Assembly (NCBI GenBank): GCA_030077755.1
Contig: JAQJZZ010000007.1
Location: 496,001 to 560,000, forward strand
Direction: 5' to 3'
Source of the DNA: Filosporella fistucella
Taxonomy: Eukaryota > Ascomycota > Leotiomycetes > Helotiales
DNA length: 64,000 nt
The notes beneath the pieces were generated by a model. The model was not told the origin of the DNA. It saw nothing but the letters and a program-made list of their open reading frames with translations, and did no database searches. The translations under genes were made by a program, and so were the position numbers. This document shows positions 1 through 64,000 of the stretch, in pieces. Within the stretch, counting starts at the first letter, position 1. Every line of letters begins with the position of its first letter.

Positions 1-170
1 ATCTTTTGGGATTGAAGAGGGCCGTTTTCAATGGGAACTTATCGCTCCGAACAATTATTGCCTGGAGGAGTTCCTCTGCATCATATGAATCTCCCGAAGA
101 GAATTCCCAACGCCGCAAATACTTTTTTCTCCCAAACGCCCGCTATGCCAAATATACATCCGTCAGGGTA

Positions 171-637
171 TCATGACTTCAACATTTTGTTCCTCTTCTC
201 CTTTCTCTTTAATCTCTCGACTCGTTTCCGGTGCATAGTCTCAGCTAACTTCTCGTATCTTGCTTTTTCCTCTTTCGCTGCGCGCTTTTCCTTGATCTTT
301 TGAATTTTGGCCTGGAGAATTGTTAGTCTGGTAAAAAAAATAAAAATACCCCACCAGGACAACGAACCTGTCTGTCTGCCTCCTTCTCATCTTTCATTTC
401 CTTCTCCTTGGCTTTCACTGCTGCCATAGCTTTGCGCTCCTCCTGTCGCTTTTCATAATTGGAATTACCGGCTTTTGGCCTGAATGCAGCTCTAGGTTCA
501 TGCCATTGTTTCCCTGCAAAAATTTAGATATTAATTTTCTTCCCACCATGATTAAGATGCATACCATTCTTGCGCATTCCCTGAGGAGCGGTAATCGAGC
601 TTGAAGAAGCAGCTTCGACTGCAGTATCTGTCGACAT
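171..637 (-). CDS. CGR1: rRNA-processing protein Cgr1
   Basis: Small basic coiled-coil protein of the Cgr1 family, needed in the nucleolus for pre-rRNA processing of the 60S subunit. Three exons on the minus strand: 637-565, 513-368 and 311-171, giving 119 residues, close to the yeast length of 120. The N-terminal half carries the conserved GMRKNGKQWHEP block; the C-terminal half is almost all Lys/Arg/Glu and ends with the family signature [21 protein letters not shown]. Both introns have GT..AG ends, and the join [13 protein letters not shown] reproduces the family alignment. It is divergent from the mitochondrial carrier gene across about 770 bases. No regulatory signal is obvious. Family assignment is secure from the C-terminal motif. 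Confidence 0.93.
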
Positions 638-1409
638 GGTTAATGCTGAGACAATGGATTCTATGACGGAGGTTGAAGTTGGACGAAGGTGGGTTGCAGA
701 CTCGTCCAGATTGGCTTATCGATTTGATCTCGGGAAAAAGTTAAAAAAGGATCTGATAAGAATTTTAGCGCTAGTTGCGCAACACCTCGAATTTTGTGCG
801 TGGTTTTTTCCTCCTCTGCAGAAAACGTCACCCTAACACTGCCGATGACTCCATAATTGTCCAACATTGCCCACTCGTGGTGTGCAAACTCACAAATTGT
901 ACTCTAGTGTCTATGCGGGGTTTCCTCTTAAGAAAGAGCTCACCCTGACTCTTCCTTGACCGCTTCTCGCAATGCTACCACGATAGGCTATCGATAAGGG
1001 TCGACGACAACAACTTCACGAACTCATCTGCCAATTCTTTACTCAATCTGCACATAATTGATCTAAAAGTTTCGATGGGATCACAGTCATAGCAAGAAGT
1101 GCCTCGACGCCTTCTTGCCTCGCGCACCAACAACGTTGAATTCACAATCCTCCGGGTGTCGTCCTACTTGTCACCATCCCCGCCCGCCGCAAAGGATTGT
1201 GTAACCTCGGCCGCCTTTCGACTGCCTGATTGACATCCACCAACAACCATATTGTCAGTCTGAGTAGCGACGAACTACAATTCGGGGAATCGAGACGGTG
1301 TTGGAAGTTGGTCACGCCAAGCCGTACAAAATAATACCATACGAAGGCTTCATAGAACCCCACCACCGATCGCGGAAGCTCCACAGACATTACCCAGGTG
1401 GAACACAAA
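638..1409. other. divergent intergenic region
   Basis: Shared upstream region of CGR1 (minus) and the mitochondrial carrier (plus). Open frames here are short and resemble no family. I see no repeat or RNA gene. Confidence 0.6.
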
Positions 1410-2486
1410 ATGTCGATAGCTACCACTTCGGATTTTGCTGAGACCTCTCCAGCATTTACTGTGACTGGCAGAGAAGCTCTAATGGACGCCGTTGAGGATA
1501 TTGTTTTTGGCTCGGTGAGCTTTACCCTGGAACATTCCTGAATGTATTACTGACCCCTCCAGATTGCCGGTGTGGCAGGCAAATATATTGAATACCCATT
1601 TGACACTGTTAAAGTTCGTCTTCAATCGCAGCCAGATCACCTCCCTCTTCGTTATACTGGTCCACTTGACTGTTTTCGACAATCTATTCGCAGCGATGGT
1701 CTCTTGGGACTTTATCGCGGAATATCTGCCCCCCTAGTTGGTGCAGCGTTGGAAACATCGTCCTTATTCTTCTGGGAAAGAGTGGGGCGAGAGGGACTCT
1801 TCAAGGCTGGACTCTACAAGCGTGATAAACCACTACCATTGTCGGCATTGTGGTTAACAGGTGCCATTTCTGGTGCTTTCACAAGTTTGGTCCTCACTCC
1901 AGTTGAGCTGGTCAAATGCAAAATCCAGGTTCCAGTCACAACAAGCACCGATGGAATGATTCACAAGGCGCCAACACCATTGACTGTCATTCGAGAAGTA
2001 TTTAAACACCAAGGGCTTAAAGGTTTTTGGAATGGTCAATTGGGAACATTGATCCGTGAGACCGGGGGTTGTGCCGCCTGGTTCGGCAGTAAAGAGACGG
2101 TCACTCTTCTCCTCCGCCATCTCAATGCTAAGAATCACTCTGGTTCAGGAAATCCGAACTCTCAAAATCTTCCTATTACATCCTCGGAATTGGATCTCGC
2201 TCCTCTTCCTCTCTGGCAACAAGCAGTGGCTGGTGCTTCTGCAGGAATGTCATATAACTTCCTCTTCTTCCCAGCCGACACCATCAAATCCCGCATGCAA
2301 ACCGTATCCACCACCTCCACCGCCCCCCAAGTTAAATTCTGGACCGAGGGGGTGGCAATCTGGAGGCAATATGGCCTTAAAGGCTTATATCGAGGCTGTG
2401 GCATCACAGTCGCCAGAAGTGCGCCGAGCAGCGCATTTATTTTCATCATATTTGATGCTCTAAAAGCCCGTTTTCATTTCTCGTAG
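1410..2486 (+). CDS. Mitochondrial ornithine/basic amino-acid carrier (ORT1/ARG-13 type)
   Basis: Six-helix solute carrier of the mitochondrial inner membrane (SLC25). Exon 1 is 1410-1514 and exon 2 is 1563-2486, giving 342 residues. All three carrier repeats show the PX[DE]XX[KR] signature: [20 protein letters not shown] and [10 protein letters not shown]. The residues after the first intron, [17 protein letters not shown], and the block [13 protein letters not shown] match yeast Ort1 and Neurospora ARG-13, which exchange matrix ornithine for cytosolic protons or basic amino acids and link mitochondrial ornithine synthesis to arginine synthesis. The start gives a short polar leader before helix 1, as in Ort1, and the 48-base intron falls at a codon boundary. 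Substrate is inferred from similarity; a carnitine-type carrier is less likely. Confidence 0.9.
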
Positions 2487-4116
2487 CATAAGCATATCAT
2501 ATGATATGTGGTGGCATTTGTGATAGCATGGGTTCGGAAGAGAGCGTGCATTTGGTGTTCTTTTGCATATGAGCGGATAGATTCCTGGGTGGTCAAAAGT
2601 CGGCAAGGCGTTTATAGACGGCGGGTTCCTGAAAATGGGAGATTTAGAATATTGTTGCCGGCATATCTGCGTTGTTTGCCATATCTTCTCATTTTCATAT
2701 TCCTTGGGAACTTTACAAGCGTAGGTATCAAGGATTTGTGAATATGCATTCCTTTTTCTAAGAGTCTGCAATTTTCATCCAAGCAGTTGACTAGATCAGA
2801 GGAGATGATAGTAGTCATCGACCGGGCACTTCGTCCCATCTATTACTATACATACAGTTGTTGACCTCCAATCTGTTTTCGTCGTCGTCATTTATGGCTT
2901 TTCTTCTATTGTTGTCAGATCATACTCCTTTACATAATATTTCATCGACTTTTCATATTCTATCCCTTACGGGGTCACCTAACCCCCCAAAATCTTCTAA
3001 AAAAACATGACCCTTTTCATCTCCACTATTTACGTGCGCTATTAGGGTACTTGTGCCATTCTGCTAGTTCCTGTTCCGTTCGCCGTGTCTGTTTCGCAGA
3101 GATGGAGGGCTCACATCGACGACCCCTTGAAACCCAATTTATGGTAAAACATTATCCCGTACCACGTTCTCGTAATACAGCTTTTGTTTGTATGTGCCTA
3201 CGCACCCCAGAAGTAGTACGCTCTAACACCGACAGCAATAACTACTGTAAAAGCAGCAAGTTTGGCTTTTTTCTAAGCTGTGGTTGCAACTTTTATAGCT
3301 TCGTAAATGGATTTCCGAGAAGACTGGGGAGTATGAGATTCACCCCTCAAAATATCGATTCACCTTGTGGGTTCTACTTCGACCCTACAGCAAAAATCGA
3401 ATTTTAGCTGTCCAAAACCCTGCCTTCGGATCTTGCCCCTTCTTAAGGTTATGTATATAAAGCTGATTCCCTCATTGGGAAACTATCAACGGCCTCATCT
3501 ACGAAAACTCGGTCACATTCATGGATCACCGGCCTTGAGCTAAGGAATGGAGTTATATCTCAATTCTTCTAAGAGGGTTGTGACCCTCCATGACATTGAC
3601 GTGCAAGTTATACTTGCTTAGAGTAGGTATAGATAGTAGGAGTATATGGGAGGTATCGCGAAGTTCGGTTGCTATATCCAGGAAATAGAGGAACCGACAC
3701 TGAAAAGTCAAATGGCGGTTAGAGATATTGACGATAAAATTATTTGACAATAGAAGCATTGATTCCACTCTCGAGAATAATTCGACGAATTGAGTTTTCA
3801 ACCACAGAAGCAAGGGAACAAATGTAAATATAGAGTCGGGACAAGGCTGCTACTTAACGCCCATATTTGGCAAGTGTCACTACACGTGTCTTGTCACTGA
3901 TAGGTATAATTTTGGCGTGAGGCTGGCATGCAAGGGAGAGATCGTACGACGGCTGCCCTCCACTTCGTCCAACATGTTTTCTGGATTTTTGCGCTTCGCA
4001 AATACTCGAAGTACGCTTCTATTCTTCTCTAAGTCTTTTGATACGTGTATTTAGAAGAGGTCATCTTTCCGAAAAGTCTACAAGGCGCCTGATTTTGAAG
4101 GGGATAATTCGACAAA
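2487..4116. other. intergenic region, no supported gene
   Basis: About 1.6 kb between the carrier and the bHLH locus. The longest open frame (3051-3407, plus, 118 codons) has Cys-rich, low-complexity composition and no recognisable domain. I see no RNA gene or clear repeat. Confidence 0.5.
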
Positions 4117-4924
4117 ATGCAAGTTCCTCAACCTGTCGTGCCTCACAGCAGCTGCTCGGGCGATTCCGAGGAACTCCAATCTATGTAGGTCAATCTCATT
4201 GCAAAACATTTAGCAAACTCCTGACATGTCCTTCACAGCCCTAAATCTCCCGGTCCTAGTACCGAGTATAAGCAAACTCATGAGAATACATCTGATGACA
4301 GGACTAGCGAGCCAAGCAGCTCGGGAATTGCATCGAATGATAGCCACAGCTCAGCTCCATCAAGTCTTCACATTATCTCATCGAACAATGATGGACTACT
4401 GGTTTACACTTCGATGGAGAGGACCAATAGCACGAGTTTCTTTCGGTTGATACAGGCGTTCTCAGCACCAAAACCTTGCAACAGCGAGAGGGAAATACCG
4501 GTTCTTTCGTGGAAATTCCTAGGAACAGCCTTGAAGAAGATTATCGGCCTATATGTCAGTATTCCTTCAGCTCGGAACACCGAGTATACTATGGTCTAAC
4601 TGTGTTCAGAGTGCCACCCCGTTCCCCTACCAAATGCAGGCCAAGTTCGATGTTCCAGCAAGAGTTGGCCAGCATGCGTCAGCATCACTTGGGATTGATA
4701 CCTGGCATGCGACCGCAGATGATGGTCAGGACCAGAGAAGCTATATTGGCAGACAGTTCAGTCCTGACCTGGGCCACAAGCGCCCGGCGCATAAAATGGT
4801 CGAGGAGAAATATAGAGAGCGGGTGAATAAGCAGTTCGAGAGAATATTGAATATGGTTCCCGCGGAACCGAAGACTGTTTGCGGTGAGGAACAAGATTGG
4901 GAGATGGTGGACTTGCTAGAATAG
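4117..4924 (+). CDS. Putative bHLH protein with truncated helix-loop-helix (uncertain model, may be decayed)
   Basis: The last exon clearly encodes the basic region and helix 1 of a fungal bHLH factor: KRPAHKMVEEKYRERVNKQF, with the H..E..R (H5-E9-R13) DNA-contact pattern, at about 4780-4845. A possible model is 4117-4184, 4239-4554 and 4610-4924 (232 residues). The second intron would start with GTCAGT and has a CTAAC branch point 10 bases before its AG. After helix 1 the frame reads through an acidic tail and stops at 4922-4924, so the loop and helix 2 needed for dimerisation are missing. A GTGAGG at 4884 could be a further donor, but the acceptors I tried give no helix 2. The upstream reading frame is ambiguous. 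Treat the DNA-binding fragment as real and the rest as provisional. Confidence 0.4.
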
Positions 4925-5897
4925 AAAAATTTCTGAGGGTGTTTACTTCCATAACAGATCGGGAGACGTTCTGACGGCAATGCTGGTCACAACCATAGAG
5001 TTCCTAGTGGATTATCCTTGACGATTTGAGAGGTGATGATCTTCAGGCCACTGACTGCACGTCCAATTTCCGAGGGTGTGATAGGCATTGGAAACTCATG
5101 CCTCATATCATACATGGTGGAATATATACTAACAGATATATATATCAAGGAGAGACAATGATTAGGATAAAGATATTGATACCGAAGACAAAAGTAGCAG
5201 CTATCTAAATTTCGCATGTTGAGGAGCATGATGCATGCTCAATTTAATCAAATCCTAGGAAGGGTTTGGCTTGATTAGCGTTGAAGCTATATAGGGTTAT
5301 CAGATCTATGCACCCACAGCTAAAAGAATCTTCTGCTCGTTCTGAATATGCCTGGATGTAAGTACTTCACTTTAATAAAAAATTTGTAACAATTACCTGT
5401 ACCAGACTGTTATCAAGTGCTCACTTGATTTGCAGGAGAGTAGAAAGCGAACCACAATCGTGTGAGTCAGTCTGGACTCTTCCTCTTTGTCAGGAGTTTA
5501 TGAAATAAATAAGAAATAACATAGGCAGAATATCGAAAGTTTCGGATTGAGGGTGATTCTAGATGCTCCTCCAACAAGACGAACTTTATTATAATATTCT
5601 ATTTGATTTCCAAGTAAAAGTCAAAATACGGATACTTATCTCGCGATAAGAGACACGGTTTCAAGAGCTGCATATAAGTTACCTTTCAAAGTGCGTGTCT
5701 GAAAGAGAATGGATAAATCACCAAAGCATACAACGAAGCAAAGTCCGTTCAAAAGCGCGGGAGCGAAAGTAGGGGAAATGAGATGAGCTTGGGTCTTGCT
5801 ACTTGTTGCTTAGACTAGAAGGGTTCGCTTTAGAGGTAGTGTAAACAAGCTATGAAAGAGAAGGCATTGGGAGTTTGAATTTTAGAGGGGCCTATGT

Positions 5898-6037
5898 GAT
5901 GAAATAGTTGATGGTAGGAATACAACGGACGGTTTGAGTCGTTGACGAAAGTTGGAATTGATATTAAGATGAAATAGTTGATAATAAAATTATAATCGAT
6001 AATTTGAGTTTTTGACGACAGTTATAATTGATAATAT
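5898..6037. repeat. 70-base tandem duplication with RIP-like transitions
   Basis: Two adjacent copies, 5898-5967 and 5968-6037, both begin GATGAAATAGTTGAT and share TTTGAG and TTGACGA blocks at the same offsets. By eye about 16 positions differ. Roughly ten are G-to-A or C-to-T going from copy 1 to copy 2, so copy 2 is markedly AT-richer. This direction of change is what repeat-induced point mutation (RIP) leaves in ascomycetes, although RIP normally needs longer duplicates. Confidence 0.75.
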
Positions 6038-6342
6038 ATACTTCTTATCCAATCTTTTACTAATATGCATCTATACTTTGAAACTATAAAAGAAAATTTG
6101 AATCTTAAGCTATATCATTTCTCTCCCTTAGCTATTTTAGTCCTAAAACTACCCCTTTGTATACACAGGAGTCCTAACACGCTTGGACGCCACCATCTGG
6201 GGCATGTGTCCGTGTCTTCAAAGCTTGGTAAGAGTAATGGAATGTGCAAAGTATTTAAAGTGTTTGAACGGACGTGAGCTGGGATGGGCAGCAAAAATTA
6301 TTGTTATTCACTCTAACTTCTTGTCTGCTAAGTGAGCAAGTA

Positions 6343-6490
6343 TTGCTTCGAAGACGAATATATATCGGAGAGGAGAGATGTACAATGTAGAGTTTGCTGT
6401 TCACTTGCTAAGTCTTTCTCTGAAAAGTGAATCCAAATCAATAGCTTTTGCATTGAAGACGAACAAGTTCCGGATGAGTGAGATGTGCAA
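6343..6490. repeat. weak direct repeat, copies 105 bases apart
   Basis: Segments at about 6343-6385 and 6448-6490 share TTGC, GAAGACGAA, CGGA and GAGATGT..CAA blocks in the same order. Similarity is partial, so an old duplication is likely but not certain. Confidence 0.35.
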
Positions 6491-6723
6491 CAAAAGCTAA
6501 GGTAGTGCACATAGGAAATTCTACAATGGATAGCGAACTTGGTCAAGGGCATGTCAATGTGAAGATTGCAAGAGTAGGACCATGCAATTCCAGAACTGTA
6601 GAAAGTCATGTAATTCACCAAATGCCATAGGCCTAGCCTAATTGTAATAATTCATTTCATCCCTCAATTCATCCATCTCGAAGTCTACGACCCTAATCCC
6701 AAAATCTCAAGTGGTATAGCAAT

Positions 6724-7433
6724 TTACTCCTCCTTCTCATCAACGTACTTGGTATCCTTGGTCGCAGGGCTAGCTTTGACTTCCTTATCCGCAATGTTCC
6801 AGTTGTTCACTACACACAATGATCAGGGTAATTCTGGCTAGTGAGCAGGCAAAACTTACAGTATCCAGTGCCAGCACTCAAATAAGTAGCAAATCCCAAC
6901 CATCCAAGATATGGAGCCAAAGCCCAACCTGCAACTGGATCAACTTGTCCCCAAACATAAGTCAAGTATCCGGTAACTCCAGTCAATGCAACAATATCAA
7001 CAGTAGCTTCAATTGGGCGCTTGAGAACGAAGAAGAGGGGCATCCAGATGAGGTTAAGGCCGAGTTGAATTGTATAGAGAGTGGCACCTTGCTTGGTAAG
7101 AAGATGCTTTTCGGTGGATGCAAATGGAGACATCCCGGTATCATAAGCTCGGTATGCGGCAAAACCCATCAGACCATAAAGAACAGTCCATGCTGGGCCG
7201 AATACGTATGGAGGAGGACGATAAGGAGGTTGCTTCAAGGCCATATAGGTCTTTTGAGTCTCCTTAGCTATATGACATTAGCAGATGCATATGATTGATA
7301 CCGCGAGAAGATTGAACATACGCCGGACTGTGAATCCAACTGCTGTTCCAAGGGCAATTGGAAGCAAAATGGAAGCTGCCGGATTGGCGAAAACAGCTGC
7401 TGGCAGCGTAAGGGAAGGGATGAAGGTCGTCAT
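6724..7433 (-). CDS. TspO/MBR family membrane protein
   Basis: Five-helix membrane protein of the TspO/peripheral benzodiazepine receptor family, which binds porphyrins and sterol-like ligands in mitochondrial or other membranes; the exact fungal role is unsettled. Exons on the minus strand are 7433-7322, 7267-6860 and 6809-6724, giving 201 residues, slightly longer than the usual 160-190. Diagnostic blocks are YMALKQPPYRPPPYVFGPAW and WTVLYGLMGFAAYRA, then NLIWMPLFFVLKRP and a final helix ending YLSAGTGYLNNW. The joins VRP|KETQKTYMALK and GTGY|LNNW restore the family sequence. An acidic, Lys-rich cytosolic tail (KYVDEKEE) follows the last helix. It is divergent from ARS2 across about 1.2 kb. 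Confidence 0.92.
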
Positions 7434-8656
7434 GATTGCGATACTGTGTTTGTATTATCAGCAACCAGTTTGAATGGCAGATTGTGGAGTTGAGAGAGAT
7501 AGATGGTTGTTTGGTGGAACGAAGAGGGCTTTAAAGAAGGATCAGATGTCAATTGAAGCCTCCCCCTCGTTTGATAAATGACGTCGCCTCACATGCTTAG
7601 AGCTACAGTAAAGGGTAAATTTCGAAGACAAAGAAATGTAAGAAATGGAATTGCTACAGGAACGCTTACCTGTATTGAATCTCAATGAGTATCAAATAAA
7701 AGTTGTTTGAAGTCAACGACTGTTGGTGAGAAGAGGGAACATCAAGGTGGTTCCATTTATGCCTTCCCCAGACTTGGACTGTTCGGGATCAGATCATGCC
7801 CGGCGGTGGTCAGCAAGCTGTTTGTACCTGTCTATCCTTGCACGACCTGGCCAATTGTATGGAAGTGAAGCTTGATCGTAGCTGCCTTCATTCCAGGGCG
7901 TTCAAGGCATCTAGAAAATGCGCAGGTGAAACTCGAACAGTGTAGCCGGGCAATTGTCCCTTCTCCGTCCGGCTAAACGTCCTGTCCCATTTTATTAGCT
8001 CCAATATCCAATCACAACCACGACCTCGAACGCCCTTGTCTGCACTATCCCCATTCCAGCCATGGTGCTCTCAGCCCCGACCTCCTCTGACCTCCACCTC
8101 CCACTCTCACGCCCATCTACTGCTCTTCCTCCTACTCCTCCTCAACTCTCCAAATCTGCTTTGGACGAGGCCAGCTCTTCTGCGCAGGAGCTTCATCTTC
8201 ATATTCAAACTTGTTCGTCAACCCCTCTTTCAACTTCTACCTACCTTCGTACCTTTTATGCACTTCAAATCTTCAAAAACAATCACATTGTCTATCTATC
8301 TACCCTTCTTTTAATAAAAAGACCAGACCAGGCAGTTGTCATCGTCGTTCATTAGCCATTGATAGGCCAAATACCCTCACCTTTCTACCTCTATTTCTCA
8401 ATCCTACTCAGCTTGCGCTCACCCCAACCTACCCATTATCATCTTCTCAATCCATTATTATTTTGAACACTCCTCTGACAGGCAATCATGTCGCCAAACA
8501 GCAGCTCAGTTGTCCTCGCGACCTTCCTACAAGCAACCGCCATCACTTGACAAGCAGCAAACCCAAGGCTATCGAGCTATTTACCAGCCGCCTAAAAGAG
8601 TCGCGACTCTCTTAACAGGTTTTCAACACCTTGGTCGCGAATCGCATACCTACAAA
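7434..8656. other. divergent promoter region and long pyrimidine-rich leader of ARS2
   Basis: Upstream sequence of TspO and ARS2. From about 8030 to 8630 the plus strand is rich in C and T and holds overlapping small open frames (8036-8314, 8062-8355, 8211-8615) of Ser/Pro/Leu-rich composition. This fits an ARS2 5' leader, perhaps with a leader intron ending near the AG at 8619, better than a gene. No domain is recognisable. Confidence 0.5.
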
Positions 8657-11558
8657 ATGGAAGGCTATTCGGCATACAGAGATCCACCTGCGAGATCTCC
8701 TCCAGAGAGAAGCTGGAGTGGTCGCGATGATGGATACAGGGCGAGTGAGCGGACTGAAAACCCGCGCATCGATACATTCTATCGTGGAAGATCCCCTGGT
8801 ATGTTTTTTTTCGAAGTCATTGAGCCCGGTTTCTTGGCTGCTATGTTCCGTTCTGTGCATAAGGCTGCCGGGCGTTGATCTGATGCGTCTCGTGCACTTG
8901 AAGCAGTCTGCCTGTATCTGTCCTGATTCTGATTATTTACTTACTATTCTCCTTCAGGCGTCGACAGAGGCCGTCGTACACGCGATCGAAGCCGTTCCCC
9001 TGCGGCAGTAGATCGATATGAACCCACCAGCCGTACTTCGAGAGATGATTATGACCGGGCGAGAGAGCGTGGAGGCCGTGACCGAGCCGACAGTCGACGG
9101 ATATCACCCGGACCTGTCAACATTGATAGATATGTTCCAGGACAGGACTCAGGCCCCCCTCCTGTATCAGTAAACCCGCTAGCAGATCCCGCGACACTTC
9201 CATTCCAGGTTGGATTTTCATACTTTGGAGAATGGTGGCGCACAAATGAGAAGATCAAGGAGGAAAAAGAGCGTGCGAGAACTGGTAGACGCCCAGAGCC
9301 AAGACGTAATGACACGGCCGAAGACCGCGAAAAAGAAAAGGCAAAGATTCAAGTCGCATATGATGCATACAAAGAGGAGTTGCAAGCGAAAATGGCGAGA
9401 TCATTTGTGCAGGAACATAAAAATGAGCAATGGTTTCAGGAGCGATACTACGCCGAAATCAGAGATCCTCTACGATCACAACTTTCTGAATTTCGTCGTG
9501 GAAACTACAGCCAGTGGGAACAAGATCTGGAGTCGGGAACTTTTGACGAGTATTCATTAGAGGGAATTCCAAAAAGTGATAGCAATGGAGCAGGTGGTGT
9601 AATCGAGAAAGAAGAGGGCGAGACAAGCGCTACTAATGAGGTCCTCGGGGTTGGAGATCTTGTCCCATCTCGAGGAAGTGACATCAGGGACGAGAATGCG
9701 TTCCAACCTACTCTTCTCATCAAAACCATCGCACCACATGTTAACCGCCAAAACTTGGAAGCTTTCTGTAAAGAACATTTGGGTGAAGACGAAGGTGGAT
9801 TCAAATGGCTCAGTCTGAGTGACCCGAACCCGAGCAAGCGTTATCACCGCATCGGTTGGGTCATGCTTCATCCTGCTCCTGAAGGTGTCCCAATCGTAGA
9901 GGCAACGGAAGTGAGAGACGAGGATGGAGATTTAGCAGTCCCTCCTGTTCCACAAACAACTGCCGAGAAAGCGTTGGAAGCGATCAATGGCAAGACTGTG
10001 AAGGATGAAGTTCGAGGTGATTTCACTTGCCATGTTGGTGTGCATGTTCCTCCAAGTCAACCCCGAAAGAAGGCATTATGGGATCTCTTCTCAGCACCAG
10101 AACGTATCGAGAAGGATCTCGAACTTGCTCAGCGATTGGTACAGAAGTATGAAGAAGATTACGGATCTGATTTCAATGCTGTTCTGAAAATCGAAGAGAG
10201 GGTAGAGGATTTGAGAACTCAAGGACGCTTACTTCCACCCGTTACGGCTCCAGTTGTCAAGAAGGTGAAAAAGTCCCGAGAATACATCGGTCTTGATGAG
10301 GCCATGGATGAGGGTGAAGAAATTGAGGAAGAAGAAGAGGAGGAGGAAGAAGGTGCCCTGGATGATGAAGTTGATGATGAAGATCTTCTTGTGAAAAAGA
10401 AGCAACTTGACCTCATGGTCGAATATCTTCGACGTGTCTTCAACTTCTGCTTCTTCTGCGTTTTCGAAAGCGATTCCATTCATGAGCTCACGAGAAAATG
10501 CCCTGGAGGACATCTTCGTCGACCACGCAACACTCTGACTACAGCAGGCAAGGCTGCTGCTCGTGCAAGCGCGTTGGGAGATCCATTCCCAGGAAAGAAG
10601 CGAACAGAGACTGGACTTTCTGAGGATTCCATGAACGATCCCCCACTTTCACCAGAAGGCGAGCGAAAGTTCCCACGCAATTCTACAGTTTCGAAGGCGG
10701 AACAGCAACTTCAACGAGCCTTCAATTGGGTAAAGACATTTGAGGAGAAGCTTATGCAAATTCTCGAACCCGACTCAGTCGACGTCCGGAAACTTGGTGG
10801 AAAGCCTACAGAGGAAGCCTTGAAGGAAGAACTTATCAAATTCGTGAAGCAAGAAGATGAGCACAAATTCAGATGCCGTGTTCCTGAGTGCCAAAAGCTT
10901 TTTAAGGAAGAGCACTTTTGGAAGAAGCATGTTGAAAAGCGTCATCCCGAATGGCTAGAGGAGTTGAAGAAGAATGTGAGTAAAGTTTCCTGCTGCGATT
11001 AGCCAGTACTAATTCTTCTAGTTCGATCTTGTAAACACATATGTCTTGGATCCTGCACATATCGCTCCTTCAAGGTCAGATGCCAATAGCAACGGCCATT
11101 TCCCACCTTCAAATGGTCACATGCCAGCTGGTACTCCTCGAGGCTTCAACCTTCAGAACTTCGGTTTGGGAGGAATGGCCCCTATGCCAGGCTTTGGTGG
11201 ACCACCTGGGTTTGCTCCATTCTTCCCCGGAGTCGCTACAAACGGAGCCGGATGGGCAGGCCCTGACAACCGCGGAGGTGGTCCCATTAGAAGAGGCGGT
11301 AGACAATATCAAAATAATGCTCGCACTGGACCCTATGATCGTCGACCAGGAGGTCAACGATTTGGTTCCGAATCTGGTCGACTCAGCCCGCCTCCTGGAT
11401 CGCGTCGTGGAGGAATGGCTGGTGGTGGTAGATGGGGTGATGGAGCAGCTGGCGGCGCTGCTGTTGGACCTCGTGAAGCTGTGCAAGGTAGAAGCCTCAA
11501 GTCTTATGAAGATCTTGATGCAGTCGCTGGTGGTGGATCTGGAGAACTCAATTATTGA
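8657..11558 (+). CDS. ARS2/SERRATE-like RNA-processing zinc-finger protein
   Basis: Nuclear cap-complex adaptor of the ARS2/SERRATE family, which links cap-bound RNA to processing, export or decay. Exons are 8657-8798, 8958-10975 and 11022-11558, giving 898 residues. In order: an Arg/Ser/Asp-rich N-terminus; a long helical region; a Glu-rich run near residue 510; the family core YLRRVFNFCFFCVFESDS with CPGGHLRRPR; then the C2H2-like finger FRCRVPECQKLFKEEHFWKKHVEKRH written in two parts as CRVPECQKLF and HFWKKHVEKRH; then FDLVNTYVLDPAHIAPSR and a Gly/Arg-rich tail. The start follows TACAAAATGG and opens the RS-like leader. The last intron has a clear TACTAAT branch point. Assignment is firm; the fungal small-RNA role is family inference. 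Confidence 0.93.
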
Positions 11559-12092
11559 GATTGTGCTGATAAAATAGCTTTCTTTCAAAATCATGGCGTT
11601 ACGACAGAATATGCAAAGGCGGTGGCTTCCTCAATTGCTACTATAGGTACTTACAGGTGTCGCTTTCCTATCTTTGTACCATAGCACAGAATATGGATTG
11701 AAGATTCTCCCACTTGTTGATTCTTGGATGTGATAGCTAGTCCCATGTTTGCATTAACTTCATGTGTTCGTCTCAAGAATATCACATTTATGGCAATCTT
11801 CCCCTCTTATTGGCTTTCGCGTCAACCTCGCTCCACAGCGATTATGCGTGTCAACAGACAGCCGAGCATTTTGCAAGGCTTCAGGGGCATTTACCCTTCA
11901 CCGCCTTTTCTGATTGGATCTGCCCCTCGATCGTGCATATTGCTAAACCCCACCACAACTCACAATCCCAAAACCAACCTCAGACCCCAACTTCAATTGC
12001 ATTTGGGCTTGATTTGTTCGCAAACTCAATCTGTTCATCTGAACTTCTCTACAATCACAGAACTCAAACTTGGAAAAGATCCTGCAGACATA
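11559..12092. other. intergenic region upstream of alpha-tubulin
   Basis: About 530 bases holding the ARS2 3' end and the tubulin promoter. Overlapping open frames around 11724-12203 cross the tubulin start and intron, and look like chance frames. Confidence 0.5.
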
Positions 12093-13787
12093 ATGACGAG
12101 AGGCGAGGTAAGTTTGATTTCTGTGTACAGCGGAGCGTCTCTCCGCTATTTGGGGGTCGGGGTCCATAGGAAAGTGGTGGAGGGTGTCAAAACGCGTTAT
12201 TAACGGAGTGAGGGAGGCACAACAAAAGCAATTGCTGATGCGGCTCACTCCAGATCCTCCATCTTCACATCGGCCAAGCTGGCACCCAGCTTGGTAACAG
12301 TGCCTGGGAGCTGTACGTCCTTGTCGTCCCTGCCCCGCAGAGCACACGCTTACACCTCCAGATATCTTCTCGAGCACGGTCTCAAGCAGGATGGACGCCC
12401 TGATCCTGACGCGCAGGCTATACATGAGTCTGGTGAGTTGGATACCGTGTTCACGGAAACAAGCAGTGGGAAATATGTTCCCAGATCAATCTTTGTCGAT
12501 TTGGATCCTAGTCCTATTGATGAGATTCGCACGGGAGATTACAGACAACTATTTCACCCCGAGCTTTTGATCTCCGGCAAAGAGGACGCAGCGAATAATT
12601 ATGCGAGAGGACATTATACGATTGGAAAGGAAATCTTGGAAGGAACTTTGGATAAGATCCGGAGGGTTCTAGTAAGTTTTGCTGGGAGATAGCGGTGAAG
12701 ATACAAATATTGACGTTGAATAGGATAACTGCAACTCCCTCCAAGGTTTCCTCATCTTCCACTCTTTCGGAGGAGGAACCGGCTCAGGGTTCGGCTCTCT
12801 CCTCCTCGAGCGTCTCTCTACAGACTACGGCAAGAAATCCAAACTCGAATTCGCAGTCTACCCCGCTCCCCGCGTCTCCACCGCCGTCGTAGAACCCTAC
12901 AACGCAGTTCTGTCCACACATTCCACAATCGAGAATTCAGATTGTACATTCCTCGTCGACAATGAAGCCGTCTACGATATCTGTCGTCGCAATCTCGATA
13001 TCCCTCGTCCTAGCTTCGAGCATTTGAATCGCTTGATCGCCCAAGTCGTGAGCAGTATCACCAGCTCGTTAAGATTTGATGGGGCGCTGAACGTGGATTT
13101 AAATGAGTTCCAGACGAATCTGGTGCCGTATCCTAGGATTCATTATCCGTTGATTAGTTATGCGCCTGTGATTTCGGCTGCCAGGAGTAGTCATGAGAGT
13201 TTTAAGACGCAGGAATTGACTCTTCAGTTTGTTTCCCATTCTCTCCTTCTCTCCTTTCCATAGCGGAATTGCCTGCACAACAGATTACTAACAAGCCGTC
13301 CAGATGCTTCGAACCTAACAACCAGATGGTCGTTTGCGATCCCCGAAACGGGAAATACATGGCCGTCGCCCTCCTCTACCGCGGCGACGTCGTCCCACGC
13401 GATTGTAACGCAGCCGTCGCCTCCCTAAAAGCGAAATCCTCCTTCAACCTCGTAGAATGGTGTCCCACCGGTTTCAAGCTCGGCATAAACTACCAAAAAC
13501 CCATGTCTGTCCCCTCCTCCGGTCCAAACGACGGCGCTCTCGCTTCTGTAGATCGGTCCGTTAGCATGCTCAGTAACACAACTGCTATAGCAGAGGCATG
13601 GAGTAGATTAGATCATAAATTCGATCTGATGTATAGTAAACGCGCGTTCGTACATTGGTATGTTGGCGAGGGAATGGAGGAGGGAGAGTTCAGTGAGGCG
13701 AGAGAGGATTTGGCGGCGTTGGAGAAGGATTATGAGGAGGTTGCTGCGGATAGCTTTGAGCCTGGGGAGGATGAGGCGGAGTATTAA
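12093..13787 (+). CDS. Alpha-tubulin
   Basis: GTP-binding subunit of the microtubule heterodimer. Five exons: 12093-12107, 12254-12312, 12362-12671, 12724-13226 and 13304-13787, giving 456 residues. The first exon codes only MTRGE. Landmarks are [11 protein letters not shown] (nucleotide-binding T1 region), the tubulin signature [27 protein letters not shown], and the alpha-specific C-terminus [20 protein letters not shown] with an acidic tail ending in Tyr. The [15 protein letters not shown] block contains the catalytic Glu that alpha-tubulin supplies for hydrolysis of beta-tubulin GTP. Moulds often carry two alpha-tubulin genes; [20 protein letters not shown] suggests the Aspergillus tubB-like class, but that subclass is a guess. 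All four introns sit at consensus sites. Confidence 0.95.
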
Positions 13788-15260
13788 GTTGAGGAGAGAG
13801 GAAATTTGTTGGATTCAGTAGGAGATTGGTGGAAGAGGGGGATATTTGAGCGATTTTTAGTTCTGTGTGGAAGAGATAAGGGGCGTAGTTCGTTGTTCTG
13901 GTGTGTGGGTATTCTCAAATGATGTTGGATCTTGGTAGAAGCCTTAGTGTGCCTAGGATGGGTACGGGATGAGAGATGGGAGATTAGCTAGTTTAAGTAG
14001 TTGAATAGTGAATACAAAATCATTAAAATTTCATACCATAGCTTTTCTGCTAAGTTTTAAATCACTTACTCGGTCATGAAGCCTGGTATTAACATAGGAA
14101 ACTTGATTTCTATAGCTACTACTAAATCTATATTTTATAATAGATGAAATGTAATATTTAATATTACTTAGATATAAGTTTTTAAATAATAGTATATTCT
14201 TACTATTTTCATCTCCTTCCTTATCTTATAGGAAAGGGTTTAGAAGATAAGATTCTTCTACGCTAGAAAGAGTCTAGAAACTAAAAATGGCTACTCGGAA
14301 GTTTGGCACGCTAACAGATATCGGTTATGGCTTTTATAGTGCAGAAGCATACTAAGAAGGAATAAGATTCTCGAATGAATTCAAGTTTGGATTTAGCTTC
14401 TTTGGTCTAAAATTAAATAATCCTGACAAGTTCCCCACCCCTATACATACACCTAATCTTTCCTCTCCCTCCTCCCCTCCTCCTCTTCTCTCACCCTAGC
14501 CCTTATATCACTTCTCAATCCTTTCCAGCTCTCGACATATCAATACATTTCAGTCACACGCATTTTCACCAAACAACACCTCATATATCTAACGATGCGC
14601 TCTCTAGCCCTCCTCGCTATCCTGAGATCTTTCATCTGGCTCTTTGTTGTCTTCTCTGCTATGCCTGTTCATGTTAAAGGATCTATTGGATTGAGTGCAG
14701 AAAGACGGGAGGAGGTACCTGCATTTGCTTATTATGGGAGAAATGGGAATGGTACGATCTCTGTGGTTATTGAGAAGGACAATTTTTGATGTCGAAGCTC
14801 TTGAGATCGGACGGCTTGGATTTCTGAAGAGCACATTCACAAATGGGGCGCTGCATGCTGTTAGGGCGAAAATTCAAAGTGTATATCACGCCTACCGCAT
14901 TCAGTTTGTGTGAAAGTAAAGTGACGGCATAGGTCCAGTACGTAGTTCTAGAAAAGAACAGTGCTTGGCGAGAGTACATACTGGCTTGTTGAAAGGGGAG
15001 TGGTTTCCAGCCACAGGGTTTAGCGAGGGACAATCTTCGGCATCGGCGATAAGATAAGAGGCTAGGTAATATTCCGAGGAGGTTGGTGATTGCGGAGAGC
15101 AAAGAAAGGTATTATTATATATCTACACTTTACCATGCGCAACCACACTTTCACATTTCGAAAGGGTGCAAATCTTATTCAATGCTTTGTACGCTACAAG
15201 TAGCTATTTTAGTGTAGCAAAATCTCCTCTTGCTGGTGGAATCACAGCATAGCAACCACC
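13788..15260. other. intergenic region, partly AT-rich
   Basis: About 1.5 kb between alpha-tubulin and the GRF gene. The stretch 14030-14200 is very AT-rich and 14440-14530 is a CT-rich promoter-like run that leads into the weak small open frame at 14595. Confidence 0.5.
14595..14789 (+). CDS. Possible small secreted peptide (weak)
   Basis: A 64-codon frame opens with a plausible signal peptide: MRS then a hydrophobic run (LALLAILRSFIWLFVVFSA) and small residues before VKGSIG. It sits about 60 bases after a CT-rich tract of the kind found upstream of fungal genes. The mature part would be only about 35 residues and has no cysteine. A donor-like GGTACG near 14751 means it might be the first exon of a longer gene, but I could not find a convincing continuation. 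I do not recognise it. Confidence 0.25.
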   Translation: MRSLALLAILRSFIWLFVVFSAMPVHVKGSIGLSAERREEVPAFAYYGRNGNGTISVVIEKDNF

Positions 15261-16430
15261 ATGTTTACAACCCCTCACAAACAAACTTCCTCTTCTACAT
15301 TTGGTACGCCGAGCAAGATAATGTCAACAAAGAAAGGGCTTTTCCAAGATGGGATATGGCTTTGTAAGTCCACAACTTCAAGATCGAATAGATTCTTACA
15401 ATCCATAGGCAACTGCTCGCCCCGTCTCCCAGCAGCGCATTTCCAAGTTAAAAAAGATGGGCGCAATAGAGGAAAATGGTTCTATACATGTCAGGAGTCT
15501 AAGGAGAGCGGATGCGGTTTCTTTCTATGGGATGAGAATGCAAAGGATAGAGAGAAAGGTGTGCTTCTAAGTAATGCGCGCTCGGAACAGGAGTTACAAC
15601 GGACAACTGCAGATGCAGCCAGAGATAAGCGGACGATTGAAGGACATGCTGCTGCGAGTAATAAGTGGATGGCAGATCTAGCTAAGAAAGAGAAGGAGCA
15701 ATTTGGGGATGCGGATGAATTTGGAGAGTGGGAGCTTTCACCAGAGGAAGAGAAACGGCTTGTTACTGCAGCGGAGATAGCACCGGAGACACCAAGCAAA
15801 GTGAACAGGACGACGGAATTCTTGACACCTGGGATCAAGAGGAAGAGAGATGAGGAGTCATTGCCTACGCCGATGACGGGCGCTAGATCGGGTTGGAAAG
15901 TTGGGACGGGAACTGGCAGGTCGGATGAAGAGGTGTTCCATACACCTTCTAGTAGATTGAAAGGCGGGATGTGGGATGGCAATGAGAGACCGGGCCTGAG
16001 AAGTCCATCCAGTACACCAACTCCCAGCCAAACTGTTGTAGCTTTCAACTCTCAAAATCTGAACCGAAACGAAAGCCAAAACCAAAACCAAAACCAAGTC
16101 CAACCTCAATCCTACGACATCACTGACTCCGTCCTAGAAATCCTCAAAGACCAAAACATTGACCGCGAGACATCCGCCGAACTTAAACAATTCCTAGATC
16201 GTCACTCACTCCAGATATCTGGTATAGCCAAGGGAAGAGATATTACAAGAGTAGCACTCAAAGCTAAGGACGGAAAGATCTCTGAGTTGAAACAGAGGAT
16301 CAATGAGTTGGAGAGGGAGAGAGAGATGGATAGGAATGTTATTATGCATTTTAAGAGGGATATGACGGAGAGTGTGGAGAGGAGGAAGAGGGGAGGGAGA
16401 GGAGGGAGGGGAAGGGGGAAGGAGGGTTGA
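15261..16430 (+). CDS. GRF-type zinc-finger protein
   Basis: Protein with an N-terminal GRF zinc finger, a single-stranded nucleic-acid binding fold also found at the ends of topoisomerase III-alpha, APE2 and NEIL3. Exon 1 is 15261-15363 and exon 2 is 15409-16430, giving 374 residues. After splicing the finger reads WLCNCSPRLPAAHFQVKKDG, then GKWFYTC and CGFFLWDE, supplying the four zinc ligands and the GK/RWFY and CGFF cores. A long polar middle follows, then a coiled coil near residues 320-360 and a basic Arg/Gly tail. The 45-base intron is in frame and has no stop, so unspliced RNA would still translate but with 15 extra residues inside the finger. A role in DNA repair or RNA binding is inference from the finger alone. 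Confidence 0.85.
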   Translation: MFTTPHKQTSSSTFGTPSKIMSTKKGLFQDGIWLCKSTTSRSNRFLQSIGNCSPRLPAAHFQVKKDGRNRGKWFYTCQESKESGCGFFLWDENAKDREKGVLLSNARSEQELQRTTADAARDKRTIEGHAAASNKWMADLAKKEKEQFGDADEFGEWELSPEEEKRLVTAAEIAPETPSKVNRTTEFLTPGIKRKRDEESLPTPMTGARSGWKVGTGTGRSDEEVFHTPSSRLKGGMWDGNERPGLRSPSSTPTPSQTVVAFNSQNLNRNESQNQNQNQVQPQSYDITDSVLEILKDQNIDRETSAELKQFLDRHSLQISGIAKGRDITRVALKAKDGKISELKQRINELEREREMDRNVIMHFKRDMTESVERRKRGGRGGRGRGKEG

Positions 16431-17542
16431 GGATGTTGAGAGGGATTTGTTTGTCTAAAATTATGAAGATGGGATTGATGGGAAGCAAGTGAGTGATGTA
16501 ATTGCTGTTTCGCAGGGGTGGTAAAGAGATTGACGTATACTCTCCATCATGGAAGAGAGGGCCTTGAGGGCCAGGATTGGGACGAGAAAGAGACAAGTCC
16601 AGGAGGGAACCCGGCCTCCGCCACATTTTTGGGTGGGAAAGTATCGAGCCAGAGAACCCTCCTTTACTAACATTCACCAACGATATATTCTCGGTTTGAC
16701 TCGAGGGTTCTGGAGCTCTGAGCGGGAGTATCTTTGGATACTTCCATCTTCCCGACTTAACGTAGCATCTGAATACTGAGAATAGGGTGGAGAGGTTATC
16801 AACAGAAAATCAGTCATTTTGAACATTTCAACGCTCCATTCAGCAAAGCGCCATTGACGATCCATCCTACTCAGATTCTGTTATTGGACCCGGGCTGCAT
16901 ATTCAGTTAGGTTTTAATGCATGTTGTGGAAATGGCATATTTTCCTTTCTGGTGTTTCTCGACCGGGTCGGCACATCGATCCAGAGCTCTTGAAATCCAG
17001 GTGGCGTCATCCCAGGTGTTGAAAAAACTCCTGTCCTGTGAACTCCACTGCTCTCTCACAAGAGTAAAGCGAAAGGCCGTTAAAGGGCATTCGAATTTAG
17101 TACATTTCAGGATCTCATTGCATATAGTCCCTTTTCGATTCTGCAGGTTAATTTACCCACCTTCTTCCTGTCCGCAAGCGCGGCGTTAAGTTATGTCTTC
17201 TGCATGCTAGTGACTTCATTGCTCGTCTGTTTTTAGCTCCGTCGTGTAATCATCCCAGGACAGAGCCTCTGCTTTCATCTTTGGTGGAAAATCAGTATTT
17301 GATTGGGTTTTCGTCGTAAGTACTGCTTTGGTATCCGAGACCCGAGCCGGGTAAATTGTTAGTGCAATTTTGAAGTTGAGGCGTTCCCATTGGGTATTGT
17401 GTGACTATGCGGGGATAGTTGTGGCTGGTTGATGAGAATGGATCTGGTGCATATGTACAAATACAAGTACAGATACAAATACTTAAGCCAAGTATGCTGT
17501 TGATCAAATGGTATTTAGGACTTCCTAGAATTGTGAAAGAAA
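16431..17542. other. intergenic region, nothing recognised
   Basis: About 1.1 kb between the GRF gene and the carboxylesterase, both on the plus strand. Short open frames only; no repeat or RNA gene seen. Confidence 0.55.
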
Positions 17543-19707
17543 ATGGCAGCATCTAATCTTTCCCGCAACCTGCTTGCAGTTGCTCTTTTTATACTCCCTT
17601 GTACTGCCTCTGCTATTGTCAATACTGCACAACTAAAGTCAGATTTAATCATTCTTTCCGACAATGACTTGTACAGTAATGATCCGTCGTCAAAGACACC
17701 TGGAAGCACTGCTAACGCTACCAGATGAAAAAAGCAACCGTACTACTGGTGCTATCCTTCTTAGTACATCGAGCACAAATCCAAATGCAATTCCATCCTG
17801 CCAACTACTAGGGGAGAAACTCTGGTCGCCCGAGCTTCAAGATTTCCAAGCTGGACTCAATAGCTCGCTCTCGTACCAAATATATCAAGGTTCCTACTCT
17901 CGCAATCAACTTTTCTGGATCGCCGCAGATAAGTCGAAAAATTGTCGTGCTATCAATTCTCAAGGCCGTATCACAGCATCCCCATGCTCGACCAAGCTCC
18001 CTGTCCTATGCACGCAATCCTCTCCGCTTGGAAACGCAACACTCATAAGTCCCTCTCTTCAAAACCAAATCACTGTACCGGTAGGAGATCTCTCCCTCAC
18101 CGGCTCCAGAGAATTTCATGCCTTCAAATTCTTGGGGGTCCGTTTCGCGCCAAACCCACAACGATATGCGTACTCCACCGTCTACCATGGCACCAACAAC
18201 GCAACTGCTTTCGAGCCAAAGACTTGCATCCAAGCTGGTGGAATTGGAAGTGAAGACTGCTTGTTCCTAAACGTCTGGACAACTTTTATTCCAGCTGATG
18301 CTAAGTCATCGAGAAAGAAGCTAAAGCCAGTCATGGTCTGGATTTTCGGCGGCGGTTTTGTATCCGGTACAGCCTATGATCCATTTGGTGGTTCAGACGG
18401 CACGCAATTAGCCTCTCGTGGAGATGTCGTAGTTGTGTCTCTGAACTACAGGCTTGGAAATCTTGGGATGTTGGCTCTGAATGACGGGGTCACGAATGGG
18501 ACTTATACTATACAAGATATAATCACAGGTCTTCAGTGGGTGAGAGAGTATATCACATCATTTGGAGGGGATCCCGATCGAGTTACTGTTTTTGGACAAT
18601 CTTCCGGAGCTGCGGGTGTGAGAGCTCTGCTTGCAAGTCCAAAAGCTGAGGGGTTATTTCATGGTGCTATCATGCAGTCAGGTCCAGGTGGTTTCGGTGC
18701 GTTTGGACCATATTCGAATTACTCTACCATCGACGTCTCGTATAATGGCATCGGGAAACAAGTGTTGAGTCTGACGGGCTGTCTGAACTCTACGAATCAG
18801 CTTGCCTGTTTGAGGGGACTTGATGCAAATGTTCTTGTCAATCTGCCTGTTGCCGCTAAGTAAGTCGGTTTCAAGAAGGAAGAAACACGCTAAAATTTAA
18901 AGCTTTCCTGTCATCGATGGCACATATCTCACCGCCGCTGGCATAGATTTCACACACAAAACCAAGATCCCTCTTATCATAGGCATCGATCGTGATGAAT
19001 TTGCCATAAGCCTCCCTTATCCACCTCCAAACAACATAACCCTCGCATTCGAGTACCTCTCCTCTATCCTAGGCGCCGATCTCACCTCCATCCCCAAGTC
19101 TCCTCTCTTTCCTCTACCTTCAGCATCCCCAGACCCAGCACTAAATTTATTCAACCTCACCTCTCGTGTCCTTACCCTAGGCGGTTTCCAATGCCTCACC
19201 CACGCAACAGCCTACTCCTCCGCTCTGCACCATACCTTTCCAAACACCTACTCCTTCATCTTCAACCGCACCTACCAACCCCCTAATTACACCACCCCTC
19301 CCTGCAATGCCCCCATAACCCCCGACCACCCCTTCGGCGACCCAAATAAAGAATACTACAAATGCCATGCCGGCGAAGCAGTCTTCCCCTTCGGAACACT
19401 AAGTCGCATGGGTCTAGAAGATAGAGATGGAAAAGACACAGCTTTCGAGCAATTGATTCTGGATTATTGGTCTTCGTTCGCGAGGACCGGGGATCCGAAT
19501 ATTGGGAAGGGATATTTGCAGGCGAGAGGGTATTGGGGCACGTTAGAGAGGGTCAGTGAGGCGGGCAGGTGGGAAGAAGTGAGGAAAGGGAGAGTGAGGG
19601 ATATGCTTTTGCAGTGGGAGGGGGGCATGGTAGGGGTTAGTGAGGAGGAGGGGAAGCAGTGTGGGTTTTTGGACTTGGGGTTGGATTATTATGAGGGTGG
19701 TGTGTGA
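17543..19707 (+). CDS. Secreted type-B carboxylesterase with C-type-lectin-like N-terminal region
   Basis: Exons 17543-17675, 17725-18859 and 18903-19707 give 690 residues. A signal peptide (about 1-24, ending PCTASA) is followed by a region of some 110 residues with Cys at 70, 118, 132 and 140, and an order CQLLGEKLW..QLFWIA..C..G..C..LPVLC that looks like a C-type-lectin-like domain. The esterase part then begins: EDCLFLNVW, the oxyanion loop FGGGFVSGT, and the nucleophile elbow GQSSG with Ser near 337. GESAG is usual, so Gln and Ser replace Glu and Ala. The candidate catalytic His lies in KCHAGEAVFPFG. It should cleave esters outside the cell or in the wall; the substrate is unknown. The lectin-like reading is by pattern only. 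Confidence 0.88.
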
Positions 19708-21081
19708 GGGCTTGGAGGTTGAGGAGATGGGGGTCACATAGCATTTCACGAGTATTAAAAGGCTTTCTTCACTCTGAATAAACTCTGGGCATCAAGTGGC
19801 GTAGCTGGATATCTTGTAGAATGGTAGTTGTGATTCCACAAAGATTGCAAGGCAGCCCTACCTGCGCTATGGAGCTGAGAATCGAAGCTTATGGTGGTGA
19901 TTCAGTATGACTTATTTACCAGATATATAGTTTTGTTCCATCGAATGCGAGCAGTAAGTCTACTTCTCACGTCCATAATGCGTGGGTAAGGGAGAAATTA
20001 TGTGGAGCTGAAGCACTCAATGCTTAGACGTACCGTCACGTGCAGTCCTGGGCAGCCGAGAGCTATATCTGCTGGAATTGAATTCCAAAATATAGTCCTT
20101 GATTTTGATGTGCTTCTGGCTTATATATCCCTGATTACCACAATCTATATTTTGTGCATACGCAAGTTCAAGAGATATTTCCTAGCGCACACTGAGATGC
20201 AAAACAAGTTTCTATTCTTTGCTTTACAATACTTCATAACAATATCATTCTCAAGTTCTTAGTTGATCTAGAAGTATAGGAAGGCGGAAAGAGATGTTTT
20301 GTGTATTTTAATTTCGTACTTTTTCAAGTCAAATTTTGATCTGAACGTCTGCTAAGATATACTAGATGCGAGAAACTCGACAACCCCCGACGGACTTTAG
20401 AATCAAATATAAATGGATAAACGCAATTACAATAATTCATTACGATTTGAACAAGTCTAATTCATTAAAAAAAAGCTTTAGGATACTAGCTTATAATATC
20501 CCTCTCTCTTCTATCTTCCACGGCTGAGAATATCATGTTTCAAATCTCCCCTAAAACAACATCTATCTCCCACTTACCGATTCCCACACCGGCGAGAGCG
20601 AGAAAAGTCATACCTTCCATATTTCCAAAAGCATGTTCCTGGTAAATTATTTCCTTAGCGGAATGTCACTCGCTCATTTTCCACAGGTGTCTCCAGTAGA
20701 TCAGCACGCTTATACGCCACCATACCTCAGCCCCGATGCAGGTCCGTTTAAGCTTCTTTCTATTCTGGAAATACATTGTGCTTACCTCGTTAATCGTATT
20801 TTAGGGTAGGAAAGGGTATCTGAGAGATGATTGGTAGGAAGGGTTGGGTGGTGGAATCGTGTTGTGGAAGTGATGTTGGAGGTGAGTGGGCGATTCGACA
20901 CTTTTGTGTCGTGAGAGATTGATATAGGAGACTCTGGGAATCATGTATAAGAGATGAATCTTTCTTCTCATTTGATATATTCATTCACTTACAATACTCA
21001 TACATTATTACATTATATCTTCCAATACCACTTCCACAACCAAATCTTCCCCCCTCGATCATCCCATCACAGTTCTCGAAA
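19708..21081. other. intergenic region, nothing recognised
   Basis: About 1.4 kb. An 86-codon frame (20002-20262, plus) has one hydrophobic stretch but no homology I know and no promoter-like context. No repeat seen. Confidence 0.5.
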
Positions 21082-21692
21082 ATGCATTTCTCCACCCTCC
21101 CAACCTTAACCTCAATACTAAGGCTTCTCATAATCACAAACGCATTGCCAACCACTCTCAACACTCTCCCTGATACCAACGCACCCACCACTCTCGGCAT
21201 CACCACCAGCACCTCTCCCCCATCCAACGAAACCTCTCTTCTACCAAGGAGTGATCTCGTGAAACGCCGGAACGGGCGTATCATGGTTGATTGGCGTTTC
21301 AAAGAAGTGAATGTAGTAGAAGATGGACAAACTACTGTTCATCCAGAAGATGTGATAATAATGCAATATTTTGATGGTGATGCTTCAGATCCTTGTACGT
21401 TTTCTCTTCCCCTATTTCCATTCAGGATATCAAGATTTGGATCAAAGACTGATGTTACATAGCATGCGAAGATATACAAGGAGATTTCATCCGCGAACAA
21501 ATCAATGGACAAATGTTCAGGAGCGATAAATGCGATATATGGGCTATTTTTGATGGGCCAAATGGTGGATATCCGGTTTCTACTTATACCAGTGGGCATG
21601 GTGTGAATTGTGGGTGGGTGAGTAGTGAGGCACATGGGCATTGGGATTGGTTCACTTATATCACGGATTACTATCATGATTGTTCGTGGTGA
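21082..21692 (+). CDS. Small secreted Cys/Trp-containing protein, function unknown
   Basis: Exons 21082-21394 and 21463-21692 give 180 residues. The N-terminus is a signal peptide (MHFSTLPTLTSILRLLIITNA), then a Thr/Pro/Ser-rich stretch, then a dibasic site (LVKRRNGR, about residues 60-67) that a Kex2-like protease could cut. The remaining part of about 115 residues has four Cys (CEDIQG, KCDIWAIF, NCGWVSS, DCSW) and many Trp, Tyr and His. I know no family for it. The stop at 21690-21692 overlaps a donor-like GTGAGA, and a following frame (to 21816) is Cys-rich (RCEEAGCEQDF, CAICYDQCI), so a longer spliced form is possible. Effector or antimicrobial activity would be speculation. It lies next to a secreted cellulase. 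Confidence 0.65.
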
Positions 21693-22148
21693 GAAGATGT
21701 GGATTATGGGAAATTTGTGGTGGGAGGATTATCGTTGTGAAGAGGCGGGTTGTGAACAAGATTTTCTTGCCAAGGAGAATATGGAATGTGCTATATGCTA
21801 TGACCAATGTATTTAAAAGATGCAAATCGATGCGCTTGTATGTATTTAGAGCTTCGAGAGATTTGTTCTGGCCGATTAGTGCTCTTACAGTTAAGCCTAA
21901 CGCAAGAGTGGCTGCCAGAGGCTACATATCCTTTGGCTAATGTTATTTCAGAACCTAGAGTGATTCGACGAAGTGACGAACGTCGAGATAATCCACTATA
22001 ATTATCGAAATGAACAGAGTGTTTTCCCAAAATGACTTTTAGTCCTTGAAATGCAAAATCAGATACAAGAAGACAAATATGTACATCATCCAAGTATTTA
22101 CAGACCATCGACCAGCCCAAAATGTGCATCTTCACCCTCAACTGCCAC
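21693..22148. other. convergent intergenic region
   Basis: About 450 bases between the ends of the small secreted-protein gene and the GH45 endoglucanase. It may include an additional Cys-rich exon of the former (frame open to 21816). Otherwise nothing recognised. Confidence 0.5.
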
Positions 22149-23135
22149 TCACAAACACTGAGAGTAATAATCACTCGAAAATTTGCAGCTGGACCCCTCG
22201 ACACAGCTCGTGCTTCCCGCCCACCCGATACCACCACACTGAGCATACATAGCATTAGCAGCTCCTCCAGTATCTCCTCCGGTTCCAGTACCAGTAGTCG
22301 CACCTGGTGCCTTACTTGTGCTGGTAGATGTAGCGACACTTGCACCCTTCGTCCAAGTAGGACTCTCCTTTGCACCGGTAGGCGTCTCTCCTTGTCTCAC
22401 ACAACCAGTCTTTGCGGTGAGAGCTGCTGGACAGGTAACTTGTTTGAAAGTGACAGCTGGGTTGTCGGCACCCATGAACCAGTCGTAACGCCAGTAGCAG
22501 CCTGCCTTTAGCTTGGCGGGGAAAGCATCACATTGAGAGCGAGATGAGATACCGCCGTATTGAGCACCCCAGCCAGTTGAAGGGGTGCCCCATTCTGCTG
22601 TGCAGCCGTTGAAGATGCCGAAACCTCCACCGGGGATCTATTTACTTGTAAATTACTATCTAGGAGGAGGGATAGAATAGAGACGTACAGCAAGATCAAA
22701 TTGATTCGTTCCGAGATCACCACCTGTATTTGTTGCTTGAACAATCATCTTCTTGCCAACCAATGGAGCGCTTGTAAATGTCAATTCATAACAAGCGCAA
22801 CACCATGATGCTTCTGTTCCACCTCCAATAGTGGTTGCTGCGTAACCATATGCCAGAGTCTCTGAGACTGCCCAGGGCGATTGATTCGAGCACATATATG
22901 CCAATCCACCAGATGGACATCCGGATTTGGCATCGTAGTTGGAAAGAGGGTTATCGTTCTTGTCACAAGATTGAACAGGATTCGAACCGCTTGCGAGAGA
23001 AGTCTTCTTAGTCCATGAGCATGAAGCCTTACAGCAATCCCAATAGCGGGTGGTCTTTCCGGTGCCGGAAGCTTGAGAGTTCACTTGGATGAAGAAGGGG
23101 AGAAGAGCTAGAAGGGTAGCTTTAGGGAGAAGCAT
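22149..23135 (-). CDS. GH45 endo-beta-1,4-glucanase with CBM1
   Basis: Secreted cellulase that cuts internal bonds of cellulose by inversion. Minus-strand exons 23135-22689 and 22637-22149 give 311 residues. Signal peptide about 1-20 ([15 protein letters not shown]). The GH45 signature [14 protein letters not shown] holds the catalytic Asp (base); the second Asp (acid) lies in [21 protein letters not shown], across the splice join. Cysteines abound, as expected for this disulfide-rich fold. A Thr/Ser/Gly linker leads to a C-terminal type 1 cellulose-binding module with [15 protein letters not shown] and SDYYSQCL. An upstream in-frame ATG (23171) exists, but the chosen Met gives a cleaner signal peptide. 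CreA-type sites occur upstream. Assignment is secure. Confidence 0.95.
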
Positions 23136-24744
23136 GATGAATATATAATGGAGAAGAAATGGGAATAGCACTAGACTTTAGACTTTTTGGGGTGAAGCAT
23201 ATGAAGAGAACAAGAGAAAGAAAGAATACTACCCTCCACAGCGAGGAAACATCTCTTTAACCTATTCCTTGCCCCAATATACTTCCCGTATCCCATTCAT
23301 CATCCTACTCATGTCAACAGCGCCATCCTTCTAAAGCGAAACGACGGGCCGCTTATAGGAACCTTCACCCCTCGTGACTATGCCCACATTATCCGGGCTC
23401 GCTTACAGAAAATTAATATGTTCCTGACATGCTTGATTGGCCTTGAAATGTGTTTTTTCTTGGTACCTTAATTAGGCTGCGGGGGAGGGGTATGCTTTTG
23501 CCTCAATTTTGACCCCACATTCCAAGAATCTTAACTTGCAATTTTGTGATGGACTTGGCCAATTGAAGGCGGAAATGGTTTGTACATGCCGAGGTGGCAC
23601 GATGCATCGTATCTTTATATATTACGGAAGATGGCGACACAGCTGAGTTGTATGGGAATCGGGAGATTGCAGAGAGTACTGTGGATGGGGACAAGGACGA
23701 AAGAAGGAGCTTCTTGCACTTGCTAAGCCTCGAGAGTTTACGTGTAACACGTGACTCAAGTCATTGTTCACTGGGAACATAACAGCTCCGACGCTTCCTA
23801 CAACCCATTCTTGACCACAACTGAATATAGATAGATATATGGATGAAGAAAAGTGAAACAATTGCCACGTTAGGCAAGCAGGTAGCTGCATAAGATAACT
23901 ACGCCAATCCTACACAGACATCTCAACACTCCGAATAGCAACGCGGTAGCCAACAACTCAGCTCAGCTCAAACAATACGAATATTGATACCAGCTACACA
24001 GCTGTCTTCTTGAAACAGTAACAGTTCACTCGATGCTTGCATCCGTCAAACAATCGACTGCAAACAACCACAACACCAGGACCGGAAGAACGCACAGCCG
24101 AGCCATATTGAGGGGCAGCATGTACCGCCGTACCACACATCTCTCCTTGCACCACCTGACACCGGCTTCTCTACCCATTCTCCCTTCCCCTCTACCACAT
24201 ACCATATAACAAACTAGACACTCGTCTTACCACTCCGTTCATTCCGACCTTGATAATAAAACGAGAGTAGAAAAGAACCACGAGGCTAGAACAAAGCTGA
24301 AGCAAAAGAAGCGAGTCATGACCAAGTGTCACACTACGGCACTGATACCCGACTACGCGAGCAGAACATTATGTCAGATGGCAAGGAGATGGGCAGCGAA
24401 AAATAAGGTTTAGGGGGAATGATGTCAAGTAGCTTTTTCACCCCAGGTTTCCAGCTAAGGGAGGTGAACTTTGTTGCATGTCTCATTTGCCAAGGTACCT
24501 AAATCCGTGGTGGGAATATGGGTTTGTCATGTGATGAGGATATATTTCTAGACGATGGCGGTATGGTTTTCAGTTTGTACGAGTAAGCAGAGGTAGTATT
24601 TATATACGTAGTGATGTTATGGGCACGATATTTGTGTACAGGCTATCCTCACATTCTATCTATCCTATAATACATCAAACAAAAAGCCGGCCGGTAGCAT
24701 AAACAGGGGTATCAGAACGCTATCATCATAATGTACTTGTACAC
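23136..24744. other. GH45 promoter and long intergenic region
   Basis: About 1.6 kb holding the promoter of the endoglucanase and the 3' region of the ELMO gene. Apart from the CreA-like motifs listed separately, I see only short chance frames. Confidence 0.5.
23479..23518. promoter_or_regulatory. CreA/Cre1-like sites upstream of GH45 gene
   Basis: GCGGGG at 23479-23484 and CCCCAC (GTGGGG on the other strand) at 23513-23518 both match the carbon-repressor consensus SYGGRG. They lie about 345-385 bases before the endoglucanase start. Cellulase genes are classically under CreA repression, but a 6-base consensus also occurs often by chance. Confidence 0.35.
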
Positions 24745-27096
24745 CTAAACCTCATAGTAGTAATTATCATCCAACCCATCTCTCGAAGGCACGATTCCTG
24801 CTCCCTCGGGAGGACCCGCATATCCATCATCCAATCTAACATTCAGTAATCGGATCTTCAGACCGTAATCACTGACCAGACCAACAAGCTTATTCGTCTC
24901 AGCTGTAATGGGTGCTTGATTGAGCAGCATGAGAAGTCCGTCCAACCATTCAGAGGCAAGACTATGGGTCTGAGGATTCAAAGCCAAAACACATCGCTCT
25001 TTTTGATCGCCTTGAGACTTGTCGCCAATCATACTCATAATTGAGATTCTCGTCATGCTCTTTTTTGTATTTGATTTTATCGTTGAAGCAGTCGAAATAC
25101 TGGAATTCTCATCTGGCCCGGCGGTGATATTCGAGACGACAGAGCTGACGAACATAAGATCGATTTTGTGAATCAAATCGTCTAGAGGAGGATCCTTATC
25201 GGTTTGACTTTCAAATTCGCTGTAATGCAGGAATCTTCTATTGTGTGAGAGTCTTGCGAAAAGCCATCCCGTAGAAGATGGTCCACGATTTCCATTCGGA
25301 TAACCATCATCTGTACTGATCTTGCGTTTGACAATGAATGGGAACCAGGCTCCTTTCGACAAACATCGGATTCGTTGTTCCTTGACAAATTGGAGAGCCT
25401 CGTTCTTGAGTTCCTCTCGGACATTCATGAGGTGTTTGCCCCATCCGTCCTCAAATGTCAAGTCCAATAGTTCCATTTGCAGCTCACGAAGGCGAGAATA
25501 CTCAAATTCAAGCAACTCTTCTTCGACTTCTTGTACATCTTTGGTACGTGGAGCTTGTCCGACAACTTGCTCGACTAATATCCGTACCAATTCTGCAACT
25601 TTTTCGAAATCTTGCTGCTCAGCGCCTGTGGCTTTCCATAATCTGAAGAATGCCTGCAAACTAGATGCGTGTAATCTGGACCATTGCAGGAGTAGGGGAT
25701 GGAAGATCTTGTCGTAATTCTTCATGCCGTCCAATATCAAATAATTCTTCGCATCCTCGACATCTGAGTTGTCGACCTCGAAATGCTCGTAAAGTATAGT
25801 AGTGACAGTGAGACTTGACCTCGCAATGGGACATCTTTCGTGCAAAGGGCGCGAGGACTGCTCCAGTAGCAGCTTTTGAAATCCATCTTCCTGCTTTCGC
25901 ACATAATCTGTCAGGTCCATCATACCCAAGAATCCAGTTGCATCAAACTCCCACGCCGGGCTCTCTGTCTCAAAACCTAATCGACGCCATTTCTCTGGAT
26001 TGTGCCGCCTGCTGCCTTTCTTTCCTCCATCTGCCAACTCCTCAACTCTTGAGCCTCCCCCGTTGGTGAGCTCTTTTCGTTCTGGTGCACTAGCCAAGTG
26101 TAATCCTTTCAGAGCCCTCCTATGTTCTGGTCTCTCCAGATCCACCTTCACCTCCCTCCATTTATTTAAAAGAATCTTAGACAAAGCTTGGAACTCAAGT
26201 AGAGGATGTGCCAAATCTTGCAGGGCAGAACTCTGCATGAGAATATAAACTGCCTTGATAACCCCCAGGTCTTGCAATCTCTTTATAAACTTTGGCCAAT
26301 CTTCTCCTGTTCCACTGCTCTTTGAGGTATCCTTTCCACCAGTCTCGTTTGAGATCGCATCTCTCATAAGAGCATTGAGCAACATCAAAGCGTTCGCACA
26401 GAGCGCATGGTCTGCCGAATGCAGTTGTGAGACTACCATTTCGAAAAATTGAGGATAAACGGCGACAGCAGGCTTCAAAGCTCGAAACCCAAACGCCCCT
26501 GGTATTCTGATAGCCCCTCCTGAGGATTGTGGATGTGAAACAATCGCTACCAGTATCGACATTGCCCCGCGCAGGATATTGACCAAAGGATGCGTCACGA
26601 TCAATTCCACTAGACGTTCTACCAACTCCCCAGCACCGGTAGACTCGAATATATCCCATCCCATATCGACTTCCAGTAGACGTGTTAGGGACTGCAGCGA
26701 GTATGCGAGTGTATTGCCGCCAGTCGTCATGATAAGTCTGCGCAAGACATTGAGGCCCCCCGAAGATATGAACACATCTGCGAACGAAGGATCATTGATC
26801 GATGATTGTAGTTTGAACACTGCCATCTTTCGCATAGCATCCTCATCGCTCTGCAGGCGTGAGAGCAGAGAGGGAATGTCTGTTTGATCCATCTTGTCGC
26901 GTGCGCGTTCTGTTTGTTGGAAGGATGTGATCAATCTTGAGAAGCGGTGTGATTTCTTTTTATCCAGAACATTGGCAGACGGGTATGGAGGGGTATTTTG
27001 TAGCTCAGTCGAAAGCAATTTGCGTGGTGTCTGGGGAAATCTGTTTTGAGACAGAAACTTGGTCGAAAGTCGCGTCGGGGTTGAGGGACCGTGCAC
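24745..27096 (-). CDS. ELMO/CED-12 domain protein
   Basis: Single uninterrupted frame of 783 codons. From the inner Met at 26892 (MDQTDIPSLLSRLQSDEDAM) the protein has an armadillo-like helical part with repeated Leu-rich helices, then an ELMO domain (roughly residues 380-560; DATGFLGMMDLTDYVRK and LLEQSSRPLHERCP), then a PH-like domain (from about KGAWFPFIVKRK) and a short tail. Animal ELMO/CED-12 joins DOCK proteins to activate Rac; yeast Lmo1 works with Dck1 on Rho5. A fungal role in Rac or Rho5 control, and so in polarity, mitophagy or oxidative stress, is inferred. The start is uncertain: 27096 adds 68 Ser/Thr/Pro-rich residues that may be leader sequence. It is divergent from the kinase-ankyrin gene. 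Confidence 0.85.
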   Translation of the reverse strand: MHGPSTPTRLSTKFLSQNRFPQTPRKLLSTELQNTPPYPSANVLDKKKSHRFSRLITSFQQTERARDKMDQTDIPSLLSRLQSDEDAMRKMAVFKLQSSINDPSFADVFISSGGLNVLRRLIMTTGGNTLAYSLQSLTRLLEVDMGWDIFESTGAGELVERLVELIVTHPLVNILRGAMSILVAIVSHPQSSGGAIRIPGAFGFRALKPAVAVYPQFFEMVVSQLHSADHALCANALMLLNALMRDAISNETGGKDTSKSSGTGEDWPKFIKRLQDLGVIKAVYILMQSSALQDLAHPLLEFQALSKILLNKWREVKVDLERPEHRRALKGLHLASAPERKELTNGGGSRVEELADGGKKGSRRHNPEKWRRLGFETESPAWEFDATGFLGMMDLTDYVRKQEDGFQKLLLEQSSRPLHERCPIARSSLTVTTILYEHFEVDNSDVEDAKNYLILDGMKNYDKIFHPLLLQWSRLHASSLQAFFRLWKATGAEQQDFEKVAELVRILVEQVVGQAPRTKDVQEVEEELLEFEYSRLRELQMELLDLTFEDGWGKHLMNVREELKNEALQFVKEQRIRCLSKGAWFPFIVKRKISTDDGYPNGNRGPSSTGWLFARLSHNRRFLHYSEFESQTDKDPPLDDLIHKIDLMFVSSVVSNITAGPDENSSISTASTIKSNTKKSMTRISIMSMIGDKSQGDQKERCVLALNPQTHSLASEWLDGLLMLLNQAPITAETNKLVGLVSDYGLKIRLLNVRLDDGYAGPPEGAGIVPSRDGLDDNYYYEV

Positions 27097-27788
27097 CGCA
27101 TTTCAGGGGCTAGCTGTAGATCTTCACTCCCCTTTTCAAATCGCCAATTTAGAAATTTTTTGGATATATGAGTTAGGATAGTATCAATAAACCCCCTCTT
27201 ATCTACAGCTCGAGAGACCTCAATATTATACTTAGCCTCCTTTCAAGTTATAATTCATGAAGGACTACAATTAACCAAGACCATGTATTACCCTTTAGTG
27301 CATTCGTCATTACTAGTTCCTTCTATAGTGAGAGCAATTCAGGGTCTCGGTTTAAATAGCTACATGTAATTTAATTCTCACATGTTTATGATGTAGGAAC
27401 TAAATATTCAACGAAAAGGGCCCAGATATCCTTCGAATAGCTTGCCCTTGTTCACCAATTTCATAGCCTCTTTGTTTTCAAGAACCGGTATAGACTGGTG
27501 CAATATTATTAGCGGCTCTGCAAACAATACTCGATAAGTATTTTCTCTCCTAATAAAATCTCCTTTGAAAAGTATGTGGCATGAGGGGTCATAAATATCG
27601 ACCCTGAGATCTTATGATGGCTTTCTATTCTCAACCTCATTGGACAATGACCTTCTATCATAATGTTACACAAGCTCTATTTTAAGGACAATCTTATCTC
27701 TCTCGAAATCACAGCCTGATGATCAACGAGATTTGGCTATCGGAGGGAACAACATCCATAATCCAGAGATGACCTAAAGTTTCTTAAA
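27097..27788. other. divergent intergenic region
   Basis: About 690 AT-rich bases between the ELMO gene and the kinase-ankyrin gene, likely holding both promoters. No motif stands out. Confidence 0.5.
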
Positions 27789-30700
27789 ATGGGAAGAGAA
27801 ACAAGTACATCTGACTTTGGCGGCTCTGGAGGACTTGATGATGGGCTATCAGCTGGTCAGACCCAATTCGAGGCAGATGTTGCACGAGGAGCACTCTCGT
27901 ATGGAGGTTTCATATCTATGCTTCAGAGCATAGGCGTTGATCAGAAGACAGCAAGGATGACGCCGTTCGGAACACCGATTGGAAGGGGACATTACTTTTC
28001 TGTGTATAGGCATTTAGTCTCACCGTCCGATTACGAGTCTATGCATCTATCGATATCCAGGACCGGAGATAAGGAACCATTTTATAGACCCGTATTAAAG
28101 ATCAACACGCCCGTGGCAATCAAGCGCCTCAATATCCGAAATGTTGGAGGCAAGATAGACGTCACAGAACCAGGGCAGCTATTCGCTATCTCAAGAGAAA
28201 TAAAGGCGTTGTTACATCCCAATCTGCGAGATCACGAAGGAATTGTCAAATTGCAAGCCATTCTGTGGGAGGATGGGCTTGGAACTGGATACGAGAATGG
28301 AGCTGCTTTGTGGCCAAGTCTGGTAATGGAGTATTGCGAGACAACCCTAGCAGATTATCTCCTAGTGAAACCTCTATCTCATCTACAGAAGACAATGCTC
28401 TGTACCAAGATTGGCGACGCCCTCGATGCAGTTCACTCCGCAAACATCTTCCATGGCGATCTCAAAGCTGAGAACGTGCTCCTGAAGATCGATATATCTG
28501 GGTCAATAGAACCCAAGCTTGCGGATTTTGGTTCTTCAATCCTGATCAAAACGGAAGATGGAAAAATTCTCTACCATGTCTCTGGGACCGAATTATGGTG
28601 CGCACCGGAGGTAAAAAATATACTTACTAATACCAAGTAATGACTGACTCCAGTTCTAGTGCCCTGGAGACTTTTCTAACATTGAGGAAATCGAGGCAAC
28701 AGACAGCTATTCCTTGGCTTTACTTATGTTGCTGATCTTGGCAGATGGCAGAAATCCATTCGAGGAATTTGGAACAATACCAAAAGATTGGAGCCGACGG
28801 AAAAAACTCGACGCTATGCTGGAAATGAAACGGGAGAATCGTTTGTACCATCTAATTTGTGGAGCTGAAGGTTTTGAGAATATTCCGCCCTTCGCACAGA
28901 CTCTTGCGACTATGTTGATTGCAGACCCAAGAGAAAGAATTAATGCTATGGGCAGATTGAATCTGAACGAAATGCTTGAGTCTGCAATCCACGGCATAGA
29001 GTCTCTTGAATTCGGGCAATCCCAGCAAGAGCAAGAACAAGATAGAGACGCAGCTCTTGATTTCGTGAATGGGCTTCGTGAGCAATATAATTTAAAGTTG
29101 GCGTCGGAGGACATCGGTGTGGAATCGAACCACGATATAGAGCGAGATCTTCGAGAACCGTTATCTTTCGTTTCCATTTTCGCTGGAAAATCTTTCATAC
29201 CAGACTGCGTAAGTTCGATATCCTGTTTAAATCATGAGACAAGCAAGAAGAGGGTGGAAGCTGATAGTCTAATTGTTGACAGGCAAGTCTATCATCAGCC
29301 AAAATTAGAGCTGGCTTAAACCTCGCAACGAAGACTCGGATTGTTAGTGAGCTTGTTTCAATCTTGGAAGAAGAGGGATTGTCCCCGTCACGTTCGAGAT
29401 GCGCAGAATGTTGCAGGCATTCAATAATAGACGCCGGGACAGGATGTCTAACTGTAGAAACCCTTCTTGAAGAGTTGCAGCGTCACGTTCAACATCCAGG
29501 AAATGACCATACATGTCGTGCACTCATCGATGACATGAAAGATCCACAAGATATTTCAATATCTGCAGCCATATTCGGCAGCATTCGTGCACCTGGTGGG
29601 GAACGAAAAGGGACTGCTATGTGGCAATTATTTCTCTCTGAGGCCATCGGATTCGGAACTCCGAAAAATCCAGGTCGTGCTCTTCAAATACTTGAAGACG
29701 CTTGTACTTCAGGCTTCTCGGCAGCTGCGATCTATGTACTATATGCTATCCGCACGAATCAGGCTATTAATCCAAATCTTCCTGTACGGACTTGGCTGGT
29801 ATCTCTGGTGCTGTTCTCAGCAGGTATTCCCTCTGACGCTTTCGATGCTCTGAGTAAGATTGACCAACCGTTATCACGAACAGTTGCGGTCGCAAGAAGC
29901 AAGGTATACAATGGTTCTACAGCGTCCTTTCCCAACCTGCAATTCAACTCCTTCTCGCCGCAAGACAACATAGGTTTGGAAATAATTCCAGGATTCAAAT
30001 GCGAAGATGGAGTGCACATCGTACAAGATGAGTTGTTTGAGAACACACTGCTTCATCTAGCCGCTGGCTCAGATAATTCAGACCTGTCAATGATAGCATA
30101 CTGTACCGATGTATTGGGGATTGATGTCAATACTCCTAATGCTGCAGGTGCCACGCCACTGCTTTTAGCATGCCGTGCAGGGAGGGAGGAGAAAATTTTG
30201 AGGCTATTAGAGTTGGGTGCGAGTGTCGAATCACCGTGTGACAACGGAGAAACTCCTTTGCACTGGCTTGGAATATTGCCAGATCCGGCGAGAGTGTTCG
30301 GCGAACTCCTATCGAAAGGTGCTGATATCAATGCACGGGTTGAGAAACCGAAGCTCTTACCAAACTACATCGATGGATGTAAAACTTTTTACATACCTGG
30401 GCCACCAATTGTTTGGGCTATGGCTCTGGACAACGAGGCTGCTGTAGAACTTCTCATTCAGGCAGGCGCTGACCTCACATCGATCTCACTATTTGCGTGC
30501 CAGCCGCGCCTTTCGAAGTTTCTCCCGAAATTAATAAGGGAAACGAGTTTCAAGACGACTCGTGAGGATGCTTATGTAATGATGGCAAGTTGGAGTCAAT
30601 GGAATAGCGTTGGGCAAATTAAAAATTGGGTGCAGCCCAAGATGCAGGAAGAATCGCTGGACTTGGTCCTGTCTTCTGTTGGGGATTTCCATAGTATGGA

Positions 30701-31832
30701 AGAGGTATTTGACTTCTTTCACCCGTTGGTTTCCGAAGCAGTTTCAGAAAGCCCAATCGAGATTCTGGAGATTGTACTCAGGAGACTTGGCAAGAGCGTG
30801 GCAACAGTGAAATATCCAAGTATGGAACACACCGACTACGTGCAGTCTCCAATTTCACATGCTTCATGGGCTCATCATTACTTTGTTCATGAAGCAGCGA
30901 AAAGAGGGGATGCTGGCATCCTCAAAGCGATACTTCGAATGAACGTCAGCGCTTCTGCGGTAGACTCATTCGGCTGGACAGCATTGCATGTGTTATCAGC
31001 TTACAGTGACAATCCTGACTGCGTGGACATACTGATCTCGCACGGCGCGATAAGTGTGATAGATTATCGCATTCCGCCCCTTGGGTTTTCAGCTTTCATG
31101 AACGCTGTGGCGCATTGCAATTTCAAAGTAGCTGACGCCCTCCTATCACACATTCCAGAAGACGAAAGGAAAAGACTTCTTTCAAACCATGATGTACACG
31201 GCACGATCCTTCCAAAAGCATCATTGATAGGCAACTTCGTTGCCTGGGCGCCATATTTTGGCAAGAGGCCCCTCGAGTATCTGTGCAATCTCCAAGAAGG
31301 TCGTGATGAGATTGATTTAGTATTCAATGCCAGCCTTATGGATGATTCAACACTCCTGATGTTCGCGGCTGGATTTTTCTGTGACGCCGTTTATGATAAA
31401 AGCTACTTCGCAAAATGGAGGCGAAGGACAGCGTACGACTTCCTAATTACGATGTATTCTGAGCCTCGACACATCAATGCAAAAGACAAATGGGGAAGGA
31501 CTGCTCTACATCTTGCAGCTGGCGCAGGAAATCTTGACATGGCGATTATGCTCATGGAACATGGGGCCGACTTGAACGCCGTGGATGATATGGGACTGAA
31601 GCCAATTGATGTTCTGTTCCAGCAGGATCCCCCGCAGCTCCAAGACGAGAGGGATTCAAAGAATATGATCATCTCCACTTTCGAGGAAGGCAGGAATGGG
31701 ATTTACACTGCACTGAAAAACAGGGGGGTATCACGTGATTGGCCATCGGGGAGTGCGGGTGAAATGACTGAGGATTATCCAAGACCTTACGCGAGGTCGT
31801 TGTACGAATCAAAAGTGGCCGACAAAGAGTAG
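27789..31832 (+). CDS. Protein kinase-ankyrin repeat fusion protein
   Basis: Exons 27789-28610, 28660-29208 and 29283-31832 give 1306 residues. The kinase domain (about 55-370) looks active: glycine loop GTPIGRGHYFSVY, Lys112 in TPVAIKRL, Glu137 in ISREIKALL, catalytic HGDLKAEN with Asp224 and Asn229, DFG at 246-248, and CAPE rebuilt by splicing at 271-274. A linker follows, then a Sel1/TPR-like stretch near 565-620 (ALQILEDACTSG), then ankyrin repeats at about 710-810, 990-1055 and 1190-1235 (GRTALHLAAGAGNLDMAIML). A Cys cluster (CAECC) lies near 500. Kinase plus ankyrin recalls animal RIPK4/ANKK1, probably by convergence. It ends 36 bases from the stop of the HeLo-pseudokinase gene. Substrate is unknown; an immune or incompatibility role is inferred from its neighbour. 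Confidence 0.88.
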
Positions 31833-31868
31833 TGCTGCTAAGCCGTATACTTCGTATAATTAACAAAC

Positions 31869-33632
31869 TCAAGCATAGCATTTCGCAAGCTGATAGACAA
31901 CATCGAAAAGGAATGACCGATGTAAATCAAGAACTTCCGTTCCTGGCTCTAGCTTGGTGTCCTTGTCCACACTTTCTATGAAAGGCCCATTCAAACATGA
32001 CTCAACCACATTTTGGTATATTTGACCACATTTTGACCCTAGGCGCGGCGTTTTCTTCATCAAGAAAGCTTTCCACGCTTCAGGACTTCTCATGTCTCGT
32101 GATGTACAACATTTATGAGCTATTCTCCACAGCCCGACTTCCCATAGTACAACCCCAAGAGCAAAGATATCATATTCCTTGCAAAACCTTGGTCTCTTTC
32201 GATTATTTGCTGGCCAAAGAGCAGGGTGACGATACACATTGTCCGGATCGCGTGCATACTCTAATGAGAGGGCCGAGGGACAGTCTGGGCGAGAGAAGTC
32301 AAATCCAACTAGATAAGGAAGAGAAATATCACTGCCGTCTCTAGATGATTCGGGACCCTTGATGAATATGACATTTTGGGAAGAGATATTTTTGTGTAGC
32401 CAATTTGAGGCGTGGATTTGGAGGATGACGTTGCAGAGGTGAGAGGCGATGCGGAATCGGTCGCCAAGAACCGGCGTCGTTGAGTTCTTGTCGATAAAAT
32501 CATACAGAGATTGAAGTCGGAAACTTGTTGGAAAATTTGATCTGGTGATAGAATCTTGGGTTGGTCGCTCCAACAAAAGGCCGTATCGCTCTATCATGAC
32601 ATGGCTATCTTGAAAGAACCCAACACATCTCATCAGTCCCAGCTCAGTTGCCCTAGCAGAACCAAGTAAAAATGCTAGGGCTTTAATTCTTCGCCGAATG
32701 ACACCCTTGTCGTTTTCATCAGAATCTGGATTTGAATCAACCTGTCGCCATTCAACCAGAACCAGTTTTGTGTTCCCTTCCGCATCTGTAGCAAGGGTGA
32801 GGTGTCGGCGACTCGGTCGGTCTGCCTCTGCCGGGTTTGGATTTTGTACCTGAGAGATATTCCAGCGAAGGCTCTCCCCAAATGAAGGGTTCGTTTCCTC
32901 AATAGCTAACGCAGTCCTCCTGAGATCAGCGCATGCTGATAGTACTTTGCATATTTGACCTCCCTGTGGATTTGATTCAACCTCGCTCAACATTGCCCTG
33001 TCATTGATAGATGGTAGAATCACTGATGGCAAGCCCTTCGCGAGAGCGAGCCATCTGTTCACAGGCAAGCAAACCCATAAATTATCATTAATCGAGCGTA
33101 GATCTTCAACGATCCTGTTGAACTTCGCATTGTCAGACAACGCCCATTTGATCTTGAGAAGCCTGGATGTAGATGCCTTGACTGATCGCTCGGTTTCTCG
33201 ACGGCTGACTTGTGCCAACTCGATTGCTGGACATGAACGGGCTCCTTCGAGGTCCAGCCCTTGAAGATCAATATCAACTGCTGCTCCAGTGCTAGTTTGG
33301 GAGGCTTCAGAAATGCGCACGTCGTATCGCGCCATCAGCACTCGGCTGTCGCCCAGCAACGCTTGGATTGATTCCAACATCTTCACCACTATTTCCTGCG
33401 TTTGAGGGGTCTCGGATCGGAGCAAGCGACATTGTTGAGACGGAGATATGCCAAGATATTGCCCCCATAGACGTAGCTTCTGTCTTTCGATGTCTAGCAA
33501 GACACTTGTACGATAGTAATCTTTACCAAGGTTCTGAGCTGATCGTACGAAGACGTCGTAGGCTGAGTTGCATGTCTGAAAGAGTGTCAAAAGTCCTAGA
33601 AGTCCTAGGCCACCAATTACCGGTTCTGCCAT
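31869..33632 (-). CDS. HeLo-domain protein with C-terminal pseudokinase
   Basis: Single-exon frame; start chosen at 33632 (MAEPVIGGLGLLGLLTLF) because the HeLo domain begins there, giving 587 residues; an upstream in-frame Met at 33737 would add 35. Residues 1-190 match the HeLo fold of HET-S (LGKDYYRTSVLLDIERQKLR, then KWALSDNAKFNRIVEDL), a helical bundle that inserts its N-terminus into membranes and kills the cell. The C-terminal half has kinase-fold landmarks without catalysis: HKN at 413-415 for HRD, Asn420 kept, GFDFSR for DFG at 443-448, no clear VAIK Lys (VLVEWRQVD), but a normal Asp-Ile-Phe-Ala-Leu-Gly helix F. I see no amyloid (HET-s, sigma or PP) motif. MLKL-like logic is inferred. 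Confidence 0.88.
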   Translation of the reverse strand: MAEPVIGGLGLLGLLTLFQTCNSAYDVFVRSAQNLGKDYYRTSVLLDIERQKLRLWGQYLGISPSQQCRLLRSETPQTQEIVVKMLESIQALLGDSRVLMARYDVRISEASQTSTGAAVDIDLQGLDLEGARSCPAIELAQVSRRETERSVKASTSRLLKIKWALSDNAKFNRIVEDLRSINDNLWVCLPVNRWLALAKGLPSVILPSINDRAMLSEVESNPQGGQICKVLSACADLRRTALAIEETNPSFGESLRWNISQVQNPNPAEADRPSRRHLTLATDAEGNTKLVLVEWRQVDSNPDSDENDKGVIRRRIKALAFLLGSARATELGLMRCVGFFQDSHVMIERYGLLLERPTQDSITRSNFPTSFRLQSLYDFIDKNSTTPVLGDRFRIASHLCNVILQIHASNWLHKNISSQNVIFIKGPESSRDGSDISLPYLVGFDFSRPDCPSALSLEYARDPDNVYRHPALWPANNRKRPRFCKEYDIFALGVVLWEVGLWRIAHKCCTSRDMRSPEAWKAFLMKKTPRLGSKCGQIYQNVVESCLNGPFIESVDKDTKLEPGTEVLDLHRSFLFDVVYQLAKCYA

Positions 33633-33737
33633 TGCTTGATCGTATTCCTCCCGGTCTTCAATGAGATGAAGGACGTGACTGTCGTTCTGCCATCGCCTGC
33701 CAACTTCATGTGGGAGCCTGACGTCTGTCAGCCTCAT

Positions 33738-35885
33738 TGATTTGGCTGAAAAACATGACCAATCAAATCACTGTCGGCTTGCCGTTGGTGATCTCAACAG
33801 AACCATCAAAAATCTGTCTTCACCACAAAACAAAAAGACATTGCGAACCTCTTTGCTGTGCCGAACCAATATATGAACCCACGAAAAAAGTCGTTGTGCC
33901 TTCATCTAATGGCAATCAATGACAATAAACTTGGCGCACCTATGCCTGCTCTTCGACAACCTCTCAAAGTGCCCGATATGACCTCCTGGGACGTAGAGTT
34001 GAGAAGGAAAAATGAAACTGGGCTTCCAGCTTATAATAATCAACGATAAAGAGCGAAAACCACATTTTGAAGGCATTGCAATGGTGATGGGGCAGAAACA
34101 AGGCAACTGAGAAGTAGAGAGTCTACTTTCGAGAATGGTCAGCTTACGCATTCATGTCATGGAGACGATGAAGGACGAGGGACGAAATGTGAAGGATGAG
34201 AGTGAGAGATGATGTGGTGAGATGGGACGAAGTCAAATCTCGGAAGAGAAGATTGTCTCGGGAAGGAGCGATTATTGCAGTCAGCCTACCCTGATTGGGA
34301 GTAGCGGAAGTTTATTCACATTTCTATCCTCCTTCTTCATGTCTCGTCTTTTTTCCCTTCTAACAATTCTCTCGTTCTCTCGCTCATGTTATCTTCGCGT
34401 CACATTCTCTTCACATATATTTCGGAATCTTAGGAAATACTTTCACTCAGCCGAGGAAAAAAACACGTAGTTTGGCGACATCACTCATCGCGCGATTATC
34501 TGAAAGCTGCCTCTCTATCCCGATTCATAGATTGCTTCTGCTCTGCCATAAAGCTGTCTTGTTTGGACTGGTTGGATCTTACCGCCGGAAACAATGCCCG
34601 GTCCGTATTTATGTTTATATTGTTTCTCGTTATGTGTTTCCATTTTTCATCCCAACCCACATGGCAAATAGATCAGACGTTGCGATTATCTTACCATTCG
34701 ATTTGTTTTCTCGGATGGCGATAGAGATAACAGATATCAGAATGAGCTACTTTCCTCCTGGATCGATCGAGCATATCATGATTTCAGTGGAACATGGTTC
34801 ATGCATAATGAGTCGGAAATCCAGGAATGCGCTTCCTGCCAATTGGTATTGAGATATTGGTTCGATCTTGCCGTTAGCATGCCAAGTTTCCAATGTCATA
34901 GATGTGTCAATTGTACTCCTTGGCTTACATGCTGATGCAAGAGATGGTTGAGAATTTGAGCGAAAAGCGCCCGTTCCCATACGGCTTACTATAGTCACGT
35001 GATACAACAATTCATCAGGGTACTCGAGATAGAAGAATTCGTGCAGAGGAAATAAGCCTCTTATATAGCCGCGATCTACAGACGTTCTATTGTCTCCAAA
35101 ATGGCTTGATGATCGTGGCGTACTTACAACCAGGCGCAACGAGACTGTCAGTGCATGTGACTAAGAGCACGTGCGTTCGTATTGTTGTGCCGTGAGTCTC
35201 AATCTCAACTCAACCGTGCCAGTTCATCCGATGAAATGTTCTGAGCAGTCACTTGTCACATGTACAAGTCAGTACAAGTCAGTCCAAATCAGAAGATTCT
35301 GCCGGTCTCAAGAATCGGCTCTTCTCGTATCTGCATCTCGCAAGCAATAAGCTTCATTCCGAAACCTCGCTGGAGCTGATTCTCTTACAACCTCGCAACT
35401 TTCTTATGAGGTTGGAACTCGCAACAAGAAATCATAATGTGAATGCCAGCTATCAATCGCATTCATTTCTGTGGCCGAATTTGCGATCCTTCTCGACTCT
35501 GCCTCAAACATTTCCCTGCCCCGCCACCACAATACCCTCATCCAACGTCTCCACGATCCTTCTTTGTCTTCTAAAACACTAAATATAAACTCCCGCTCTC
35601 GCTTCTCAATAAACCCCCGTCTCGAATTAGGCTACTGAAGCAGTTTCAGGGGAACGGACCTATGACGCTCTCGCTCCGGACTCCCCCACCCAAGCCTCCC
35701 GAAACAAACTGTCGATCTGTTTTCTCGCTTTATAAGGTCTAGTCATGGCCGGAGAATCTTCTTCTCATGATATTTTGAAGCCGCATACGTTATTGTACTA
35801 ATATCTCTTAATTTTAATTGCTTTCTGTTTGCAAGGGGGCTCTACTGGTAGAGCGAAGTGAGCGGAAAAGTAGAAAGTAATAATT
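33738..35885. other. intergenic region, no supported gene
   Basis: About 2.1 kb between the HeLo gene and the 2EXR gene. Open frames are under 131 codons and unlike any family. A small direct repetition of ACAAGTCAGT lies near 35264-35284. No RNA gene seen. Confidence 0.5.
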
Positions 35886-36840
35886 ATGGAACGCATTTTT
35901 GAGATGGAAGATGAGATGATGAGATACACGTGAGTTCTAGAATTCCATGATATCGGAATCTTAATTTGACCAGAGACTAATTATCGGTAGTACCTCCTCG
36001 ACGGAATATCATCCAGAACCAAAAACATCATTCTCCTCCCTCCCCTTCGAAATCCGAGATCTTATCTGGATGCAAGCCATCGCCGGCGCCTCTCCCCGGC
36101 TCGTGGATCTCTCACATACAATCAGCTCATCGTCATCAAATTTTACAGGGCTCTTCTATTCTAGGACGCCTGTCCCAGCTCTCCTCCACACATGTCATCG
36201 CTCCAGGACTCTTGCTTTAAAACGCTGGAAAACTATAAAAATCCGTCAGCCCTCGATAGAACATACAAAATACAGAAGAAAAGTCTCTATATCACTGTTC
36301 CTTGCTCCTCAAATGGACACCCTCTACTTGGATTCATCGACTCTTCTATCACTTTCCACCATCTGTACCAGCAAATCACACCAACGATTTTCTAGCTTCT
36401 CTAGCTTCTCGAGTATAACCAACATCCTGCTCGATATCTCACCAGCACCGCCTTCTCTCTACCCTCAACAAACAATCCCGATCCCAACCCCCAACCCGTT
36501 CAACGAGGGAAACCATCTTGCCTCATCTATCTACACCATCTTCCCCTCCCTCCAAGCTCTCTCATTCGTCGTTTCAAGCACATGTATAGAAGCAGCAGCT
36601 GCTGAATTCTTCCTACTCCGGAAACCAGATTCAGGTGACAAAGAAGGGAGGGTACGATGGTGGTTTTTTGCGGCTGCGAGGAGGATGTGGGGAGATGAGA
36701 GAGAAGTGGAGGTGCGGTTTGTGAAGAGAAGGGGGATTGAGAATGCTATTTTAGAGAGAGATAGGGGATGGACAAGAGAGGATAAATGGGGAGAAGGGGA
36801 AGCAAGATTGTGTATTCCTACTGTGGGAATTGATTGTTGA
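35886..36840 (+). CDS. 2EXR-domain protein
   Basis: Exons 35886-35929 and 35991-36840 give 297 residues. The start of exon 2 carries the fungal 2EXR motif, SFSSLPFEIRDLIWMQAIAG followed by SPRLVDL, where the E-I-R and the W are the conserved F-box-like core. Downstream CHRSRTLALKRW fits the second block of the family, in which a buried Cys/Arg helix follows (C..SR..AL..Y). The rest is Ser/Pro-rich with an Arg-rich, Trp-containing C-terminal part. 2EXR proteins are numerous and unstudied in Leotiomycetes and Sordariomycetes; substrate-adaptor roles are guessed from F-box resemblance. Gene family membership is likely; function is unknown. Confidence 0.75.
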
Positions 36841-37082
36841 GGAACTCCTTTGTGGGGAAGGAATGTTGGATAGAGAAAAGTTGAGGCACAAGGTGAAATT
36901 AAAAGACTCGCTGTAACCGAATTAGGGTTCAGTGTCACAACAAATCGAAGACCTTTAGACATGAATTCATGATCTCACGCCAGTTCAAACAATCAAACAC
37001 GTAGTCGCAATGTCCTCAACTGTCTCCACGATTCCTACACATGGCACAGCTCAATCTAAAGTATCTCTCATCCCCTCAAAGT

Positions 37083-37922
37083 CTAAACCCACTTCCTCCT
37101 CCCCTCCTCCTCCAAAACCACCTCCCAATCAACCACCCCATTACCACCAAGGACCCCTATCCCCCTTTCCCTCCCCTCCCCTGCCTCATTTTCCACCTCA
37201 TCCTTCCCTCTCACGAAGAAATACCCACTAAAATTCTCTTCTTCCCGATGACTATTAATCCCAAACCTCAGCCTATACACCTTACTTCTCTCCAAATCAA
37301 ATGGTACGTCCCACACCAACCCCATGAACCCCAAGAAGTAGAATGTACAAGATGTATTCTGTGTAAACTGCGATGCGCTCATCTCATGTACACCGTCGTA
37401 TTTATCCCTGGACCAGCGGAATCCCGGAAACTTTTCAGGTTCGTGGGTGCTATTCTGTGTTGATCAATCTTTGATCTGCTATTACGAGAAGAGAAAGGAA
37501 AAGGAGATGAGATCAATATCTCTTCATCTTTTACCCCGAGAACAGAAAATACCTACGCATCACTCCCCTTACAAATCCCCCACCTCCCTCTCCCTCCCAA
37601 ATATCAATATTATATCTATTCGTCGCACTCTCCCAATCCTCACTATCATACACAAACGGATGTTGCTCCGTAGGCTCCCTCGTCATATCACCTTTATAAT
37701 GCAACCATCCAATCAGTAATCTACTTCCCGGCGGCTATATCGCCTTTCCAGCTGAGAAGATAGCTGGTTGTAAGAATCACGAATCTGAGCACTTTGAAGA
37801 TTGAAAAATCCGATTTCATTGCCTGTGCCCCGGATGTAGAGATTACAGTCCTGGGTAGGGATTTCCCAGTCTATTGGGAGAGGATTGGGCTTTTCGGGAG
37901 GATTGATGTGTAAGGGATTCAT
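37083..37922 (-). pseudogene. Frameshifted or misresolved gene of unknown function
   Basis: Three protein-like segments lie in order on the minus strand. The first (37922 to about 37740) opens MNPLHINPPEKPNPLPIDWE and runs into a stop. The second (about 37735 to 37573) is in another frame: SRLLIGWLHYKGDM and DWESATNRYNIDIW. The third (37454-37083) reads FPGFRWSRDKYDG and CTFYFLGFMGLVWDVPFDLE. Segments two and three join cleanly over a GTAAGG..CACAG intron (37572-37455). I found no legal intron joining segments one and two, which suggests a one-base frameshift or a sequence error. I do not recognise the family; composition suggests a globular beta-rich protein. Confidence 0.4.
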
Positions 37923-38713
37923 GGTTTGGGAGATGTGTTGAGATGGATATTTGGGATGGGGAAGGTGGGAGAGATATGGATAATGGTGCGGAGGATGGTG
38001 TTATCGCCTGGATGGTAGGGCTGACCTACTTCGTACACCATCATCAGCCACTGTCACCTAGAATCACCACACCATATGGTCTCCTGAAGCTACGTTTGCG
38101 GCGCATTTGCAGGGTTGTTGCTACCCTGTACGTGCCAAGTATGTTGCTTGGGCCAGATAGACGAGTGAGCTTCCTGGTGCTGTATGGACCTCAAAAGTTG
38201 CCTCTATATAAAGAGCTCTGACATAAAATGATATGGCTACGATTGAAGATGTTCTCGTAAGGATTACAATAATAGCTCGTAAATTCTGTGGGTCAAACAA
38301 AATAAAGCATTCGCTAGTCGTCAGAACTGCGAAGACATGGACTGAGCTTTAAACTGAGGTTCGCCTCTATAACGATAGCAGAAATTGTGCTTATAGCAAA
38401 GTGTGAAAGCCACTAGCGGGTATCATGCATCCCAAAGACGGATTGACTGTTGACTATATTCAACATGTAGCAGGACGGCTGAGCTTCCAGCTGTTCGATG
38501 GCTTCGCAAGCCCCAAGCGCTTATTCATTGCAATCCATCATCACAACCCCTTTACGATACCGACGTCAGCCTTACATTACCGCTGATGGCTTTTCGCTTG
38601 GTTGTAGCAAAAATCAAAACACCCAAGCTTCCCAAATATTTTTTCATCATCCATCTTTCAGCTCCTCCTCTTATACAAATCTATTCCTAGCACGCAACAC
38701 AACGTACACAAAC
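37923..38713. other. divergent intergenic region
   Basis: About 790 bases between the broken minus-strand gene and the first HET gene. Nothing recognised. The in-frame extension of the HET frame back to 38498 is judged leader sequence. Confidence 0.5.
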
Positions 38714-40717
38714 ATGTCACAATATCGCAAGCTAGATGTCAGCAGGAATGAGATCCGTCTACTGCGTTTGATCCCTTCCTCTGACAAGGAAAGTCCCATC
38801 ATCTGTGACTTGGTTTATACCTCCTTGGATCAAAACCCACCAGAACGGTCCTACGAAGCTCTTTCGTATACCTGGGGCGGATTTGCAGAAAGTCGTGTAG
38901 TCGTCTTGAACAATACTCAATCCGACATCACAGATAATCTGCATGCGGCATTGGTGGAACTACGGCTTCAGAAGGAGGATCGGTATTTATGGGTAGACGC
39001 TCTCTGTATCAACCAGTCCGATATCTTGGAGAGAAACAGAGAGGTCCTTCGAATGCTTAGTATCTATCAAAATGCACAACAGGTCATCGTATGGCTAGGA
39101 CTCGGAATCCTGCACACTGGTTCTGCTGTGGAACATCTTGTCTATCTCGCGAAGAAGTGGGACGAACGTTCTCTCTCGGCGTTTATAAGACGAGTTTGGA
39201 ATTGGCTGGAGGACCTGTTCTTGGGATCTACTCTGTTTCTTGAATCTTTCACCAGGGCACTCTGGAAAGCTCAAACACTAAGGGTCTTGTTCCTTCATTC
39301 TGCTTTTTGCTTTGCATGGTATAAGTTTGATGGCGAATGGGTCTTGACGGGTACTTTTTGGTTAAGTTTTCTCTTATACAAACTGATTCCCGCAATAGCG
39401 CAATTATTCTTGCGTTTTCAGGAAGAGTTTGAAGTTGTATCAAGCTCTCGCCTCCTAGCCAAGACGCCAAAACCTGTAGTGCTGGAGGGTATCAAGGATA
39501 TATTCGAAAGTGAGTGGTTTAGCCGTGTCTGGATCATCCAAGAGATTGCAGCTGCATCTTACGCAGTGGTACAATGTGGTTCGCATCACGTTCCATGGAA
39601 TTCTGTTATCGCTGCTTGCAAACAACTTGCACATGAGACTTCTAGCAGCTGGACAACACATCCTTATGCGAATACAGGTTTCCAAAGGGCATTCAACTTG
39701 ATATCTACACTGTCGATCGGAAACTTATCTGACGAGCGTGTCCGCGAGAAACGGTCCTTATTTTATCTTCTGAGTCAGTTCAACATCTCCAAGGCGACTA
39801 AAGACCACGATAAAGTATACGGTCTTCTTGGTCTTTGTATCGAGATACGGGAGGAGTGTGAAGGTGTGTGTGCTTTGCAGGTTAATTACGACAGCGACGT
39901 GGAATTGGCTTATACACAGGTAGCCAGATATATCATCGAGACTTCGGGGAACCTTTGCATCCTGCGTGCCTGCATTGGGGTTCCGAAGTGGACATTGCCA
40001 ACGTGGGTTCCTGACTGGAGCATTGCAGTGTGGAGACTCAACCAAGGGAACCATGGATTATTCCAGTTAACTGGAAAGCCTGATACGATTCCAGTCGCTG
40101 TGTTCTTAGAATCTGGAAAGCGTATCAAAGTTGAAGGGTTCATGATTGGAAAGCTTGAGAAGGTAATAATGAATACTAACTCGGGTCTCATCCCTCTAAT
40201 GCGGGTACCGATGAAGCTTTTTGTGAAACCTTTTGTCAGCTTACTGTTGTGGTTGATTGCGCAGCCCCTGACCTTTGTAGTCTTGGCTTTGTTCGCGCGT
40301 TTGGCTGGTATAGTCGATGAAAAATTGGGTAAGGAACTTGCGATATTTATTAATTTTGTTCGGCGCGAGGTGGATCGCAATCGAGGACAGGATGAGGGAG
40401 CAATCACGTTCCAGCACGATGAAACCGTGACGTCGCTTCAGCAAGAAAGGCTCGGGAGATGGTTTTCCACAACTCGTGTTCTCGGTCTCAATTATTTAAG
40501 ATGGCCCTGCCACACATGGGCTAGAGAAGCTCGACCAGGAGATGTTGTGTGTCTATTAAAGGGGACTGACAGACCCATGATTATGCGACCTGGAGATGTT
40601 GACTGGAAACTCATTGGGCCTGGGGGATATGGTGGATTGGAATTGCTTCTCTGGGAGCGTGCTGTGGAATTATATTCCAAGACAGAGTGGCCGTTGATGT
40701 CATTTGTTATTAGCTAG
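38714..40717 (+). CDS. HET-domain protein with inserted membrane segments
   Basis: Single-exon heterokaryon-incompatibility protein, 667 residues from MSQYRKLDVSRNEIRLLRL; an upstream Met at 38498 would add 72 low-complexity residues. The HET domain starts near residue 47 with YEALSYTWGG and continues LWVDALCINQSD and QVIVWLG (to about 130). The expected partner block SEWFSRVWIIQEIAAA comes only at 267-281, after an insertion of about 130 residues with hydrophobic runs at about 187-203 and 211-233. A further hydrophobic stretch lies at 506-533. HET domains trigger cell death when unlike strains fuse. Membrane attachment is inferred from hydropathy by eye. C-terminal WPCHTWAREARPGDVVCLL matches the usual HET C-terminal beta region. 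Confidence 0.9.
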   Translation: MSQYRKLDVSRNEIRLLRLIPSSDKESPIICDLVYTSLDQNPPERSYEALSYTWGGFAESRVVVLNNTQSDITDNLHAALVELRLQKEDRYLWVDALCINQSDILERNREVLRMLSIYQNAQQVIVWLGLGILHTGSAVEHLVYLAKKWDERSLSAFIRRVWNWLEDLFLGSTLFLESFTRALWKAQTLRVLFLHSAFCFAWYKFDGEWVLTGTFWLSFLLYKLIPAIAQLFLRFQEEFEVVSSSRLLAKTPKPVVLEGIKDIFESEWFSRVWIIQEIAAASYAVVQCGSHHVPWNSVIAACKQLAHETSSSWTTHPYANTGFQRAFNLISTLSIGNLSDERVREKRSLFYLLSQFNISKATKDHDKVYGLLGLCIEIREECEGVCALQVNYDSDVELAYTQVARYIIETSGNLCILRACIGVPKWTLPTWVPDWSIAVWRLNQGNHGLFQLTGKPDTIPVAVFLESGKRIKVEGFMIGKLEKVIMNTNSGLIPLMRVPMKLFVKPFVSLLLWLIAQPLTFVVLALFARLAGIVDEKLGKELAIFINFVRREVDRNRGQDEGAITFQHDETVTSLQQERLGRWFSTTRVLGLNYLRWPCHTWAREARPGDVVCLLKGTDRPMIMRPGDVDWKLIGPGGYGGLELLLWERAVELYSKTEWPLMSFVIS

Positions 40718-41252
40718 AGTTTAGTGACGGCTTTTTTCTCAAAAATAGATGGAGGATTCGGAAATCATGTCGGGACCTTGAGAAGGGGTGGTAGATGGGT
40801 TGCTCGAATTGTATCAAAATTCATTATTTCGTATCCTCCGCAGATCGAGGTCTACTTGTACCATCGGGACTTCACGTAGATGCGTTCCATGGCGTGCGAG
40901 GTTGCATCAACCGCAATCAGCTACCTCGCATGACTTTCATGTTCCTAAGAGCTACATATTCCTAGATCATTGGCGTCAACGATTGCAGTCATGTCTGGAG
41001 TAGAAGGAGATGACTAAACCGTTTTCGCGTTTGCGAGATGTGTCGTTTGGGAAGTGTGGCTTGATATAACTATCAAGAATCCTCAAAATGAGTAACAGAT
41101 AGGATGGTACTCATGCGCATATAGATGATATAGTAGGGAATGCTTTGGTGAAGTAAACTTTAGACTTGTCAAGAGATGATGAGCATGAACGATGTGACGC
41201 GAGGTCTCCTGCTTCTCCTCGTGGTTCTACTAAAGCAGGAAGGTACACGCCT
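40718..41252. other. convergent intergenic region
   Basis: About 530 bases between the ends of the HET gene and the short-chain dehydrogenase. Nothing recognised. Confidence 0.5.
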
Positions 41253-42420
41253 CTACGTAGATATTGATGCCTCTAGTAGACCAACGTTATCCACAAAACT
41301 TCCATTTCTCAGTCCATCTAAAATCCCCTTCACCCCAGCAAATTCATACTCAGCCAACATTTCCTCCCACAACTTTCTTCCGACGTCTTGTCCTTCAGGA
41401 GCATATATGAATTCGGCAAATCTAATCAAGGAACACTAGGTATCAGCATCTTCTTATTCGAACCTTCAGGACAATCCTACAATCAAGAAGGCAAGAATGT
41501 AAAACTCACGACGAAACCCTCCAATTAGCAACCAGACTCCCGTGACTTTCCGCCCCCTTCCCAACCACAGCATCCACATACGTACTTGCCCCAACATCCA
41601 ATCTCCTCCCTACAACTCCTTTAAAACACCAAAACAAAAATCTCACAGGCCAAGGCGCAAACCCTTGCAACGCAGTATTCTTAGTCAAACCCGGATCCAC
41701 AAGATTCACAACCACATCTTCAGGATCAACATATCTCGCTAGATCAATGATCGAGAAATGCCCTAAGAGTTTACTGACTTGATACCTCTCTATCGGCTTC
41801 CAAGGCTGAGACGAGTCGTCGAGATATCCTAGAACGGATGAGGTGGGTGGTAAATGGATTGAAGCACCTCGCGCAGAACCAGAGCTGACGATAGATAATC
41901 TTCCTGTATGTCCCGCTGGTAATTTATCTTTCAGAGATGGGAGCAAAAGAATCGCAAGCAACATCGTAGATAAATGATTGACTTGAATTACTTTCTCATG
42001 GCCAGTGCTAGGAACAATGGTGAATTCCGCACATTGCATTCCAGCATTCAGAATCACAATGTCGAGTCTTGACAGTTCTGTCTCTACTTTCTTCGCAAAC
42101 ATTTGAATCGAAGAATAAGATTCCATTTCCAATTGCCAGACTTTGATATTTGTGGCGGGAAATTGGGCTCGGAGCTGAGAAGCGACGTTTTCTCCTTTGG
42201 AGAGTGAGCGGACAGCGAGGATGAGTGTGGAGAGGTGGAAACTAAGGAGTTGTTTTGATGCTTCGAGTCCTAGACCGCTGGAGGAACCGGTTATGATTGC
42301 GACTCTGTGCGTGAGATCTGTAGAGGAGGGAGGCCAGAGTGGGGAAGTGAGGAATTGGGATTGGAACATTAATGCGAAGGGAGATTTGGCTGGGGGACCG
42401 AGAGAAAATGATGTAGACAT
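41253..42420 (-). CDS. Short-chain dehydrogenase/reductase
   Basis: NAD(P)H-dependent oxidoreductase of the SDR superfamily. Minus-strand exons 42420-41510 and 41421-41253 give 359 residues. The Rossmann dinucleotide motif is TGSSSGLG, the structural motif NAG sits in VILNAGMQCAEF, the catalytic Ser in SIVSSGSARG, and the catalytic YxxxK in RYQVSKLLGHF. The C-terminal exon (FAEFIYAPEGQDVGRKLWEE, then EYEFAGVKGIL) matches the usual end of retinol-dehydrogenase-like fungal SDRs, so the splice at 41509-41422 is well supported. The substrate cannot be told. A perfect 14-base palindrome around TCACGTGA lies about 310 bases upstream. Confidence 0.9.
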
Positions 42421-43786
42421 AATGGTGGCTTTCGATCAATTGGCAAAAGATTTAAAAGTGGCAGAAGGACGGAGACAGGTTGCTTTCTAAGAGAGAGAGG
42501 CATTGTGAAGCTTTATATATTAGGAGTGAGAAATCTTGACCGAGGGATGCTAGACAAAGACTTAACAAGGATGAAGCTCCGATTCTCTTTTCCCGAAAGC
42601 TTACTTTGAGCATAGATAATGAGCCCAGAAACATAGACATTTCATCAAATGACGGCGTGAATATTCCAGTCAAAACGGCCTAAGCCTTCTCAGGCGATTC
42701 TCGCGGAATTACGGATTCATGGCACTTTCCTATCACGTGATAGAAAATTACCCAAATTCGTTTTATGAATTTTCAAATTAAAGGCTATCTTGAGACAGAA
42801 GTGAAGCTAAGTCGTGACTATCATATTAGTAATAGGAAATATTCCGTAGTTGGAGAGGGGCCATCTTAATTCTTGACTGTCACTTCTTTCATCGTCACCC
42901 CCTTTATTTTCTCGGTTATTAGGATCTTACCAATCCCCGAGGTTCTCAGTTGATATAGAACTGTAATGAATTAGATGTAGGAAAGGGAAGGAGAAGTAAA
43001 TTCTTACATGATACTATCTTCATCAATGCTAATCTGCCTCGGAGTAGAACTCGATATTGTTATGGCATGCTACAAATCGTATAGACTTTGCCAATCGATC
43101 TTGGCTAGATATCAACCGATATCTAGCTCTGCTGTGCTGCTGCCACGTTCTGCCATCCGCAGGCCTATATCATACCCTCTTGTAACATGATACTGAACCC
43201 ACTCACGCTCATCGCCTCAATCACTCATGCCCTGTCTAGCCTCACCGTCACCCCCTCTCTCACATCTCCCCATACTAGCCTCCATTAGCTCTCTCAAAAC
43301 ACCATATACCCAACTAAGCTCTCCCTGCAACTAACAAGCAGACCCAAGGCAAGAGGATTGTGTTCACCTCCTCCTCTATAAATAACAGCCTAACAGTTGA
43401 GTGCGTTACTGCTCAAAACCCTTCCGACACCCACCCTGCCAAGGACAACATTTGGGGAATCATCGGAGGAAAAGAAAACCTTCCAACAAAGATATAGGCA
43501 TTCGACGCCGAGCTGGAATTTTTGCTGTTTCTGTGTTTGGACTTTTGTTATTGACGGTTCTATTTCGGCGGATTAAGCTGAGATAGAAGGCTTGTTGGAT
43601 GATGTGGTTTTCCTTGGTTTGCGAGGCGAGGGGAGTAAGGGAGTGAACGAGGGAGAGGTGCGAGGAAAGTTCTTTGTTTCGACGAATTTGGGGTACTGCA
43701 TTTCTGACCGTAGACCAGCAACATCGTCCCCAAAGTATGCGTTTTAGTCAAGGGCAAGTTCCCTCGTGAAGATAGAATATTGCACC
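42421..43786. other. intergenic region between two minus-strand genes
   Basis: About 1.4 kb. Holds the CTATCACGTGATAG palindrome at 42730-42743 upstream of the dehydrogenase. Small frames at 43401-43586 and 43560-43829 have no recognisable content. Confidence 0.5.
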
Positions 43787-45949
43787 CTACACAATAGTGA
43801 CTACAGTCTGCACATTCATATCGAACCAAGACGGCGAGAGCATCATAGCAACTCCCACGCGACTATAAGTCCCTTCAACAGTACGTTTTTCCAGAACCAA
43901 GCCAGAGATTTCGCGCTTGAAGAGTGATGTGGAATGATGTAAAGTGGCGAAAAAGGAGAGTTGGTCCCAGTCTGTATTCCTCCAAACATCAAATGAAATC
44001 TGGGGTCTTTTGCCTCCGACGCCTCCAACAGCACTAGAAGAAGTATTATAAAAGTCTCGCTCGTCGTTGTCTCCCGCGACTTCCTGAGATCGTACTCGAG
44101 AGTAGATTGGTTCAAAGGGGGTGAGGACGCCTCGTAACTTGATGCGAGCATCAGAAATCTGCCCATATGGGTTTGTTCCTGGGATAGTAGTACTTATGTC
44201 CACCACATCGCATGCTGCCCAGCCGGGAAACAGTCGACTGGTTACGAGGTCAAGTAGAACATGATGAACCGGCTCTGCCCATGCCGTCCACGAAAAAGAC
44301 GGCGCGTAGACAGAGGCGCGTCGATGCGGCTTATCTCTCGCGGGCCTACGCACCTCTGTAGAAAATTTCTTTAGCTTGGTAGAACGAGTGACTTCCCAGA
44401 GCAACTGGTGTGCAAGTTCCTTCTCCCACATCCCCGCGATGTATCTCCCTGGCTGGAAACTCTCTGCTAGACGCGCAATTCCGGAAAGGGCAGGAAGACG
44501 GTCTGCTTCAAAGGTGATGTTCAACCCGGTATACTCCTCGACTATCTTACTCCATTGATAATTAAATGGGTTCTCATTCTCCTCAGGTTTGCCGGAAAAT
44601 GCGCGGGCTGCCAGCTTTCGAAAGTGCTCAAATGTAACTTGCCACCCGGAAACAAAGAGGATGTGTCCTTTGCATTCACATATATCTTCCTTGCGACACT
44701 GGAAGTATAGCTCTCTCTTGCCAAAGTACAAAACTCTGGGACCTAAAATCCGCTCTTGTAAGCACCATGCGCGCAGAAATATTGGGACGCCGTCTGCTTG
44801 GTCTTGCAGAACACCTTTCCAGCGAGAATGATGATTGATATGCCTGCGTATATTCACTGATCTGCTGCTACCGTCGAGTGATTTGAAGGAAAGTTCTTTG
44901 TGTGTCTCTCGAGGCCGCAAGAATCCGGTGGAACAGTTCTCGGCTTGACAGGCGGCGATCACTACCCACGAACCACCGTATATATCTGCCATTTTCGCTG
45001 CCTCGATCTCCCATTCTAGAACATCATCTTGGACAATGCAGAAAGAATCGATCCATAAGTATCTCGCTCCCAGCCAGCGAGTGACTTTTATGGCATCTTT
45101 AAACGTCGTTGGCATCTCGTTTGAAGGGATGCTAAGCTCTCTGGATTTGATGTTGGCTTTGATTGTTCTCATGGCGATCGCCCCTCCCCAGCAATGTGTA
45201 AGTGCAACGTATTTGAATGTATGCTGCGATCCAGGCGGAGATACCAGATGGATACCATCCTCGTCAGACTCTCCAACGTATATAAGTCGCTTTGGAGTCT
45301 GCACCTGATGGGGAGTGCCACATACAGTATGAGTGGTCACACAGTTCTCAATCCAGCCCATAACCTTAAGCTGACAACCTGGTGATAATGGATCTCGAGA
45401 GATTTCGTCAAACGTATCTGGTTTCCGGCAAAAGAAGTTTTTGTAACTATCAGCATTTCCTATATTAAAGTTAGATTACGCTCGCGGAAACCAGGAAACT
45501 CTTACCCGGCGTTGCGAACAAATCAAAGGTTTGTTGCCATTCATCAGGAGGAATTTTCCGATCGGGTGTGCCTAATCCCGTCAGCAGAATACTCCTAAGT
45601 CAAAATCTGGGTCCTCTTAATTACCGTTTCTTATAGGCCAACCTTTGCTCGAATAGCTTATCGATAGATTACAAGGACTCATATTATCACGTTGAAAGTA
45701 ACCATTACTATCCGTACCACGCTCCAGGGCCGCTAAATCGCATAGGAGTGTGCACAAACTGCAACCGTCTACTTTCCCTTGAACTGCGGCTGAAATATGT
45801 AGCTTGTAATAATCAGACACCCGATTATCCAAGGACCAAAATGCTCGACATCTTTCGCAAGCTAATAAGGCTGTCCGCTCTACATATGGTGCTCCGCGGT
45901 ACGACATCATCTTAGAGGTACGAGATCTCTCAAATAGATTTTGAGACAC
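43787..45949 (-). CDS. HET-domain protein with N-terminal Cys motif
   Basis: Minus-strand exons 45949-45625, 45571-45506 and 45459-43787 give 687 residues. The N-terminus has Cys pairs typical of one HET class: C31xxC34 in LLACERCRAFW and C63xxC66xxxC70 in GCSLCTLLC, perhaps metal binding. The HET domain spans about 214-370: YVALTHCWGG, the Leu-rich middle, ARYLWIDSFCIVQDD and ADIYGGSWVVIAAC. The rest is the usual long variable region, with RAWCLQERILGPRVLYFGKR as the conserved W-x-x-Q-E segment. Both short introns preserve frame and carry consensus ends. Role: incompatibility-type cell death or another recognition reaction, by family. This is the second HET gene within 7 kb. Confidence 0.9.
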
Positions 45950-47947
45950 GTATTTAAGACTGCTAATGTGTAGATTTGTCTGGATACAGAGGCATTAAGT
46001 TGTGAATATGGTGATTAGCCCCTAGAACTGAGAGCTAAGAGATTAAGGCTGTAGCTTTACATGCTCCTATGTCTAAGTAAGAAAATAAGATTCTTGCTTA
46101 GAGAGCGGAATCGGAGCAAATATTCTTCTTTGGTGAGGCTGTAATGAAAGGAAGAATAGAAGGCTGCTGCTGCCTTGTAGCATGTTGTCATTCCGTGATA
46201 TAAGCAGGTCACGTGCCAAATACTGAGGAGCCACAAATGGAAGAACTATTAGTAGTCAAATGCATAATATTTTGGTTATATAACCCAGTTGACCTGCCAC
46301 AGAGTAACTTAGATTCCGCATTTAAGCTATGTGATATATTGATATCGTGTTGTTATCACTTGTCTTGCTTAATGTGAGAGAATCAAGGACCGAAAATTGA
46401 CGACAAGAAGCTAACAGCGGAACGTTGTGACAGCGGCTCGAGCTTTGAAAGATCTACACGCAAAGACAGCTGCAATTGAATTCCCCCATCCAATAATCCA
46501 GACTTATGGACACCATTTCGGCCATATGCTCGTGTCTCCTTTGACTTGCATCATTGCTGCTGCAAAGGATCGTGCGATCGAGCATCAGAATACTGAAAGA
46601 CAAGACACTGGCTCGAATAGCCGCAAAGGAATACGACCCACCAGTTCAAAAGACCAATGCACTTGATCGTACCTTTGTAAATCCCCCACGCAATCATCCT
46701 CCACCCATTGCAAATCTCCAAGACTTGTCACGATCAGCGTGTTCTCCACCTTGCTGTGGAGTTTCATAATTTGATCTGACAAGGAGCGGAATTGGTTCCC
46801 TGAACAGCAGTCCACATTTACAAAAACGATTGGCGGCTGTGGCTGCTTATCGGGCAGATTCGCTGAGAAATGATTCAGGGGCCGAATAAATTCAAGAAGG
46901 TTAAAGTGAGGAAAAGGAAGCGAATAAGAGGCGAATCAAGACGGGAGGCGAAATATATAAAGAGGGATACGTGCGCGATAAGAGAAGGCACAGAATTGCA
47001 ATTTGCATTATTTGAAACGCCAAGATATATTGACCGAACTCCGAATTGAATCGGCTTGGCTAAGTCATTGCGTGAATATGGAAAGACTTAGAAAAGCTTC
47101 TTTGTTTCGCCGCCGTGAAAGTGAAGCTCCCTTGATCCGGTTATACGAGAAGCATAAAACGTGCATAATTTGTCGTGCACAAGCTTGAGCCAGTAGCAGT
47201 ATTATTCGCGGTTGTGCAAAATTTGATTCAGGTGTCCTGCAGCAATGACGTCGGTTGAGAGACAACCGAAGAACGTTGGAAAAGAGGCGCTCTTGGCAGG
47301 TCTAGAAAAGGGTGGAGAATTTGTTGATTAAATCCAATTAAAATTCTTATCTTAATCGTGTCTTCTCTTTTCAGACCAGCGAGGTGGTGGGTGCTCCTAG
47401 TATCTGTGATATTTTTGGGATTTCTTGCCGATGGTGTGTCTCTGCTTGTTGGGAGCAATTGGTGCTGGTGGCTTTAGGTGGGCAAGTGGGCAAGGTGGAC
47501 TGCCCTGACGAGTGCAAGGGGACCAGGGTTCAAAGCTAGAAGGAGCATCGACGACATTGCTGGGTAGATAGGTAGATAATGGACCAGACTACAGGACAGA
47601 CGGAAGTTTCTTCGATCGATTTCATACATACTATTTTCTTCCACCTCTTCGACATCTCTCCACTTTGTGACTTCTGAACATATTCCACATTACTTGAACC
47701 TCTTTGTCTGCATAGACGCCACACTCGCTTTAACTATTTCTTCAGTACACGAATCAGGTCCACTGCTAGCTTCTTATTGCCAAATTTCAATTTGAAGCTT
47801 TATCTCCTATCGACCCGGATTTAGAATATCAATTGGTGCTGCAAAGACTGTCGCTATCGACCGAAAATCTGCAAAGGGTTCATTCCTGAAGCACATTCTT
47901 GCTGAAGATAGATATACGCCCACAAACGATTGGATTGCTCTGCCAAA
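45950..47947. other. intergenic region, no supported gene
   Basis: About 2 kb, AT-rich from 45950 to 46390. It must hold the HET promoter (minus) and the MscS promoter (plus). Frames at 46427-46769 and around 47000-47460 are short and show no domain. Confidence 0.5.
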
Positions 47948-50900
47948 ATGTCGACACCAATACACGAGAAAGAGCAATATTCCTTCCCAGCTTTTGCTCC
48001 AGATCCACCTGCAAACCAACAGCAACAACACGATAGAAGATCATCGGATGAGGATGGGACATTACAAGGGGAAGGATATGATGATGGGGTGGATCACAAT
48101 CATCTGCGAGTTACAACCAGTTACGCCCATGGTCAGGATTTTATAGGGAAAGACCGCGAACAGCGCTCTCCTATGTCCCTCTCCCAGCAAAGGGAACAAT
48201 CACAACGGTTGGACGATGACCTGGAGATGCTGCGAGCAGAAAGAGTGGTATCCAATGCAGAGCGCTCGGCACAAGAAAATGGTATCGGAAGGTCGAAATC
48301 AATGGCTCGGTCAAGGTCTCGAAATAATGCTGAGCCGGTAGATGATTTCGATATTGATACCACACCTATACACGAGAAGACAAAAGTTTATCGACCGCCG
48401 GAGAACCCAAGTACCAAATTTTCATTGCTGTTTAAAAAGATACATAATTCAAGCTGGCTGGTTCGGTATTTTTTCTATATTTCGCCGTTTGCACTTCTCC
48501 TTCTCATTCCGACGTTATTTGGTCGGTTCCTTTTCAAGGAGACTACAGTTGGAGGGGTTCGATTGATGTGGTTTGGAATTTGGTTGGAGGTTGTGTGGTT
48601 GACTCTTTGGCTTTCGAGAGTAAGTGGAATTCTTGTTGCACAACGTCAATCATAATTAATAGTTTACAGATTATCGCAAAATGTATACCTTATCCTATGG
48701 GATTGATTTCGAGTATTTTCACGAATAACAGCAAGAAATGGAGAGACTTAGGAAAAGCTCTGGAAGTCCCAGCAACATTATTTTTTTGGATGCTGGCGAT
48801 CGAGATCTCTTTTCTACCTACTATGAAGAACCACCATTTGAATGGAAACACCGGAACGAGACCTTGGGAGACGATTGTCAACAAACTTATCATTTCTGCC
48901 CTGGTCGGAGTATCTTTGAATTTCTTCGAGAAAATCATCATTCAGCTTATCGCCATCAGTTTCCATTTGCGAACATACGCAGATAGGATTGAGGTCAACA
49001 AGTTTCAAATATCGAGTTTGGTTAAGTTATACATCTATTCCAAGGAGAAGATTGCCATGGAGGATTCCGAGTTCGAATTGAACAACCAGACTGGACCATC
49101 TTCTGGAGCTAGAACACCAATGGCTTACGTCAACAAGGCACAAAAGAATGCTCGTCAGGCTTTCACTAAAGTTGGAGATGTTGCTGGAAAGGTGGCTGGA
49201 GATTTCACTGGACAAGCTGTAAAGTCTAGTACACACCCACATCAAGTGTAAGCATTCATGATAGGAGCATTAGAGATATACTGACATATCATAGTGTCCT
49301 CCAACTTTTATCCACAACAACTGGTGCCCAAGTTCTGGCACGTCGACTCTATCGAACTTTCGCCCAGGATGATTCCGAAACCGTACTTGCAGACGATTTG
49401 AAGAATGCTTTTGACAATGACGACGAAGCCGATGCTGCGTTTTCTATGTTCGACAAGGATCTCAATGGAGATATTTCAATGGAAGAGCTGGAAGCTGTCT
49501 GTGTCGAGATTGGTCGAGAACGAAAGGCCATCACTGCATCTCTAAAGGATCTTGATTCTGTTGTGTCAAAATTGGACGATGTCTTCATGTTTATCGTTGT
49601 CATCATCACGATCCTCGTATTGATCTCCCTCATTTCAACCTCAGCAAGTGGAGTCATCGGTTCAGCTAGCTCCACGATTCTAGCACTCTCTTGGCTTTTC
49701 TCTGCAACAGCTCAAGAATTCCTTCAGTCTGTCATCTTCGTGTTCGTCAAGCACCCGTTTGATGTTGGGGATCGTGTCACTATTTATGGAAATACTGGAT
49801 CCCAAATGAAGGGTGATGACTATTTCGTCAAGGAGATCGCTTTGCTGTACACCGAGTTCAAAAAGATGGAAGGCCATGTTGTGCAGGCACCAAACAGTTA
49901 CCTTAACACCCTCTTCATCCTCAATCAACGACGATCTGGAGGTCTCGCTGAAGCTGTACCTGTCACTGTCAAATTTGGCACAACTTTGGATCAAATTGAT
50001 ACCCTTCGTCAACGCCTTCTAGAATTTGTTGGTTCTGAAAACAGAGAGTATCAGAAGAACATTCTCACCGAGTTGACTACTATTTACGAGGCTCACTCTA
50101 TCACTCTGAACGTCGTTTTTTTCTACAAGTCAAACTGGCAGAATGAACTTCTCCGTCTTCAACGTCGTAACAAATTTATCTGCGCAATGATGGTTACCAT
50201 GCATGAAATTGGTATGGAAGGTCCACGCATGCGTCTTCCTGGTGCTACGAGTGGCTTCCCGGTTCATCTCAACGATGCTTACCCACATAACAACCCGACA
50301 ACCGAGAGCACACTCCCAGGAGACAATGGACCAGGGCCCCGCTCCGGCAGTCTCGTTCGTGAAGACTCTCAATTCCGTCCTGTGGATCCTACAGCACCAG
50401 TTCAACCAGCTCGTTCTCATCCATCTATTCTCCGCAACCGCGGCGCATCTATCTCTCGTCAACGAGGCGAAAGTATATCTGCAATGGGCAAACGTGTTGA
50501 TTTCTCTTTGGGGATGTCATCTATCTCATCTGGGGCAGATTTCGGTGATGTTTACGAAGACCGGAAACCGATCCTTCCTCCTGTCATCCGTATGACTTCC
50601 CCATCACCTGCACCAACCAAGAACAGGGAGAGTGAAGATGGCGGCAGTTTGGGTAAGACAAGCAGTAGAGATAGCGCCATGAGTAAAGTCCTCAGCGGCA
50701 CGTCCAGTAACCGAACACATCGCAACCGCTTTTTCTCGCGGAGCAAAAGTCGTCTGGGAACCGCAGAAGAAGGCACCCGACTATCTGATCTAGAAGCTGG
50801 AACGAGGGAATTTGGCGTGGCAGATATGCCTGATATCCCAGAAGCTAGCGGAGCTAGTTCTGGAAACTGGGCAGAAGACAATGAGAAGGAGATTAGAGGC

Positions 50901-51062
50901 GGAAGTCTTGATCTGGGAAAGAGTGCCGGTAGAATTGATCCAAGGACTGGTATCGTTAGTCCACAAGCAGTAGCTAGAGATAGTGCTGTTGAGAGGGGGG
51001 ATTTACCAATGGCTAGTAGTGTAAGAAGAAGTATGACGGAGCAGGTTGGGAAGAAGAGGTAG
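47948..51062 (+). CDS. EF-hand MscS-family mechanosensitive channel
   Basis: Homologue of the fission-yeast Msy1/Msy2 channels, which sit in endoplasmic-reticulum membranes and control calcium entry on hypo-osmotic shock. Exons 47948-48619, 48670-49247 and 49295-51062 give 1005 residues. N-terminal 150 residues are polar and Ser/Gln-rich; membrane segments follow ([31 protein letters not shown], and others). An EF hand lies at about 470-481 ([12 protein letters not shown], with Asp/Asn/Asp ligands). Then the MscS pore helix region [20 protein letters not shown] and the beta domain [13 protein letters not shown]. The C-terminal 250 residues are Ser/Arg-rich and look disordered and phosphorylatable. 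Splices are all consensus. Confidence 0.93.
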
Positions 51063-51546
51063 ATCTGAGGAAAGCAAGAGTGTATATATGGAATAGCTGG
51101 GGCATTTGTGAATTAGCGGGAGTTGAATCACGGGTGTGATGGTGATGGATAGATTTCTGGTCTAGCCTGGTACGATATAGTCTTGGCTATTGTTTTATAT
51201 TTATAGAAGGTATAGATGGTGGATCTGATAGGGTAGAAGGAAATTATGGAGTTTCCATGTTTGGTACACTTTTTTCTCTCATCTTACCTCATCTCATCTG
51301 TCTCCGGACTGGATGGGAGAACATATCATGCACGTGAGTGATGCCTGCTGCTTTCCATTTGATAGTCTTGCTTTTCAGGTTTATACTCTCTTCCTTCAGT
51401 ATTTATGCAAATTTCACATTCCGCACAGATCGAATGTAGATGGTACATGTCACTTCGCCCTCCTGTCTCTTCCTGGTCATAAATGCACCATCTCCCTTAT
51501 ATAAACGTATTTTTGTATACAAATCTTTCTAACTCCCTCCTGTATC
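51063..51546. other. convergent intergenic region
   Basis: About 480 bases between the ends of the MscS gene and the second dehydrogenase. Nothing recognised. Confidence 0.5.
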
Positions 51547-52656
51547 TCAGAAATCGAATTTTACCTTCAATTTATCTCCCCTAACAATCTCCTCTTCTTT
51601 CGCCATCAACTCCGGCATATCCCATGTGACATTCACATATCTCCCAGATAACCAAGGTCGTCTCTTTCGTGTGAGAAATGTGATGGTATCTGCGCTTAAT
51701 TCGGGGGTTTCGACGAAGACTTTGAATCGTTAGTATCTTTTTCTATAGCTACAAAAGGCTCCTGAAACTTTCAATGCTCGGGAGAAGAGAAATTGTGAAG
51801 AAATTTGAGTAAAGATGTACAGAATAAGTAGTACATCCAAAGGCCAAAAAAAATAATACTTACTATGTTCCATCCCCTCCGGCACGCCTTCCACGCCCCC
51901 TATAATATCCGTAGGCACATTCCCCGGATGAATACTCCAAGCCAACACACCCTGCTCTCCATACTCCTTCGCAATAAACTCCATCAACCTCACCACCGCC
52001 AGTTTACTAGGCTGGTACGCGCTGAGCGTAGGCATAACCACCAGCGCCCCCACACTCGCTGTCGTAATAATAGTCCTATCCCCTCCTCTAAGTAACAACG
52101 GTAAAAAAGAGCGAGAGATAAGATACGGTCCTTTTAAATTGACTTCCCAAACCCTCCACCACTCTTCAGGGTTAGAATCAGCGACCGCAGCAAAAGAACC
52201 CAGGATCCCGGCATTATTGATCACGATATCTAATCTTCCGAATTCTCTCTCTACTTTTTGAGCTGCGTCCTCGGTGCTAGATTGAGATGTGATATCTAAT
52301 GCCACTTCCAAGACTTTTGGTGCAGGGCGCCCTGCAGAAGAAGCAGCAGCTAGGATCTTTGAGCGCACGGAAGAGAGGGGAGAGCGTGCGCCGATGGCGA
52401 TTTGAGATGCTCCTGCGCGGGCGAAAGAGATAGATATCGCTTTTCCGATGCCGCGCGAGGCACCGGCTATGAAGATGCTTTTTCCGAGGTGGGTTGCGGA
52501 TGTCAATGGGGAAATGGAGGCGTAGGTGTCGTTGTGCAGGGTGGGTGTTACGTCGTAGTCTCCTGGGAGGAGTTAGTTTCATTCGAGGGAGAGATTATTG
52601 GGGGAGGGGGTACCGGGTCCTTCTATGGGATTTATACTTCCTCTTGGTGGTGGCAT
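51547..52656 (-). CDS. Short-chain dehydrogenase/reductase
   Basis: Classical SDR enzyme. Minus-strand exons 52656-52614, 52562-51864 and 51719-51547 give 304 residues. Cofactor motif TGxxxGxG appears as AGASRGIGKAISISFARAGA; NNAG in LDIVINNAGILGS; catalytic Ser in TTASVGALV; YxxxK in AYQPSKLAVVRLM; and HPGNVPTDI after the active site. The last exon (FVETPELSADTITFLTRKRR then GRYVNVTWDMPELM) is the usual end of this fungal subfamily, supporting the splice. The first exon codes a short Pro-rich leader. The substrate is unknown; ketone or alcohol reduction with NAD(P)H is expected. A TCACGTGA site (52722-52729) lies 66 bases upstream of the start. Confidence 0.9.
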
Positions 52657-53623
52657 TTTGAGTTGAGGATTTGAATGAATGAATAAATATGATGGACTAT
52701 GGGAGGGAGTAAGTGTTGATATCACGTGAACTCTTCCTGACAACGGGAGAAAAGTACAACGCTTGGCTGTTTTGAAAAAAAAATGTGTTTTCAGGTTATG
52801 TAAAGAATGTATAAATGATGACTTCTCCAAGATAATCCGGCAGCATTCATCTTTTATATAAATATAAGCTGACGTACAAACCAAAAGTTATATGCAGCAA
52901 GTCGGTGATAACGCTTATTTCCCAGATGGGGCTCCACTCTCCACTTCTGTGCATGAATCGGGGTTTGGGGGTGAGGAATATCGGAGTTAGAGCTTGTGAG
53001 AGATTTGTTTTGAGTGAGTAGTGATGAGTGGGCAGAGTTGTGGTTCGGGGTTATGCTGACGAATGAGGGGGGTGGGGTGTGAATCGGCGTTTAGGTTTGG
53101 TTGTATCTCGGCGCGTGGTTATGGTTAAGGGAGATATGTGAGTGGATGAGTGGTTCAGGTAGTACTTTATGTGGCTGGTGTGTATTAATTTCTATATCTA
53201 AATCTATATCTATAACTTTTTTCTAAGTACATATGAAATGAAAAAGGAGTGGACAGCTACATAGCCTTTGTTGAATTGTCAAACCCAAGAACCCTTTCGA
53301 TTTTGCCAAAGTCTCTTTCGGTACCCCGCGACTGGAGCATCTCTCAAGATAACGGTTACTTGTATCTACCGGGAAGTCGATACTCTACCCTATGATACGA
53401 AATCATGCCCTGGAGATTTGACGTTGATTGATTACGCTAGGCTGTACCTAAGTCGAAATCGGAATGTCGAAGGAATATGTGGTGGGGTAGTTTGACACTT
53501 ATTCACTTTCACAAACATCACCCTCACTTCCACTCCCATCCTCTGCATCATCCTCTGGAATAGAACTACTCATAAAATTACTATTATGCTATCTCTATAT
53601 CGTCCAATCATAACAATCATCGC
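52657..53623. other. intergenic region
   Basis: About 970 bases holding the dehydrogenase promoter and the tyrosinase 3' region. G-rich and TG-rich simple sequence occurs around 52950-53160. No gene seen. Confidence 0.5.
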
Positions 53624-54973
53624 TTACTCGTATGTATAACAAAATGGTCCCGCAGTCGTACTCATCAACTCTCTCATCGCAATCGCTCCCACAGCCGGAT
53701 CACTACCAACCGCAAAGCCCAAATCAATCACCGTATCCAAAGTCGTATTCGCCGATTCAGGGTAATTCAGGAATGTACCTGTGCCCGCAATCGCATTTCG
53801 GCGATTCTTCAAATCGAGATTCTGCCACATCCACCAGACGCGATCAATCATTCCGTGGTGGAGGTAAAATGCTGGGTCGCCGGGTGAGGTGAATGTATCT
53901 CCTCCTGGGTTGCCGGCAATGGTGTAGTGGCCACCTCCATGGACACCGATAGAGCCTGAGCCTGGGACACCTTGCATGACGAGTTGGAAATCGGCGATGT
54001 TGTTGTTTTGGGTGATGAGGTTGGTGATGGCTGTAGTGTTGGAGTACATGTCGTTGACTTTGCTGCCGATGTCACGGACGAGACAGCGGGGATTGTAGTC
54101 TAATCCTGTGCCAGTAGTTGAGCCACCGCCGTTGAGAGGAAGAGAGACAGGTCCTAGGTTGACGGACATGTCTTTGAATGGGCCCGAGGTGACGCATCCA
54201 CCGCCATCTCCAGCTGGAAGGTGAACATCTGGGTATGGTGGGAGGACTAGGACTAAGTCGCCCTTGTCTGCGATGAACTCGCCATTGCCGGACATGCTAG
54301 TTGCGCTTCCATCGAAGACTGGTCCGGCTGTGGTGTTGGATGAGAATAATCCCCAGTTCCAGTATCTGTTTTTTTCGTTAGGCTTGAAAGATTTGACAAT
54401 ATCAGTTGGGTTTCTTACGGCTGAGTTCCCGTGTAGCCACATTCGTTCTTGAGCGCTTGCTCATAGGTGTAAGTGAACCACCTGTGCCATGCGAGGAAAG
54501 TTCCCTGAAATTTCGTCAGCTGTATTTCCAGATTGGGAGAATGGTGCATACGGTGTAGTGAATAAATAAGGTTTGATTTATGTGCGTGCCAACGAAGTCA
54601 TCATAACGAGACCTCGCACCTGGGATAAGCGATGATGGTGTGGCTGCTGTCTTGTTCTGAAGACAAAGTACCGCATCGGTATAAGCGATTCTCTCCACAG
54701 AGCTGAGTGAACCCCTGATAGAAGGTTAAATTGGTGCTCGATTAGGTTTTATGGACAGATTTCATACCATTCTTTTCGCACAGACATATTTGCCCTTGTG
54801 CACCTGGTGCTACGCTTTGACTGGGCTTCCTCCAAAGCCTGCAACTCATTGGCCGAAGCAATGCTCGCCAACTTATTGAGAAGTGTCAAGGACGACATTT
54901 CTTCCTCGGGCACTGGAGCAGCTGAAGCTACTCCAGCGAGGAGAGCCAATGCGAGTGGCTTGGAGAAATGCAT
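53624..54973 (-). CDS. Short secreted tyrosinase
   Basis: Type-3 copper oxidase that hydroxylates phenols and oxidises catechols. Minus-strand exons 54973-54768, 54714-54552, 54504-54419 and 54365-53624 give 398 residues. Signal peptide about 1-19 (MHFSKPLALALLAGVASA). CuA ligands are His in THINQTLFIHYT and AWHRWF, the last two brought together by splicing at IHYT|GTFLAWHR. CuB ligands are in GVHGGGHYTIAG and DPAFYLHHGMIDRVWWMW, with the final conserved HH. No long C-terminal activation domain follows; the protein stops shortly after, as in the short tyrosinases of ascomycetes. Likely substrates are external phenols or melanin precursors. Confidence 0.93.
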
Positions 54974-57055
54974 GGTGACCAGGAAATGTTCCTTGTATGG
55001 TTGAAAAGGAGCGGCCCGAGAGTCACTCAATTACAAGTTTGAAAGGTGAAAGAAACAAAAGTCAGTTGAAGTTGAGCAATGCCGATCAGGTAGAGATGAA
55101 GAAGGTTATTTAAGTATTCATCGAATAATTAAGAGATTGACTGCTGACATGCCGGATAATGCTTCCGACTCCTTTTTCTCAATTAGGGCTTTTCAATTGA
55201 CCTGTAGAAGTGTCGGAGATGACCAGCAGTTCATTGCATTAGAGTAATTTTCAGTCAGCGGTGCAAAATCTTGCAGAGGAAACTCTTGCCCGTAGGAGCG
55301 GAGCGGGGCGAAACGACAATGTCAGTATAGACGGAGCAATTAGGAGGGGTCTAGTGGGGTATGAATTGATAGTGTTGGAAGATTATGCAAGGATGCTGAT
55401 CTTTTTGGGACATTTCGTTCTTCGGATTGAATAACGAATCGCAACATGTTCCGGCCCAATATTATTGCTCAAGTACTTTGTGATAATGCGTTCTGCATTT
55501 CTGGCGGCTCTCTGTCACAAATGGTAACGATAGTCAAGATCTCGGGTGGAGATAAATCCCCGCCCTTATAGACTGTAACCCCAGGAATTAATATATAAAT
55601 CCTTGAGGCGTTCGGAGTGTTTGAGAACATGTGGCGAAGAATTGTGGAGTAAAGTGGAACAACTTCCTCTCTCGTACGTTAATTCCTGGCAATTTCTTGC
55701 GAAATCCACTATGCTCTTGGAAAGAACTTGGATCCCCTGTTTTTAGTCTATCATCCGGGGTAGAGTGTCACCATCCGCGGCACACTCCAAATCGACCGGC
55801 ATTAGTTTCAAAGTCTAACACCATGCCAAGTTCCCGCCGATTAAAGGTACCAAACATCGGTTGTTGGGCGTCAAGGTTAAGATCATTTGCGCAAGTCGGC
55901 TTGTCTCCCGCTGTCGAACTTTGCTGTACGTTATGGGACTCTCCACTGTCTCCAGCAATAAAGTTAAGTTTATCTTCAAGAATGGAATACTCAATTGGTA
56001 TATGCCGAGGAAATAAGTTCAAAGTAGAGTTGCGGGATTGACTCATGTCAATTCAAACAACAGAGACATACACAATTCAGAGTGAAGGATGGCAAGTACC
56101 GTTAAGTTAATGGGTAGAGCAAGCGGGCTGTCAAAAGAGGGGTCGTCTTGGCCAGAAACTTTATTAGTAACTCTTTTGAGAAAACATGCCCGGCTGGTGA
56201 CAGGCGCACCACTCACATGTTGATGAAGACATACTTGGAAGGATGGGATATCACTAACTAAGTCGAATCATTGTGAGCAGGTGAAATCCTTCGTTGGTAC
56301 CTACTTTCAAGCACCTGTAGCGTTGGAAGCTGCTCCTCCCGAAGGCTGGAATAGGGTCACTTAGTGGCTGAGCATACTTACGCGGCGTCAGGATATATCG
56401 TTCCTGTACACTAGTTTATGAGCTAGAGAAACCTTGGCAATCCCTCTACTCCACATTGATCCATTTTTATCCCACTTCCTCACCTTGGTGTTTCTGAATC
56501 AGATGTTTTGATTCCAGAAGTATCAGAAACATGTCAATTCATGCAATAATGGATTCGAACACTTCATGGAACAACCACTCAGCTCAGAGAGACAAGTGAT
56601 GCTTGTCAACATTGCCTTGCATTTCTAAATCCATCATTCAATCTGACTTCATCCCTTCTTCCACGTTTAGCATCGGATATAGACTGGAAAGTATAATATC
56701 ACAAGCTTCTGGAAAGGTTTGGCTTCCGTCCCGCCAGCCAACGAGAACCCCGGTAAACTAGACGTTCATGATTCACGCGCTATCAGACGAAATGGCGATC
56801 AGACCTGCCCGAATTCCCAAATGCAGGTACAGCCGTTCCTCGTTGTATCAAGTATTTTTTCCCAAGGTGACTTCGGCTTTTGAACCGACCATGTGCCACC
56901 CGAAGAGCAGAAACGGTTTTCTGCCTCCAAGTGTGGATAAAACAACGTGGACTGTCGTTTCATTCTCCTCGCCATATCATGGCCTGCATGCCCAGATCCA
57001 TCAATAATTTCTTCTTCTCAGATCACGGATTGAGTTACTGAGAGACGTTGACGAA
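54974..57055. other. long intergenic region, no supported gene
   Basis: About 2.1 kb between the divergent tyrosinase and SAT4-family genes. The longest frame (55631-56041, plus, 136 codons) resembles no family. No RNA gene or strong repeat seen. Confidence 0.5.
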
Positions 57056-58514
57056 ATGTCATCAACAGTATTTCTGCCTGGTGCGGATCAGCCAGATGAA
57101 AATCAAGGACCAGCGATCTTGGGAGCTACAATCATAACAACTGTATTAGCACTTGCGACTGTCTGTGCACGGTTATGGGTACGAGTGACGATTGTACGAG
57201 CTACGGGGTGGGACGTAAGTTGAGGTGATGCTTAAAGAGAACTTATCTGACGATATTTAGGATTATGTGATGCTTCTGGCAATGGTACTTTGAACAATTT
57301 ATCTTTCCAAAGTCATTTTGCTGACTTCAATAGGCTATGACCATATCTGGCATGGGTGTGGTGATTCCAGAAGTATTGTATGGTGCAGGCCGCCATGCAG
57401 CATATCTAGATCCAGCAAGAGCATCGATTGGATTAAAGCTCAACTTCATCACCCAACCCATTTTCCTATGGGCCATCACAACCGTCAAAATTTCCATAGC
57501 TTTATTCTTGCTCCGGATCGCTCCGACCCCTTTCTACCGACGAATTTTGTGGGGCATAATAGTCTTTCTGATTGTCTATACATTTGCCTCAATGATGACG
57601 ATCCTGTTGCAATGTACGAATATAGCGGTGCTCTGGGATTCAACAGTAACAGCAACTTGCTGGTCTATGAAAACCATCCAATCACTGAGTTATACTAATT
57701 CGAGTAAGTAAAAGCATGAAGCGCATACCCAGCGTCAGTTCAAGTCTGCTCACACTGACCACTACCTAGCTCTGAACATTTTGACTGATCTCACATTCGC
57801 CATCCTTCCAGTCCCAATGCTCTGGAATGTCCAAATCAATTCTCGCGTCAAGACTTCCCTCTTCTGCATCATGAGTCTTGGAGTATTGTACGTCTGAAAC
57901 AACATTCTTCGCGATACAAGATGCTAATATCACTCAGTGCATGCGCCGCAGCAATTGTAAAAGCGACATACATCACCAATTATGGTAAAACAGGAGACTT
58001 CCTCTGGGATTCGGCAGATCTCACTATCTGGACAGTGTACGTCTCTTAACCAGCTTATTGACGCAATTTTCTAACATCAATCGACAGTACCGAATGCAAC
58101 ACAGGAACCATAGCAGCCTGCCTACCCTGCCTGAAACCCCTCTTCAAACGCATTCTCGAATCCTCATGGGGCTCCCGTGGCCGTACCAAAAACTCCAATT
58201 CACAATCCCATAATCTCTCCAACTTACACAACTCCGGCCTCAACTCGAAATCTAGACATAAGAGCCAAATCGTGTCTAGAACAAGCAAGATCACTATGGG
58301 ACACAAGATCCAAATCCATTCAGGGATAGAGGATAATATCAGTGAGGAAAGCATATTACCTATTCAAGGGACAGGAGACGAGATCAGGAAGACGACAGTG
58401 GTTACAGTGGATAGGAGTGAGAGTGCCGGGAAAGCTGACCGGGAGAGGTGGGAAAGAGAAAGAGCGAAAGGAGGGGAGATGGAGCCCGAATGGAAGTTTG
58501 ATGATAGGGTTTAG
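57056..58514 (+). CDS. SAT4-family (rhodopsin-like) integral membrane protein
   Basis: Seven-helix membrane protein of the fungal SAT4/rhodopsin-domain family, many members of which are PTH11-like putative receptors; ligands are unknown. Six exons: 57056-57214, 57262-57285, 57334-57703, 57770-57887, 57938-58036 and 58088-58514, giving 398 residues. Family landmarks are RLWVRVTIVRATGWDDYVML at the second helix, rebuilt over the first intron; LWAITTVKISIALFLLR; the central QC..I...WD stretch; LNILTDLTFAILPVPMLW; and ECNTGTIAACLPCLKPLFKR before a Ser/Arg-rich cytosolic tail with many charged residues. The 24-base second exon is unusually short but gives the conserved DDYVMLLAM join. No CFEM domain precedes it. 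Confidence 0.9.
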
Positions 58515-59768
58515 GTGGTGCGATGTTCGAGATGGTGTACATTTTCCTTTTGAGCGCATTTTTTGTTCTATACCCTGAGTTTTTTCTATGACTGTTATGG
58601 TTTTTCTTTCCTCTGTCCTTTCATATGTCGCATTTCAAGTGTGAAGGGATCAGTTGGTTCATGAGATGTCAAGTAATGATCGAGTCACGAAGTTTCGAAG
58701 ATTGGGATTATGCGGGATGTAGCATAGAATTCTAATTTCATTTATTAACTCGTACCTGTCCTGACTGAAGATCCATCGTGAGTTTTAAAAATGTGGTTGT
58801 GTTGTAAAAAGTGATTGTGCAGATTCTCAAATTCGAGGTGATGGGAATGGACGAGCCACAGGCTATGGTTCAGCATGCTGCTGCTGAAAAATATAGGCGC
58901 TAACTTCCACAAGCCGTCCGAAAACTCATCCGAGCAGCCTAACCAAAACCATGTCCACAACACTTCAAATCCGTAAGGTAACAACGAATTGTAATGATAT
59001 GCACTTGATTGGAGATTTTTCTTTGGATATTAACGAATCTTCTACCTGCATTGTTTCATATATCAAACAATTTAATCAGCAAAACCTCCGAAGTGTTGAA
59101 GGCACATAGTTTTCCCTCGGTCAAAATGTCGATAGGTGGAAGAAAAGTGTGGCTAGCATGATGTAACTCGATATCCATGATTAGCAGGTAAAATGCCTCA
59201 GATTTGGGGATTGGCAGCTGTATGTAGAGTGAGCTGATAATATAGACTCGATTGAACAAGGGTGGAAAACAGCTCTAGAGCCCGCGATCCGCAATGAGAT
59301 ATGAGCGTCAAAGACGAGACGAGGTACCTCCACCTTTCAAATAATGAAAATGACAGAATTCTGTCCATTTATTGAGAAATTTAACATGTAATACTGAATC
59401 TAGGAAGGAAGAAAATAGAGTGTCTCTCTGGTGTTGCAACGGCGGCCAGTGCGAATCAAAGAGAGCACAGCAGGTGATAGGAACGAATGCGGTATGATTC
59501 CTTGGGAAACGAATTCAATCATCAAATGTCTCTCCTGGCTAATATCTCTAATGCGAAAGCGAAAACGAATAAATAAAAGGCTTGGATCTCTTCTGCTACT
59601 TTCCAATGCATTACCAATCTCCCACCACTATTTCCAATTCTTGGTCATTACCAACACACTCTTAGAAAACTCCCATACCCACAGCCAGCATGAACACGAG
59701 TGCGAAAGTGAAATCTGCATTAGAACTATTCATTCAAACATTCGTGAGAGAACCATTCGCTCAAAATA

Positions 59769-59834
59769 TGTCAGAAAGCAAGAATGTCAGAAAATAATCG
59801 TTCCTCGCTTCAATGTCAGAATATAGTGTCAGAA
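59769..59834 (+). promoter_or_regulatory. four copies of TGTCAGAA upstream of alpha/beta hydrolase
   Basis: The octamer TGTCAGAA starts at 59769, 59785, 59814 and 59827, all on the plus strand and within 66 bases. They end about 190 bases before the hydrolase start. No known fungal factor comes to mind for this sequence. Confidence 0.45.
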
Positions 59835-59937
59835 ATTAGGACTCCCCCTTTTCATCATTTGTCACCTGCATATCACGTGTAAGGGCATCCTGAGTTGCGT
59901 TCTCAAAGTAAGGTCCACAGTGTGAAGGAGGAGGGGA

Positions 59938-59947
59938 GTATATAAGG
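59938..59947 (+). promoter_or_regulatory. TATA box of alpha/beta hydrolase gene
   Basis: GTATATAAGG lies about 80 bases before the start codon at 60028, a usual TATA position for an inducible fungal gene with a short leader. Confidence 0.5.
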
Positions 59948-60027
59948 AGAAGATACTCTCGAGAAAAGTATGCGATCCATCTCAAAATCAATATCAGAAT
60001 CCCTTCCTCTCCTCAGAACAAGCCAAA

Positions 60028-60837
60028 ATGTCACCGCAAAACACCGCATTCGTTCTCGTTCCCGGCGCATGCTCACCCCCGTCCTTCTACGACAAAGTCA
60101 TTCCTCTCCTCTCCTCTAAAGGGTATGCCGCTTACCCAACCGCTCTCCTCTCAGCCGGTAGACGACCCGAAGGCCCAGCAACTTTCGAAGAAGACGCAGC
60201 ATTCATCCACGCTGCTGTCCTGAAACTTGCAGAAGAAGGAAAAGATGTAGTACTGGCAGTGAATTCCTATGGTGGGTTTCCTGGTACTGAAGCTTCCAAA
60301 GGCTTGAGCAAGAGCGAGAGGCAAAAGGAGGGGAAGAAAGGGGGGATTGTGGCGTTGGTGTATATCGCTAGTTTTGTGCCCGCTGTGGGGATGAGTGTGA
60401 ATAAGTTGATGGGTAATGATTTGCCGGGTTCAAATACTGTATGTCTCCCATCACTTTCCTCCCCCTAATTCTGAGATACATGATCTGATATGAAGCAGGA
60501 AGAGTACATGGAGCTCAACGTAGAAGATTACAAGAACATCTTCTCCGATATGAGCGATGCGGATGGCAGGAAATATATGGCGCAGATGCTGAACCAGTCT
60601 CTCATTAGCTTGTCTGGAGAATTAACGTATCCGGGATACAAGTTTATCCCTTCGACGCTCATTCTTGCTGAGCAGGATAAGACCATTCCACCTGAGACGC
60701 AACGGTCTCTGGTTGATGCCGCTAACAATGATGGAGCGAACATCACTGTGGTACCTATTCAGTCTGGCCATGTGCCTATGTTGAGTCAACCTCAGAAGAT
60801 TGCAGAAATCTTGATTGATGTTGCGACTAAGCTCTGA
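60028..60837 (+). CDS. Alpha/beta hydrolase
   Basis: Small cytosolic esterase-like enzyme, exons 60028-60438 and 60499-60837, 249 residues. It opens with the beta strand and oxyanion loop TAFVLVPGACSPPSFYDKV, typical of the family that includes plant methyl-salicylate esterases and bacterial EstC. The nucleophile elbow reads VNSYGGFPG, so Asn replaces the usual Gly or His before Ser. The acid is probably in LAEQDKTIPPE and the His in QSGHVPMLSQP, both in the expected order. No signal peptide is seen. The intron falls between residues 137 and 138, in the cap region. Substrate is unknown. Its upstream octamer repeats and TATA box suggest inducible expression. Confidence 0.87.
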
Positions 60838-61140
60838 GGTGAATGAACGTTATTTTGACGGATTTTGGGTTGGAGATGCGATACTTGCAAAGCGATGACG
60901 AGGCTATAAGTTGGAAGTAAATCGATAAGTGACAGAATACCAATAGGATTATATTCAGATGATTAACACCCAAACTAATATATGTTATTTCCTAAGCCTC
61001 CATCGCTCAGGCTACCAAGAACGGGAAAGAATTACTAGCAGTCGCTAAAAACAATAGGGTTTGTTAATGCCGAGATATGAATGATTACAAACAGAGAACG
61101 ATTCCACTGCCGCAAAAAAACACTTGATCTTGAGCCGCAA
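60838..61140. other. convergent intergenic region
   Basis: About 300 bases between the ends of the hydrolase and the permease genes. Nothing recognised. Confidence 0.5.
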
Positions 61141-63332
61141 TCAAAAGCTCTCTCTTGATCTGTTTTGCTCCATTTCTGGTTGTAATTGTCCAGGTCGACT
61201 AAACTCCTCTGCAACCCAGGCGAGGAACACCGTTTCATGAACTTGCACAGGCGGTCCTTCTGGCTGAGGATCTCGATCGAACTCAGGGACTTTTTGTACC
61301 TGAAATTCAACTCCATCTTTCCTCGATCTCCGCATGGCATACAAGTTGAATCCAATCCACCAAAGCATACCGAATCCCAATATACTCCACGCGACTGTTG
61401 GAGTTGTAAACCATGAGACGGCTTTCTTCTGCTTCGCGAAACTTCCTTTCGGAGGCACCCAAGAGGCAAGTATAGGGTATGCGCTACCTAGAGCAAAAAT
61501 TATAGCAGCCGTGGTGCTGAGAATAGGGTTGAAGCTTGACTTTTCGCGCCATCGTTCGCGACTGCTGAAGCGGAGTTTGAGCATTCCAACAGCAATTGCA
61601 AAACCGAAGACTGCGACTATAGTATAGGAATAGAGATCGACAAGTACGCCATACGCGTCTGTTGGGTTAAGATGAATCGTTGCCAGGATCATTATGATTG
61701 TGAAAGTCCAGTGCAGGAAAAGTGCTCCAAATGGAGTCTCCTGCGAATGCTCTCGTGGGTCGAGCCAGGATCGTTTTAGCAGCCAGTGGAATCGTCTATT
61801 GATGAAAGAATGTTTGTCGCTTTGAATCCAAGTCAGAAGACGGCCAAAAGACAGGTTTTTGCTTTGACCAAAGAACTTGGCCCAAGGTAGGACACCTTCT
61901 TTCGCGATCTCTTGCTTGACTAAGAGCGAAGGTCAGCCCACAATCTCAAGACAAGGTTGCTCACGAACGACTCACCTCTAGCAGCAGTGAAAGTCATCAC
62001 GACAATGTTTCCAAAACTAGAAATTGCCATGAATGCTGAAAGAATGCGCTGCGGCTGCCTCTTATCGTCGGAGATTGCACCGAATGTCAATTGAAAAAAT
62101 GACAGTGCCACATTCTTGGAAGGGTCAAGTTGATCAAGTTTTGGTACGACGACCATCTGAAGAAAATAATCAGTTTGGCCACAATCAGATCTAGAAATGA
62201 ATTCTGCTTACATATGCGACATTGACCAATAGATAAAGGATGCATATCAGTCCAACACCAATTGAAGTTCCAATTGGCATTGTGCGCCGCGGTCTGGCAA
62301 TCTCACCAAGGACCTGTCACATGTTAGGATTCTTGTCATCATACCGTGAGTTGGGACAAGACTTACATAGTTTGGCTGATCGAAGCCGCTCCAAGCAAAT
62401 ATGACTGCTAGAAATGCCTTCGTATAACCATATGAATCATCTGCGGGCTCCTTAAATGAATGATTTACGGCCATATTATCGTTTGCAAAAGTGTCTGTAT
62501 GGAAGGCTCCTGCCCAGGCACAAATGCCCGTAAGAATAATCAAGACTAGCATCATAACTTTGATGAGAGCAAAGAAATTTCCCAGCCATATACCTCCACG
62601 ACGAGAGAATGAATGTATAAGGCACGCAAATGTGGCTGCTCCAACTGCTAATCCTCGTACTGCACTATTTGTAACTGGTGCGTTGGCAGCTTCAAGTGTT
62701 CTAATACCGAAAATGAGACAATTTCCTGCCATATTGCCTAAGATGATATACGCAGCAGCAAACATGCAAGTAACAAGTAGAACGGTTCGGGGCCGATAAG
62801 CTGGCCATATGAAGACATATTGAAGCTGGTCAATGTTAGCAGTATTCAGTTCTGAAGTCATTTGTCCTATTCCTTACGTAGTTCAACGTCCCACCACTTC
62901 GCGGAATGCCTTGCTCAACTCCCTCAAACTTGTGTCGCGGCGTCGAAAGACCAAATTCAATGTTTAGATATGACCCAGCCATTGTATAAAGTGCTCCAGC
63001 AGTCCAGAACAATAAAGTGATTCCGACGCTTCTCGTTCCTCGCATAACGGTTGACGGCGAATTGAATATACCAGTTCCTTTAATGTACTGTTAGAAGCCT
63101 TCAAAGTGAGTGAGGACAACTACAAACCAATGACTCGATTGACTACCAATGCAATGACAGACCAATAGCCTAGACGGAATCTTTCTTCAGGAGCTCGAGT
63201 AATGATGGTGTTTGGAATATTGTCTGGGTGGATTTCCAGAATGGCGGAATTTGCACTGCTATCATCATCATGGTAGCGAAGGTCAGTCCTATCCGTTCGA
63301 GACTCTGTCACTTGATCAGTAGTTGAAGCCAT
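61141..63332 (-). CDS. APC-superfamily amino-acid permease (methionine-permease-like)
   Basis: Plasma-membrane amino-acid transporter with about 12 helices. Minus-strand exons 63332-63128, 63077-62878, 62825-62367, 62313-62212, 62156-61976 and 61919-61141 give 641 residues. The first helix has the APC hallmark rebuilt by splicing: VVNRVIGTGIFNSPST. Next come GITLLFWTAGALYTMAG, GIPRSGGTLNYLQYVFIWP, AWSGFDQPNYVLGEIARPRR (across an intron) and AISSFGNIVVMTFTAARVKQ. GSGIF/GTGIF with PRSGG..NYL and Q..NYVL..I..P is the Mup1/high-affinity methionine permease pattern of the LAT-like branch. Both tails are hydrophilic and may carry endocytosis signals. Substrate choice is inferred. Confidence 0.9.
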
Positions 63333-64000
63333 TGCAGGTACAAATCAACAATGGAACAAAAATTGACTCGGGAGAAATTCTTGCTAAAGCAAGGTTCGAA
63401 ACAGAAGAAGAGAAATTCTGGCGGATGAGGCTACCGGGCTAACTTGACTGTATGATACCACGGTCAAACATTCCCCCAGTGACCAGCCTGCCACGCCAAG
63501 AATGTTCTATATTCAGCTCAAGTGCCCAGACGTCCTCAAAAATGTTATCGCCAGGGCAGATTGGGGGCCATCGTTGTGATGAAGACGCCCCTTCGCCTCA
63601 TAGGTTATGCCAAGCCGTGGCTTTTCAACGTCGTGTAACTCCAAATAGACAAATGATTGGAGACACGAAATCATGCAAGCCACCAATACAAAGCCTCCAT
63701 CAAAACCGTTGATAAAACAAATATCCCCTCTCAAGTTGGGCGTAAGGCGGATTCGATTCCTTGCCAAAAGTCCTAAAATATGCCTTGACCCCTCTTCTCT
63801 CGCACGAGGGTGGAACAGATACCGGCAGTCTTGTGATAAGTCGTCTGAAGTTTGTGGAAGTTGCACCTAATTGCTTACGTAGCTCAGCCTCATGGTGCTG
63901 AGTTAATCTGATCGTGCCTGCAGGTCTACAGAAAGAACAACCTCATCGATCAAGTGAACAGCGAGATTTTATGAATGAAAAGCTGTTCCTAGGCAGCGGC
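63333..64000. other. intergenic region at window end
   Basis: About 670 bases upstream of the permease. A minus-strand frame of 117 codons (63513-63866) has no recognisable domain, and I leave it unannotated. Confidence 0.45.

What the first reader, a model, noticed from the sequence alone, without database searches (positions are those of the whole stretch)
27789..33632. Active kinase-ankyrin gene paired with a HeLo-pseudokinase gene: possible fungal RIPK-MLKL-like cell-death module
Seen: an intact kinase (HGDLKAEN, DFG) fused to ankyrin repeats lies tail to tail with a HeLo-domain protein whose C-terminal kinase fold has lost its catalytic residues. Known: HeLo domains (HET-S) permeabilise membranes; in animals MLKL couples a related four-helix killer domain to a pseudokinase and is switched on by the kinase RIPK3. 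Inferred: the kinase-ankyrin protein may sense a ligand through its repeats and control the HeLo killer by phosphorylating its pseudokinase. I know HeLo-kinase-like proteins exist in fungi, but not a described linked pair like this.
Basis: partly seen in the sequence, partly recalled or inferred. Interest (0 to 1): 0.82.

Follow-up and report, generated by a model that had tools for sequence, protein, structure and literature searches.

The report
Fungal kinase and killer-pseudokinase gene pair
Next to a gene for a likely membrane-puncturing suicide protein with a dead kinase tail, this fungus keeps a gene for a live, repeat-bearing kinase, and the same pairing recurs elsewhere in its genome and probably in other fungi, suggesting a fungal counterpart of the animal necroptosis switch.

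Summary
Window 27789-31832 (+, 1306 aa) is an intact kinase with ankyrin repeats; 33632-31869 (-, 587 aa) a HeLo domain with a pseudokinase; 36 bp separate the stops. In the same genome five further loci show the same arrangement (four kinase-ankyrin, one kinase-TPR), in both orientations; some of these genes are read from separate exon frames, and at one (F) the HeLo part has no Pfam match. With one partner kinase as query, the six partners rank first in the genome. Both orthologues share a contig in three other, unnamed assemblies, inferred from equal contig lengths (3 of 10 rows; 0 of 109 control rows). One gene here and three database proteins hold kinase and pseudokinase in one chain. The pseudokinase is degenerate in a fixed way yet keeps a loop Ser/Thr (28 of 33).
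I infer a two-gene cell-death module: the repeat kinase senses and switches on the HeLo executioner, as RIPK3 does MLKL. The gene link is well supported; sensing, phosphorylation and killing are untested. In nine literature searches and passages of eight papers I saw HeLo/NLR and gasdermin/protease pairs, but no such kinase pair. New variant of a known kind.

The parts
27789..31832 (+). kinase-ankyrin gene (A_K), exons 27789-28610, 28660-29208, 29283-31832; 1306 aa; partner (presumed sensor) kinase
28611..28659 (+). intron 1 (GTAAAA...TTCTAG, weak donor)
   Evidence: a longer intron was preferred by the automatic model
29209..29282 (+). intron 2 (GTAAGT...GACAG)
28122..28124 (+). codon of K112 (VAIK lysine) of the kinase
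   Evidence: residue; codon place worked out from the exon-1 frame
28458..28460 (+). codon of D224 (catalytic Asp, HGDLKAEN)
   Evidence: residue; codon place worked out from the exon-1 frame
29580..29745 (+). Sel1-like stretch of the linker between kinase and ankyrin repeats (LFLSEAIGFGT at residue 573), similar by eye in other partner kinases
   Evidence: weak Sel1 Pfam matches in pairs B and E only; approximate ends
30042..31700 (+). ankyrin repeat region
   Evidence: Ank_2 5.1e-32; approximate ends
31833..31868 (.). 36-bp gap between the two stop codons (convergent genes)
31869..33632 (-). HeLo-pseudokinase gene (A_H), intronless, 587 aa; presumed executioner
33057..33608 (-). HeLo domain (residues 9-192)
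   Evidence: profile of its family matches HET-s/HET-S structures
31869..32807 (-). pseudokinase region (about residues 276-587), DUF7580/kinase fold
32265..32267 (-). codon of S456, conserved Ser/Thr in the loop that replaces the activation segment; candidate phosphoacceptor
   Evidence: Ser/Thr in 28 of 33 sequences with a residue there; codon place worked out from the frame; phosphorylation is inference

Best explanation
The two genes encode one cell-death module. The HeLo-pseudokinase protein is the executioner: a HET-S-type HeLo bundle with a hydrophobic N-terminal helix, held off by its pseudokinase. The kinase-ankyrin protein is its sensor and switch: a signal read by the ankyrin repeats activates the kinase, which binds the pseudokinase and phosphorylates its loop (best candidate S456), releasing the HeLo domain to oligomerise in the plasma membrane and kill the compartment. 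It works like RIPK3-MLKL but shows no RHIM core. Shown: architecture, intact kinase motifs, fixed degeneration of the pseudokinase, recurrent gene pairing, single-chain kinase/pseudokinase proteins. Inferred: sensing, phosphorylation, direction of control, killing.
For: The same arrangement at five other loci of the genome. Of 11 pseudokinase loci of this family (union), 6 have a separate kinase hit within 3.3 kb and the other five none within 60 kb; one of those five, F, has its kinase-TPR partner. Chance of 6 of 11 is 2.7e-7 with 135 kinase hits, 4.5e-6 with all 219 first-look candidates; without the window (5 of 10) 5e-6 and 5.2e-5. The C3 partner kinase ranks the six partners 1-6 in the genome. 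Both orthologues share an exact contig length and source in three other assemblies, 3 of 10 rows against 0 of 109 controls; on one, 610 + 759 codons take 4.1 of 4.96 kb. Single-chain kinase-pseudokinase proteins. HeLo profile matches HET-s/HET-S at 4.5e-11, the C-terminal part weakly IRAK4, LIMK1 and MLKL. Loop Ser/Thr 456 in 28 of 33. The HeLo N-terminal 25 residues are 60-84% identical in 13 homologues. Precedent: two-gene pore-former/sensor clusters (PMC10197012 section 15).
Against: No experiment. Mirror-tree of the six paralogous pairs: no congruence (r 0.04, permutation p 0.46; distances saturated). The window kinase as query finds only the partners of C3, C16 and C14 at E 0.001, not those of C1 and C12; the C12 partner (5e-9) barely outranks GCN2 (3.6e-8). 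Three family members with a HeLo match (C7, C10, C13) and one without (C4) have no linked kinase, and unpaired C7 keeps the loop Ser while C10 does not. F_K has DFE for DFG, and F_H has no Pfam HeLo match. C6:1823k has a kinase neighbour of another type and no Pfam HeLo match; counted as a miss, without the window, chance is 1.4e-4 to 8.7e-4. The kinase list is capped (124 of 219 candidates scored). Orthologous linkage rests on contig lengths, not on read DNA. No Oidiodendron maius kinase orthologue is among the 120 listed of 495 hits, though its HeLo protein is 60% identical.
Confidence: 0.55

Rival explanations
1. Guard or brake: the kinase (or its mere binding) keeps the HeLo protein off, and loss or inhibition of the kinase by an invader, or by a mismatched allele after cell fusion, lets the HeLo domain kill. 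The pair is then a guard/antitoxin type or allorecognition locus.
For: Tight linkage of killer and partner fits antitoxin logic equally; kinase motifs and the pseudokinase loop Ser/Thr are conserved; two HET-domain genes start 4.9 and 10.2 kb away.
Against: HeLo-pseudokinases at C7, C10 and C13 persist with no linked kinase, which a strict antitoxin need would disfavour; the fungal two-gene clusters in the reviews I saw work by activation.
Confidence: 0.22
2. Signalling without death: the pseudokinase is an allosteric activator or scaffold of the kinase and the HeLo bundle only anchors the complex at a membrane.
For: Pseudokinases often activate a partner kinase (recalled); single-chain forms put kinase and pseudokinase together with at most a marginal HeLo match (P0020, E 0.041; none in F_H or P0025).
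Against: The HeLo N-terminal stretch, key to killing in HET-S, is among the best conserved parts and is hydrophobic; HeLo is the domain of HET-S.
Confidence: 0.13
3. Linkage without function: an ancient pair was copied around the genome and the neighbours do not interact.
For: Six pairs in one genome could stem from duplication of one pair; mirror-tree not congruent.
Against: No similarity between the flanks of the six loci (455 ORFs of 60 aa or more; outside the window only a few kb of flank per locus); two orientations; paralogues only 21-41% identical in aligned parts yet still adjacent; linkage in three other assemblies; single-chain forms.
Confidence: 0.07

Closest known systems
RIPK3-MLKL necroptosis pair (animals)
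   Same: active kinase plus membrane-active helical bundle fused to a pseudokinase; PDB profile hits include MLKL for the pseudokinase and RIPK1 near the top for the partner kinases, though many kinases score alike
   Different: two adjacent genes in a fungus; kinase carries ankyrin or TPR repeats; no RHIM core motif found; VAIK Lys replaced by Glu (by eye), whereas MLKL keeps it (recalled)
het-S/nwd2 and HELLP/PNT1 clusters (fungi)
   Same: HeLo or HELL executioner next to its sensor gene (PMC3321046 and PMC12881547, passages)
   Different: those sensors are NLRs that signal by amyloid templating; here no NACHT/NB-ARC match in exons 1 and 3 and the partner is a kinase
Fungal gasdermin/protease two-gene clusters (HET-Q1/HET-Q2 type)
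   Same: pore-former next to an enzyme fused to ANK, TPR or WD40 repeats (PMC10197012 section 15)
   Different: enzyme is a kinase instead of a protease; executioner is a HeLo-pseudokinase instead of a gasdermin
Plant MLKL proteins
   Same: named as bona fide MLKL homologues of plants in PMC12881547 section 18
   Different: no linked repeat-kinase gene known to me (recalled)

Membership tests
HeLo domain proteins (PF14479, HET-S type) | HeLo domain above the curated cut-off | tested here: met
   99.5 bits against 23.2; family profile matches HET-s/HET-S structures at 4.5e-11
HeLo domain proteins (PF14479, HET-S type) | C-terminal prion-forming domain of HET-S | tested here: not met
   no such Pfam match at E 0.01; C-terminal region is kinase-like instead
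MLKL-type executioner | N-terminal helical killer bundle plus C-terminal pseudokinase | tested here: met
   the killing itself untested
MLKL-type executioner | homology to MLKL closer than to other kinases | tested here: not met
   C-terminal profile: IRAK4 and LIMK1 score above MLKL (3.4e-4, 6.5e-4, 1.6e-3)
MLKL-type executioner | loop phosphorylation by the upstream kinase releases membrane killing | not testable with these tools
   conserved loop Ser/Thr only (28 of 33)
RIPK family | kinase domain with intact catalytic motifs | tested here: met
   activity untested
RIPK family | RHIM | tested here: not met
   no [IV]Q[ILVC]G in the full window proteins nor in the other ten modelled proteins, several of which (B_K, C_K, D_K, D_H, F_K, F_H) are partial
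Fungal NLR | NACHT or NB-ARC domain | tested here: not met
   none at E 0.01 in exons 1 and 3 of the window kinase; exon 2 was not scanned alone
Fungal two-gene cell-death cluster | pore-former gene adjacent to a repeat-bearing partner gene, recurrent | tested here: met
   for adjacency and recurrence; pore formation and control untested

The most novel reading that the evidence does not exclude
Fungi have a phosphorylation-driven necroptosis-like pathway, encoded as a compact two-gene kinase/HeLo-pseudokinase module that needs neither NLR nor amyloid, multiplied into a repertoire with exchangeable sensor repeats (ankyrin, TPR), so that the kinase-to-pseudokinase-killer switch of animals has a fungal counterpart.
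Probability: 0.5. Interest if true: 0.9.

Novelty: new variant of a known kind. Interest (0 to 1): 0.8.

Why it matters
Reviews of fungal cell death tie HeLo domains to MLKL but describe activation by NLRs and amyloids; one notes that HELL domains occur in proteins with kinase/pseudokinase domains and asks how far necroptosis is conserved in fungi (PMC12881547, section 18 and passages). A linked, repeat-bearing kinase would supply the missing upstream partner and makes that open question testable in yeast with two genes.
Full report
What is there. The window lies in a 45.8-Mb fungal assembly of 19 contigs (fungal by its genes and closest named relatives). At 27789-31832 a three-exon gene encodes a 1306-residue protein with an intact kinase domain (GxG loop, K112, D224, DFG, APE), a linker and ankyrin repeats. 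At 33632-31869, on the other strand, an intronless gene encodes a 587-residue protein with a HeLo domain and a kinase-like C-terminal region. The stops are 36 bp apart.

The HeLo-pseudokinase. Thirteen full-length homologues (P0002-P0014) are 47-62% identical; the only one with a species name is from Oidiodendron maius, a leotiomycete. A profile of 16 sequences finds HET-s/HET-S HeLo structures at 4.5e-11 and, with its C-terminal half, IRAK4, LIMK1 and MLKL at 3e-4 to 3e-3. The model, of modest confidence, has a helical N-terminal part and a kinase fold at about residues 245-587. The degeneration is fixed rather than random. In 34 aligned sequences (not independent: some are close relatives; motif positions assigned by eye) Gly stands at the DFG Asp in 31 of 34, Glu at the VAIK Lys in 26 of 28 with a residue there, and Asp at the HRD Asp in 4 of 33. 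In the loop that replaces the activation segment, position 456 is Ser or Thr in 28 of 33 amid variable neighbours, and 447 is Ser in 28 of 34. The N-terminal 25 residues, where HET-S has its membrane helix, are 60-84% identical to the window in the 13 homologues.

The same arrangement elsewhere in this genome. Comparing the kinase and HeLo lists showed kinases beside HeLo genes on contigs C16, C3 and C14; DUF7580 hits added C1 and C12. Reading these loci gave two genes of the same kinds each time: B (C16), C (C3), D (C14) and E (C1) divergent, with 298-942 bp between the start codons I modelled; A (window) and F (C12) convergent. B-E carry kinase and ankyrin frames, F kinase and TPR frames. 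Limits: in B, C, D and F the kinase and repeat parts, and in D the HeLo and pseudokinase parts, are neighbouring frames on one strand that my splice model did not join; B_H has no DUF7580 match at E 0.01, its pseudokinase being seen by comparison with the family; F_H has no Pfam HeLo match, its HeLo-like stretch being by eye. The six partner kinases keep HxD and the catalytic Asn; five keep DFG, F_K reads DFE. The C3 kinase as query ranks exactly the six partner kinases first (4e-21 to 5e-9 after itself), ahead of GCN2 at 3.6e-8; the window kinase as query finds C3, C16 and C14 first, but not C1 and C12 at E 0.001.

How far from chance. Pseudokinase queries define 11 loci (union), 8 of them with a Pfam HeLo match (A-E, C7, C10, C13). 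Six of the 11 have a separate kinase hit within 3.3 kb; F has its partner; the nearest separate hit to the remaining four is 60 kb or more away, and a partner-kinase profile finds no second kinase in the 9.9-kb stretches around those four. With 135 kinase hits the chance of 6 of 11 is 2.7e-7; with all 219 first-look candidates 4.5e-6; for 5 of 10 without the window 5e-6 and 5.2e-5; if C6:1823k, whose kinase is of another type, is also counted as a miss, 1.4e-4 and 8.7e-4. No flanking ORF (455 of 60 aa or more, mostly from the window; the other loci have only a few kb of flank) is similar between the six loci, so the unit seems to be just the pair. A mirror-tree over the six pairs is not congruent (r 0.04, p 0.46), as saturated distances may cause; whether the pairs descend from one pair is open.

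The same pairing in other assemblies. Searching exon 3 of the kinase gene gave ten orthologues at 44-67% identity (120 of 495 hits listed). Three of these ten rows have exactly the longest-contig length and the source of a HeLo orthologue row: 49163, 34650 and 4959 bases; none of the 109 other listed rows with a length does. On the 4959-base contig the two pieces leave under 0.9 kb. The organisms are unnamed, presumably fungi. Rows without a match prove nothing, since only the longest contig of a cluster is shown; Oidiodendron maius showed no kinase row.

Single-chain forms. F_H on C12 and the database proteins P0020, P0022 (90% identical to each other) and P0025 hold a kinase with HxD, Asn and DFG and the pseudokinase in one chain, with a helical stretch between that matches HeLo only marginally (P0020, E 0.041) or not at all (F_H, P0025); the database proteins begin inside the kinase domain. 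Fusion of partners that are elsewhere separate supports a physical link between kinase and pseudokinase.

How it most likely works. By analogy with RIPK3-MLKL and with the known fungal pore-former/sensor clusters, the ankyrin or TPR kinase senses a cue and phosphorylates the pseudokinase, freeing the HeLo domain to attack the membrane. No RHIM core was found in the modelled pair proteins and no NACHT or NB-ARC in exons 1 and 3 of the window kinase. The functional link I put near 0.85, the full activation mechanism at 0.55. A brake or guard arrangement is the main rival.

Literature. Nine searches of open-licence PubMed Central. I read passages of PMC12881547, PMC10197012, PMC9815663, PMC12258605, PMC5485727, PMC3321046, PMC4986451 and PMC4835503, and whole only section 18 of the first and section 15 of the second. 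They describe HeLo/NLR and gasdermin/protease pairs, and one mentions HELL domains in proteins with kinase/pseudokinase domains; I saw no linked repeat-kinase partner. Subscription papers and preprints were not searchable, so an earlier description cannot be excluded.

Noticed in passing
L030 (C12:816500-826400), 3996-7146 minus and 176-3771 plus: A frame with kinase, HeLo-like (by eye) and pseudokinase parts, convergent with kinase and TPR frames: a fused and a paired form at one locus.
   Followed up: partly
L035 (C6:1819500-1829400): A pseudokinase gene without a Pfam HeLo match lies head to head with a kinase gene of another type; the downstream part of that kinase gene is unidentified.
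   Followed up: partly
window 38498-40717 (+) and 43787-45361 (-): Two HET-domain (heterokaryon incompatibility) genes within 12 kb of the pair; a possible immune-gene neighbourhood.
   Followed up: no
window 24745-27096 (-): ELMO/CED-12 family protein with a PH domain next to the pair.
   Followed up: no
L023 (C2:489300-499200), 2337-3425 and 3860-5365 minus: A HeLo protein sits beside a frame that looks like an AAA ATPase by eye; perhaps another executioner/partner pair. Not tested.
   Followed up: no
partner kinases, after the kinase domain: A Sel1-like stretch follows the kinase in several partner kinases (weak Pfam matches in B and E; the rest by eye).
   Followed up: no
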